Shown: piece after piece, positions 1 to 64,000 of the stretch
Position numbering within the stretch: the stretch's first letter is position 1
How the letters are laid out: each line of letters begins with the position of its first letter
Assembly (NCBI GenBank): GCA_021234155.1
Contig: JAJEKV010000011.1
Location: forward strand, 8,045,132-8,109,131
Source: Isoetes taiwanensis
Taxonomy: Eukaryota; Streptophyta; Lycopodiopsida; Isoetales; Isoetaceae
Length of the DNA: 64,000 nt
Direction of reading: 5' to 3'
Made by a program: the position numbers and the translations under genes
The notes under the pieces: generated by a model
The model's input: the letters and a program-made list of their open reading frames with translations, nothing else
Database searches by the model: none
Told to the model about the DNA's origin: nothing

Positions 1-1850
1 AATCAAGAGCATTCGACCACATTTCGCACTTTCCCTTATCTTTTCCGTTTTCCTTTTTCATTTTGCCTTTGTCTACTATTTTTTTTTTCCTATTTTCCCC
101 TTGCCCCTTTTCCCTTTTTACATTTTTCAATTTACTTTTTTCTTTTTCCATTATTCCATTTCCTCTTTTTCTCTTTTTTGTTTCTGCTTCCCCATTTTTC
201 CTTTTCTATTTTCCCTTCCCTTTTCTCCAATTTGTGGTTGCCCTTTTTCCCTTTCCTTGTGCCCTTTCCCCCCTCTCTTTTCCCATTTCCCTCTTCCCCT
301 TTTCCTCGTGACCTTCTTTCTAAGTTTTCCTTTACCCTTTCCCCTTTCCTTTTCCCTTTTCCCTTTCCTTCTCCCCACCTTTTCTTTTTTTTTTCCCCTT
401 TTCCCCTCCCTTTTCCTCTTTTGCCCAAATTCTCTCACCTTTTTTTTTTTTCTAGTGCCCTTTTCCTTCCTTTTCCCCCCTCCTTTTTTCTTTTCCCTCT
501 TTCCCTTTCCCTTTTCCATGTCCATTTTTTTCCTGGTTTTCCCCTTTCCGCGACCCTTTCCCTCTTCCCTTTTTTTGCCATGTCCTTTTTCTTTTCTATT
601 TTTTTCATGCTCTTTTTTCGCTCCTCTTTTTCCCCCTTTCTTCACCTTTTTCCTCCTCCCCTCCTTTTTCCTTTTTTTTCCTTCGCTTTTTTTTTTTTCT
701 ATTTTGCTCTTCCTTTTTATTCACCTCCCCTTTCTATTTTTCCATTTTACCTCCCGTTTTTTCCCTTTTGCCTTTTTCCATTTGCTTCTACTTTTTTCAC
801 GTTTGCCTTTTCCATTTTCAACCTCCTTGCTTTTCCCTTTTTCTATCCCCTCCCCTTTTCAGATTCCCTTTTTCATTTTACCTTATTTTATTTTCCTTTT
901 CTCCCATTCCATCCCCTACGCTTCCCTTTCCCCCTTCCCCTTTACCCATGGCCTTTTTCCCTTCCCTTTTCCTCCTCTCCCGACCCTTTCTCTATTCCGC
1001 TTTTTTTCGTGCCCTTTTTCCCTTCCATTTTTCTCTCTTCCGCCTCCTTTTTATTTCTTTTTTCCCTTTCTTTTTCTCATGTATTGTTTTCCCTTCCCTT
1101 TATTTCCTCACCCTTTCCATCCCTTCTCTCCTCCCTTTTTCTCTTTCCTTTTTTTTTTCGTGTCCTTTTTCCCTTCATTTTTTCTCCTTTCCCCACTTTT
1201 TTTCTCTCCCCCTTTCCCACTGTCCCTTTTCGCTCCCTCCTCCTCTCCCCATTTTCCCTTTCCATTTTCCTTTCCTTTTCCCTTTTCCTTTTCCCTTCCC
1301 TTCTCTCTACCCTTTTCCTCATCCCTTTTTTCCCTTCCCTTTTACTCCTATCCTCACCCTTTCCCTCTTTTCCTGTCATTTTTTCCTTTATTTTCTCTCT
1401 TACTTTTCCTTTCTCTTTTTTGTGCTATTTTCTATTTCCTTTTCCCTTTTATCCGTGCCTTTTTGGCCTTTCACTTTGCCTTTATCTCCTCCCTTTTCCT
1501 CCTTTCCCCACCTTTTTACTCTTCCCCTTTCCCAGTGTTCCTTTTCACTCCCTCCTCCTCCCCCTTTCTTTTACCTTTTCCTTTCCCTTTCCCTTTTCTT
1601 TCCTTTTCCCTTCCCTTTTCTCTACCCTTTTCCTCATCCCCTTTTCAACTTCCCTTTTACTCCTATCCTCATCCTTTCCATCTTCTCCTTTTCATAGTGT
1701 CCTTTTTCTTTATTTTCCTTTCCCTTTTTCGTGCTCTTTTTGCTTTCCTTTTTTCCTTTCTTTCTTTCCCTTTTACCCGTGTCTTTTTGCCTTTCACTTT
1801 ACCATTTTCTCCTCCCTTTTCCTTTTCCCTTTCCTCTTCAGACATTAGAG
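1..1850. repeat. Pyrimidine-only low-complexity tract
   Basis: The + strand is almost purely C and T, with runs of CCCTTTT, CTTTTCC and similar units, and very few A or G. Isolated G residues recur in fixed phrases such as cgtgcc and tcgtgtcc, so the tract is a degenerate tandem array, not random composition. Long open frames on both strands (101-1933 on +, 151-645 on -) follow from the absence of stop triplets in such sequence and encode only F/P/L/S or K/R/E/G; I do not treat them as genes. The tract ends abruptly near 1842. Confidence 0.9.
1192..1815 (+). repeat. Two ~315-bp higher-order units in the pyrimidine tract
   Basis: Landmarks repeat at constant offset: the Ccactgtccc/ccagtgttcc phrase (1219 and 1534), tctaccctttt (1306 and 1621) and tttactcctatcctca (1341 and 1656) are all exactly 315 bp apart. 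The atccgt/acccgt phrase near the end is 324 bp apart. A shorter spacing of about 151 bp is visible for the cgtgccc/cgtgtcc phrase at 1008 and 1159. This shows amplification of longer blocks, not only slippage of short units. Confidence 0.75.
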
Positions 1851-1984
1851 CATGGCCAATCATGGTGGAGGGAAGTCGTGCGATAAATCTCGACCTCCGA
1901 ATGCAATCGGATGATCTCAACCATCCAAATTAGGGTTTCATTCATGACATACTTACGCTATAACATTATAATATAAGATATTCG

Positions 1985-3541
1985 GAGAGGTGCCAAATAT
2001 TATTTCTTTCCAAAGAGGAAGGACCATCCACAACCTATCAGTATATCAGTAAAGACCTCCCAGATTCTGTAAGTTCAATTTAGTCATATGTGCCCTTAAG
2101 TTTAGCGCGTATGCAAATTCATGCAATTTCCTTGGATGTGATTGTTTGTAAGACTTATGTCATTTTTAATAGATACAACTATTATTCCCCAGGTATTATT
2201 GCCTGTGCCATTGCACGGCTAACTGCCAAGTTAGTAACCAGATGACAAAGCCACCATATTTGTAAATTGATGCAACCTGACATGCAACATGCACAACACT
2301 CGAATTTCATGCCAGACGAGCTTCAAAACGGTTTTTTTTTGTATTTTCTTTGACGAGGTTAAGTATTTTCATTTGGACCATGGGACACCAAGCTTTTATG
2401 ACAATCTGGTTGGTCTTTTAGTTCTCAGAAAATTTTTGCTTATGCAAGTTAGACCAGTGTTGTATATCTACACAATTTATAGATGGCAGAAAAAATTCAT
2501 GATGATTTGGATTAGTCAATGGATTTATAAACATTCAATCTGTGAGACAATAAAAATGATGCATAAGGATGCAAGTTAAAATGTAAGATTGGTGCACTCT
2601 CTTAGAACAAGTTTGTTGATCAGCTCAAGGTGAGAACAAGTATGAGAACATAACTGCTTTTTATGTACTCCCCTCATTTTGAGTATCTAATGACCGATAT
2701 TTAGAACAAGTTTGTTGATCAGCTCAAGGTGAGAACAAGTATGAGAACATAATGCTTTTATGTACTCCCTCATTTTGAGTATCTAATGATCTGATATTCA
2801 TGTGCATTTTGTATCTCCGTATTAAGTGTTCAATAAAATGCATTGACAAAATTTGCTTTTTGCGATAGAGCTATTTCGGGCTATTTGGAATGTCACAAAG
2901 AGGTTATGTATTTGAGATAGCACAGGCAAAAGTCTTTAAATGTCTTTGCCATGGAACATGTACTATGGGAAGTCAGTATAATGTGCACCATGTGCATTGC
3001 ATCCGGATGGTTAATGTGATGTAGGGCTGGTTCTTTCCAAATTGTATGGTCGAGAGATGCACTACTAGAAGCATCTTTCCTGTTTTGATCTATTGGAGAA
3101 ATGTATGTCTACAAGCACAAGAATCGCTACACTTTTTGCTACTTGAAATGAAATGCCTTCACATAGGTAAGTGATTGAATCGTGATGTGATTCTAAATGA
3201 CAGGCTATTGAGGCACATTGATAAGGATGGGGAGGTAGTAAAAAACAATGTTTGGATGCCATTCGAACTATTATTTGACTGAAGTAAAACTTGAATGGCA
3301 TAAATGGAGATATAGGAACCTCATCTACTGGTGCTAGAGTTTCTTACAGTCTTTCCATCACCATGGACACGGTGGAGCCATCTTAACTTTCAAAGAACGT
3401 GTGCATGTTTCACATAGTATGTCTTTTTTATGTTATATTGACATGTGGGAATATAATTGGAATGGATTGTGTACTTTATTTGCTATTATTTGCTATTTCT
3501 ACAATAGAGCATTAAGAATAAAAAAGGAGATTGGACATGTT
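1985..3541 (+). repeat. 1.55-kb dispersed repeat, copy A
   Basis: This stretch is nearly identical to 13601-15185 in the same orientation. Long blocks match at 100%, interrupted by short scrambled patches. Both contain an AATAAA-type signal (2831-2836 here) and an internal duplication of a ~100-bp block beginning ttagaacaagtttgttgatc. Copy A lacks a short segment near its end that copy B has before the shared tggacatgttt. No protein could be assigned. It may be a terminal exon plus 3' region of a host gene, because copy B is preceded by a good splice acceptor (tttcttgcag, ending near 13579). Confidence 0.85.
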
Positions 3542-3542
3542 T

Positions 3543-3823
3543 GAGGGCGAGCATCGTTTGTGTTTGAATTATAATTCTTAATGAGACATTCATCTGAAAA
3601 CAGTTAAAAAGTCAAAAAAATTTAGAAAAGTAACTTGGTAATTCGAATTTCAGCCTAGGAATTAGCTAGATTAGCTTTCCAATCTATTTAAACCTCATCT
3701 TAAAAGAATTCCCACAGTAGCGGAAATTGAACCTCCCACCCACAGGGTTGAACCCCCCCCCAAACCCCCCCGTGCCAACCACTGAGGGCGGGCATCGTTT
3801 GTGTTTGAATTATAATTCTTAAT
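3543..3823 (+). repeat. 40-bp direct repeat pair around a 200-bp spacer
   Basis: A 40-bp sequence beginning gagggcg(a/g)gcatcg occurs at 3543-3582 and again at 3784-3823 with one mismatch. The spacer includes C homopolymer runs near 3752-3770. It lies at the boundary between repeat copy A and the + strand gypsy element, so it may mark the left junction of that element or a local tandem duplication. Confidence 0.7.
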
Positions 3824-3939
3824 TAGATTTAAGCTTTAATAATGTTGGATAATATTAATTGCCAAGCCTTAGACTTAGAACCAAGACCCTTAAGCTAGAT
3901 AGAGACAGCATCTCGATAGACACCAAGACTCCGATCGAC

Positions 3940-4178
3940 ATGACGCGCACCAAAGCGTAACGCTTCGACTTCCTCGACAAAGGCGAAAAGCTTGCCCGGA
4001 GGCCAAGGGACGTAGAAGGAAACAAGAAGAGGAGAGGGCGAGCGAGGCGGGGAGGCTTGGGGTCAAGAAGCGACGAGCGCGAAAGCTGGTCCAACATTTT
4101 GAAGACTCAACAGCCTACACGATTACGCCAAGGGAGTCGGTCATATCAAAGGAGAGCCTTATTAATTTAAGTAAATGA
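3940..4178 (+). pseudogene. Remnant of retrotransposon histone H3-like gene
   Basis: The frame opens with ATG and reads MTRTK, as in the H3 N-terminus (ARTK), then breaks within two codons. The frame that follows is open to a stop at 4176-4178. It starts with a Lys/Arg/Glu-rich linker (GRRRKQEEERASEAG) and ends with KLVQHFEDSTAYT, which matches KIVQHFEDSTACT in the histone fold of the complete gene at 26649-28787. The first helices of the fold and the normal H3 C-terminus are absent, so this copy cannot form a nucleosome core. Its value is that it shows independently that H3-derived coding sequence belongs to this retrotransposon family. The start break involves a CAG-like triplet and could be a sequencing fault. 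Confidence 0.7.
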
Positions 4179-4308
4179 TAAAATTTGTTTAATACAAAGT
4201 GTTTTAGAGTAAATTATAAGTGTATAAAGTTACTTAATTAAGTTGAGTTAGTAAGTTTTAGCTTTTTGTGTTAGTCAAAACAGACATCCTAGGCCAATTT
4301 GAGAGGAT

Positions 4309-4374
4309 GTCTCACACGTCGCCGGGGACGGATTTTGAGATTCTCAAAATCGGGCTGGGCGCAACGTGTGAGAC
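4309..4374. repeat. Conserved palindrome, copy 1
   Basis: Outer arms GTCTCACACGT and ACGTGTGAGAC enclose a GC-rich bulge and the inner palindrome GATTTTGAGA/TCTCAAAATC with one central base. The same composite motif occurs six times in the window, only inside the two gypsy relatives. It could fold as a long RNA or DNA hairpin. Confidence 0.85.
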
Positions 4375-4523
4375 CATCTTTGTGAGACCATGCCCCAAAA
4401 GTGCCCAAAACTGCTCCAAATCGATCAAATAAGGGGTCCATTACGCCTAACTTCGGACGAGATAAGTAGGATTAGACCCTTATATCACCCAAATTGGACA
4501 AGTTTAACCCATTTTGAGCCAAT

Positions 4524-4589
4524 GTCTCTGCGTCGCGCCGAGGACAGATTTTGAGATTCTCAAAATCGGGTGGGTGCAATGTGTGAGAC
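4524..4589. repeat. Conserved palindrome, copy 2
   Basis: The inner arms GATTTTGAGA and TCTCAAAATC are intact; the left outer arm is eroded (gtctctgcgt) and the right arm reads gtgtgagac. It lies 215 bp after copy 1. The spacer resembles the spacer between the copies at 26246 and 26445, read on the opposite strand. Confidence 0.8.
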
Positions 4590-5375
4590 CTCCAAATTTT
4601 GAACCTCCATAACTTGAGCTACTGAGCTCCAAATCGCCTGAAATTTGTTGCAATAGGACTGTTAGACAGCCTAGAATCCATTTATGACCTCAAAGTAGAC
4701 TAGAAATGTCAAACCCTAGCTCAAAACGACCAAAATTGCTCAAACCCTTGAATTGTTTTCCCAAACTGTAGTTTGTTTGTAGATAGAAGCATACCCCATT
4801 AGTAGCTCTTAAGTCACGCTCTCGGCCTCGGGTTGATGCCTTACTCCTAGATAGAAGTGCCCAAGAACACCCCTTTGTTATAGTCATCTAGACCTCAAAG
4901 ATAGCAACCCAAGTCCAACTCTTTCAGACATCACCTCTGCTCCGCCCAAGGCGTAAAACCCCGACCTAATTTGTGTCCTTCTAATAGAGTTTGACTTATA
5001 TAGCCGCCACATTGACACTCCCTATTGCCAGGATACCTAGAAAGGAGCTAGAGCCTAGAGCTGCCCAAGTCATTCCATGTGTAGAGATTGGACCTCCCCC
5101 AAACCAACTTTGCTAGGACCTTAGAGTATGCCTCAAACATCATGGAGGTTTTGCAAAACAACCCTCATTTCATGCCATACCACACGTCCTAATGTCCATA
5201 GACTTGTAGATTATAGATATGTCTCTAGTAATGCTGCTCGAGCCATCTTGCTTGCTTATAGAGCCCAAAATGTTGTAGGAGAGCCCTTCAAGTAGACCCT
5301 TAGACTCTAGAATATACGAGCGTTGCTTCGAAGTACAGGGCCAGAGCCACAGAAGAGCTAGAGGCGCAACGTCTT

Positions 5376-5698
5376 GAAGACATCGAGGTCCCAGCCAATG
5401 CACAGACAGACAAGGAGAGGAGACCGAAAAGGCAGACCCAAGAGAGGGAAGCACAACGACAAACACCTCAACCGACAAACGAGTAGAACAGGACACCACC
5501 GGCCTATCATCAATCTTCATCAAATGGGAAGAATATTTGGTAACCAACGGCATCAAGAATTTTCTAGGTGTCAACCTCCCGGCTACCACGACGAGGTCAC
5601 ATCAGAAAGAGGATCTCGACGCCTTCACCAACTCGACGCCCACGAGTTTCAAATGGAAGAATGCAAGGCAGCAAATTACAGGTGCAGGAAGACGTTAG
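5376..5698 (+). pseudogene. Possible gag-like coding remnant
   Basis: A frame of about 107 codons is open from after a TGA near 5373 to a TAG at 5696-5698. The second half has protein-like composition, including GLSSIFIKWEEYLVTNGIKN followed by FLGVNLPATTT, in contrast to the low-complexity frames that overlap it. The position, after the H3-like remnant and the palindromes, is where gag lies in the related - strand element. I cannot match it to a named gag family, and no zinc knuckle is visible. Another 218-codon frame overlaps it (5374-6030), but its composition (R/H/Q/T-rich) looks like a shadow. Confidence 0.3.
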
Positions 5699-6732
5699 AC
5701 ATCGATGCCGCGTTAGCATCACGAGATAGGGCCAGAGGGCATAATCTTCCGTCGAGGAGAGAAGTCATGGCGACACAGGAGCGTATAGAAACCGGAGGGA
5801 AGACCACCACGACCTTGCAGCCCAGCAGCTCAAGCGAACGTCATGCAACGTCAACAAAAGGAGCAACCAAGCTAAGCAACAACAAAGCACCTAAGGCTAA
5901 TCAGGACAAGCTTCCAGCTCCCTTGCACCAGCAGAAGAACTTTCATCGGTTCCAAAAAGTAGGAGACCACGAGAGAGAGGAGACGCATATCAAGGAACAT
6001 CGCCGACTCGAAGGCCTATATCAGCACTAGGGGCAAGATCAAGGAGGAGAATATTCAGCTCGAACAAGAATTCCGGACCCAGAAACACCTAGAAACCAAA
6101 GGAAGGACGGCTTTACTACGTCAGCCAAGGAGTGCGAGACTCGAATGGTTGGGACCCAAAGGACGGAGGAGACGACCTAGCCAGCAAGTACAAATCACGC
6201 AAAGGCGACCAGAAGGAGCTATGGTAGGTATAATGGAGATGACCACACTTCCAGGCACAGGAGAATCACCTCGAAGTGAAGCAAAGCCCAAACAACGAGT
6301 CGACTCGAGGAAATTCAACTGCGGAGGAATGACATTGCACGCCTCACCGACCACATCTCGAGCCGAAGACATTCAAGAATGCCCGACCGCGCAGCCAGGT
6401 GACCCTACTCAAAAGCGATCAACGGCACCGCGAAATCAGCAATCTTACAACGACACACCGCATGTAGGGGCGTGAGCGGTTACGCATTCCTCGCGAATTT
6501 TAACATACACAATAAGGAGGAGCATCTTTTTTCAAGGGATCACATCGACGAACACTCTTCGCAACTTGAGGTGATCAGCTCGGATCAGACATGAAGCTCA
6601 ACAATAGTAGCAGCATCTCAAGAAACCCCGGAGTCAACCTGAACGAAGAAGATGCAGCAAAACCGAAGAATCAAACGCGATCAAGGAAGGGAAAACCTAG
6701 AGGAGTATAAACATTTAAGTAGATCTTCGTTG

Positions 6733-6760
6733 AAAAAAAAAAAAAAAAAAAAAAAAAAAA
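6733..6760 (+). repeat. A28 homopolymer
   Basis: Twenty-eight consecutive A residues. It could be the tail of a retroposed insertion ending here, but no flanking duplication was recognised. Confidence 0.9.
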
Positions 6761-9656
6761 GTGGATGAATTAAAATCCCAATGTAAATGCGTATATGTCT
6801 ATTGTATATCTCGGGGGCTCACAGATATAGTGGAGAAACATGAGTTTAAAGTCATGTTTTACGGATTTAGCGCTTAGATCAAGAAGCTCCTTCACTTCGA
6901 CTACCAAAGGAGGAAGCAAGGAGGCACAACTATAGCCCAAGACCAAAATGGAAGAGCAAGTACGAGGGAGAACGACCAGAGGCCAAGCAAACCGTCGACT
7001 CCAAACACTTCGGGAAATGCCCTCAAGCAGAAGACTGCTCGGCCACCCAATGTTAGAATAAGAGACAACATCGGTCATGTCAAGATCATCAGCGCTGCAC
7101 CAGGACATTGTCAGGACGCAACACTACATCTTGTGACAGCAGCAACACTTGACGAACTTATGACATGAGGGGCCTCAACAATGGAAGGAGGAACGCCCCG
7201 ACATCAACGAGCCAACTAAGAAGGCAACATCTCGACAACCATAATTCCAACTTGTGGTAATATAGGGTGATGTGCTATGACACGTGTATTAGATGGAGAT
7301 GCACTTACGAAAGGCACCACGACGAGGAGATATGCCTCCAACAACTAGGTGATGGCTTCGTCAGGTACTCCTACCAGTAATTAGAAGAGAAGAAGTCGAT
7401 CATATCTTCGACATGTGGGACATCAAATGCCCAAGGTAGAAGCATTCGACACCTTAACGACAAGGATAGCAACTGAAGCACCTTTGGCAAAAAGAGAGTT
7501 CAAAATAATAGCCAGGCTATTCAACGACAAGAGTATATCTAAGGCAGGTACTTCTTCAACTCAAGGGTCAAGGCCGTGCGGATATAAGGATCCATCATCC
7601 GACAATATAGCCAGCAGGGAGGAGAGCCATGATGCTTTACTTGCGAGAGACCGACATGCATAGAGGGACAAAGGTCGGGAGCCGAAAAGTTGGAGAAGTG
7701 CTAGCAACCGACTTCTTCCACGAGCTCCCCTAGAGGCAGTCGGGAGGATCAAAACCGACGAAGCACAATCAAAGCCACCGGAAGGTACCTCAAGACAAGA
7801 AGGCGTCATAGTGGGCGTGACAACGCGTCAAAGCCATGTGATCGAGGGGATCAAACAAGGAAGTTTGGAAGCTTCGATGGAGAACCAACTAGGCGAGGTG
7901 AGCAGCTGACTTGCATGCTGTGCCTTGCATGCAACTTGGTGAACCAAGGATGAGCGATTCAAAGAACAACCGAGAAGAGAACAACTCCAAAAGAGTATTG
8001 CCAAAGGAATCGGCGCCACGACCTCAAGAGGCGCCTCCAAATAGCTTCAAGTATCATGAAGGGGAGAACAATTGACCGAGAAACAGGATCGGGGAAGCGG
8101 ACCCGAAATGTCGAGAAGCATCAGCGACCAGCACACCTTTCGTTAGAATGTGATGCAAAGCGTGTTGTGCCATAGTCGACAAGCGTCCGGAGGGCCCAAG
8201 TATTTCAACAAGTTACCCGGGGGTATGGTGACATACAAATAGGAGGATATAGATCGTCAACACCATTGCACCGGGAGGAACACTGATGACATTGCCAAGG
8301 AGTAGGTGTGCAACTCGAAGGGAGGCACAAGGGAGACCTAATAGCTCTAGTAGTAATTGTAATTATATAAGCTATATATTTGCATGTATAGTTCCCTTGT
8401 TATTCCTTCCCTCCCATAGCGTAACGGATCAAAGGAAGAGATGTCATGCAAGTTTCGAGGGGGTGAAGCAATCAACATCGTCAACACCCCGAGCAACACG
8501 ATAACGACAAGAGGACTCGACGTATGAGACATCGATGGAGTCGAAGAAACAATATCGGATACAGAGTCGTCCTTTAGCTGCCAAGATAAAGAGTTCAAGA
8601 TGAAAGATCTTTTTCAAGGACGCCACCTTCTGGCTTTTGAAGAGCGGCATAGAAGATTTCAAGTGATCAACTACACCATCAAGCCATCAGCAATGAGAGG
8701 CTTCTAGCGAACAAAGTCAACCTCTACTTCAAAGAGGATCCACCGTCAAGGAGACTGAAGTATCGAGCGACTCGGAAGAACGTTACCTTGCTCCTTCAAG
8801 CAGGCAACGAGTGGACGAGCTTCTAGCAAGCTCAAGCATCTAAGGCCATGGGGCCTAGTAGGCTAAATGTATGGATGGTAACATCCATATTGGGATTAGA
8901 AGGCATTTCCAGATATTCTCGTTGAAGGGATTGCCCAAGATTGGGCTAAGCGTCAAGGATTGGGAAGGAAATGCATAGGAGTAACTAAAATTATACACGA
9001 TTGTTAACAGACATCCAATATATTGAAACCACTTGGTGAGATTGATCTCCTCGCTAAGAAGGAATCATTACTAGGATAATTGTTGACCATGTATAAATCT
9101 AGTATCTCCTAAAGAATAATCCAACTGAAAGAAAAGAAGTAATCTAACAAGTCCGGCCAACTTGTTACGATGACATCAATTCGATTGGTAGGAATATTCC
9201 AAGAGTTTAAATAACAAAGAAAGGGGGAATCTCTAGAACATAAAAGAATAAAATATGTAAGGTACATCTAAAATAAGAATTATAGTAATCAAATAGTCTT
9301 TTGAGCCAAAAGGAATTGTCGTCATGACAAAACCATGTGGTTTAGAATTGTTCTAACTAAGTAGGTAACCCATAACTATATTGAAATAAATGATAACATA
9401 ATATATGCATCCATCTTAGATGGTTATATATGTTAGCTAAGGCTAGTAAAGTAATGCGCTAAGTAAGAAGCGTATAAGCTCTTAAGGGGAGAGAATAGAT
9501 ATGACGTTGTGTGCAATGTCATTGAAGGGGTGCAGGACCATTTTCTTTTCGAAGAAAGTGGGAGGGCTCAATCTTATGATTGAACGTACTTGCACCAAAT
9601 TGACTGACCCGTAGAATAGAGTTCACTCTGGCAATGGCCGAAGCGAATAGAGCGTA

Positions 9657-9678
9657 AGATAGATAGATAGATAGATAG
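9657..9678 (+). repeat. (AGAT)n microsatellite
   Basis: About five and a half perfect AGAT units. Confidence 0.9.
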
Positions 9679-10351
9679 CTCAGGAGGCCTTCAACGTGGG
9701 AGACCGACATGATAGCTAACTACACCAACGAAGTGGAGCAAAACCATGAGAGCAATGCAACGACCAAGTCACCTCCAAACTACTCGACGCCGGCTCAATG
9801 AGTGGATGCGTTCTAGCCTTAGGTAAGGCATGCGCATGTATTATAAGCTTTAATGTGTCTTATTGATAAGTTAAATATAGATCCTAATAACTGCATAGAA
9901 ATTGTTGTACGTATATGTATCATAGGGAAATAAGTTAAATAACAACGATAATGTGAGGTAGCATGTTAATTAATCCTTCGCAAGGATGCAATTCCTTCCA
10001 AGGATAGCTATAGGTCCTTATAAATATAAATAGAAAATAGAATTCGGATATACTTAAGTGCATCTTAGGGATATACTTCCAAGGGTAATGTAGGACCCAA
10101 GGAAGAGAATAAGAAGCACATCTAATTCTTGTGTATGATAATTAAAACCCTGTCTATAATACAATAGGTCTAAATCAGGGTTATTGTTTAAATAATTGCG
10201 ATCTAAAAGTCGTTAAATATTGCAAAGATTAGAGTAAATATAATGGTACTATCGAAGTAATGTATCCGATAATATGATAATGTTAATTCATAAATATTAC
10301 CTTAGGGTAATTATGTTAATCACATGCATTAAAGGAGCCGGCAAAAATCGG

Positions 10352-11537
10352 AAACGGGCATGTCGATTTGTGTAGATTAATTCTATGTGTAGTTAAGATT
10401 AATCTGGCATGCAACCTATGCTTGGTATGGATTGCATGCGTTGTTAAAATGATGAGACCACTACGGTGATCTCTAGGGCATGGTGTAATGTCAATGTAGG
10501 CATGACCGCTGTTTTCGCTTGGACGAGTGGAAGGTAGATTAGAAAGTCTACTGGTCCCCGCGAGGAAGTAGAGCGACCTCGAGAGAAAGGAGGTCATTGA
10601 GGAATGCATTGATAGGAAAAAGCACCTCTAGCCCCATATATGCTTTGATAGGAGGAATATCGGCCTTCACGCCCCATATATACGGGAAGGACCTATCCTC
10701 CATTTGGGCAACTAGGGTGTAGGCATGAGGCATATAGGCATATATTTGTCTCCACGGCCATAATGGAAGATTCACCCTCTTCCCTCTGGCGGAGATTAGC
10801 CACGCATCCATGTAGATAGGTGGGGTGGTCACCATATAACCAAAATTTTATTAATAATTAATAATAGGTAGTGGTCGACTCGCAGGGCCAATAGAGCCCG
10901 GGAGGGCAAGGAGGTCGAACCTCTGAAGGCTTGCAACACAAATTTTGTTATAATGTGTTGCAAGGGATGAAGGGTACCTTAGAAGTGTAAATTTTGTATG
11001 AAATTGATAAACTTTGATAAACTTAAATGTTGTATTAAGTAAGGTTAATAATTACCTTATGCGTGGATTAAGTTATGATGTGATAAGTTAATTGGATATG
11101 AAATAGTAATGTCTTAAACATTACCTTAGAGTAATTCTAATAATTAAGATAGTAAGTATGTAATTATAGATATTGTAAAATTAATGCAGGATTTTAAAGG
11201 TCGAAGACGCAACACAAATTTTGTTGGAATGTGTTGCAAGGAATGAAGAGTACCTTAAATAATAATTGTATATGAAAGTGTTAAATTGTGATAAACTAAA
11301 TGTTGTGATAATAGAAACTAATAAGTACCTTGTTTTAGTAGAAGTTACGAATTGACAACTTATTTGATAATGTAATGGCGTAATAATGATTTAAAAATAT
11401 TACCTTAAGGTAATCGTAATAAATGTGTAAGTATTATTATAGTATATCGTATGCATCGGGTTGATTGCGGGGTTAGGAAGATTCAAGGTGGGGAGACCCC
11501 GATCTTTGCGGGCGACATCATTTCAAGGTGGGGAGAA
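10352..11537 (+). other. Gypsy 3' noncoding region with ~280-bp tandem units and PPT
   Basis: From 10352 the sequence matches 18893-19781, which in the other element follows the chromodomain stop. A block beginning caacacaaattttgtt recurs at about 10929 and 11212, giving two diverged ~280-bp units. A third partial unit ends near 10320 (attacctta). The last 14 bases, caaggtggggagaa (11524-11537), form the polypurine tract directly before the LTR TG. Confidence 0.75.
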
Positions 11538-13217
11538 TGTGACATTCGGCCACGATACGGTCCCGGGGCGGTATCTTTGTCTTGCCTAGATCACGCGTAT
11601 TAACGCCACCCCGACGCGTGTGTCACGCGGCGTGTAGCCAAGTGGGTAGCCCCTGGGGGCAACTTGCTAAGAATGTGCATTAGTATTAATGTGCACATTT
11701 TCCAATGTACACATTAATGTGGGCACACATTTCCATGTGGCCACTTGATGCCAAGTGGGCCATACCCAAGTGTGCAATTAATGTGCACATTTTCCGATGT
11801 ACACATTAATTGGGTGCACACATTTCCATGTGGGCACATTTGGCCACCTAGCCATTAAAGGCAAGTGGGCCCATTCCCAATTATCCCACATGCCTAAAGG
11901 GGATAATTGGAAACCCTAGTCAACCCCTTGTCTATTTAAGTAGGAGAACCCTAACTTGCCCATTTTCGTTTCTAGGGTTTTAGAGCTCTCGTTTTGACCG
12001 CCCCAAGGGTCAAAATCGCCTCCCACTCCCTCGAGAGAATTGCATCATTAGTTTTCCTTGATTCGAAAGCATCTCCAGGATGGTCGAGCTCTCAGTCAGG
12101 GAGGAGGAACTCAAGGATCAGTATTTAGGCAATTTAGTAGTCTAAACCCCATTTCAGCCATCGAATCAAGTGAGGTTTAGCCTCTTAAATTGCCCATAGC
12201 AGCCTCCCTCTAGATCTCTAGATAGCAGATTCTAACTAAAGAACCCTAACTCTATGATATAGATTAGATCTAGTTCTTTAGTTCTCTCGTGAAGTATATG
12301 GATGATGTATCCCTATGAACTCCTTGTATTGGGAAGGGGGTAGAGACCTAAAGCTTTGTAGTTGATGCTCCTAGAGTAGCCTCTCTAGCACACTTGTAGA
12401 TTCGGCCTGTACAAGAGCCACACACCGGTTGTGGGTGAAGGGGCGGGACCGGCTAAGAAGGAGGTTCATGTCCCCGACTCTTGAACGATCCCTCCGGGTG
12501 TGTAAAGCCTACCGGGGATCATTGTGACTAGGTCTAATGGCTTGCCACCGAGTGCGGGCAAGGAATGGGCCTCGACACCTGGGGTGGGGTTCACCTTCCG
12601 ATTGGGTTCGGTCAACTCGGGCGGTGGCCCTCTAGTCACCTTGAGTCGGCATGTAGATCTCCGAGGGGGAGTTCCTACCGCCCCATCGGGAACCGGGAGA
12701 TGAAACCCGGGAATAGCCCTTTTGGCTATGCATCCGGCGGCTTCTGATGAGCCAGTCCCAACACTTTTCAGCCTACTCGCAAAGTGTGCACGGGAGGAGG
12801 GGCGGATGGAGTGGACAACCCTATGCCATGTTCTTATGCCACCAAATCCATTGCCATGAATTCAATACGCAATGAATGAACGGAGACCCAAGCCGTCAGT
12901 CATCCCTTTGAGTCGAGCCTTGGGTAGGATTCCCTATGTGATGTCTTGATCTTTGTCTATGCAGGATATGTGGAGGACCATCCGCCGTGATGGTCATATG
13001 ATGTTGATGTATGTACTACTGACATGTATGTTTATGCTTCCGCAGCTAGGTAGGCCCTGAGGGAGACGGGGTACAATGACCCCTTCACTCTTCCCACTGG
13101 AACCCGTCGCGGTTGCAGTGTCATGTGAAGGGCCCCGTATCGGCATGGAGCTGGTATGGGGGAAGAACTCCTGTTTGTATACGGTGAGTGCACCGTATGC
13201 GAGTAGGGGACGTCACA
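11538..13217 (+). repeat. 3' LTR of the + strand gypsy element
   Basis: The 1680-bp LTR begins TGTGACATTCGG and ends GACGTCACA, with TG/CA ends and a polypurine tract directly upstream. The U3 part carries repeated attaatgtgcacatt/acacattaatgtg blocks that are partly inverted relative to each other. A TATA-like tctatttaag lies near 11929. Matching LTR sequence occurs at 16949-18439, 19782-19942 and 29428-31086. The flank after the LTR starts ttgtc; a matching left duplication was not found, in line with a missing 5' end. Confidence 0.85.
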
Positions 13218-13600
13218 TTGTCCTTTGAGCTTTGTGGTTTTAGGTTCCAAATGATGTTAGGGAGGAAATGATGTTAAAGTTTTGTTGGAAGTCAAAGCCG
13301 TGAACACTTATGTACTTTTATTAGATAGTTTGATGACTTGCACACTTAGGAGCATTTACTTTCTATTGTATTCGCATGCTTCCATAAAATTGTTTGGGTT
13401 ATTTCTCATTCAGACATGCAGTTGCATTTTGCTTAGCAGGTTGTTCTTAATCAATAGGGTGCGGTTTATGGGTTGTAGTTGCATTTTTGCTTACATCCGT
13501 GTCAATTGTTGACAATTTATGATGAAAGTAAGATGCTTTATTCTCCCTTCTAATTCAATTTTGTGCTTTTTCTTGCAGCCGGTTTTATAATCGAGATTTA
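13218..13600. other. Host flank between LTR and repeat copy B
   Basis: No gene is recognised. A pyrimidine-rich stretch ending tttcttgcag (near 13579) would serve as a splice acceptor leading into repeat copy B; the exon is unidentified. Confidence 0.4.
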
Positions 13601-15185
13601 GGAGAGGTGCCAAATATTATTTCTTTCCAAAGAGGAAGGACCATCCACAACCTATCAAGATATCAAGAAAGACCTCCAGTTCTGTAGAAGTTCAATTTAG
13701 TCATATGTGCCCTTAAGTTTAGCTGGCAGATGCAAATTCATGCAATTTCCTTGGATGTGATTGTTTGTAAGACTTATGTCATTTTTAATAGATACAACTA
13801 TTATTCCCTGTGTATTATTGCTCGTGCCATTTATTGCACGGCTTAATCCAAGTTAGTAAACTGGATGACAAAGCCACCATATTTGTAAATTGATGCAACC
13901 CGACATGCAACATGCACAACACTAATTTCACCAGTCACGCGAGCTTCAAAACAGTGTTTTTTGTATTTTCTTTGACGAGGTTAAGTACTTTCTTCAAATT
14001 TGGACCATGGGACACCAAGCCCTGTTATGACAATGGTTGGTCTTTTAGTTTCAGAAAATTTTTGCTTATGCAAGTTAGACCAGTGTTGTATATCTACACA
14101 GTATAGAGCGGCAGAAAAAATTCATGATGACTGTGATTAGTCAATGGATTTATAAACATTCGAATGCACTGAGACAATAAAAATGATGCATAAGGATGCA
14201 ACCGTTAAAATGTAAGATTGGTGCACTCTCTTAGAACAAGTTTGTTGATCAGCTCAAGGTGAGAACAAGTATGAGAACATAATCTGTTTTATGTACTCCC
14301 CTCATTTTGAGTATCTAATGACTGATATTTAGAACAAGTTTGTTGATCAGCTCAAGGTGAGAACAAGTATGAGAGAACAAGTATGAGAACATAATCTGTT
14401 TTATGTACTCCCCTCATTTTGAGTATCTAATGACTGATATTCATGTGCATTTTGTATCTCCGTATTAAGTGTTCAATAAAATGCATTGACAAAATTTGCT
14501 TTTGCGATAGAGCTCGGGCTATTTGGAATGTCACAAAGAGGTTATGTATTTGAGATAGCACAGGCAAAAGTCTTTAAATGTGCTGCCATGGAACATGTAC
14601 TATGGGAAGCTGTATAATGTGCACCATGTCTGTGCATCCAGATGGTTAATGTGACAGGGCTGGTTCTTTCCAAATTGTATGGTCCAGAGATGCACCACTA
14701 GAAGCATCTTTCCTGTTTTGATCTATTGGAGAAATGTATGTCTACAAGCACAAGAATCGCTACACTTTTTTGCTACTTGAAATGAAATGCCTTCACATAG
14801 GTAAGTGATTGAATGCAGAAGCAGATTCTAAATGACAGGCTATTGAGGCACATTGATAAGGATGGGGAGGTAGTAAAAAACAATGTTTGGATGCCATTCG
14901 AACTATTATTTGACTGAACTAAAACTTGAATGGCATAAATGGAGATATAGGAACCTCATCTACTGGTGCTAGAGTTTCTTACAGTCTTTCCATCGCCATG
15001 GACACGGTGGAGCCATCTTAACTTTCAAAGAACGTGTGCATGTTTCACATAGTATGTCTTTTTTATGTTATATTGACATGTGGGAATATAATTGGAATGG
15101 ATTGTGTACTTTATTTGCTATTTCTACAATAGAGCATTAAGAATAAAAAAGGAGATTCTACAACGGAAGCAAAATGGACATGTTT
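13601..15185 (+). repeat. 1.55-kb dispersed repeat, copy B
   Basis: Direct-orientation partner of 1985-3541. It contains an extra short tandem repeat (gagaacaagtat twice near 14361-14385) and an AATAAA at 14475-14480. Together the copies bracket the + strand gypsy element. They show none of the LTR hallmarks (no TG/CA ends, PBS or PPT), so they look like duplicated host sequence. Confidence 0.85.
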
Positions 15186-16943
15186 CTAAAAGCTCAGTGA
15201 CTATCCATTATATTTAGTCTGTTTAGTGGAACAGACCCTCTTGCATTAAATCCACGCATGGACACTAGCGTCGAGCACCCCTCACTTTTTGGCATTCTAT
15301 TCAATCCACATATGTATAAGATTCTATTGCACCTGCCACAGCTAAGACCGTAGATCAATTTCATAAGTTACGACTCATGCCCAGCATTGCCGGATACACA
15401 TTGCATGAAATGTTAGAAATTTAAGGCAAAAAATATATGACAGTGAAAAAATGCATCCACAACAGCCTAAATTATGACAAATTCTAAAGCAATATGCTAA
15501 ACTATATATTCCATTACATCCGTCCATATTGTGTTCCACAATAACCAATACCTAAACCCCAAACCTTCACACTTGGCAGTCCCGTACATCTACAAAAACG
15601 ATTATATTTAAACCTTTTTATTCCACCCACAAACCATATTAGTCACCCATTCCGCACGTCCACGACGATGCCGGGCACACGTTTCTAGTTATTATTAATA
15701 AGGTACATAATATGTATGGAATAAATATGAATGTTGTAAGAAATATGTGTGGATATTATATAAACATTTTGCGGCGGCCCCTTTGAGGCCAAATGTCAGG
15801 GTTTTTGCAATCTGGAAAACGTTGCATTGCAAATGAAATTGAAAAAATAAAGATTGCCTAGGGGTGTTCTATGTATACGTTTATCGAGAGTTGTTACAAA
15901 ACACTAAGGCCATTAATCTCTATGTATAAATAATGTGCCATCACAAGCATACAAGTGTTCTCCTTCACAAGTGTATGGATCTGTGCATTGCATCTTCAAA
16001 GCATAAATGAAACTAGATGTCAAGCCTATAAATGCCAAATTGTGAAACAAACGAAAGGAAAATACAAGGGGTTCATACTATATTGGCCATACAACACGAG
16101 TGAGTGACCTTTAGGAGGTTTATTTTTAATGAAAACACACATATACATTATAATAAGTATGGTTTTTGTGTATTTCATACCATACGAAGTCGTGAGGGGG
16201 AAGTTAGCAGGAGTAGAATAAATTATACATGTATGGGAAACAACTAAAGTTATACTTCTCTTCCTATTAATCAGCTGGGAGCTCCATACAAGCCTGAAGA
16301 TAACAAAGATTATATAGTCCTTTTGTTATGCACTAACCAATAATGCCTTAGCGCGAAATGACTGAATCGTTACTGGGATTGTTCTTTAGTTCTATTGCCT
16401 CCATGATATATCAAATTTCTTGCAGATTTCAATTTAACGCTATGATATCTGAGAATTTAAATTTCCAAGCCTCTATCCCCATATTTAATCATTTATGCGC
16501 TGCACTTGGATGGAATAGCCAATTTTTGTAAAACACACTCTGGCAAGGAAAAGAAGACTTTATCAAGTACTGCCCTTGCTAACGTAATGGAGACCACATT
16601 CTGTCACCAAACAGGCCACATTTTCTTTAAATTTTCTTTAATGTACAGGAGAAAATAATTTGTTCCCACTGCAGGAATGAATGAGATGTACTTGAAAAAG
16701 AATCAATCAACATGATTTAAGGAAATATGATGATAAAATGTGACAAGTGGCATATAACATTTCTTGCAGAGTTGAAGACTTCCTAGTGTAAAGCAAACTT
16801 CAAGAAGCAACTACCTACGAAGGATCCATGAACTTATGAAGAACAGCAAGAATCAGTGAAGCCCGAATACTTCAGAGGGAAAGCAATGGAATTCAGGATG
16901 ACTTCGACGAATACACGATGTCATGGATTACAGTCCGCTGATC
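15186..16943. other. AT-rich intergenic sequence
   Basis: No open frame or motif beyond a Helitron-like terminus near 15669-15689. No gene is supported. Confidence 0.6.
15669..15689 (+). mobile_element. Helitron-like 3' terminus (candidate)
   Basis: The sequence tgccgggcacacgtttctag followed by T matches the terminus at 58812-58831 (read on the - strand) with one mismatch. CTAG followed by T is the usual Helitron 3' end. Here the hairpin's left arm is decayed. The 5' end (TC) could not be located. Confidence 0.35.
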
Positions 16944-16948
16944 CTATA
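16944..16948. other. Target site duplication CTATA (left)
   Basis: Five bases directly before the TGTGACG terminus at 16949 match the five bases after the other end (31087-31091), as expected for Ty3/gypsy integration. Confidence 0.8.
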
Positions 16949-17822
16949 TGTGACGTCCCCTCCTCGTATACGGTGCACTCACCGTATACAAACAGGAGTC
17001 CATCCCCCATACCAGCTCCATGCTAATACAGGGCCCTCCACATGACACTGCAACCGTGACGGGTTCCAGTGGGAAGAGTGGAAGGGTCATTGCACCCCGT
17101 CTCCCTCAGGGCCTACCTAGCTGCGGAAGCGTAAACATACATGTCAGTAGCACATACATCAACATCATATGACCATCACGAAGGATGGTTCTCCACATAT
17201 CTGCATAGACAAAGATCAGCACATCACATAGGGAATCCTACCCAAAGCTCGGACTCAAAGGGATGATCCGGCGGCTTGGGTCTCGAGTTCATTCATTGAG
17301 GCGCATGTAATTCATGGCAATGGATTTATCGGCATATGAACATGGCTTAGGGTTGTCCACTCCATCCGCCCCCTCTGTGCACACTTTGCGAGTGGTCGAA
17401 AAGTGTCGGGACCCGACCGTAGCCGCACGGATGCATAGCCAAAGGGCTACTCACGGGTTCATCCTCCCAGTTCGATGGGGCGGTAGGGATCACTCCCTCG
17501 GGAGATCTACATCGCGACTCGGTGACTAGAGGGCCACGCCTGTATTCGACCGAACCCACCGGAAAGTGAACACCACTTCCGGGTGTCGAGCCCATGCCTT
17601 GCCAAGCACGCGGTGGCAAGCCATTGGACCTAGTCACAATGGTTCCTTTAGGCTTTACACACCAGAGGAACCGTTCAAGAGTCAGGACATGAACCTCCTT
17701 CTCAGCCAGTCTGGCCCCTTCACCCACATCCCGGTGTGGCTCTTGTGCACAGGCCGAATCTACAGTGTGCTAGAGAGGCTACTCTAGGAGCATCAACTAC
17801 CAAGCTTTAGGTCTCTACCCCC
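16949..17822 (-). repeat. 3' LTR, terminal half
   Basis: Begins TGTGACGTCCCC on the + strand and matches the reverse complement of 12342-13217 and also 29428-30292. It stops at the ctacccccttcc boundary, where the LTR middle appears in the opposite orientation. A 126-codon open frame on the - strand here is LTR noise. Confidence 0.85.
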
Positions 17823-18439
17823 CTTCCCACATTAATGTGGGCACACATTTCCAAGTGGACACTTCATGCCAAGTGGGCCACACCCTTAGGTGCAATTAAT
17901 GTGCACATTTTCCAATGTACACATTAATGTGGGCACACATTTCCATGTGTGCACATTTGGCCACCTAGCCCTTAAAGGCAAGTGGGCCCATTTCCAATTA
18001 TCCCACATGCCAAAAGGGGATAATTGGAAACCCTAGCCAACCCCCTTGTCTATATAGGGTAGGAAACCCTAACTTGCCCAATTTTCGATTTTAGGGCTTT
18101 AGAACTCTGTTTTGGCTGCCTCAACAGCCAAAACCGCCTCCCGAACTTCGCACGGGAGAATTGCATCCTTAGTTTCTCTTGATTCGAGCGTTTCAGCAGG
18201 ATGGTCGAGCTCAGGTCAGGAGGAGCCCCTCAAGGATCAGGTATTTGGCCAATTAGATAGTCTAAACCCCATTTTAGTCATTGAATCAGTAGGTTTAGCC
18301 TATTAAATTGCCCATAGCAGCCCTCTAGATCTCTAGATAGCATATTCTAACTAAAGAACCTAACTCTATGTTGTAGATTAGATCTAGTTCTTTAGTTCTC
18401 TGTGAAGTATATGGATGATGTATCTCTATGAACTCCTTG
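17823..18439 (+). repeat. 3' LTR, middle segment, inverted in place
   Basis: This matches about 11720-12340 of the + strand LTR in direct orientation, opposite to the LTR half on its left. Its subfamily-specific wording (aagtggacacttcatgcc) matches the 5' LTR at 29428-31086, so it belongs to the same element. It includes the TATA-like tctatatagg near 18049. It joins integrase coding sequence abruptly at 18440. Confidence 0.8.
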
Positions 18440-18910
18440 TATTTGGCTCAAGATCAAGGTGAAGCAGGCGAAGCTCAGGATCGGGAATTGCAAGAAGCTT
18501 GCTCCAAGGTGGGCTGGACCTTTCAGAATAGTCAAGAGAGTAGGTAATCAATCCTACAAGCTAGACTTGCCAGCACACCTAAAGATTCATAAGGTCTTCC
18601 ACGTGAGTTTGTTGAAGAAGCATACTCCAAATCCAGACGAAGTCTTGGACACTCCAACGTTGTTGGAAATGATGGAGGAGCAATTTGGAAATAGTTCGTA
18701 ATTGATTCTTGATAAAGCTTTCAAGAAAACGAGGGAGATCGAGAATTCCTCCAATTATTTGGTCAAGTGGAAACACTTACCCGGTGGAAGACGCGACGTG
18801 GGTACTTAAGAAAGATTTAGTAAGCAAAGATCCACGGTTTATGGAGCAATGGGACGGCAAGGTCATCTCAGAAGAAATCGCAGCAGGAGGCATGTCGATT
18901 TGTGTAGGTT
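18440..18910 (+). pseudogene. Gypsy integrase C-terminus and chromodomain (inverted segment)
   Basis: The frame from about 18443 reads LKIKVKQAKLRIGNCKKL, then the GPF/Y-type block APRWAGPFRIVKRVG, YKLDLPAHLKIHKVFHVSLL and a linker with DEVLDTP. After a one-base break, a chromodomain follows: IENSSNYLVKWKH, then PVEDATWVLKKDLVSKDPRF. These are the last parts of a chromovirus pol protein; the chromodomain steers integration toward histone-marked chromatin. It directly continues the protein truncated at 19943 on the other strand (ending KVGDDV), so one coding sequence has been split by an inversion. The break at ttacccggtggaag lies in a CCG/CGG context. Confidence 0.85.
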
Positions 18911-19781
18911 AATTCTTGTATAGTTAAGATTAATCACGATGCAACCTATGCTTAGTATGGGTTGCATGCGTTGTTACCGATGATGAGACCACTACGGTGA
19001 TCTCTGGGGGTGGTGTAATGTCAATGTAGGCATGACCAGCGTTTCCGCTTTGGGCGAAAGTGGAAGGTAGATTAGAAAGTCTATACGTCCCACGAAGTAG
19101 GCGACCTCGAGAGAAAGGAGGTCATTGAGGAATGCAATCAAGCACCTCTAGCCCCATATATGCTTTGATAGGAGGAATCAGGCCTTCACGCCCCATATAA
19201 TGGGAAGGACCTATCCTCCATTTGGGCAACTAGGGTGTAGGCATGAGCGGCATATAGGCATATAGGCATGTGTCTCCGTGGCCATAATGGAAGATTCACC
19301 CTCTTCCTACGAGGGAGATTAGCCATGCATCCATGTAGATAGGTGGGGTGGTCACCATATAACCAAAATTTTATTAATAATTAAATGGTACTAACGTAGT
19401 GTCGACCTGCAGGCCAATAGAGCGCTCCGGAGGGCAAGGAGGGCAATTTGAACATGGTTGACTTGCTGATTTTACAAATTTTGTTGGAATGTGTTGCAAG
19501 GAATGAAGAGTACCTCGGACGTTAATTTTAAATTTTGTTAAACTTAATTGTCATGTTAAGTGAATTATAGAGTAACATGTTAGTGATGTTATGAATTGAT
19601 AAGTTATTTCATAATATAATGTTGTGATAATGTCATAAAAATATTACCTTAAGGTAATCATAATAAATGTGTAAGAATTATAGTAGTTATCGTATGTATC
19701 AGGTTGATTGCAGGTTAGGTTGATCCCAAGGTGGGGAGACCCACGATCTTGTCAGGGCGGCATCATTTCAAGGTGGGAGAA
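18911..19781 (+). other. Gypsy 3' noncoding region and PPT (inverted segment)
   Basis: It matches 10357-11537 of the + strand element, with one ~280-bp unit fewer. The tract caaggtgggagaa at 19769-19781 is the polypurine tract before the LTR TG at 19782. Confidence 0.8.
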
Positions 19782-19942
19782 TGTGGCGTTCGGCCGCGAT
19801 ATCGCCCGGATAACCGTATCGCCACGCCAATACCGCATTATTACGCCCTACGGTGCCGCGCTAAGCGTGTAGCAGTGGGTAGCCCTAGGGGGCAACTTGC
19901 CAGAAATATGTGCAACTATTAATGTGCACATTTTCCAATGAA
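19782..19942 (+). repeat. 3' LTR, first ~160 bp (inverted segment)
   Basis: It starts TGTGGCGTTCGG right after the polypurine tract and runs to cacattttccaatg, where it is cut. The next LTR bases are found at 17823. Beyond 19942 the sequence switches to - strand integrase coding. Confidence 0.8.
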
Positions 19943-22709
19943 ACATCATCTCCAACTTTGAACTCTCTTACTGTTCGATGCTTGTCGGCGATGCTCTTCT
20001 GACGACTTCTTGCTGCAAGCAGATAACCTCGAACTTCTTCCACAAGCTGCTGCATATCGGCCAACATCTGGCTGCGAAACTTCCACTTTTGACACGGGGT
20101 TGTGCCAAGTGTGCGGAGTTAGGTAATCGATAGCGTAATTGATCATAAACGGCGACATTTGGGATGATTCCGCTTGGTGCTATTATAGGCAAACTCCACC
20201 AAGTGAATAAATTCTTCCCACATACTTTGCTTATTTCGGACATAGTTTTCAGTAGCATGTCCTCTAAAATCTGTTGGTCCGCTCCGTCGGCCATCCGTCG
20301 AGGATGATATCTCAGTGCTCATGGATAGCAAAATGCGGATTGTCGCAAAGAGGTCTTGCCAAAAGGCTCATGAACCCGGATCCGCAATGAGGAGATGATC
20401 TCCCTTGGCATGCCATGAAGCTGAAGAAGATCTCTTTGGTGAAGAGCTTTCTTTGTATCCATACGCAAGGCACAAAATGTGCCATCTTAGACAACTTGTC
20501 GACCACTACCATCAAGGCATCCTTCCCTCTTTCGCTGTTCTTGGGAGTCCCGTAATGAAATCCATCCGATTACCTCCCACTTAGCGTTTTTTTGGCACTG
20601 AATGAAGCTGCTCGCCTTTGTCGGCCGACATGGTGGCATTCCTTGATGTAGCGAGCCACACCTTCTTCATTCGGCCAATAATAGGCTGCTGCGTACTTTG
20701 AAATATGTTTTCATGAATCCATGATGGCGGCTATTGGGGCTGTTGTAGCGTGTCGTGGAGGATCAATTTCCTTACACACGATGATTGGTGCACGCACAAC
20801 TTGTTCTTATGGTATAACAGGTTGCCTTCCTTCTTAAAATGTTTAAAGGCTTCCCGCTCCTTATCGTTCTAGCCTCCCTAGAGACTTGCCCATACTTCCT
20901 TGAAATCCACATCCGTTGGCAAGGACTCTTCAATCTTCTTACCAAAGTCACCGGAGATCGTCGAAATTGCATTGCAATGGACTCTAGTTGTCGGGGATGC
21001 CTTGAAAGCATCCGCTACCACATTGAGCTTCCACGGCTTGTAGACTATATCAAAGTCGTACTCTTCAAGGAACTCCATCCACCTTCTCCGCCTCGGGTTG
21101 AGGTGTGGTTGCGTGAATACATATTGGAGGCTCGGTGGTGCGTATCCAACTGGAACTTCCTTCCCAAAAGGTAGTGCCTCAAATTCTTAATGCCCCGACA
21201 ACCGCAAGCAATTCACTCGTCGTGGGTAATTGGCGGCGTTCGGCGTCGTTCATCTTTCACGGAATCATACGCTACCACGCTCTTCTTGCATAAGCACCGC
21301 TCTGTAGCTATCTTACTTGCGTCCCGTCGCTACAAGCTTATCTTTTCTCGGGTCCGGCCGAAAGGTTAAGATCGGGTTGTTGTTAAAGCTTCCTTCAACA
21401 ATTCAAACCACCTTGGGCTTTCTTGTGCCAATGCTCTGCCCCAATCTTTCACTTTCTCCGTCCTCGTCAAGTCTGTTAACGGGGGCGCTATCTTAGCAAA
21501 GTTCTTCACGAACTTCTGTGCGTACTCGCTAGGGTAGAAAACCGACTTCATGCATTCTTTGGGTAGGCCAGCGAATGGCGGCTTCAATCTTTGCGGGGAT
21601 CCGTCGAGATGCCTTCTGGCGAGATCACATGACCTAGATACTCCACCTTCTCGTTGCGGTGGCGCCCGACAACTTGGCATGCATAACCGGTGCCTCTTCA
21701 ACTTCTCTAGCACTCTTCTCAAGTGTTGTACGTGCTCTTCAAGGGATCTGCTATACACCAAAATGTCATCAAAGAAAACAATCACAAAGGTGTCTAAGAA
21801 CTCTCTGAAGATGTCGTTCATGAGCCTCATGAACGTTGCGGGGGCATTCGATAAGCCGAAGGGCATTACCGTGAACTCATAGTGCCCATACCGCGTTCTG
21901 AAGGCGGTCTTATGGATATCTTCTTCTTTAATCCTGATCTGATGATAACCTGACCTTAAGTCGATTTTGGAGAAGATCTTTGCACCTTGGAGCTGATCCA
22001 TCAAGTCATCTGATCTGGGAAGCGCGTACTTGTTCTTAATGGTGTGCTTGTTCAACTGCCTATAGTCTATGCACATCCTTAAACTGCCATCCTTCTTCTT
22101 AACGAAGAGAATGGGCGCTCCAAATGGCGAAACACTGGGTCTAATGAAACCTAGGTCAAGCAACTCCCCGCAAGAATCGCTTCTTTAGTCGAGGCAACTC
22201 TGCGTTGTCATTCTATATGGAGCCTTGCTTGTTGGCTTTGTTCGGTTAAGTGCAATCTACTTTTCGACTCCTATAAGGAGGGGAGCTGCTTGATCTCATC
22301 ACGGAAAGAGATCATGGAACTCCGTGATCAGCTTAGCTACTTGCCCGGCAACTTGCTGAGCACCTTGTCTTCTTTGCTTCCTTCTTAGATTCGGCTCACT
22401 AATCTCAAGCTTGAAGATGTATGCCACTTGCTCACTCTTCTTGATGCACTTGAGCGGCCGGCTTAGAAGACATGCAGCGCATGATGGGAACAACTTCTTT
22501 ACTGTTATTTTGATGATCTTGCCGTCCGTTGGGAAGGTCACTTTCCGCTTTCCACGATCGATAATGGCCCTGGCTGGCCCAAGGTACTCCATTCCTATGA
22601 TCAAAGTCGTTGCTTGCCAATGCCCATTACTTCTGCCCCATCGGATATTAATCCGGCAAGTCGATGTGAAATTAATTCTCTTGCCCGCCGATCGCCTCCA
22701 CTGCACCAC
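19943..22709 (-). pseudogene. Gypsy pol: protease end, RT, RNase H, integrase core
   Basis: From the 5' side: TTLIIGMEYLGPARAIIDRG (protease C-terminal ILGM-type block, ~22600), then RT with [46 protein letters not shown] and the catalytic FFDDILVYS (22163-21650). RNase H/connection follows with HYLLGRKFQLDTH and EYDFDIVYKPWKLNVVADAF (~21130-20990). The integrase core reads ALMVVVDKLSKMAHFVP (~20510) and NYVRNKQSMWEEFIHLVEFA (~20240), with KSIADKHRTVREFKVGDDV just before the cut at 19943. The order RT-RNase H-IN is Ty3/gypsy type. At least five frame shifts interrupt it. The missing C-terminus lies at 18440-18910 on the + strand. Confidence 0.85.
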
Positions 22710-22949
22710 TTGCTAAGACAAGCGGGTCTTGGCTTTGACTTTAGCGGCTTCAACTTCAACATTTGAACCATGCGGGGGGATGCAAAGTTATGGCTACTTC
22801 ACGAGTCTATCAAGACTATGAAGGACTTGGCCTTGGCCTTCCCTCTTGTGGAAATTACTTTATCTTGGCTCTCTTGCTTTCTGTATCTATTGCGGCAAAG
22901 ATATGGCACTCACCCCGGAATGTAGTCAGCGGCCTTCCTGCGCCGTCGT

Positions 22950-25949
22950 CGTCCGGGGACGGGATGTCCCACTCTCCCAACTCCGCTAGAGCCGCACTCA
23001 TGGCGTAGGGGCGGTTTGCTGTCCCTATGGCTGGCTGGAAGCACACGAAACCGCATTTGCTTTTCTATGCACTCACTGCCTCTTTTCCTTGGGCATCGCG
23101 CAAAAGGATCGCCTTTGCTTTGGAGTAGTTTGACCCCTCGCTTGTCCTTGAAGGACACTGCTTCTTCTCTGCTGTTTCCCCGGTTTCCACCATATGGGGC
23201 TCTAATTTGGACTGGGATTGCTGCCCTAGGGCTATAGCTTTCATGCCGCCTTGCCTTTATCCCGAAAATCGCTGCATACGCCCTTTATTCTGAGGTCCGA
23301 CCCACCAGCAAGCTTATAGCCTTGGACTACGCGCCCGATCGTCCTAGGGTTTATTGCTCTCACAAGCTTCCCGGATCTCCTCATTGACCCTTCAATATAG
23401 CTTTCTCGCGCATGCTTCTCCCCAACCCGGCACATCGACCTTAGTCTCATGAATTCCCTCGTATATTTCGGGTTGATTTGTTTCCCTGTTGGAGCCTATA
23501 GAACTGGCATCATCTTTGGACTTATGTTCCCTTGGGGACGTAATGGCGGCGAAGGCTTTAGCAAACTTCTGAACTTACAAGCATCCCCTTAAGCCATGTG
23601 CCTTTGCATAACCCTTCCACCAGATCCGTCGCGGCTCTCCTTTCAAGTTGGTACATTTGCAAGCGCCTTTGTCTTTATCTTTCATGCCATAAGCATTGCC
23701 GTATTCACTCATTTTGTCGAGCCATGCCTAAAGCTTCTAATCGACTGTTCTCCCACGAGCTTGTTTCGATTCAGGGCCTTCCATGCATTGCCGGTCGCGG
23801 GAATCTACCTTCTTCGGTAGTCGGAGGCCACGGTATCTCTTTGTAGATCCATCACGGGGGTGTTCCTCGCCTTCCCTCTTGGTGTTCCTTTGCCTTCCAT
23901 CATTTAGGTCCGGGGCGTTTCTTCCTCTTCCTCGGTCCGGTCGGTCAGTCCCGAACTTGAGTCCGGAAGATTTCGGTTGGAGGATCTCCTTCTCTTGCTC
24001 CTCTTCTTGTCCCTTCGGCTCGAGCTGGTGCTTGCAACAAGCGGCGTTGCCACCGAACCCACTCCCTACTTGCGGCCGGCGGCAAAGGCCTTTATACGCC
24101 TCAGTGCTGTCCTCATCTCGGGATATCTCCTCCTCTCGGGGTCATTGGGTTCCATATCTTCAAATAGGTTCCTTGCTTGGGTGGTGGTGGGGTCTGTTCT
24201 TCCCTAAGGTCTCGCAGTTGTCGTTCCCCTGCGTTTAGGCTTCTAGCTGCATACACAAGCAATTCATGGCTATATGGTTAGTTTCATTTGTTCTCTTGCA
24301 TTGTTTATGTTTGTTGGTATAATTGTGGGGCAACATTACATCAACAAAACATTTAAAGTGCAACAGAATTGTATTTATATATTATATAATATTTTAGTAC
24401 AAAAAGTCTCCGGGATCAAGAGTCTAACTAGTCTTGAAATCGCCGGTAAGACGGGTTGTCTTCAAGGAACTTCTTAACTTGGGCCGTCCCTACCGAAAGT
24501 GACCCAAGTTCTCGATGATGCTTGCCGACGAACCTCCCCTAAAGGCTCTCACCAAGTCTTCTACCCCGCGGTCGGATGTAAGGGCATGATCCGCATAATC
24601 TGCTTTGGCGCGTCGATGGGGTATGGCGAAGTCGAAGAGGTCAAGTGCCATTGCCCTCTTGACTAAAGGCGGCATAGTCGGCGTTTGTTGCTATTCGAGC
24701 ATGCACGCGAAGCACGAAGTGCAATCGGCATGAACACTCCTTCTTCTCCTGCGGGACTGAACTTGCGATTGTATTCTTGCTACTCTCCCATCAATGGCGG
24801 CGGCAAGTAGTACTGGCGACTTGTCGTTATTAATGTGGCAGAAGCTTCTAAGCTTGTTTGGCCTCCCGCTCGCGCTGCGTGCTTTCGTCGACCTCGATTT
24901 GGTCGGCTCACGTAGTCTTCAATTGTCGCGGTCGAACATACGGGGTCGATTCCTTCTCCTCTTGGGGGGTGGTGTGAAGGACTTCGGCATTAGGATGCTT
25001 CGTGGTCTTCCACGGATCCCCATCCGTTCTTGGAGGCGAGGAACTCCTCCTCTGTTGGCAGCTCCGCTCGTCCATCATTTGCACGATCTTCTTTGTAGGC
25101 TGGATATCGGAGGTCGTTTTTTCCCCTGTGGCAGGTGTCGGCCTCCCCTCACTTGAAGCGGGAAGTCCGAGGCTCCCCGGACGATGAAGTCGTCCATGTC
25201 GGTCGCCGCGGCTGGTGGAGCAATTAAGTCCAACACGGCTCCCTCTCCCCTCGCATTCGGGGAAGGTTACGGATGTCAGTGAGGAGTAGATACTCCTCCG
25301 TTGATGATGATAGGGGCTAGGCTTGTGGGATGCCTAGCCCGAGTGGGGGAACAACCCCGATGCCTCAGCGGCTCTTTCGAAGTTGATCAGCTCTGCTCTG
25401 CTTGGCCCGTTCCCGATGCGGTCGAGCTCAGGTGTATCCCTCATCGTCAGGCCCTCTTCTCCTTCTCTTGCTTCTTGTTCCTTGTTGATTGTAGAAGCAT
25501 TTGCTCTTCCCTCTTACCTGCTTTGCTATGGGGTCCACCTCCATCGGAGGAATAGAGGTTGCCCCCATTGGGTTTTCGGTGCGGTGGGATAAGAAGATGG
25601 CTAGGGCTGCGGTAAGAGAAGTACTTGGTCCTATTGGCTGTCAGGACCATGTAGTCGCGACCCTCTGCGCCTTGTTGGTTAAGTACTTGGCGATGTTGGG
25701 GACATCACCCAAGGCTGCTTGAAGGGATGGGCGGGGAACGAAGTATCCTATGCAAGGGGGGACTTGGACAAGGGAGGGTCCTACCCTAGCACGAAATTCT
25801 GCTAGCACCCTTGCCTATATCTTTGGGGTTGCATTTAGCGTAGCTTGGATGTCAATTTCTTTCCCAAAGATTTGGAAGATGTCGTTGACATCCGCCTCGG
25901 CAGCATGGGCACTGGCGTTGTACCATCGCCCGAAATCAGCAGTGGCCAT
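22950..25949 (-). pseudogene. Gypsy gag region
   Basis: The ATG at 25949 (- strand) starts MATADFGRWYNASAHAAEAD, then VNDIFQIFGKEIDIQATL. A TAG interrupts it, then ARVLAEFRARVGPSLVQVPL follows, and after a shift SLQAALGDVPNIAKYLTNKA. Farther on come DLFDFAIPHRRAKADYADHA with FRGGSSASIIENLGHF (~24670-24490) and ERRAATDLVEGLCKGTWLKG (~23650-23590). This is the capsid-type structural region by position (between the H3-like gene and protease) and composition. I see no CCHC zinc knuckle. Frame breaks are frequent. A short AT-rich block (24245-24405) within it looks foreign or intronic. Confidence 0.6.
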
Positions 25950-26245
25950 TGACCTAGCAAAGAAGGGAGTATCAAACGGATCGGGGGCCGCCGGTGGTGG
26001 AAGATCGCCCTAAGCGGTGGAAACAAATTTGCGGGGTGCTAAATGAGAAATGGGGGACTTATTTATAGAATTGGGGAAAACCCTAATTTTTGGGTGACCT
26101 AGAATTTACTGAGATTAGGCAATTCTGATCTATTAAAGGATGCAATTGCAAGTTTGAAGACTATTCCTAGGGTTTGAGCATGCTAAGAACAACTACTGAA
26201 CCTATTGTACAATTTGAAGATCATCTAGTGAAGAAATGGTACGAG

Positions 26246-26312
26246 GTCTCACACGTTGTGCCCAGCCCGATTTTGAGAATGTCAAAATCTGTCCTGGCGC
26301 GACGTGTGAGAC
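26246..26312. repeat. Conserved palindrome, copy 3
   Basis: GTCTCACACGT and ACGTGTGAGAC-type arms around a GATTTTGAGA core (one mismatch in the right core arm). It lies between the H3-like gene stop (26649) and the gag start (25949). Confidence 0.85.
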
Positions 26313-26444
26313 ATGGGTCCTAATTGGGCTAGGCTTACTCAATTTAAGTGATGTAAGGCTGTAATTCCACTAAACTCATCGAGTTAGGCAGAATTGACCC
26401 CTTATTTGGTCGATTTGGAGTTGTTTTGGGCATTTTTGGGCATG

Positions 26445-26504
26445 GTCTCACGTTTTTGGCCAGATTTTGAGAATCTCAAAATCGTCTGCTATGACGTGTG
26501 AGAC
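26445..26504. repeat. Conserved palindrome, copy 4
   Basis: Intact inner arms GATTTTGAGA and TCTCAAAATC with outer gtctcacgt and acgtgtgagac. It is about 145 bp downstream of the H3-like stop codon. Confidence 0.85.
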
Positions 26505-26648
26505 ATCGTCTCAATTTTGCTCAAAGCTCCAATTTAACTAAAACAAAAGCTAGGGATCGATATCTTAACTTATTTAGACAAGGTTTGACACTTTATTTAC
26601 ACAAAAAATCCCTTATATTAACAAAATTTTTCAGTTATTTACAAAATC

Positions 26649-28787
26649 TCAAGGGTGTTCTCCCTTGATGTGCCTGGCAAGATACATATCCTGCCTCATG
26701 AGGGTAACCCTCTTCGCGTGCACCGTGCAGGCCGTTGAATCTTCGAAGTGCTGCACTATTTTTGCTTCTGCTGCCTCCTGTAGGCACAGCAACATTTCGT
26801 CGGTTACCCACATGTCCGTGTTGTATTCTTGCATTACCTCACGAACCAAAGCGTTGCGGCGCAGGGAATCAAGAGTCAAGTAACTCTTCCGAAGTGGCGG
26901 ATCTCCTTGAGGGCTCTGTCTTCCAGCTTCTTCTTCTTGCCCCGCTTCTTACCTGGTGCTCGGGGAGGCTTGGGCCTGGGTGGTGGTGGCTTCAGATTCT
27001 GCTTTGGGGGTACTCCGCCTTCGACTGTCCTCACCCGATGCTCCTGGAAGTAGGCGTTGTATGCCTCCCACTTCTCCATATAGGAGTTGTGCTCTCTAAT
27101 CCTCTTCGATAGACCTTTACGGGGTCTATCACATATACCCTCACTTGAGATTGGCGGGGCTTTAACCTATCCCGTCCCGGAAAAGGTGGGGCTTACGCCG
27201 GTATCCGCCTCCCTCTGTTCTTGGGCTACCTGCTCTTCCTCTTCCCTCTGACCGGGGGTTTTGAAGAGCTTTCCCGTCGCGCCATGCCGCGTAGTCTTCA
27301 TCCAGAAGTCGTCGATGGTGGCGGGGTCTCTCCTCTCCGTGACCGTTGATGGCCGGGGACCTTTCGCTTCGACCTTTACCGGTTTCCTTTTGCACGCCTT
27401 CGGCTTTGGCCTTCCTCTTCTTGGACCATTTGCGTTGTGGTGGTCGTCTTCTCGACTCTTTTGTCCTCTGCTCCCGGCGGCGCTCTTTGGCTTCATACTT
27501 GTAGACGAAGCGTGCAAGGTCGGCCTCTTCCTCCGGGGTGAGTTCCCGCAGCTGCTGCTCCTCTCTTCCTTGCTCTTCCTGCAGGTGGATATCAGCTTGG
27601 GGTTGCTCCTGGCCTGTTGATTGGTCCGCCTGCTCCCGCTGCTCCTCCTGTGGGTTGGTGTCCCCCTGAGGTTGGTCCTGGGCTATTGGCTGCCCTACCT
27701 GCTCCCACTGCTCCTCCTGCGGGTCATGGAAAAAATTAGTGGCTATTAATAGCCAAATGACGATTTTTTAGGGGGTCTAGACAATTTTTGCGGCGAATCT
27801 TATGAAGGGAGATTTCTTTTAAAAAAATAAAAAATAGCCATAGTTAAAAGAAGTATTCCATTATTTGTTTAGGATTAGCCAAACTATTTTCCCCTTTTTC
27901 TTCAAATAAAAAGGGATTAGCCTTTTTTTATATTACAACAGTTATATATTAAATCATTAATAGCCAAACAAAAATTAATTCGTATTATAGATTTTTACAC
28001 ATCTCCAACTGCCATCATCAATGATAGTATTTTTTCAAACTATGAATTTCTATTACATATATCACATATGCATCTTCAAAAAGGAATTATAAGAGATGGC
28101 TAATATCCCTTTAGATGCCTGAGTTAGTTACATAACATCTAAAGGGTTAGAGATAAGTGCAATTTGATCACCATATCTAGAAAGTGTCGTTGCATTGAAT
28201 GTAGTTCAAACTATGGATATTATAAGCTTTTTTAAATTTTTTTAATATTATTGTATCTTCCTTGATTTTTTATTATTAATTACAATATATCCAAAGCTAT
28301 AGAATTTATATTTTTTGCTTTGTCCAGTTAGAAAAAAATAGCTAAGTGAAATTTTCTAGTACTTAATTCAAAAGTTTTGCCAAGTCCAAATACATAATGA
28401 TAATATTAATTTTAGCCAAATGTATCTCATAAAATACTATAAAATTTTGAAAAATAGCCAAACCATTTTATATGAAAAAATATATAGTATGCTTAATTTT
28501 TTCCCTGCTGCGGGTTGTTGTCCTCCCGGGGTTGCTCCTGCTGCTCCCCGCTTCTTCCTTCCTCTTGTGCAATCTCCTCGAGGATTTGGTGCATGACATC
28601 CGGCCGGTCGTCCTCTAAGAGCTCTGTATGGTCGCTCCGGTCCGAACCTGCTTCCTCATTTGATTTTAAGATTCGCCTTCACGGAGAAAGGCGTTCTTGA
28701 AGATTCTCCGAAGATGCGGAAGCCGGCGTATTTGGAGGATTCGCTCCCACGAGGCTTCCGAGCAGTCTGTTTTGTAGGGGCCATCAT
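26649..28787 (-). CDS. Histone H3-like protein encoded by the retrotransposon
   Basis: The ATG at 28787 (a second at 28784) opens MMAPTKQTARKPRGSE. After the Met this copies the H3 tail ARTKQTARKS, with R2 and S10 changed to P. A one-base shift near 28630 leads into an acidic Gln/Glu-rich linker with repeated QEEQ units. Then come a basic stretch (RRREQRTKESRRRPPQRKWS) and a Pro-rich block (PPPPRPKPPRAPGKKRGKKK). The C-terminus is a histone fold: alpha-N RALKEIRHF, then LLIP, RRNALVREVMQEYNTDMWVT, LQEAAEAKIVQHFEDST and VHAKRVTLMRQDMYLARHIK, with the stop placed as in H3 (TGA 26649-26651). Loop 1 has canonical H3 length, unlike most CENH3. Frame breaks near 28630, 27165 and 26875 and an AT-rich insertion (27729-28503) interrupt it. 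The assignment to H3 is firm; function is unknown. Confidence 0.85.
27729..28503. mobile_element. AT-rich non-autonomous insertion in the H3-like linker
   Basis: About 775 bp of very AT-rich sequence interrupts GC-richer Gln/Glu codons. The ends carry an 11-bp inverted repeat, ggaaaaaatta at 27729 and its complement at 28493-28503. The motif tagccaa(a) or its complement recurs at least seven times (e.g. 27756, 27878, 27965, 28412, 28457), like subterminal binding sites of DNA transposons. No open frame is present. No clear target duplication was found, so an intron-like or other origin is not excluded. Confidence 0.5.
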
Positions 28788-28972
28788 TTTACGGTTAAAT
28801 TCGATCGCTTGACTAAAGCCGGAAGATCGCCTTAGCGATCCACGGCGAAGTTCTAGGGAAGAACACGAAAAATGGGAGGGGTCTAGGTCTATTTATAGGG
28901 GCCAAATTTTAGGTCAACTTTTAACTACCTTTCTGGGTTGTCTAAAGCATCTAAAACACCTAATTAAGCAAG

Positions 28973-29040
28973 GTCTCACATGTTGTGCCCAGCCCGATTT
29001 TGAGAATCTCAAAATCTGTCTGGCAGCGACGTGTGAAGAC
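28973..29040. repeat. Conserved palindrome, copy 5
   Basis: Same composite structure with intact core arms, located about 190 bp upstream of the H3-like start codon, between it and the primer-binding site. Confidence 0.85.
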
Positions 29041-29161
29041 ATGGTGAAGCCCACTATTAAATTAACATGTAACATGCTAATTCTACTGATTCTTAGCTTA
29101 AATTTAGAATTATCAAGTTATTTTCTTGTAATTTACAACTTTTTGGTGTCAAAATTTGAAT

Positions 29162-29225
29162 GTCTCACACGTTCTTGACCCGATTTTGAGAATCTCGAAA
29201 TGCCCCGCAGCGCGGCGTGTGAGAC
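29162..29225. repeat. Conserved palindrome, copy 6
   Basis: GTCTCACACGT and CGTGTGAGAC arms around GATTTTGAGA with one mismatch in the partner arm. It is the copy nearest the primer-binding site. Confidence 0.85.
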
Positions 29226-29412
29226 CTCCTACTTTTGGATGTTGGCTCATCAATTTTTAATCTTTTTACATTTCTATTCATTTTAAGCTGTTACTAGCTT
29301 AGCATAACTACAAAAATGAGAAATTTTTTCCCATTTTTCGAGGTTTAAGGATCCTATCGGGTTAGTGCTCTTGGGAACATGGCGGTGCTTTGCTCTTGGT
29401 CTCCAAGAACAT

Positions 29413-29426
29413 AGCTCACGATACCA
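29413..29426 (-). promoter_or_regulatory. Primer-binding site, tRNA-iMet type
   Basis: On the - strand, two bases after the LTR end, the sequence reads TGGTATCGTGAGCT. The plant initiator-Met primer site is TGGTATCAGAGC. The only difference is CAG to CGTG, the same scramble seen between the repeat copies elsewhere in this window. Confidence 0.75.
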
Positions 29427-29427
29427 G

Positions 29428-31086
29428 CGTGGCGTCCCCTCCTCGTATCACGGTGCACTCACCGTATACAAGCAGGAGTCCATCCCCATACCAGCTCCAT
29501 GCTAATACGGGGCCCTCCACATGACAACTTGGCAACGTGGCGGGTTCGATTGGGAAGAGTGGAAGGGTCATTGCACCCGTCTCCCTCGGGGCCTACCTAG
29601 GCTGCGGGCGTAAACATACATGTCGATTAGCACATACATCAACATCATATGACCATCGAAGGATGGTTCTCCACATATCTGCATAGACAAAGATCAGCAC
29701 ATCACATAGGGAATCCTACCCAAGGCTCGGACTCAAAGGGATGCCCCACGGCTTAAGGTCTCGAGTTCATTGCGGTGAGAATTCATGGCAATGGATTTGG
29801 GCGGCATATGAACATGGCTTAGGGTTGTCCACTCCATCCGCCCCTCTGTGCACACTTTGCGAGTGGTGCGAAAAGTGTCCGGGACCGAGCCATGGGATGC
29901 ATAGCCAAAGGGGCTACTCACGGGTTCATCCTCCCGGTTCGATGGGGGGGTAGGGATCCTCCTCGAGGAGATCTACATCGACTCCAGGTGACTAGAGGGC
30001 CTGCGCCCGTATTCGTGAACCCGGAAAGTGAACACCACTTCACGGGTGTCGAGCCCATGCCTTGCCTTGCGCGGTAACGGTGTAAGCCATTGGACCTAGA
30101 ATGCAATGGTTCCGGTAGGCTTTACACACCGGAGGAACCGTTCAAGAGTCGGGACATGAACCTCCTTCTCGGCCGGTCTGGCCCCTTCACCCACATCCCG
30201 CGGTGTGGCTCTTGTGCAGGGCGAATCTACGGTGTGCTAGAGGCTACTCTAGGAGCATCAACTACCAAGCTTTAGGTCTCTACCCCCTTCCCAATACAAG
30301 GAGTTCATAGAGATACATCATCCATATACTTCTTCGAGAGAACTAAAGAACTAGATCTAATCTACAACATAGAGTTAAAAGGTTCTTTAGTTAGAATCGC
30401 TATCTAGAGATCTAGAGGGCTGCTATGGGCAATTTAATAGGCTAAACCCTCACCGATTCAATGACTAAAATGGGGTTTAGACTATCTAATTCAACCAAAT
30501 ACCTGATCCTTGAGGGGCTCCTCATTTTGAGCTCGACCATCCTGGTTTGGCCGCTCGAATCAAGAGAAACTAAGGATGCAATTCTCCCAGGCAGAGTCTG
30601 GGAGGCGGTTTTGGCTGTTGAGGCAGCCAAAACAGAGTTCTAAAGCCCTAAAATTGAAAATTGGGCAAGTTAGGGTTTCCTACCCTATATAGACAAGGGG
30701 GTTGGCTAGGGTTTCCAATTATCCCCTTTTGGCATGTGGGATAATTGGAAATGGGCCCACTTTGCCTTTTAAGGGCTAGGTGGCCAAATGTGCACATGAA
30801 ATGTGTGCCCACATTAATAATACATTGGAAAATGTGCACATTAATTGCACCTAAGGGTGTGGCCCACTTGGCATGAAGTGTCCACTTGGAAATGTGTGCC
30901 CACATTAATGTGTACATTGGAAAATGTGCACATTAATAGGTGCACATATTTCTGGCAAGTTGCCCCTTAGGGCTACCCACTGGTTCTGCAGCTAAGCGTA
31001 CCGCGTCGTCGGTAGGCGTTAATGCGGCGTGACAGCGATGCGGTATCGATCCACCGGGGCGGTATCTTTGTCTTTGGAAACGTACA
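29428..31086 (-). repeat. 5' LTR of the full-length gypsy element
   Basis: This 1.66-kb LTR matches the 3' LTR pieces at 16949-19942 and the 11538-13217 LTR. Its outer end reads tgtacgtttcc on the - strand and abuts the CTATA duplication. The outer ~60 bp differ from the other LTRs: a block ggggcggtatctttgtctt lies in the opposite orientation relative to the copy at 11568-11588. U3, TATA and a GA-rich downstream part follow in normal order. Confidence 0.85.
30683..30692 (-). promoter_or_regulatory. LTR core promoter TATA box
   Basis: On the - strand the LTR reads ctatataggg, followed about 15 bp later by aaaccctaac. The equivalent position in the other LTRs is TATA-like as well (11929, 18049). 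It would drive the genomic RNA of the element. Confidence 0.5.
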
Positions 31087-31091
31087 CTATA
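31087..31091. other. Target site duplication CTATA (right)
   Basis: Matches 16944-16948 and directly follows the outer LTR terminus (taca, ending at 31086). Confidence 0.8.
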
Positions 31092-33480
31092 AAAACAAAA
31101 AAAGGGTTGGCATGGGTAGATTGGTTTATTTGACCATCTTCCGTTGTATTTAACACATTGAATCACTCTTTGGCAAACCACTAGTGTTCTTATCATCATG
31201 TTTGGTGCACTAAGTTGCAACAAAACTTAAAATTTGGTGCACGTCATAGTTGGGCCGACCCACTGACCTAGCCGCCGCCCTCACTGAGCCTAGGTTTGAG
31301 AAGCAGAAACCTAGGTGGGATTTTTTAGCCCGACCCTACCAGGCCTATTTTGCCAAAATTCAAGCCTAACACTCAATGATAGAAGACAATAAATCATACT
31401 CAATTTATAATACAAGAAATTTATCGCGGCGGCCAAGGCCGCCGCGAACATTTCTCTTTATCGAGTTTGTGCTAGTTGAAAATGATATGAACGTCCAACT
31501 TGCTGTCCATTCGTCACTTGCTGTTCATTCGAAACTATTGTCAAGAAGGTGTCGAATGCGTGCAAAACTTAATATTTAAAACATGAATAGGGAACTTCGG
31601 CGTACAATGAAACAACAATATAATATCACATACCTATACTGCTTCAACATATCAACATTGTCAACATGCTGTCTAGTTTAGTTATGTTGTCAAACCTGAA
31701 TTTTTCAATGAATTGGTTCAAACACTAGTACATCATATGATGAGAAGTGTCTATTAAATATGCACCATATACTGTGCTTTCTAGCACACTATACACAAAT
31801 GATTTTCCTTATGCCAGACCGAACAAAAATCATCCTCATGCTAGGTTTGCTAATATGCACCGCTACATTATTTAGACAATTACTCGATCTTCTTGTCTTA
31901 AATATATGTATGGGGCAAAAAGTTATTTATTAATCCGTAGCAACAATCAGAATTAGATCTTTTGGAGCACGGTATTATATTTGTTCTTATGTTGATCAAT
32001 CATATACTTTGTGCAATATACTCCAATTACTCAAGTTGAATGGTACATGAGCATTCACAACATACACATGCTGCAATACATGAGCTTAGTTTATGGACCC
32101 AGCTGGTGAAGCTTAGTTTATTAACAAAAAAAAAACACAGGCGCCAAATCCGTATATGCCATCTTTTCCTCTTTGCAATGCATCTAGCCACATCTTATAT
32201 TAGATCTCGCCATAAAACAATGGCCAACACCAATTCGGCCATGCCAGATATGGACAACTATTTTTGCATCACTTTGTCCAAAATGCCATTAGAGTAGAAC
32301 ATCTTAGCATATGTACAATCCTACGTGTCGATTTCTCCATTAGAGGAAATTTGAGATCTCATTTCATCCCCATAAGAATCCTCCAATGGAATGGCTACCC
32401 TCTATTAACTGCAATTAATGCAGCACCAACAACTTCATTGCTGTCGTTTTCCCCCCATAACTTTTGATCCACTTGTCAAAATGTTGCGGCGTTTGTTGCA
32501 TTAGATGCGGAATGAAAAGATCTTTCCAATGATATATGGTTATGATGTATTTCAATATGGTCATATGCGTTAACCTTAAAAAAATATGATTTTTTGCTTA
32601 TTTCTTATATATTTGTATCGTAAAAGATATATGAATGGGTTATCACTAGATAGATCTTGTGAAGACGAATCCATTGCTACAAAAAGTTTTTGAATCGGAG
32701 TTCTGGATCAAAAGTTATAATGAAAAAATGATACTACAGAAGTTAGTTGCAGTACGCATTAATTCACAGCTGCCACATAATACTGGAATGAGATATACTG
32801 GAGCTCTTCTCTTATTGGACAGTTTAAAAAGCTGACATGGCATTTTAAGCATCCCTTAATGGGACAAAATGTGATCTCATTTTTCCTCTAATGATTTGCT
32901 CTGGTGTCGATAGGTTTTAAGAGTTATAGCATCTGTAAGTTAGGGCCTGGTAGGTAGGGTGCGACTCTTCTTTCTTCCATCAGCTCTTTTCGTGTGAAGT
33001 ATTGCAGTCCCCAGTAGCCCTGACCGGATTTTTCCTTTTCAATTTTTCGCCGGATTTGTTGCTCTTTAATCTTCCCTATGGCCGAATCAACCATGTCTGG
33101 AGATTTGATTTGATCTAAACTTCGTCAAATTTTGTCCTCTGCGTCCTCCAGCTTCTACTCTTCTCCTCTTAGGGTTGTATGTAATGGGAATCAGGAGTCA
33201 TCCGGCTTACGGAGTTTTAGATTTGAGATTGATGCTGGGTTTAGTGTTTCCAGGGTTCAATTTGCAGGCGGAGAAAAAATAGGTCTTGTCAGCAAAGTTC
33301 GTGGGTGAAGTGTTTCTAAAAACTTGAAGATCTCGAATCCCAGTGTATCAGGCGAGGATGTTGGAATTGTGGCTTTGAACGCGAGATCTGCCCAACGGAT
33401 TTGATTCTGAGTCCTATATGCATGTATGAGTAATTTTGACCTAACTATGGAGTTTCCTCGAGTTAGGAATAGCACGGAAG
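31092..33480. other. AT-rich intergenic sequence
   Basis: No gene is supported. It holds a perfect GC-rich palindrome at 31425-31446 and otherwise short chance frames on both strands. Confidence 0.6.
31425..31446. repeat. Perfect GC-rich palindrome
   Basis: Arms cgcggcggcc and ggccgccgcg separated by AA, embedded in AT-rich sequence; it may be a hairpin end of a small transposon or a terminator-like structure. Confidence 0.8.
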
Positions 33481-33530
33481 AGGAATTTCTGATGATTCTA
33501 TGATATAGGCCACAGGGAGGGGAAAGCTTA

Positions 33531-34160
33531 TGGGGCCGAGCACTTGCAGCTGGGGCGCCCAGGGTATCACTAATCCTTGGCCTTCAATCTTCTGCTTCAA
33601 ATCATTAAGGCAGAAATTTAGATCCCGTCTGCCACAAAATGTGGTTTGAAAATCCATAAAAATGGCTGATTGCTAGCTTGCAATCCCTGTGTTAGTTCTT
33701 CAACTTGAATTGCAGATATTGTGCTCACGCTTCCAAAAGATACATAGATCACTGAAGAAGGCACTTATTTTTGCAGCCATTCAAGGCAAGATGAATCTTC
33801 TTTCAAACTATTCGCACTAAAATTCAAAACTGTGGCAGAATCTCCACCCAAAAAAGCAATTGGCAGTAATGGACCTTTTGGCAGAATATCGAATAATGTT
33901 TGGAATGCATCCTACTCTAATCCTTGAAAGCTGTTTGCGGATCTACAAATAGCTTCGTTCAGCTTTTTCCTAGAATTTGCCCTCTTTTTTCAAGTTGGGT
34001 TTGCAGAGATAATAGAGAGGGCACGCTCTGGAATATCGAAGCAGTGCAGAGGTAGCACACCACGGAAGGCCTCCCCAGAAATTGTCGGATGACGGGCGAT
34101 GCCGAAAGATTGCCCAAGGGCATATAGAAGATCACCAGACGTGTCAGCGTCTAAAATCCG
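33531..34160 (-). pseudogene. UDP-glycosyltransferase (family 1) fragment
   Basis: Plant UGTs transfer a sugar from UDP-sugar to small acceptors. On the - strand the middle and start of the C-terminal domain are visible: ALSIISANP, ANSFQGLE, FDILPKGPLLPIAFLGGDSA, SSCLEWLQK, then SSVIYVSFGSVSTISAIQVE and ELTQGLQASNQPFLWIFKPH. The PSPG box begins as GLVIPWAPQLQVL but is cut at about 33531, so the catalytic HCGWNS part and the rest of the box are missing. Stops and shifts occur (near 33605, 33750, 33905). No N-terminal acceptor domain is found. A non-functional fragment, with family assignment from motif order. Confidence 0.75.
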
Positions 34161-35780
34161 TTTTTTTTCTCCTCTTCGATTTTTTCCCCCGGACAGACAC
34201 GATAACGTGGCGGCAAGATAGTAATAGAATAAAGAGAATATTCTCAATGAATCTTGCCCATAACAATTATATAGTTTAGATATTAGTACATTTGTGTTCT
34301 GGAGATAATTTATTACGAGATAGAATGCATTTCACTTCAAAACACTTGATTGTCAACCTATTGTTCACATAAGAACCTAGATTAGACTATGCTAATTTTA
34401 ATGTCATATAAGAACCTCGATTAGACTATGCTATGTTAGAATAAGCAAAAGTCCATGGATCGGCTGCCAAATCCGAGCAACAAGTAGCGCCAAATGTAGC
34501 TAAAAGAAAAAAAGAAAAACAAAGAATTTCTTAGTTAGTAGAAATGAATGCCAATATAAGGTAACAGAAATGTATCCAGCAGCACGTATCCACTTTATCA
34601 AGCAAATAAAGCACGCACTAAAACTGCTGGATTAACTCCTTTCCATTTATCAGCTAAACGATTTACTAGAGCTCTCTAATATCAATGTAAAAGGCGGTAA
34701 AGTCTTCACTGCCTTGCACTATGCTTCCCTGGAAGAAAAAGATAATGATAAACAGTGCAGCATTAAGGAGTTCAATTGACAAGGAGGACGTGAATCTTCT
34801 TCAAGAGGGTTCTGATGCTTTCTAAGAGAAACATAAGGAAACTAAGTCAGTGGTATCTTCGCTTATAAACATAAGGAACTGCTGTTACCTTGCTTTTGGA
34901 AATAGACCAGCTCGATGCCGGCCAATGGGGCAGCTGCAATGAGGAACCAATTTGCATACCCGTAGCTCTAAAATGCCCCATTGTTGCAAACTTTTAAATC
35001 TATCCCTTGCTAATGTGTTGCTTGCTAATGTGGACCAGAGAGTTCGTTGCCTTGCCAAACTGGTCGATGCTCTGCTCTGCTTATTTTGATAGCTGGTTCA
35101 AGCTCGATCCCCGCAAAGGAGATAAGAAAGGGCATAAGAAAGCCGAGAAAAGAAGAACGACGGGTAAGGTTTAGCAACAGAGAGTCGCCTTCCAATCGTA
35201 GTAGGTTTAGAATGGAAAAAAACATGGAAGAAAGCTTACCCGATGGCGATTTAGCAAAGGTTTGGCCATCCTTGCACTAAAAACAGAGAGTTATGAAGTC
35301 TCAAGAAAGGATTTGGCAGCCCCATTTTGGTCCAAAATCCTGCTTTTCACACTCTTAAAGCCTACGGGTTAAAAGCAATCAAAAGGGGCAAAAAAAAAAA
35401 AAAAGATTTGGCCATCGCCGGTCAGTAAAATGGTGCTACCTTCGTTGTTCATAAAAATATTTACCATCTTTCCATTGTCTTTGCCCCTGGGTGGTTTTTT
35501 TACCATGGTAAATAATAAGAACGCTTTTATAATGGCCGGGGAATGGCCTTACATCACGAAAGTGTGATTGGCGATCGCAGGCCCGTTAAGGATCAGGAAG
35601 CAAATGGCCCACGATCCTCCCACCACACTACGTAAAGAGCCTCCCATACTTAGGATGAAATAAATGTACAATGAATGGTAATATCGCAATGCTGGGACGT
35701 CATGTGCAAAATAAGAGGCCATGTGCCAAAATCTTTGAACAATTAAATGTCAATTAAAGCAATGGGCGTTTCTTTTTTTG
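34161..35780. other. Intergenic sequence
   Basis: No recognised gene. A 66-codon frame on the - strand (35025-35225) with a candidate donor gtaagct near 35240 has protein-like composition but matches nothing I know. Confidence 0.45.
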
Positions 35781-35789
35781 GGGGTAGCC

Positions 35790-35797
35790 TATAAAAG
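35790..35797 (+). promoter_or_regulatory. TATA box of the dirigent gene
   Basis: tataaaag, 41 bp upstream of the ATG at 35838. The spacing allows a short leader of about 15-20 nt. Confidence 0.6.
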
Positions 35798-35837
35798 GAA
35801 CTAGCAATCTTACTTTACCACATCCAAGCTATAAGCT

Positions 35838-36367
35838 ATGGCAAAGCGGGTGTTCCTAATACTCTCAATCTTGTTTCGGCATTGGTCGTGGGGTGAGTGC
35901 ACTTCTCACCACAAAGAGGCGCCCATGCCATGTCGCCTTCTATTGGAGTGGAAATCTCCACAACAATTCCCACCCTGAACGAGCTCGAGATGAGGTTGTT
36001 GCTGCACCCAACAATAAGGTTAAAACCCTTGCCTTTGGTTATGTCATTGTCTTCAATAACACCATGACCCTTGGCTCGACCTTGAATCCCTCGCCCCCGG
36101 CCGGGTCCAAGGTATGTATGTTTATGACCGCTTTGACCCCTCCGTTGGCCGATATCTTGCTTGTGTTTTTCGTTTTAGAGCTCCTCCTCCCTCAATGGCA
36201 CCCTTAATATCATGGGCGCCAATATTGCACTCGCCAAAAGTCGTGATGTTTCTATAGTTGGTGGCACTGGGGATTTTGAGCTTGCTAGAGGTATTGCTAC
36301 CATCACCACCATGTTTGTCCGAGGTTACGACTTTCAAATCCATCTCAAATGTAAGCTAGTGTATTGA
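35838..36367 (+). CDS. Dirigent-family protein, frame-interrupted
   Basis: Dirigent proteins are secreted and guide stereoselective coupling of phenoxy radicals in lignan and lignin-type metabolism. The N-terminus [13 protein letters not shown] is a hydrophobic signal-like segment. Family blocks follow in order: [60 protein letters not shown], then [40 protein letters not shown] and the final GYDFQIHLK. The stop TGA is at 36365-36367. Total length fits the family (~180 residues) and no intron is needed. Three one-base frame breaks lie near 35905, 36112 and 36185. All conserved blocks are otherwise intact and a promoter is present, so it may be a working gene with consensus errors or a recent pseudogene. 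Confidence 0.75.
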
Positions 36368-36626
36368 TTGCTTTGTTGCATCTTGCCTTGTCTTTCTAAT
36401 TGAACATAGAAATGCACCCATATCTTCGTCTGGTGACTCGATGTGATTATGAGAAATAATATATCTTTCAACAAATCAATGTAGGAGTTTTTATGAATTG
36501 TATTTAATGGTGAACAATAAATATCATTATACAAAAGACTGTGGTTTTGGTTCAAGAAGAGAGAAAAGCACGTCAAGCTAAGCCAAGGTATTTGTTCATA
36601 TTAAAAGACGCAACTAGTCAAAGTAA

Positions 36627-36869
36627 AACTCATCATTTGGTATTTGGTATGTATGGAACAAATTTTGATATTCTTTTTGGATTGCCCCCGCCATTAAAGG
36701 GCAATGTGTTACGGAGACGATGGATTTGGGCATCTTGAGGCATATTTTAGCTACCACTAGCTAAAGTTGCAAAACTCATCATTTGTTATGTTTTTGGATT
36801 GCCCCACGTTAAGGAGCAATTCATTATTAAGAAGATGGTAGGTTTGGGCATCTTAAGGCATATTTTATG
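36627..36869 (+). repeat. Diverged ~120-bp tandem duplication
   Basis: Blocks beginning actcatcatttg and ending tttgggcatcttgaggcatatttt occur at 36627-36750 and 36773-36869, with shared ttttggattgcccc inside. Confidence 0.7.
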
Positions 36870-37340
36870 CATATCTAATGATCCGAGGACCATAATTACT
36901 GGTTGTATTTCTGACAGTGAAAAATATTTTTGTGATTTCCATATAAATATAGGCCAGAGGTTTTTAGTTTATTCAATCCAAAAAAATCCCTTGGCTCATT
37001 TGGAAACTCATATTGCCCTAAATAAACTTTTTTCAAAGTTTTAAGCCTTACATGTACTTTGTTGAGCATTAAAATGGATGTATTCAAGAAACGCTTCGAC
37101 ATTCTGCAGCTGGCGATGCTGCCAATAGATTAACAAACGAAATCGATTTTGTAGAACTAGCATCTGTCCTACCTCGAGTTTTTATTGTTGATCACAAGAA
37201 TAAGTTTTACTTATAAATTAGAAAATGGTAAGAAAAAAGTTTCTTTTCACTTGTGCTAGTTCATCCATGTGGGCATCTCTGTTTTGTTATTCAAATAATG
37301 AGCTTTCCTGCGAGAAAAAAAAATTTGGAAAATTTTTTTG

Positions 37341-37469
37341 CTTGGAAAAAAAATTGACAATATTTTGTTTTGGGTATGTTATGGGAGCTGATGTTGTTCC
37401 TTTGGTTTTGGGGGGGGAAGGCAACATCCATAACCCGCTTAAAACAAAATATAATTATTTTTTTCCAAG
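37341..37469. repeat. Inverted repeat with ~50-bp arms
   Basis: Left arm from cttggaaaaaa (37341) to atgttg (37396) pairs with the right arm from caacatcc (37422) to ttttccaag (37469) at high identity. The loop is about 25 bp. It may be a small foldback element. Confidence 0.65.
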
Positions 37470-37599
37470 AAAGACAATATAGCTTGAGGGTGGCTACGAC
37501 CTTCAAATTAATATCCAACACCAGAAAAAAGGAGGGAGCTTATGAAATCGGTCGTGGCACATAAGCGCATAGGAAGCATATGGCAAATGAGCCATAAAA

Positions 37600-37735
37600 C
37601 ACACACAAAAAAAAGAGACCTAGTCCTACATGGGAGAATGGAAGTAAAGCTTTACAGAGAGCGAGGATTTTTTTCAATTTAGCAACCGCACAAATGGTTC
37701 AGGCTAAAGATTCAAATTTTTAGATTTTGCATGAG
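37600..37735 (-). pseudogene. LRR receptor-like fragment, downstream side of the insertion
   Basis: On the - strand the sequence directly after the element continues a leucine-rich repeat: LMQNLKI, stop, IFSLNHLCG. This fits the plant LRR consensus LxxLxxLxLxxNxLxG and completes the repeat cut at 45101 (ending SEMGL). One in-frame TGA and later stops show it was already broken or is error-affected. Nothing recognisable continues beyond about 37650. Confidence 0.7.
37732..37735. other. 4-bp target duplication TGAG (left)
   Basis: Matches 45101-45104 on the other side of the element. Confidence 0.8.
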
Positions 37736-37768
37736 GGGTGTGTTTTTTATTAAGGTACTCAACTTTTT
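37736..37768 (+). repeat. Left terminal inverted repeat
   Basis: GGGTGTG, T-tract, attaaggtact, caacttttt; pairs with 45068-45100. Confidence 0.75.
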
Positions 37769-38501
37769 ATGTGGGCGACGCTTGTGCTGGTCGGGTGCTG
37801 GACCCGTCAAGTGAAATTTTTTTCGCTCGTCATAGCACTTCACCCGCCATTTCCTCGGGCGCCAAATTTCGTTGGTCGATCCGAAGCCGTGAAATTGCCA
37901 CTTCAGCAATCCGCGGCGGGTTGTTGATCCGTCTTTGCTGGTCGCGAGGTGATGACGCCATGTTCGGCAAGCAATTTGAAAGTAAATTTGGCGGTTTTGA
38001 AGTTCTTCGTAGTATAACTACCATGAATTTCTTTCTTCGCTAGATTTCTCCAATTAAATACATGGCGGAATGGGAGAAGCTTTTCGCATCCGTGCAAGAA
38101 TCAAGTTAATTTTGATGTTGCAAAACCGCTATCTAGCCTCCAAGTTTTCAGTCGGTGAAAATTTTTTTTTGGCAGTTGTTCCCGAATTGTCGATGCAATT
38201 TGTCGACAATCCGCAAGTCTTGCATTCAAGAACGGATGCAAGCTTAATTTGTGCTAGATATTTACCATGGTAATTGAGGATCATGATGCATTTCATTTTC
38301 ATGTATCTTTGAAATGCATATTAATCTATAAGTTTGCTTTTGAACTGAAAAGATTTGGACAAGATCGATTACATATGGCTACATCAATTCCTATAGATTC
38401 GAGGGTAATTTTGAACTTACATATTTGTTGTTGATTTCTTTCCTTATTTGTTGATGTTTGCTTTAATTCTAGAAAATGTTTTCTTGTCACAATCGAACCT
38501 T

Positions 38502-41500
38502 ATGGAGACAATGAAGAGTCCGGCATTTCATGAAGATTTGCAACCTTCTTACCATGAAGGTGATTTCAAGAGTCCGAAGGAATTCAACAGGGAACTCAAG
38601 ATGTCCAAAGTGAAGAAGGTGTGCAACCTTCTTTTATGTCGATTTCAAGGAATTGGATTCCTTGAATTTACTTTGAACTTTTCTTTTGCTAATCTTTGTT
38701 GTCTTTCTTGTTATGAAGGGTGTCACCAAGATAATACACAAGGAACCCAATGTCATGATCAACCTCATTTTCAAGGTAAGCAAGGTTTGCATGATTTGAA
38801 GGTTTCTTTGACTTTTTCATTTCGATTCTTTTTTCTAGCGATTGTCATGCTTTTAGAAGGTATAGAGCTGAGTTAAGGAGAAAAGAGAGAGAGCTTAAGA
38901 GGGAAAGGGAAATTGCGTGCAGATGAAGAAGCATTGCTCCAAGGTGATCTAAGCACATGGAAGAAGAGAATGCTATCAAAAAAAAGGTTGCGATGAAGGT
39001 GAAAAAAGGTTCTTGGTAATGCAAGTTGTAGGGATAGGAAAGAGATAATTAAGTCTCGCTGCAAAGTGGCTACCGAACTTGTTGTTCCTAACTCAAGGAT
39101 GAATCAGAATGAAGAAAATTGTGGAGAATTTAAAGAACTCTTTTGCGGATCATAAGAATGAGAAGAAAAACAGATATTAAGAGGGCAAGAAATGCCGCCA
39201 TGGTTTATCTTGTCAATACCAATATTAACAAATCAGCTTTCTCGTAACTCTATGCCCGAATGTAAAGATTGTCACAAGCTACGTAAGAAGAAGAGTAGAT
39301 GCTGAACTTGGTGAGGGTCCATGGTCCATGTTCAAAAAATAAGATTAGATGTGACAAACTCTCTTATGACGTAGAGAAAACTAGTGGTGGATTTTTAAAG
39401 ACACAATACAAGAGTTTCCCATATAAGAAACATGTCATCAAGATAAAAGCAACTTCGGAAAGAAGATATTGCATGCACTACACTTTCTTGAAGAGACACA
39501 GGTAATTTTAAAGCAATTTGTTTTCAAATTGTTAAGGTTTAAGATTTTCAACTTAAGGTTGTTGATATGTTGTTCTTTGCTTTCTCAAAGCAAGTTTTCT
39601 TCCAACGATTTGAAAGGCAATATCCATACTTTCAAATATCATTTACAGCATTCCATGCTCTAAAGCCTCCATATGTCAGGAAGGTAAAAGATAGAGAGAC
39701 TTGCTGCCGGATCTACCATTTGAGAGTTGACTTTGTGAGACAGGCCATAAACAAAGTAAGATTAGATCAGGACCTCCATGGGCCAAATTGCACATGCAAT
39801 TGTGATGTATGTGGTATAGGACCAACTCGCAATGCATCTAAAGCTACATATGCTTCAACCTCTCGAGCTTTGGAGATCTTTGGTATGTCCTAAGGATGAA
39901 TCGGGAAGAGTGGCATCAACATAATTGTCTCACGCTTAAATGCAAGGCTTGTGGAAAAACAAAGTGCCAACTTGTCCAAAAGAAAGAGATTACAAGTTGA
40001 ACCATCAAGTAGATTGGAAGACATTTGATAAGGTAATTCAAATTGTTATTCTTAAATGAGATATTCTTTTCAGCTCAAATTCTTCTTTTGAACATAACAG
40101 GTTTATGAGGAGGACAAGGTAACATTCTGCTTTCTAATGATGAAATAATGTTAATAGAGTTTGGTATTGCCAATTGCCATTCTTATAGCAATAGTTAAAA
40201 TGGGACAGAGCATAGATGAAGAGCATCTTAAGAAGGTTGCTGAGAAGGAAAAACTTGTTAAGAAGAAAGGAGCTGCTGAGAAGACCAAGCAGGAAGAACA
40301 AGATCGGGTCGAAGAAAGGTGGTCTTTGGCAAGACTATGCACGAGAATTCGTGACGGAAGAAAGGTGGTCCGGTAAGATGTTGGATCGGAATTCAGGTCG
40401 GAAAAGAAGATCAGAAGGCTAAGAAGAAGGTATTACAAGTAACTTGAAATGTTAAATCCAAAAAGGTGGTACCGATATATGTTTTTGCTTCTTTGTAGGA
40501 AGCTCCCAAACACATCAACAAGCTTGTTTACAAGACGACACCAAGAGCGAGTTGTTCCAATTTCTTTGATACCTTCCTCATTCCATTCATCCCTCATAAT
40601 TATGAAGCCGGATGGCAAGCAAAAGCAGTTTAGGGAGTGTTTGGCGGCTTTTTCCAAAGGACACTATAGTTTCGATTGATTGACTTTTGCAGAACTACAC
40701 CTTCAAAATCCAACAAGAAATACAAAGCTTGCATTGGAGGAATGACCAATGCACCATTTTGGTGCACATCACATATAGGCATGCTCCACCTTCTACAGAA
40801 CAGAATAGAAAGATCATTAAGGAAACACATTTTTACATAAGTGATGATAGAGAACATGATGTACTCTTCGTTCAACATTGTTTGCAAAAACATGTAGTTT
40901 TCCTTGTCGACAAGGGTGTCCATTACAAGAATCATGTCATGTGGTCCGATGGATGTTCCCATCAATTTAAAGGAGCAAGGATGTTCTACTTCCTAGGCGT
41001 GTTCTTTCAAAAGCTTTGGAAAACCAATACACTGGAATTTCTTTGCATCATATCATGGCAAAGGTAATTACTTTTATTTTAGTCTATTGGTTCTTTTTTA
41101 ATTGGCATTTCTTTAAAATTCTGTAATCAATCCTTGCAGGTGAGCATGATGGTGCTGGTGCTGTAATAAAAAGAGCCCTCACACATGAGATGTTGAAGAG
41201 GAATTCAGTACCACTAAGGAATGCACATGATGCAGTTGTGTTTTGCAGAGCACATTTTAAGTCAGATTGTGACAATGAAGGAGATCATCCTTGCAGTGTA
41301 CACACTGAGAGTTCGTGTTTTACATGTTGTTTGCATTGCATGTTATTTTACATGATTCCTTTTTTGATATTTTTTGGGAGATAGCTATCAATGAGGTTGA
41401 TAGAAGTGACAGTCATGATTGTAAGACATTAACAGGTTCCAGAAAGTTGCATTGTATCAGACCTGTGCATTCCAATGACCCTACTCAGGTTGCTCATATG

Positions 41501-42091
41501 GATTTCAGTTGCTTCTGTAATTACTGTTGGGCAGGAAAGTTTGGGAAGTGCATAAACAAAAGCAGAATAGGATCTTGGGTTTATTCTGAACTAATTCCAG
41601 GTGCTGAAGACGAGCTGGAAACATTACAGGGTCCTATCTATGAAGGGGATCATGAATGGGTTTCTGATGTAGTTGATGTTGGGGATAATTTTGCGGTACC
41701 ATCCGAGGCCAACAACAAGGAACGGTAGACTTCTACATCATCAAATGCACTAAGCCTAAAACACATTGTAGAGAGGGCCTTTAAAGATGCATGGGGTGCT
41801 AAATTTGCTAGAAGAGAAGTGGTCCCTCGAGGGTAAGTATTATAAGTTTTAGGAGGTAGTGAATTTGAATTGCTTGAAGATGCACCGAGTGCAATGCATA
41901 CTGACCACTTGGTCATGTCGTGTTGCTTTGATATGGTGCCTGTAAGTGAAAACATATACAAACTTCCAAAGGATGTTCATGATCATCTTTTAGATCGAGT
42001 TTTGGAGCACAAGAGTAGTCTTTATGCAGATAGCTTAGTAGATGAGGATGAGCCTGCACCGAGCTCTTCAATGAGAAATGGAACCAAATGA
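38502..42091 (+). CDS. Transposase-like protein of the two-gene element, multi-exon
   Basis: Exons with GT-AG borders include ~38502-38618 (KSPKEFNRELKMSKVKK), 38719-38775, ~39591-40032, 40101-40118 (VYEEDK), a Lys/Glu-rich part (40201-40380), 40499-41063, 41140-~41300 and ~41385-42091. Conserved blocks in order: FFQRFERQYPYFQISFTAFH; a Cys-rich finger CTCNCDVCG; W-H-x-H with KCKACGKTKC; NYTFKIQQEIQSLHW; HFYISDDREHD-type block with DVLFVQHCLQKH; HVMWSDGCSHQFKGARMFYF; FFASYHGK joined by the intron at 41064-41139 to GEHDGAGAVIKRAL; FCNYCWAGKFGKC; and VDVGDNFAV. The acidic residues in SDD, WSDG and EHDGAG are candidate catalytic positions, which is inference. One-base breaks occur near 39890, 40620, 40690, 41000, 41720 and 41835. 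The stop is at 42089-42091. Confidence 0.65.
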
Positions 42092-43105
42092 ATTCTTTAC
42101 TAGCATACAAGCATTGCTAGTGCTAACCAAACTGTATTCAATTGTAACATTCATATTCAAGTAATAAAGAAAAGTTTCATTTTTTTTTGCTATTGCAGTA
42201 ATCTAGTTTGAATAGTAAGAACTAGTTGCGTGTTTATTTTGAAATGTAAGATTTGGTTGCAGATCCTGGTAATCCCTCAATTGAGTTGGTGCAGGACCTC
42301 CAGGTTGCACATGGCAACCAATCTATACCTTGATCTTGCAAGAATGAAGCTCTGTTACACAGTTTGCACTGGTTTCCCAATTCCAGAAAAAGACTGTGTA
42401 CTTCAAATGCCAAATGCTAGCAGGTCTTAATGTATTTCGTGTTGAATCCAGCTGGTTTATATGCTTGAGAGATGTACTTAAGTAGATATAAAACTTTCTC
42501 TCAAGTCAGATGCACTTAGCTATTTCAAAAGATCGTCATTGACCAGGTCAAAAATTGGTCAATGACCCGGGCAGTGAGCTAAGATTTGCAACAGAGTGTT
42601 CAAATTTTCTTTAGTGGTATAATCACTTGGAATGGTCTCTGATGATCTTTAAGATTGTGTGCAAGCCATAAACTATGGGAAAAGGGCAAATAGAATTTGA
42701 GTCTGTATGCATGTTTGAATTGTATTGCGTAATATACGTGGTATTGCGTAATATCAATTGAATTGTTTGAATATCATTTGAATTGTTTTAATTCTTCTGT
42801 GGTATTGCAGAATATCGTTTGAATTGTAAGAATTGGTTACAGGTACAAAACACTTTGCATAAACAAGAGAACTGAACCAATGAAGAAAAAAAATATACAA
42901 AAATTTTAAAGAAGCACAAAGTTCATATATTCAAGTGGTTACAGACATGGTCACATTCAAAAAATTGCAGACCTGTCACATATTCAACATGCAGTTTACA
43001 TATTCAATAACTTAGAGAGACCTGCATATATTCACAAAATTGCAGATCATACTCAAAATTTACCTGACAGAGCAGTTAACATTGAGATTGTTTCAAAACC
43101 AAACT
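42092..43105. other. Spacer between the two convergent genes
   Basis: AT-rich. It would hold the two 3' ends; aataaag at 42163 and a few short repeats (gaattgtttgaatat near 42757) are present. No gene is seen. Confidence 0.6.
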
Positions 43106-44772
43106 TCAACTTGAACCTGCAAAGCTAGCAATCTGCTTATCCAGCTTCCTTATAAACTTCTCTGCAAGAGTGAGGTCTTCCTCATCAGATTGGATATCTG
43201 TGAATGGTGACTTTGAAGGAGTAGGCTCTTCATGTGTTGGAGCTGTAACTGGAGAAGCAGGTGTAACAGGAGAAGCATGTGTAACAGGAGAAGCAAGTGG
43301 AGAACCTGGTGTAACAGGAGTTGTTGGGATCTCACGTTCAGGACTAGTTACAGTCTTAGGACTTGACTGACTTCCTGATCTTGCTTTCTTGTTGCTGCTC
43401 CTAAGAATCTTCTTCTTGCCTTTCCTCTTAGCAACAAAATCTTTGGAAATAGGTTTGTCATACTCGTGCAAAATGAGTTAGAATCCTCACCCATGTCTTT
43501 ACCTTTTTTCTTTCACCTTTGTGACCTTTGTCACCTTCACATCTTCATCAGAAGACTCTTCATACTCCTCGGTTACTTCATCTTCATCTGCTTTAAAGTA
43601 ACCAAGTTCTTGCTCAAGCTTGTCAGGCACTTCTACCCCACAACCTGCCACTGTACAATGCATAGTATCCAAGACAGAACCAAAGCAGCAAACATGAAAT
43701 TTATGATCACATGATAACTTGATAAGAAAAACAGTAATCGAGCTAAAACTCAAACCACAACCTTCACATCTTTTCAACCAAATTGATCTCGAGGCAGATC
43801 ATAAACACCCATGTGAACTTTGAGTTCCTTCTTACCTTTGGCTGAAATCTGCATAGCAGATATGTGTTTGGACTTTGCATTCCAAAACTCCATCCTATGG
43901 CCATATGCTTCAATATTCACTTCCAAGGATTTGATTTCTTCCTTCAACTTTTCTCGCATCGAAACATTAGCACTCCCAATAGTTTCGAAAGTAAAGCCAT
44001 TAAACTTGCTTCATCTTTCTTCAAGTATGCAACCAAAGCTTGGTTGTTAGGCAAATCGACCTTTGTAAAGTTTGATAGATTCTCTCTTCTCTGAAATTTG
44101 CTTGTACAATAAAAGTGCAAGTAGCTTTGACACTTTGTAATCGCACCTACCTTCTTCAACAAAGCTGCCTTTTTTCCTTTAATTTCTTCTTGACTTTCTT
44201 TTGCATTTTCGACAAAGCTTCTAATGTGATTGATAATCACATTGAGGTTAGCTTCAAAACAATTTACTTCATGATCTTTACTCTTATGAACTACAGAAAA
44301 TCTGTGGGAGTCTGCTGCTAAAGATGCCCAATTTACCTTGTAATTTTCGGGGTCAGCCAAAGCCTTAGGGGTGTTCTGCCATACAAATGCTCTTGCAAAA
44401 CGAGTCCTCACTTCATTGTTGGTAGGGCCATTTCGGTATACTTTTGAAGGAGTTCATTGAACTTCGTCAATTCAGGCTTGATTTCCTTGATGTTGATCTT
44501 CGGGACCTCAAAGGAACTTCAAAACCCGATAAAAATTCAGCATTTGATACTTCTTTTGCCTTGATTTGGCTTGGCTTTCTTCGGACGACTCCACTTTCGA
44601 AACTTCGGCAAATTCATATTGTGTTCTTGCCGGGTTTCAAATTGAAATATAATAAAACAGTAAAAACCACTTACATTTGAGTACTTTGCGTTATAAATTT
44701 GCTGAAGCACAAACATTTTCTAAAAAAAGATAGCAAAAAATGCGATACCTCAAGCGCCTGGGGTGAACTCAT
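43106..44772 (-). CDS. Partner protein of the two-gene element with RING-like finger
   Basis: On the - strand exon 1 (44772-44749) reads MSSPQALE with donor gtatcg. Exon 2 (44719-44675) reads KMFVLQQIYNAKYSN between tttttttag and gtaagt. Then come EVSKVESSEESQAKSRQKKY and KEIKPELTKFNELLQKYTEM, followed after a shift by VRTRFARAFVWQNTPKALAD and LRSFVENAKESQEE-type coiled-coil sequence with VGAITKCQSYLHFYC. Later: KSKHISAMQISAKGKKELKV, GVYDLPRDQFG, a finger CEGCGLSFSS...LSCDHKFHVCCF...CTVAGC, an acidic stretch, and a Pro/Thr tail with SPVTPA repeats ending SFAGSS at 43106. The finger spacing resembles a RING-H2 variant. It may bind DNA or assist the transposase; function is unknown. Breaks near 44500, 44425, 43960, 43777 and 43480. 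Confidence 0.6.
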
Positions 44773-44866
44773 GGTATAGTTGCAAAAGAGCTGCCGGAAT
44801 TGCAAAGGAAGAAAAACAGAGTACAAATACAAAAAGCTTGGGAGATAAGTTTGTTCAAGAGCTCGA

Positions 44867-45035
44867 ATGATGATGACCGTCGGAATTCTATGATGCTGCG
44901 CGCGAAAATTCTATGATGATGACCGTCGGAATTGAAGCCGTCAGAACCCATCATGAGCCCGTCCGAGCCCGTCAGAGCCCATCATGAGCCCGTCACGAGC
45001 CCTTCATGAGCCCGTCCCAGCCCGTCCGTGCTCGT
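44867..45035. repeat. Subterminal repeats of the two-gene element
   Basis: A 21-bp unit (atgatgatgaccgtcggaatt) occurs at 44867 and 44913, 46 bp apart. Then a run of gagcccgtc/gagcccatcat units fills 44945-45035. Subterminal arrays are common transposase binding sites. Confidence 0.65.
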
Positions 45036-45067
45036 TAATTTAGGTGCTGGTAAGGTGCTATAACTTC

Positions 45068-45100
45068 AAAAAGTTGGGTAGGTTAAGCAAAAAAGCACCC
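45068..45100 (-). repeat. Right terminal inverted repeat
   Basis: On the - strand GGGTGC, T-tract, gcttaacctacc, caacttttt; pairs with 37736-37768 at 27 of 33 positions. Confidence 0.75.
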
Positions 45101-45710
45101 TGAGGCCCATTTCAGACTGAATGATGCCTTCTAGTTTCTTACATTGTAGCTCCAGATCAACCATAGCCGTGCAGTTTGCAATTTGAGAAGGAATTGCTTA
45201 GGAAAGCTGGTTGAAGCTCAAGTCCAAGAATTGCAAAGAAGCCAAATTCTCAATATCCTTGGGGATCTTGCTATCCACGCAGATGATTTAGAGCTTACAA
45301 GGCAAATTAAGCACAGGCATTGAGGAGGGCATCTTGGCAAACTTGAGCGATGGATTAAACTGCTATGCTTCTGAATAAGCGTGGCCAATCTTGGCGAACA
45401 AAGTGGCAATATAAAGAGGGTACCTAATCATTGTTAAAATTTGTCAAACTTGGAGGCCTTGACTGAATGGTAGAAGCAGAATCCAGAATAAAGAGTGATT
45501 TAGGTAACTTAGTTGATGCAAAATACTAGAAGGTAAATAACATAAGGCTAATGAATTAATTTGCCTCTTCCAATTTGTAGAGTTCGCTGAAGAAATTTGT
45601 GGAAAAAAGGGCCGATCATAGGCAGCCGGTCTGAATCTAGAACAATAAGTTTTGCAATTTAGATTTTGGTTTGATGAAGCAAGACAGGCTAGAAGCAACA
45701 AAGTTTATGC
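45101..45710 (-). pseudogene. LRR receptor-like fragment, upstream side of the insertion
   Basis: On the - strand LRR units are legible: SKIPKDIENLASLQFLDLSF, NQLS, stop, AIPSQIANCTAMVDLELQ, and EGIIQSEMGL at the element border. Farther upstream INSLALCYLPSSI and LSYLNHSLFWILLL are degenerate LRR-like segments. Several stops interrupt it. The reading frame continues in register on the far side of the transposon (37735 downward) when one TGAG copy is removed. LRR proteins of this type are usually membrane receptor kinases; no kinase domain is present here. Confidence 0.7.
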
Positions 45711-46036
45711 TTGAAAGCGTAACTCCAGCTTCAACAAATAGTAAATGGGGTTTAGATTCACACACTTAAATCGTATGAAACAGCTCAAGAAATGCTGAGA
45801 GAGCTAGAAAAGTCTACTGAATCTGCAACTAGAAAATTGGACCCTCGAGGTTCTGGCGTGGCGGAATGGATTTTGTTGGATGTTGGATAATAGTTAGACA
45901 TGTGTTAATTGTCTTTTGTTGTTCCACAAGTTTTGGAGCTCTCTCTAGAAGTTGTTGTGACGGTGCATTTCTATTTTTAGAACTGCCTTAGGCCCTTTTT
46001 CCATGGCAGGCATAAAATACGACTGTCGCAATGCTA
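45711..46036. other. Intergenic sequence
   Basis: Nothing recognised. Confidence 0.5.
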
Positions 46037-46182
46037 ATATTAGATGTTTGATGATATATTCCAGATGGTTACTATGCTCGGAGTTTGGAAGGTTATGTCG
46101 TTCATTTTTCATTTCATAAGACATTAACTTCTTAAGTTCTTATTATATTTCTTAAACTCTCCAATATTAGGAGATACAATAT
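46037..46182 (+). repeat. ~145-bp direct repeat left of the RTE LINE
   Basis: From tgctaatattagatgtttga to ctccaatattaggagatacaat. It matches 50133-50315, where an (AAGAT)n stretch has expanded inside. Confidence 0.75.
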
Positions 46183-46259
46183 CATTGACTTATTTTCTCA
46201 ACATATTCCTATAAATATCGATTACTTCAAGCCGCCATAATCCCTGTATGTTGGTAGAG

Positions 46260-49200
46260 ACTGAGACTGACCGCCCAACAAAGAAGACCCTTGAGCCGCG
46301 AGTTGGCCAAAGTTAAAAGCATTGACATGAGGGAGGAGGCTGCGGGGGATTCGGGGGCAAGATACAAATTTTCGAGGCCGCCCGAATCTTTGCTACAAAT
46401 CTTGCTAACCCTCCGGCCGACCTCACGGCCACCCTTTGCTTGCTACAGCGCCGCCCGCGCCTGCTCAAGTTGCCTCACCGCCACATTTGCTCGCACATAT
46501 CGGTACTTCCATACGCCATCCCCATCACCAGCCTTTGTCCCCACTGAATCCCCCTGCTTTTTGCCAACAAATAGGAATTGCCTCCGCATGGTCTCCTAGA
46601 ATTGTCGGGGGCTACCCATGGCGAGAATGGAGATAGTCTCAACTCAATTGCCACAGATATGGATCTCATCTTCCTCATGGAAACATGGGAGCATGCGGGG
46701 ACCACGGGATACCCAACTTGCGGGGATACCGGCACTACTCAATCTTCAATGATTGCACAGAAAGAGGGGGCATGGGGGTTGCCTACTACTAGAACAACCT
46801 TGGCTCGGTCAATCTCCTTGTTCAAGATGGACAAGCACAACCGTACCTATGGGTGCGTGTGCAAAACTGCCGATAGTGAGACCCCTCTTTGTTGTGGCGA
46901 CCGCTACTTTCCACATGCGAAAGCAACTTCTATCACACCCACTCGGATGTGGATAGGCCGGACCCCCTATGTCCCATCTATATGATGACATCTGGCGGAA
47001 GATCGCGGTTAGGCGGTGTCATACTCGCTGGAGACTTTAATGCGCCGAGGGGTAGAACAACCCATGAGATTTGATCCCTTGATCGATGATATATTGCGTT
47101 AAGGGCCCGCAGAAGGAGCTTGGCCACGGACATCAGGTTAACAATCGTGTCACGCGCTATGGTCGACCAGTTGCTTTTGCTCTGCAAAGATCTTTGACCC
47201 GGGTAATCTGCAATGGGCACAAACCGCTGGCCTTCCACCCGAAAGAGCACTTGTAGATAGGAAAACCAGGGCCGGGTCTAGTGTGGTGGACTATGTCTTT
47301 GGTGCCTCAAGGGATATACATGTCGCCAAAGCACTTTTCGTGGGAACAACTAATAGGGATGAAGAGATCGACTCAAACCACTTACCACTTTACTTGAAGT
47401 TGGCTTGCAGGTTGTGCGAACCCCGGTGCGCGCTCCTCACATGCCTCACCACGATTGGATTATGAACATCCGGGGGCTTATGCCCATATGCTTATAGATG
47501 ACCCGGCAGAAATTTTGCAATATCCTACACTAGAGCAACAGACGGGCGGTGACTGAGGTGCTTAGGATCAGCGGGGAAGAGGTGCTTTGGGATAAGCCGC
47601 CAGCGGCGGACCTCCGGGAACACAACCTTCCCACGTAATCAATGGTTTGATGCGAGCGCAAAGGAACACAAATGATGGCTCGCCAAGTCACAACCGCTTT
47701 TACGCCGACATGCGGTCGACAAGCACTACATCTTCCTTAAAGCTAAGAAAGCTACATTGGCACATTACATTGCAGCATCAAAGGAAATGTTTTATCTCAC
47801 AGGCGTCACCCGTGACTTTCGGCGAAGGGTTCTTAGAAAGCGGTACAGCCCACGGGGAATATCACTCCCGGCGATGGAGGCAATACTTGCAATGGCTTTA
47901 TGACCCTCGGGGTGCATATGCGATTACCCTTGCAAGAAGGCCCGATCTTTGGAAATCGAGATCGGGACGCGTGGAACAAGGCTTATAGCGTCTTGCCAAT
48001 GGGAAAGCCCCTGCATGGATGGTATGCGTAATTGCTTATGTGGGAAGGGTCGTCCATAATACCGGTCTTCGCCTTGTTCAACAAGGCATTACGTGAAGGC
48101 TTCCCGCTACCGCAGTGGACCAATAGCGAGTTGTTCCCATCTATAAGGCAGGTGACCCACACCGCCTTTGCAGCCAATTACCGAACAATCATGGTCAGTT
48201 CGGTGTTTGCAAAACTGCTTGTTGGGATTCTCGAAAGAGTTGACGGGCCGGGGGAGGTCGCGGGCCCTCACCAGGCGGGATTGAGACCCCGCACTCAACC
48301 ATTGACCACATCTTCACGCTTCGCGAGCTCTGATTGAAGACAGCAGGAATCGCCGTTAGGATCTATATTGTTGCTTTGTGGATTTTGCGAAGGCGTTTGA
48401 CACTGTGCCTCGGGAAAAACTATGGGCAAGAACGCAACTACCGGGGGTTCTGTAGATTTGTAGAATGATTAATACGGGCTATATGAAAGATGCTCGGGTC
48501 GGTTGCAGCGAATAAGCCAACCATTTGATAGTAGTATCGGGGTTCGGCGGGGATGCCCTCTCCCCAACATTGTTTGGGCTTTACATTGATCAATTGGAGA
48601 ACCGGGCTTGCCGATAATGGGGGCGATGGAGCTCACTTTCTATCGATCATCGTACGGTTAATATATGCCGATGATGTGGACCTCCTAGCTTACACACTAG
48701 CAGACATGCAACGACATCTCGATGCCTCGACACATTACGCCAGGCGGCCCGATATAAAAGCGTCAACCCCGCCAAGACTAAGGTGGTTTTCATATCATCT
48801 TCCGCGTCCGAGGGTTCCCTCCTTCGCGATTATCGAGGCCGAATGTGGAAGTTGCATCCACATACAAATATTTCGGAGTGGAGTTTCCTTCTATTATGCA
48901 ATTGGGGACACATCCATACGGCCACGAAAGTGACTCAAGTGCTGGAAGGCACTATATGCAATGCAAAAACAATAGTCATAGAGCGGAGTTGTATGATTGG
49001 GCCCATCGACACATGTTCAAGGTCTTAGTGGAGCCCGGCCCTTTTATCGGGTGGAAGTATGGGGCGGCGGTATCACTTGCTACTTGGAATGACTTGGAGC
49101 AGGTCGAGAAAGCCTTCTTAGTACGAGCACTAGGGGTGAAGTCCACAGAGTCCCATATCAAATTCTCTAGATGGAGAGGCGAGGATTCTTGCCTCTTGAG

Positions 49201-50072
49201 GCGGCCCTTGATCGCCACATTGTCTATTTTCGAAGGTAGTCAATATGGGCGATGCCGTCTCCCTAAACTAGCTTATATCATGGCAATGGGGCACTTGGCG
49301 CCTCAAAGCCTGCTGGAGGGAAAAAGAGAGCTCAATGGTTGGCTAGATGGAATGTGCAGAGCACGGTGCATACATCCGCAAATAGAGGCGCATCGCCATA
49401 GCTTGAGGCAATATCTTGACGCTTGCTTCCTCGGCAAGCTTTGGGATGCCAATGCCCTTGAACATGTCAAGACATCACACTACCAATGCCACGTAAATCC
49501 CACATTGGAGCGAGGCTCGCAATGCTACCGCTCTACTGCGTACCCACTTGCCCATGAAAAAGGCGGACTCATTGCCTCCATTCGCTGAGGGGCACATCAT
49601 CTTGAATTGGGAGGCGGATGGATTGATGAGCCACGCCGGGACAGGGGCTCGTCAATGCTGCCAAATGGGAGTCATTGAGGATGAATCTCATACCCTTCAA
49701 AGTTGCCCAACATATGATCAAATTTGAATGGCGCTATATTGAGTTGGTGGAGGGCCCGGTCGGCCGTTACATGTGATATTGAGCACGCGATCCGCACGTG
49801 GAGTCTTTGGGATCATATCTTCAGGAGGTTATGGACATGCGAGATCAGCTATGTCCTCGGGCATACACTTGACATGTATATATACATTGGTGTATACTTG
49901 TACAGTTTGACAGCATTCTAATTACTGCCATGGTTTTTCCCTCGAAAACCCTTCGGGGCGAGGGTTTTTTAACCCGGACAGTAATAAGTTTGCTGCGCTC
50001 CTTATGGGTCCCATAGGCCGATTGGCCTCAGTGGACGATAAAAAATCATTCTCATTCTCATTCATATCATCT
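46260..50072 (+). mobile_element. RTE-type LINE, frame-interrupted
   Basis: A non-LTR retrotransposon encoding an AP endonuclease and reverse transcriptase. Endonuclease blocks: ATDMDLIFLMETWEHAGTTG (~46650) and VILAGDFNAPRGR (~47020). RT blocks: NYRTIMVSSVFAKLLVGILE (~48180), FVDFAKAFDTVPREKLWA (~48375), GCPLSPTLFGLYIDQLENR (~48553) and IYADDVDLLAYTLADMQRHL with the catalytic ADD (~48660). These match the RTE clade. The 3' end is a short hexamer repeat (cattctcattctcatt, ~50046-50066) instead of poly(A), which also fits RTE. At least eight frame breaks make it inactive as written. Confidence 0.8.
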
Positions 50073-50132
50073 TAAAGTTTTTGGAGAGTATAGATATAGA
50101 TACATACATACAAGCAATTTGATGGAGAGTCT

Positions 50133-50315
50133 ATGCTAATATTAGATGTTTGAGGACATATTACAGATGGTTACTATGCTCGGAGTTGGGAAGGTTATGT
50201 CGTCCATTTTTCATTTCATAAGATGTTAACTTCTTAAGTTTATATTGTATTTCTTAAACTCTCCAATATTAGGATAAGATAAGATAAGATAAGAATTTTT
50301 ATTAGGAGATACAAT
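50133..50315 (+). repeat. Direct repeat right of the RTE LINE, with (ATAAG)n
   Basis: Matches 46037-46182; contains ataag x4-5 near 50274-50293. Confidence 0.75.
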
Positions 50316-50471
50316 CATATGATAGAGTGGATTAAATCACTTAAACCTAAATAATAAATCTTAAACTAATAAGGCGAGTGCTATAGCTAATAATAGTAAG
50401 TAATTGGCATTGGGGCAATTCTAGTGGTTTAACACCTTGTTTTTTTTCTTTGTTGGGTACTGGATATTCTA

Positions 50472-51345
50472 AACAAGGTACACCCTGGACTACCTTAGTC
50501 GTAGGATCCGTCTATCTTATGACCCAGATCGTATATTGGGGCCTCTGGACACCTCTTATTTCGATTATGCTCATTTATATATCGTATGTTGGGGCCTTTA
50601 GACACCTCTCATTTCGAATATGTAGCAAAATAACAGGGAGTTCCAGGGGGATCTGATATGGATGTAAAAAAAAACAATTCATGGAACCATAGACCATATA
50701 TCGCTAAAACAATTGAATGGGTTGTTCTAAAAAAATACATAGATTCAAGATAAAAAATAATCACATCAGCTCACTGGATATATTGATTAAAGTAGTCTTA
50801 TTAGGACACTGAGTTATTTTGATAGAGGTTCAAGCCCCTGTATTTCATATTCTAAAATCTTAGGCAAAGCCGCATAGAGGTTTGATATTCCCTCAAAACC
50901 TTAGGCGAAATCGTATTTCAAATTTCAAAATCATAGGCGCCTCCAATCATAAATGCCTATAAGCGAAACGAGAGGTGTCCAGAGGCCCCAGCATACGATC
51001 TGAGACATGGATCGATGAATTCGACGATTGTGGTAGTCCAGGGTGCACCTCGTTCGATTATCGTCATTTTTGACTGAAGGCGTCTATAATTTTGAAATAC
51101 GAAATACAGATTTGCCTTAAGATTTTTGGAATATAAAATATGAAATGCGGAGACTCAAACTTCTACCAAAATAATTCAATATCCTAATAAGAAGGCATTA
51201 ACCAATGGAAGCAACAAGCAAACATACTTATTTTTTCTATTGAGTCTATGTTTTCTTTTTCTTAAATAAAAACCTATTCAATTGTTTTCAAAGTATGGTC
51301 TATGGTCTTAAATCACCATATCAAATTCCCCCTAGAACCCGATAT
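50472..51345. repeat. Compound inverted-repeat cluster
   Basis: Block X (50472-50563, caccctggactacc to cacctcttatttcg) reappears inverted at 50964-51055. Block Y (50641-50948) reappears inverted at about 51066-51340. A partial direct copy of X lies at 50579-50617. The order X, Y, X inverted, Y inverted is not that of a simple foldback. No open frame is present. Confidence 0.7.
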
Positions 51346-52610
51346 ACAACTATATTCATCAACATCATGAGCATCAGGGCTCCAAACTAAGAGTGAACAT
51401 TCTCTTAGAAGCATTTTGAACTGGAGCATACATAAGAGCTTTATATCGATCACTTGGTACAAGCATAGATGAGGAATGTTGTACAAACATATATTTTTAA
51501 CAATATGTAAGCGTTCTTGATAGTATCTTTATAATATGCTTATGGATAGGTCTTGCTGTAATTAGTGTTATGTTGCATTCTTCTTTTTCCATGCATTGGA
51601 ATCTCTTGTATCAATTCTTAATTCTTGAAATGCATCAATCTCTATAGTCCTTGAAAGAGATATGGTGGATAGTCAAAATGTCAGATGACAGAGCAATAAG
51701 GAAAGCATTGAAGAAGTATAGGTTATTGTAGCTAATATGTTGATGCTTAGTATCATTGTGCTGTCTCTAGCTATTTGATAAGGTCAAGAAAACATCTGAG
51801 TCTGGAGACTCTATGGCATCGAAACTGTATGTTGAGTACACAAAATTGTCAATGTGGAGATTGACATCTATAAATACACCCTAGATAAATTCAAAGACGT
51901 AAACTCAACAAACAGAATAGAGTACACTCGATACTCACCTGAATTTCAAGAAGTTGATGGGCAATCCTTTTAAAATTTTCCAACTGCTCTCTCTGTATTA
52001 CTTGGCTCTATGCAAAGGGGAATGGATTTTTGAGAATAATAGCTATATATCATTACTTGCAAGATGAATTAGAGAATTGCAAGAATGTCAATGTTGGCTG
52101 ACAATTGCTCCTTGAGTAACAGAAATACTTTTGGTAAAACGTTGTCCCACTATGCAAGAGCTCTAGCATTGCTCCTGCAACGATGCAGGGGACCATCAAA
52201 CCTATCATCTCTTGCCTACCATTGCTTGGAGACTGCAAATCTTTCTAGTTTTGCATATGGCAATCCATGTTGAGTTGCACACAGTCCCAATGTATTACTG
52301 CTGCAGTATGTTCTTTCATAGCTTTATGCTTATATATCACATAGGGAGCTATTATAAAAACGTAAATTAGTTTCCATCACAGTAAGTATTAGGAAATCTC
52401 ATTAAAAACATTATCAATTTTAATTGGAGTACTTGCTATATACACACCTTCTTCCTATAAGTAGACTATCGCAAGACATTGCCATAATAGCAATTCCATC
52501 CATGCCTCTGTGGCACCATGTATCCTCAATGGATAATTTGCTTCTACTGGTTAGTATGGAGAATACATTGATAAGAATGCAGTGATCTCTGACATGCATC
52601 TCCTTAAAAG
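51346..52610. other. AT-rich intergenic sequence
   Basis: No gene or repeat could be supported. Confidence 0.5.
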
Positions 52611-52614
52611 CCTT

Positions 52615-54197
52615 CTCTTATGTGATCCTGTCCACTCTATTTGGGCACAAGTCTGGGCATCTTCCTATGCTCTCTACAGTGTATATGATTTTTGCGAAAG
52701 ATCTGGCAGAAAATCTTTGTATTGTTCTTGCTGAGTCAATATCTTCAACCCAAACAGGATTCTTGCCTGGAAGGTGTATTCCTGATAATGTTGTCGCGAC
52801 ATATGAAGGCATGTATTGGGCGAGGTTAAATGCCCATCGCATTGGATATCTCAAACTTGACTTTGCCAAGGCGTATGATAGCGTGGATTGGAGAGGAGTT
52901 CGTCAGGGTTGCCCCTTGGCTTTATTGCTTTTTACAATAGTGGTAGAGGTGCTTTCACAATTGTTCTCTAGTGCTGCTGAGGATGATGTGATTAGGGGTC
53001 TAACTATGGAGAATGGCTCTCAAGAAATATTAATCAGTATGCAGATGATACCTTTCTATTATTGATGGCAAAAGATAATACTTTCCAAAATGCCAAGCTT
53101 CCGCTTGACACATTTTCCTTAGCCTCTGCAATTTTGGTCGGTCTCAAAAGTGTTCTGTATTGTGGACTCTAGATAATGAAATTCTACCATGTGTTCTTGC
53201 CTACCCCTAGAAGGTTTTGCCTCATGGGAAGGCAACTTACTTCTTGGTATCCCTGTGGGTATTCATGTCTCGATCTCTGATGCTTGGGATGTTATAATAG
53301 GGAGGTTGTGGAGGCACTTTTTTGGTGGGATATTGCTAAACTCTCTATGTCTGGATGGGTAACAGTTGCTAAGCATGTCTTGAGCAACACACATGTCTAT
53401 ATGGCTTCTGCCATTCTTGCTTCCCAATCAATGTTTGAGGAGATTGTAGGTGTTATCAGAAACTTTATTTGGGGTGGAAATGAAGCAGGGGCTATGGTAA
53501 AGATTGCAGGGTTTAAGTATATAAAACCTAAGTTTGCAGGAGGTTTGGGCATGATTGATATCCATTTGCAGAGTAAGGTTTTGATCTCAAAATTTATCTG
53601 GAGGCTTCTTTGGGTACGGATGATTCTCCTAGGTTACGATTTAGTGCACATGCTCTTATCCGTTGTATTCGTTTTGGTAAAGTCACATTTAAATGTGTTC
53701 TTCCATGGAGTCTATTTTATGAGTTGCGGCCTTATCATAATGCTTCTCCATTTTTAAAGGGATTGTTAGATTCCTGGCACATAGTCAAAAGGTTATTTCA
53801 CATCAGTCCGGCTGCTTGTGCTCAGTTGAATGCAACTTGTTGGTGGATCCCCCTAGCAGACAATGCACCATTTTGCTTTACAGTATATCCATTGACTCAA
53901 TGACCTTGGAAAATGGCAGGAATCTAACAATTGCAACCTTGTATGACTCAGGTTAGCTGCTATCATGGGACGCATTTCAGCTAGTTTTTATTGGGGTGAT
54001 TGGATAGACCTCTTTGGCAAAAAGTTGTTGACTACCTACAGCCTATTCTGCCACACCACGAAGATATTTTGATATGGGTTTGTCAAGAGGAGGTCAAGGG
54101 GTGCAAACTTGACTCTATGCATAAGTTATTTCTTGATACTGATATTCTTCCTCCTTCTAATAAGTGGTCGCTTCAATTCGTTTCTCTCCAATCATAG
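52615..54197 (+). mobile_element. L1-type LINE fragment with internal RT deletion
   Basis: RT blocks: STQTGFLPGRCIPDNVVATY, YWARLNAHRIGYLKLDFAKA, AYDSVDW directly followed by RGVRQGCPLALLLFTIVVEV, then QYADDTFLL-type sequence (~53035). Farther on are PKFAGGLGMIDIHLQSK and ISKFIWRLLW, typical of the L1 C-terminal region. The roughly 70 residues that normally separate DSVDW from RGVRQG are missing; the copy at 60880-63260 has them. Both ends are truncated and there is no poly(A). Non-functional. Confidence 0.8.
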
Positions 54198-55063
54198 TTA
54201 CCGAAAAGGGCCGTTTTCGCCGTTTTTTTGCCGTTTTTTTAATTTTTAACTAAGGCCGTTTTCAAACGTGAAAACGTGCTTTAAAAACAAGGTGCTGCGC
54301 ACGGAGGGTTGCCCTCCATGGCCGGAGGGTGAAGTGGCCGGACAATCAATTCAAAACCATAACCCCAAACATTTAGAAACAAAATCCTCTGTAGCCGCCT
54401 TTATCTTCCAAAATGCAGCTAAAGATTTAGCAACCTGTGAAATAAAGAACACACGAATTTCAGAACTATAAAATATACGGGGCTATTTGGGAAAATATTT
54501 AAAATTTAAGGGCATTTTGGGAGTTTTAAAAATACGAAGGGCTTTTTGGGAATCAAGTCAAGGAAGGGAGCCCCTGAGAAATCGGTGCAACCTGCATAAG
54601 GCAACACTTGTTAAACACATTATACTTCCAAACAATCTTGTTTATTTCAAGAACCATGTACATAATGAGACTAGAGAATGCCAAACTTTTAAAATGAGAT
54701 ATGGCGAGGAATGATGAGATTGGACGTTCCAAAACGTTTAAGCTAAGAATAAGAACAGTAGCCAATATTGGCACACATTTAAGCAGCTGTCGGTACTTTA
54801 TGCTGGTAATGATAGAGGTCGCATTCACGTTGTGAATAATATATTCTTCAAGTACTATACTAGAACGTACACTTCCAAAATCTAAATCAGTTGTGATCAC
54901 TCTAGAAGAGAAAAAGACATACAAAAATAAACTGCTACTATAGGTCTAAAATACGACAGAGAATTCTCACCACTGTAACATGTGGAATAGGGAACAGTTT
55001 GACAACCACAGTACTAAGGACCACAGCATATCAGAATATCCAGCATATGCTTAGGATATGCTG

Positions 55064-55111
55064 AAAACCCACATGAGCAAGGGTTTGGCCCCCTAGGGGC
55101 AACCCAAAAAT
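55064..55111 (+). repeat. Dispersed palindromic repeat, copy 1
   Basis: Contains gggtttggcccc and ggggcaaccc around a cta centre. The same sequence, with preceding aaaccca and following aaaaa, occurs at 58411-58457. Confidence 0.7.
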
Positions 55112-55145
55112 TTTCGTAAGAAATCATTGAGCACATGAATAGGTT

Positions 55146-55183
55146 TAGAATAGAATAGAATAGAATAAAATAGAATAGAATAG
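55146..55183 (+). repeat. (AATAG)n microsatellite
   Basis: About seven units with one variant. Confidence 0.85.
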
Positions 55184-56263
55184 TGCTTTTAGCATATGAT
55201 GATATATTTTCAATTATCCGAATAAAGATATTAATAACAAGGTTTGGATGGACTTTCATACAGAGCTATGTATGGATTACTAATGGGGCATAGAAAGGGA
55301 TTCAATGTCGTTCAAAATAATTTGTCTGATCTAGATATATATGTAAATAAATATATATGTGAACAATGACAGAGACAGGGGTTGGACCAGGGACAGAGAA
55401 GGTGAAGGATCTTGACATAAATAAAGTCAAAGAAATGCAAGAGTCTTTCTTCTGGCGGCATGTATCTATGATGGCTTAGAAGATGCGGGGCAGTATTACA
55501 TTGCTTCGAAGGCTTCAGTTTATGGCATTCATTGTTTTTGTAATTAAGGCAGCATGCTCTAATTTTGAATTGGCCATCATAAATTGCCGTCTAAACCACT
55601 TAAGTGCACACTAGAGCAAGGTCAATCAAAGACTTTCTGTTTACAATATATGGACTTATAACTCTTGGCAATTACTTTCTTAGAATTTATGTTGAGATAA
55701 TTCCTAAGCTGTTGTAAATCTAAGTTGAAAGAACGTTGGAGCTAAAGTCCCCAGTACAGACCTTCAAATGTACAGACCTTGATTTGAATGAATGGCTAAA
55801 TATGAGGGAAGCAATTGACATCTATGTTATAGGGTGAGTTTGATTTGACATTACATTGACGAGAGTTTGGCGTTAAGCTCATAACAATTTTGAACTTGGC
55901 CTTTCAGTTTTTTAAGATTTCACTCTTTTAAGTGCTGATAATGTCCTTGGTCTAGGAGATGAAGTCCCCCAGCCAAATGAGAAGGTTTGCGTTTTAAACC
56001 CTAGATGGTGATTTTGTTTGGAGTAAAGTGCCCCAGAATGAAATTGATCAACTTGAAGATAAAGTTGGCAAATGCAAAGAGAGACTAAAGAGAGACTGTT
56101 GGCCTCATTGGCAAAAGCTTTAGATTTTCCTAAAGAGAGATTGTTGGCCTCATTGGCAAAAGCTTTAGACTGTGCCAACAATCATGTAAAATAAACTATG
56201 GATAATTGTGCATCAATATCTTCCACTTTTGCAGGTTCCCTCTCTTCCATGGTTCTAATTATG

Positions 56264-57534
56264 GGTTCACAAAAATCAGATCCAAATGCACTTCATCTGG
56301 CCCATCTGCAAGACGTGAGGTCCTAGATGCCGCCTCATAAATGAGCAAGTTCAAAATTAGAATGTACTCCGACAGCTCTGTGCACTTGGATAGCCGCATC
56401 CAACACTCTGAGAGCTACGCAAGGGGCAACTACCTGCAATTAACAAGAAAGTATTATCATATATTTATTCTAGTTAAATTTACCTATTTGATGAGTGTTG
56501 ACATAAATATTACCTTTGCCATAGCCAGAGATCCTCTTGCAACTTTTGCACCATGGAGATCCAACTCATGAGCGCATTTAGAACCAATAGCCTTGCTTGA
56601 GTGATATCCGCAGGCTATTAACTGCGGCTTAATGTAACACCCACTTTAGCTAGCTCTATGGAACTTAGAAACTTATCACTACTAACATCTAAAATATAAC
56701 CTCGTGCAAGTGCTGAATGGAAGGCACCCCTCGTTGGAAAATATACTTCCCAAATGCCTTCCTTGAAAGTGCCGTTTCTACCATCAACTCAATTGCCCGC
56801 CTCTGCAGATCCAACGAAGTCTCATGCGTTGGTGCAACCACCCGTGTCCTAGCCTCCCCTGTTTTTGTGCCAATTTAGCATGGTCCACGAATACTAACAT
56901 TATCTTCTAACTTCACTTGCCTGCGTGATATTTCAAAACCACGCCCTTCTTCCCGGATTATGTTGAGTGCGTGCATACTGAACATTTTCAAATACTATTT
57001 CTGCGTATCCATGTGATGCATCATCAAAACCATACACTGTTAAAGGGCAGATTATTTTGACCCCTTGTATTTTTATGTCCACTAGGATCATTGACTGTTG
57101 TCTGTGCGCAGGTGCCCCTATCATGATCACACCGGATTATCTTTGAAACTGATGCCGCATATAAAGGAATAGATTTGTGAAACGCACAAAAATCATAAGA
57201 ATTTCTTGCAACAGATAAGTAATCAAGGAATATTAAGTAATGCGGCCATGACTTAGCAATATGCAAAGTTCAAACATGCTAAGGTTTTGTTTAAATCCAG
57301 ATACTGAAGCTCCTTTTTGAGAAGTTACCTTCGTGTGTTTGAAACTTACCATCAAAATAAGTATTTGGCATCTTGGATCCATTGCACCACTTGTCCATCA
57401 CTTCCATTGATGATGTAATGATCTCCCACATTGCCAGCCATTTTGCACTCTATGTTTGTTGCATCTGACGATGCAGGTCTGGTGGATAGCTTAGGTTCGA
57501 TTAGCAGCGAGGAAGGTCTGGTGGCAGGGTCCAT
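56264..57534 (-). pseudogene. IBR3/ACAD10-like protein: acyl-CoA dehydrogenase domain
   Basis: Plant IBR3-type proteins join an aminoglycoside-phosphotransferase-like domain to an acyl-CoA dehydrogenase in peroxisomal beta-oxidation. On the - strand four exons are legible. 57534-57350: RPASSDATNIECKMAGNVGD, then TSGAMDPRCQILILM and donor gtaagt. ~57130-56917: PAHRQQSMILVDIKIQGVKI and CPLTVYGFDDASHGYAEIVF. 56858-56514: GRLGHGWLHQRMRLR, then IELMVETALSRKAFGK and RGSLAMAK-type end. 56433-56264: VVAPCVALRVLDAAIQVH and RTSRLADGPDEVHLDL. Exon borders fit GT-AG. Frame breaks exist in each exon, and the C-terminus runs out after 56264. The phosphotransferase half lies next door on the opposite strand. 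Confidence 0.8.
57487..57512 (-). repeat. 26-bp inverted repeat at the IBR3 breakpoint, left copy
   Basis: Exact reverse complement of 58165-58190. It is bracketed by a 10-bp direct repeat ggtctggtgg (57476-57485 and 57515-57524), so it looks like filler DNA inserted into the coding sequence. Confidence 0.85.
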
Positions 57535-57572
57535 GGTGAAGACCTGGATGTTTCATTATGTGATGGAGCAGG

Positions 57573-58130
57573 GTTTCGGTTGTTGCTGTGTTGGACTGGG
57601 AGCTGTCGACTTCAGGAAATCGAAAGTCAGATGTTGCTTATAATTGTATGGTACGTTCTGATGGTGATTTTCTTGCTTTTTCTAAAGAATCTAATGCTCT
57701 AGATTCTGTCGGTTTTGCATTATACAGCCATATGTTATAATCAATAAGGAAAGTCCCGGTCCTCCATTTTATGGCCTTTCTTCTCGCCCTTCTCCTGCTG
57801 GAATTCCATCCCAAGATGAATACTTAGCTACTTACTGCTCTGCATCAGTAAGTTAGTTTTCACCCATTTGATTTTTCCTTTCGGTCTACTGGTTGCACTA
57901 TCTTCTTGGTTTTTCTTGTAGAATACACCATGGCCAGGAGAAAGCTGGAAGTGGTATATATCATTGTCGCTTTTTCGTTTGGCTGCCATCTCTGTCGGAG
58001 TTTACCAACGATTTTTACAAGTGAGGATGTCATGTCAATATAGTATTTCCTACTAGGTCTGAAATGTTTATCCATGGACAGGGAAATGCTTCAGGAGGAA
58101 AACTCTCAGAGTCTCTGGTGATTTTGCACA
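57573..58130 (+). pseudogene. IBR3/ACAD10-like protein: phosphotransferase-like domain, inverted
   Basis: On the + strand: VSVVAVLDWELSTSGNRKSD followed by VAYNCM (the DWE motif of the APH fold), then GIPSQDEYLATYCSAS with donor gtaagt at 57848. After the intron, 57922-58020 reads NTPWPGESWKWYISLSLFRL and AAISVGVYQRFLQ with donor gtgagg, then GNASGGKLSESL near 58090. These are the C-terminal parts of the phosphotransferase-like domain that should precede the dehydrogenase domain in one protein. Here it points away from that domain, so the gene is split by an inversion whose edges carry a 26-bp inverted repeat. Upstream parts of the domain are absent. Confidence 0.75.
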
Positions 58131-58164
58131 GTACCTTACAGCACGTGCATCACAAATAATACAA

Positions 58165-58190
58165 CCTCGCTGCTAATCGAACCTAAGCTA
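58165..58190 (+). repeat. 26-bp inverted repeat at the IBR3 breakpoint, right copy
   Basis: Perfect partner of 57487-57512, 652 bp away. Confidence 0.85.
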
Positions 58191-58410
58191 ACATGAACTG
58201 GTAGAAATTGGAGACCCATGTATACACAAAGGGCAAATAGAAGCTTCAATGGTGCATTACAAATTTCGGGCAGAGCAGGCCTCTCCGGTTAGCCAGTTTC
58301 AAGAGTGGCTGCCCAACAACGAAACGACCGAGAGTTTACAGCCAATAACGGGTTTGGAGCAGTCACAGGCATATTCTAAGCATATACTAGCATATACCTA
58401 TAATATGCCA

Positions 58411-58457
58411 CAAACCCACGTAAACAAGGGTTTGCCCCCTTAGGGGCAACCCAAAAA
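58411..58457 (+). repeat. Dispersed palindromic repeat, copy 2
   Basis: Same orientation as 55064-55111; the palindrome arms gggtttgcccc and ggggcaaccc are intact. Confidence 0.7.
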
Positions 58458-58811
58458 CGTGTTGTTGAAAATGCCTACGTGGCATTTTTTTTGGGCCGTT
58501 TTTAGAAAAAAACGTCCGTTTTTTGTAAGACTATTTTGGGGGAAAAATTCGTCATTGTCATTCGATCTGTGATTTTTTTTGGAGGCAAAAGCCTGAGGCA
58601 AAGAAGTGGCTGCACGCGGGTTTGTTTTCAATCGTATCAGGGAGCAGGTCGATTCGATTCAGATGAAGCCCAATCAGACCAGTAACTCCATAAGGCCGAG
58701 AACTCAACAACGAATAAAGCATGTATTTTTGCATTTTCCCATTTGCATTATGATACTGAATCAGCATTTCAGTTCATTTCGTGTTCAATCTGTCTATCAT
58801 TATCTTATCAT

Positions 58812-58843
58812 ACTAGAAACGTATGCCCGGCAATGCCGGGCAT
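58812..58843 (-). mobile_element. Helitron-like 3' terminus with hairpin (candidate)
   Basis: On the - strand a perfect hairpin (arms atgcccggca and tgccgggcat, one-base loop, 58823-58843) is followed by acgttt, CTAG and T. Helitron 3' ends carry a GC-rich hairpin shortly before CTRR and insert before T. The terminus is shared with 15669-15689. The body would extend to higher coordinates; its 5' end was not found. Confidence 0.45.
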
Positions 58844-58860
58844 TATTCATGGGCGCCTAG

Positions 58861-60879
58861 AATGGGTAGTTGTAATGGAGTTTGCAGATGGAATAAAAAG
58901 TTGGTAAATGTAATCATGTCTATGAGGTAATGGAGTGCGAAATGTGAAGGGTTTAGGGTTTGTGTGAAAGGGTTTAGGGATGTCAGGCATTAGTCATGGA
59001 TGGGGTAGAAATAATGGAAAGCCTAGAGTCTACTTGCCTTAAAAAATACTTCCTCTTCTTAATCAACGCACGCATTGACTTGCTTTATGAAAGCATACCT
59101 TAAACAAACCCTAAGCCTTATACGGATGACATAGTTGATAGAATTACGTGCTTCATCTATGAGTTGCATGTTACATCCTTCAAGTTCTTTAGAATTCATA
59201 AAATGCTAAGTTCTTGAATCCTAAACCTATAACCATAGACCTTAAACCAGAACTCTATAAAACACTTTTTGCAATATCATTTTTATTGTGTGATTAGCAT
59301 GCAGATCTAATACGTTTAATCGAATGTCTCCATTTTTAGAAGATTTAAATTTACTTGATATAATAGTCATGATTTCCTATCCAAACACACAAATTCTAAA
59401 CCACAAACCCTCAATCCTAAATCTATAGTGTGATGACATGATTGATAGCGTTGCATGGTTGCATATTACATCCTCTAAGTTCTTCAAATTCAGTTACCTA
59501 CATAAACCCCTAAATTGTAATCAGAAAACCAAAATCCTAAACCCGATACCCTAGATATGTGATTTATCAAACATGTTAAGCATGCACATATTGTTACTTG
59601 GTAGTGTTTGGTATTGTTACCTTGGCCAAAATAGTTGTGAACCATCTTTTTTAAAGAATAACAAAGGTAATTCAAGTTTTCACTTGCACCAACATCTATC
59701 GAAATAACATCCATATGGCGATTAGAAGTATGTCCACATATGTTCCTGGCCAATGATATGCAAGGCATTTTAGGGGGGGCAGGAGTATGGTTAATTTGGT
59801 GTTAACATCATAACTTAGGGCACAACAACACCAACTTAGGGCATTGTTTTGAAATAACATTTTAAATGCAAAATTATCAATTGCACCGAGTTCTTTGATT
59901 CACACATGTTTGATGTTTAAATATTCGTGTGTCACTCACTTCATATTTAAATATTTGATAGATTGATATTTTAAATTCCTTTTAACTATTTTAGTGCCCA
60001 TTCAATTACCAAATTAAATATGCAAATGATATTTTAGAGAATAGAGATTAAACATATGGAGCCCTAGCCCCTCGACAAAGAAGATAAAAAACCTATACGT
60101 ATAAATGAACCAAGTTCCACATGCAAAGTGTGCTTAGATGATAAAACATTGTTCTAACAAATCCAGACTAATAGCTTAAAGAGATTCAATTAGAATTTCT
60201 GGGGATATTAGTTTTGAGTGGCTTTAAACTGCAAATTTTGAAGGCTGAGGAATCTCCAAAGTTTTCAATATATTAGACGCACAATTATAGCCTAAAATTG
60301 ATTGTCTTTCCCAGTAAAAAAAACAAAGAAAATTCATTCCAAAGATGATACAATTTTATTAAAAAGGTATACATCAGATTTTGATTATTGTTTGAGCACA
60401 AATTCAGAATTCTCTTAATATTCTTATCTTTAGCCTATGGCCTTCAATTGGCCCTAGACATGTAAGAACAATCCATGGATTAATTCCACACCTGCAAGAA
60501 CAATCTAGAGGGTAGCTCAGACATGCAAAGAAGTTTAAATCATTTATCGGCATCACTCATAAAGGTTTTACTTAATAGTTTGCATCTACTTGCACCTATC
60601 CTACAACATAATGTATTTGCGTTTATAATATCAGCTTGAGACTTGCCGGTCCAGGTTTGATTTTGTGTGCCACTCCAGCACATATATGTGCATATGTTCA
60701 CAAAACCTATATTGGCTAAATATTCTAGATTAAGAAGCCCATTCCAAAAATTGAAAGCAAAAGTTAGAATAAGAATCAAAACAAGTAGGAGGTAAAGGTA
60801 TCATTGGATGCAGGAATGTACCTAAGAAGGGCAGCTTCAGTCGCTAGAATAACAGTAATGTAAATAATGAAAATAATGA
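58861..60879. other. AT-rich sequence with diverged ~300-bp duplication
   Basis: A block with gatgaca(t)agttgatag and ttacatccttcaagttcttta occurs near 59105-59208 and again, diverged, near 59404-59494. Short tttaggg/aaaccctaa phrases occur but not as telomere arrays. No gene. Confidence 0.5.
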
Positions 60880-63260
60880 TTTTTTTTTTTTGAAGGACGA
60901 CAAACTTTATTGAAACTCCAAGCCAAAAAGCAAAATACAAATGCAGAGGCGGGAATAAAGTCTCAGAGGATAATCATGATCCACTGAGTAGAACCACCAG
61001 CCTATGCATAAGACAACACACTTAAATAGGACTCAAATATCAACCCGCCGCTAAGGGAGCAAGTTTAAGAGCAATGGTAAGCCTTAACAATTCTAGCTTG
61101 TGCGTCTTGGAGGACAACTGCAGGAGGAATATCCAAACCCCAAAGATAGCGGTCTTCTGGCGCCTTCGGATGGACCATAACAACCATCCTGATGCTAAAT
61201 GAAATGCTTGGCTCCGCAACTTATTCCAAGTATCTGGATAGACAGCCAGAAGCATTGCTGGCTTGTCAATGTCACATGAAAAAGAGAAAGCAGCCAAGAC
61301 CAAACAAGTCGGAGATGAACACATAAAAAGAAACAATGCTCAATGGTCTCGGCCCCGCTGTTTGCACAAAGATGGAGAGTGTCGACACTCGAGGATCAAA
61401 TCTGTGGACAAGCACGTTCACACGAGGACATCGTGGAAGAATCGCCACCAAAGCACGACCACCTTAGGATGGAGTAGTTTATCCCAAGCCCAAGTCCACA
61501 TACGTCTCCAATTAGGAGGTGAAAGCTGAAGGGACCACCTAGTGGATGGCGGAAGGATATCACTATTGACAAGCAGCCTATACATAGAATTCACAAGCCT
61601 ATGCTCATGAATACTCTGGTGAGAAACCCACATGCACCCTTCAATAGCCTCTGGAGCAACCAACGGCAGAGTACTAGCAACCTTTTGCCAAATAGGTCTG
61701 TCCCATCGAGACAATGAGAATTTTGTTTGAAAGATTTGCCATGTCGCTAACTGGCCAGAATCATACCATGCCGCAACTGTCAAGATTCCTGCTAACCTCC
61801 AGCGCCGTTGAGTTAATGGATGAACCGAGGCACAAAGTGGAAGATTATTTTCCACAGGTATCCACCAACAAGGGGCATTCAGCTGATGACATGCAACAAG
61901 ATCAATCCGAAATAGGGTCCGTATTGTCTCCCATGACTCCAGCAAGCCTTTCAAAAAAGGAGAGGCATTAGGAAAAGGGCATAGCTGATAAAAGAGACTC
62001 CAAGGAAGAAGCGGTTTTAATGAAGCTTTCCCAAAAGGAACACAGTGTGCAAGTGACTGCTTCACCAACCGCACTCCAGGTGAGTCAACCATATCCTTAA
62101 GGATCCTCCAAATGAATTTAGAAATTAGAATCTTACTCTGCAAATGGAAGTCTGTCATACCCAAACCACCTGCAAATTTTGGCTTATGCATTTGGACCAT
62201 GCAACCTTGACCACAGCATGCTCCTCAGTCCCACCCCAAATAAAGTTACGGATAATCGTAACAATCACCTGAAATTTTGACCGAGAAGCCGTAGGGGCGA
62301 GGCCATATAGACATGGGAATTACTTAAAACATACTTAGCAATGCTTATTATTATTGCTACGGAGAGAGCTTAGCAGTATTCCACCAAAACAAATGCTTAC
62401 GTAACCCTTCAATGATAATATCCCAAGCATCAGAGGTAGAAATATGAATACCCACAGGTATACCAAGAAGTTTAGTAGCCTTCCCATGAGGAAGCACCTT
62501 CCAAGGAAAATCCGCAACACAAGAAGGCACAACCCCATCAAGCGTCCATAATGCAGAACACTTTGGCCAGCCAACAAGAACTCCAGATGCTAAAGAGAAA
62601 GTATCAAGAAGAAGCTTTGCATTCTGAAGATTGTCCGCGGTCGACAACAAGAAAGAGGAACGTGGTCATCGATATCCGGTTACAAATTTCACGTGAACCA
62701 TCCTCCATACTCAACCCCCGCGACTATCCCATCCCCGCATGGCCTTAGCAAATAGTCGTGAGAGGACCTCGGCTACTATTGTGAACAAAAGTGGAGCTAA
62801 TGGGCAACCTTGGCAACACCTCGCCAACCGAAAAAAACATTGGAGGGTTCCCCCCGAAACAACACGATGAGATCATGCCGAGATATGGAGCTTCATAACG
62901 TCACTGGTGAACTGCTGACCAAAGCCCAATGTTAAGAGGCTTTTTTCCAAAAATTCCCAATCTACACTGTCATATGCTTTGGCAAAATCTAACTTAAGAT
63001 AGACTATACGCTGACCTTTCAATCTGGCCCAATACATACCCTCATAAGCAGCAGCAACATTGTCTAAAATGCTCCTCCTTGGCAAGAATCCAGATTGAGT
63101 AGGAGAGATTGATACAACCAAGACATCACGCACTTTGTCTGCAAGGGCCTTCGCATGGGGTGGCCGTGTAACTCCGCATCTGGCCTGATGGCCTGTTGGA
63201 TGAGTTTAGCCCTATACGTACAGATGGAGAGAGTGGTCTCCTTGGGGTCGCCACCCAAGG
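60880..63260 (-). mobile_element. L1-type LINE, 5'-truncated, with poly(A)
   Basis: On the - strand: SPTQSGFLPRRSILDNVAAA, RLKGQRIVYLKLDFAKAYDS with VDWEFLEKSLLTLGFG, then QGCPLAPLLFTIV and a damaged YADD box (reads tatcgatgac near 62666), LLLDTFSLASGVLVGWPKCS and ATKLLGIPVGIHISTSDAWD. After that PKFAGGLGMTDFHLQSKILI, a long intact C-terminal frame (62200-61418) and a zinc-finger-like RVT end (WDKLLHPKVVVLWWRFFHDV). The 3' end has caataaa (60906-60912, - strand) and a 12-base A tract (60880-60891). No target duplication was identified. It is the same family as 52615-54197 and largely intact between RT and tail. Confidence 0.85.
60906..60912 (-). terminator. Polyadenylation signal of the L1-type LINE
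   Basis: caataaa on the - strand, about 15 bp before the A12 tail at 60880-60891. Confidence 0.6.
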
Positions 63261-64000
63261 ATTACGCTTGGCATGTAGTATGCGTGGATATGGAAAATGA
63301 TATTTCTTTATGAATGTGCTAATCTTGCAGGGGAGCATCCACGTAACATGTAATGTACGCATTATTGTTATGTATTTTGCATGCATGTGTAGACCCCAAT
63401 GCTCCTCCCCACTTAGTCCTTGTGGACTAACTGTTGACCCTAAACCTAGCTTAAGGATCAACCACAAGGAACCAACTTGAGCTTTCACTCAAATTGGGGT
63501 TAGAACCTCCAGATCACTTAAGGTGATCAATCTATGCAAGCAAATTTCAATGACAAGTCCAAAAACTTGGAGTTTTGTACCTTTCCCATTTCCAGAAATT
63601 GACACCTTTGTCAAAACAGTTGTGGTATTGATATGCAGATCGATTTTTTGAGTCAACCACTGTAGACTTAGTCAGAAAAGATGTAGGTAATCAATGGTAA
63701 AGCTTCTGACCAAGTCAGAAACATAGTTTGTGAGTTATTCGAGCTCAAAGTGCAGTCAAAATTTGGTCAATAGCAGTCAAATCTGAAAACAGTGATCAGA
63801 GATTGGGATTTTGGAGTTGCCAGACGAGTTTTTGAGAATCTCCAAAGCAAATGTGCTGTAATGATGATAAGGAATCTAGGCAAATAGTCAGATTGTCATC
63901 TGGATAAGCAAAAGTAATTTTTGTGACTGGATTTGGCAAAATACAGTCAAGAATAGTCAAAACAGAGTGCAAAAATTTCTAACTCGAGTTGTGAGTGGGA
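63261..64000. other. Unassigned sequence at the window edge
   Basis: No protein is recognised. The final 400 bp repeat the phrase agtca/cagtcaaa often, which looks like retrotransposon LTR or leader sequence cut by the window. Confidence 0.4.

Follow-up and report, generated by a model that had tools for sequence, protein, structure and literature searches.

Plant chromoviruses, as described in the available portions of PMC6317226 and PMC3350952, are Ty3/gypsy elements whose integrase carries a chromodomain, with the clades Tcn1, Tekay, Reina, Galadriel, CRM and Chlamyvir. Extra ORFs occur in plant LTR retrotransposons, according to the portions available of PMC6317226 and PMC7264820. In orchids, a Gypsy lineage carries AlkB, a captured host-like enzyme with a proposed role in host surveillance against transposable elements; the screen of 121 angiosperm genomes in the same article recovered 15 unusual domains, and no histone is among those named in its section 12 (PMC9289625, in part). 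Histones are also encoded by DNA viruses, as bracovirus H4, singlet H3s, NCLDV doublets and nudivirus Orf1, the singlets being thought to enter host nucleosomes; the available part of the review that covers them has no occurrence of "retrovir-", "retroelement", "Ty3" or "reverse transcri-" (PMC9145170).

The elements of Isoetes taiwanensis described here resemble plant chromoviruses in their gag-PR-RT-RH-INT-chromodomain layout, their LTRs, the 5-bp target duplication (in the window) and a TGGTATC-type PBS, but carry between the PBS and gag a histone H3 ORF and two further ORFs for which no Pfam match was found (two copies of ORF2 and one of ORF3 scanned). As with orchid AlkB, an extra gene is fixed in a Gypsy lineage, whereas the gene captured here is a core histone. 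As with the viral histones, the gene for a host-like core histone resides in a selfish element, and the available text of PMC9145170 describes nudivirus Orf1 as a long protein that likewise ends in histone folds; those carriers are, however, DNA viruses, whereas the H3 carrier here is a reverse-transcribing element. With host H3 and CENH3, the element proteins share the histone fold, the interface residues and, in three of the families defined below (I, III and IV), the ARTKQTARK tail; unlike them, they are element-borne and multicopy, and in family I a linker of about 340 aa stands between tail and fold.

The initial annotation of this DNA had stated that no described LTR-retrotransposon lineage was known to carry an H3 gene. 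In agreement with this, no histone-encoding retroelement was present among the open-access PubMed Central matches listed, judged mainly by titles and the beginnings of abstracts. The word "histone" occurs once in the available portion of PMC6317226 and never in that of PMC7264820, and has no occurrence in the available main text of the I. taiwanensis genome paper (PMC8566536) or in the available part of the I. sinensis paper (PMC10541799). The lineage, a chromovirus with a captured core histone gene, is real, amplified and constrained, and is undescribed in the open-access literature searched; we regard the existence of an H3-carrying chromovirus lineage as practically certain.

The window element and its decayed H3 gene

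The window, i.e. the whole stretch of 64,000 nucleotides that was analysed, contains an element reading on the minus strand from 31086 to 16949, which had been annotated as a full-length Ty3/gypsy chromovirus with an H3-like gene between PBS and gag. The CTATA duplications, the LTRs and a PBS-like sequence adjoining the 5′ LTR are all recognisable, and the order gag-PR-RT-RH-INT is followed by the tblastn pieces, with RVT_1 and SH3_Tf2 also detected by Pfam. The element is a degenerate chromovirus. Its LTRs, whose inner edges were placed by eye, measure 1.5-1.7 kb and are similar in two blocks. The features of the window are as follows:

4035..4160 (+), possible H3-fold remnant of a second element, weak (31% over 42 aa, E 3e-4 and 0.007)
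11641..13218 (+), LTR of the second element, aligned part, reversed relative to the main element
16944..16948, left target-site duplication, CTATA
16949..18446 (-), 3′ LTR (16950-17829 collinear with the other LTR, 88.7% identity; 17828-18446 inverted, 93.0%)
18441..18656 (+), integrase C-terminal SH3 (Tf2-1-like) domain (PF24626, 1.8e-21), in a block inverted relative to the element
18657..18870 (+), chromodomain remnant in two frames, inverted block (tblastn query: the L017 chromodomain recognised by Pfam)
19933..20787 (-), integrase zinc, core and C-terminal pieces, several frames (tblastn)
21052..21407 (-), RNase H pieces (tblastn)
21369..22184 (-), reverse transcriptase, open piece (Pfam RVT_1, 2e-35)
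22533..22873 (-), protease pieces (tblastn)
23395..23727 (-), gag capsid remnant (tblastn, 5.8e-14)
25611..25970 (-), accessory ORF2 remnant (79% to the ORF2 of L039, tblastn)
26652..26920 (-), histone H3 fold (alpha-N to end) in two frames (Pfam, PDB match, tblastn), 26652-26948 being one open piece
26975..27713 (-), linker of the H3 ORF, frameshifted pieces (tblastn)
27715..28532, AT-rich segment of about 0.8 kb inside the H3 ORF, missing from the relative L033
28505..28784 (-), H3 ORF start in two frames, with the MAPTKQTARKPRGSE tail and the beginning of the linker (tblastn)
29414..29426 (-), PBS-like TGGTATCGTGAGC, adjoining the 5′ LTR on its inner side
29428..31086 (-), 5′ LTR
31087..31091, right target-site duplication, CTATA

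No Pfam match was found for the protease open piece 22604-22798, for the gag open pieces 23244-23495 and 23578-23727, or for the short integrase-core pieces tried.

The H3 tail and fold both lie at the place proposed for the gene, but in the window copy the gene is not open. The fold was recognised by Pfam (PF00125, E=6.3e-15) in the open piece 26652-26948 (-), and its best PDB chains correspond to H3 (E about 1e-16). The tail, initially annotated as APTKQTARK, is found as MAPTKQTARKPRGSE at 28784 (-), and the linker rich in Gln/Glu, Lys/Arg and Pro that had been noticed between the two is also present. The remnant of the gene spans 28784-26652 (-) in several frames with stops. Because about 0.8 kb of AT-rich DNA interrupts its ORF, which is moreover spread over several frames, the window copy is a dead, decayed member of the lineage. 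The relative L033/L039 shares 86-89% DNA identity with it in aligned blocks. The AlphaFold model of the window fold was poor (pLDDT 52) and supports no reading.

Several other observations concern this stretch of DNA. Between 17828 and 19946, part of the LTR, the integrase C terminus, the chromodomain and the 3′ region have the opposite orientation, and one simple inversion is insufficient to account for it. A second degenerate element of the same kind lies in the opposite orientation at 4035-13218 (+). Short repeats centred on GGTCTCACACGTTGTGCCCAGCCCGATTTTGAGAAT, some of them inverted, are located at 4288-4592, 26243-26506 and 28968-29044 and flank the H3 ORF regions. Positions 1-2000 are extremely pyrimidine-rich (GC skew -0.74, AT skew -0.72), a direct repeat pair (1966-3532 and 13585-15157) shows 92% identity over 1.6 kb, and an inverted repeat pair (53210-53760 and 61947-62501) shows 74% identity over 0.56 kb. 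No tRNA or Rfam match was found in the 64-kb window.

H3-bearing families in the genome

A search of the genome (1,658,258,908 bases, 1110 contigs) with the Pfam Histone profile gave 8704 first-look candidates, 150 of which were scored. The best 15 of these cover profile positions 2-122, and the eight examined among them are ordinary H3. The remaining 135 begin at profile positions 4-25, many of them at position 20, with open frames of up to 494 aa. Fourteen long-frame loci chosen from these 135 (L009-L022) constitute family II, a sister group of the window type, in which the H3 ORF measures 444-494 aa from stop to stop in all 14 loci. Its fold is that of H3 (Pfam 3e-42 for L010, a IIA copy), its N-terminal domain differs and ARTKQTARK is missing. 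Eight loci with the N-terminus MPRFKL or a near variant form family IIA, and six with an N-terminus such as METPKQVYKRKPRHS form family IIB. Between the H3 ORF and gag, these 14 loci carry ORF2 (about 470 aa) and ORF3 (about 170 aa), and TGGTATC-type PBS sites are present upstream of the H3 ORF in 11 of them. In L017, Pfam detected Ty3_capsid, RVP_2, RVT_1, RNase H, integrase, SH3_Tf2 and a chromodomain (PF00385, 6.3e-8), so that both the Ty3/gypsy domain order and a chromodomain at the integrase C terminus are present.

Further copies of the window type with intact frames also exist. Searching with the window's own fold yielded eight copies of this family I (L031-L038; frames of 447-469 aa), with an open frame of about 440 aa. 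Six of the eight open frames begin with MARTKQTARKP; of the other two, L034 carries C in place of R and L031 is without the tail in frame. Seven copies accordingly show the tail MA(R/C)TKQTARK, then a long linker, then the H3 fold. The linker, of about 340 aa and rich in Q/E, K/R and P, leads into ALKEIRHFQKSYGLLIP...HIKGERP, and the fold of L033 was recognised by Pfam (8e-27). The tail does not directly precede the fold, S10 and the H3 residues up to about position 44 being missing or replaced. From their reading frames, the open-frame members of the lineage are predicted to encode proteins of about 440 aa with a C-terminal H3 fold, a naturally occurring set of H3 proteins whose large internal insertions selection has preserved.

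Four tail matches not near the listed family I folds were chosen by their tail (L060-L063). Each begins with MARTKQTARK, the next residue being V, P or F, after which come other linkers and other H3 folds. We classified L060, L061 and L063 as family III and L062 as family IV, with downstream H3 folds that differ from that of family I. None of the four is intact, the break in L060 being a single in-frame stop; the fold piece of L060 (family III) has a Pfam E value of 4.5e-19.

The association of the fold with the element was also observed in a blind set, for which the ORF2 of L018 served as query: among 5578 first-look candidates, 117 were scored and the 20 best taken (L040-L059), L040 being the query's own locus and L052 overlapping L019. 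An H3 fold lies directly upstream of ORF2 in 20 of 20 loci (19 of 19 without the query's own). A single match covers at least 90% of the fold in 17 of the 20, L050 with a stop and L049 with a shifted end among them, and the fold is broken in the other three. This co-occurrence rules out a separate H3 insertion unique to the window locus. In families I and II, the H3 gene is located between PBS and gag, and other genomic copies thus carry the fold where the window does, as a fixed, amplified and constrained part of the element.

The pattern MARTKQTARK (at most one mismatch) has 669+741, i.e. 1410, matches in the genome, host H3 genes included, and the pattern TVHAKRVTLM from the family I fold (at most two mismatches) has 1191+1193, i.e. 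2384, whereas whole-genome controls with the reversed patterns gave none for either tail or fold. Host histone genes are rejected as the source of these counts, 15 full-length H3-like matches being present among the 150 scored. From 100 tails and 87 folds among the matches listed, 20 tail-fold pairs lie within 3 kb; all are on the same strand, tail first and 1087-1268 bp apart, and no other arrangement was seen. Histone matches that occur by the hundred in such a genome should not be equated with host genes in annotation.

Constraint on the fold and the cassette boundary

The dN/dS ratio across copies, computed by the pooled Nei-Gojobori method, is 0.02-0.04 for the fold, or 0.08 in the blind set. 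In detail, the fold has 0.029 in family I (n=8), 0.036 in IIA (n=8), 0.021 in IIB (n=6) and 0.011 in host H3 (n=7), with dS of 0.4-0.8 in the fold sets, the non-blind sets being chosen by fold score or frame length, which biases dN low. The blind estimate, which covers IIA only, is 0.080 (16 near-full copies) or 0.087 (all 19, query excluded). Values are higher for the N-terminus plus linker (0.23 in family I, 0.125 in IIA and 0.147 in IIB) and for the linker of the blind set (0.255 in seven near-full copies or 0.219 in 19), while the ORF2 of that set, itself picked by ORF2, has 0.107. The first 12 residues of family I have 0.047 (n=7, L031 left out).

For gag-pol, the values of group A, which come from copies among L009-L022, are 0.018 for CA (n=6), 0.030 for RT (n=5), 0.026 for RNase H (n=5) and 0.035 for INT (n=4), with a few stops. 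The histone fold of group A is therefore held about as tightly as the enzymes. Group B gag-pol shows 0.09-0.41, with stops, the values being raised because the backbones decayed.

All 22 open-frame folds keep R52, R69, R72, R83, K115, R116, V117, T118 and M120 (H3 numbering), as well as C110, H113, A114, D123, L126 and I130. We take these to be positions of contact with H4, H3 and DNA, i.e. dimer and DNA-contact residues. Family IIB is identical to H3 at every position of the residue table, IIA has R64 (seven copies) or Q64 (one) and C63 in one case, and family I departs from H3 by R49K, R63P, K64R, K79N, F84V, L109A and K122Q. In seven family I copies, six of the nine tail residues show codon variation, and the only amino-acid change is a single R2C; P10 and the stretch SSSAS (15-19) are just as invariant as the tail. 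The families differ in the residue that follows K9, which may be P, V or F.

Between IIA and IIB, RT (0.66 vs 0.68) and RNase H (0.86 vs 0.81) have dS values similar to those within A, and CA (1.24 vs 0.95) and INT (0.81 vs 0.56) somewhat higher ones, whereas in the fold, ORF2 and the N-terminal domain synonymous sites are saturated between IIA and IIB (pS 0.81-0.87), with a dN of only 0.11 in the fold. Three of five IIB copies have an RT with 97-98% identity to that of L017, a IIA element, and the RTs of the others are 90% (partial) and 75% identical to it. At the DNA level, L014 (IIB) aligns with L009 (IIA) at 34-1378 on the LTR side and at 5135-9698, from ORF3 to pol; between about 1378 and 5135 similarity is limited to the fold (2980-3251), and the boundaries are sharp. 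For another IIB copy, L015, the alignment with L009 is limited to the fold and the part starting at 5145, which means that the two LTRs are different as well. On the simplest reading, the H3 and ORF2 cassette appears to have been exchanged between backbones. The family I RT (window and L039) is 80-83% identical to that of L017, and the family I fold is 51-54% identical to family II folds.

Possible roles and origin of the element histone

Few host proteins are as conserved as the core histones, whose tails are the substrate on which transposon silencing acts. If a retrotransposon maintains an H3 of its own under selection of about RT strength, this would be a direct counter-move in the silencing conflict, and the lineage would permit testing whether selfish elements rewrite the chromatin that silences them.

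The reading that we favour is that of an element-encoded H3 variant. A chromovirus lineage would have acquired a histone H3 gene and retained it, beside the accessory ORF2, in the interval from PBS to gag; the protein would be made when the element is active, pair with host H4 and be deposited in chromatin as an H3 variant, probably on the element's own DNA or at target sites. In family I, a short K4/K9 tail on a foreign linker would replace H3 residues 10 to about 44, leaving no K14, K27 or K36, and this altered tail would change either silencing of the element or the destination of the chromodomain integrase. Judged from sequence, we give pairing with host H4 followed by entry into chromatin an even chance. 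Incorporation of the protein into H3-H4 nucleosomes seems equally plausible and implausible and, were it to occur, the odds that the benefit lies in silencing evasion or targeting would be balanced as well. A fuller version, in which the element's own H3 variant forms element-specific nucleosomes with host H4 that mark, protect or target its own copies, and in which H3 plus ORF2 is a tradable module diversified into several histone types in one genome, is proposed tentatively, at somewhat less than even chances. The many copies of the element H3 and the strong selection on it suggest a genome parasite that uses the host chromatin machinery. Against a function of the tail in general, family II, the better preserved group, is without ARTKQTARK. 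The favoured reading is further weakened by the family I departures from H3 listed above and by P10 and SSSAS being as invariant as the tail, and a linker of about 340 aa may make the protein ill-suited to the ordinary nucleosome or to chaperones.

Alternatively, the fold could bind host H4 or nucleic acid and carry or compact the RNA or cDNA of the element, with nuclear entry via histone chaperones and importins and without lasting entry into chromatin. The position of the gene upstream of gag, a constraint in group A like that on gag and pol, the kept DNA-contact and dimer residues and the basic, K/R-rich linker would all suit such a particle or import function, which nevertheless leaves the conservation of H3 residues 1-9 in families I, III and IV unexplained and which we consider unlikely. 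The ARTKQTARK end might instead lure the writers and readers of H3K4/K9 methylation off the element, the fold serving mainly for stability or nuclear localisation. This is consistent with the low dN/dS of the tail in seven copies, with the excess of tail matches (1410, host genes included) over full-length H3-like ones (15 among the 150 scored), and with a position 10 that is P, V or F while positions 1-9 are constant. Such mimicry is improbable, however, for the fold is constrained at least as strongly as the tail and family II dispenses with the latter.

Concerning the origin of the gene, the fixed, amplified and constrained fold supports the initial proposal that the element captured an H3 gene, from a donor that may have been canonical H3 or CENH3 and in one or more events. 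The fold is 84% identical to host H3 in IIA, 87% in IIB and 57% in family I (one to three copies each). Against 5.8 billion proteins, in searches that reach only relatives with shared short exact words, the full-length IIA protein had 4494 matches, at least 120 of which carry ordinary H3 folds (88-98% identical to H3); neither the non-H3 part of the IIA protein (4064 candidates) nor residues 12-335 of family I (3966 candidates) had a match at E<=0.001. For the linker, growth within H3, as initially proposed, and the joining of an unrelated piece are both conceivable sources. A scan of viral contigs with the N-terminal part gave eight pattern matches, none of them confirmed.

Two separate captures, of CENH3 by family I and of canonical H3 by family II, by which the element would reach centromeres, would be compatible with the other readings. 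A first tree of 34 rows placed family I with provisional plant CENH3 sequences (95/90) and family II beside H3, and weakly rejected a single clade of I and II (p 0.047); the motifs ALKEIRHFQK, LLIP and RVTLMR also resemble Arabidopsis CENH3. When families III and IV were added, however, family I joined III, the plant CENH3s stood apart and one element clade was not rejected (p 0.093), while a tree without CENH3 put all element folds on one side (76/65), all these H3 fold trees being built on 89 columns. In addition, family I is without the longer loop 1 of the provisional CENH3 sequences, and none of the best 60 PDB rows for its fold is named CENP-A or CENH3. The CENH3 origin drawn from these provisional sequences and the first tree did not survive wider family sampling, and we consider it quite doubtful.

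Finally, a transduced H3 gene amplified by hitch-hiking and useless to the element would resemble the hundreds of host genes reported as captured by transposons in maize, rice and sorghum (PMC7264820, in part) and would agree with the broken window copy, but such a passenger pseudogene is rejected by the fold dN/dS (0.02-0.09 with dS of 0.4-0.8) and by IIA and IIB folds still about 84-87% identical to host H3 despite saturated synonymous sites between them, and is extremely unlikely.

A last observation concerns the chromodomain of L017, which, inspected by eye, carries I and L at the positions of Y24 and Y48 in HP1 and retains W45. Group II chromodomains resemble this pattern, and their partner is not known according to the available part of PMC3350952. 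The partner of the L017 chromodomain might conceivably be encoded by the element itself.
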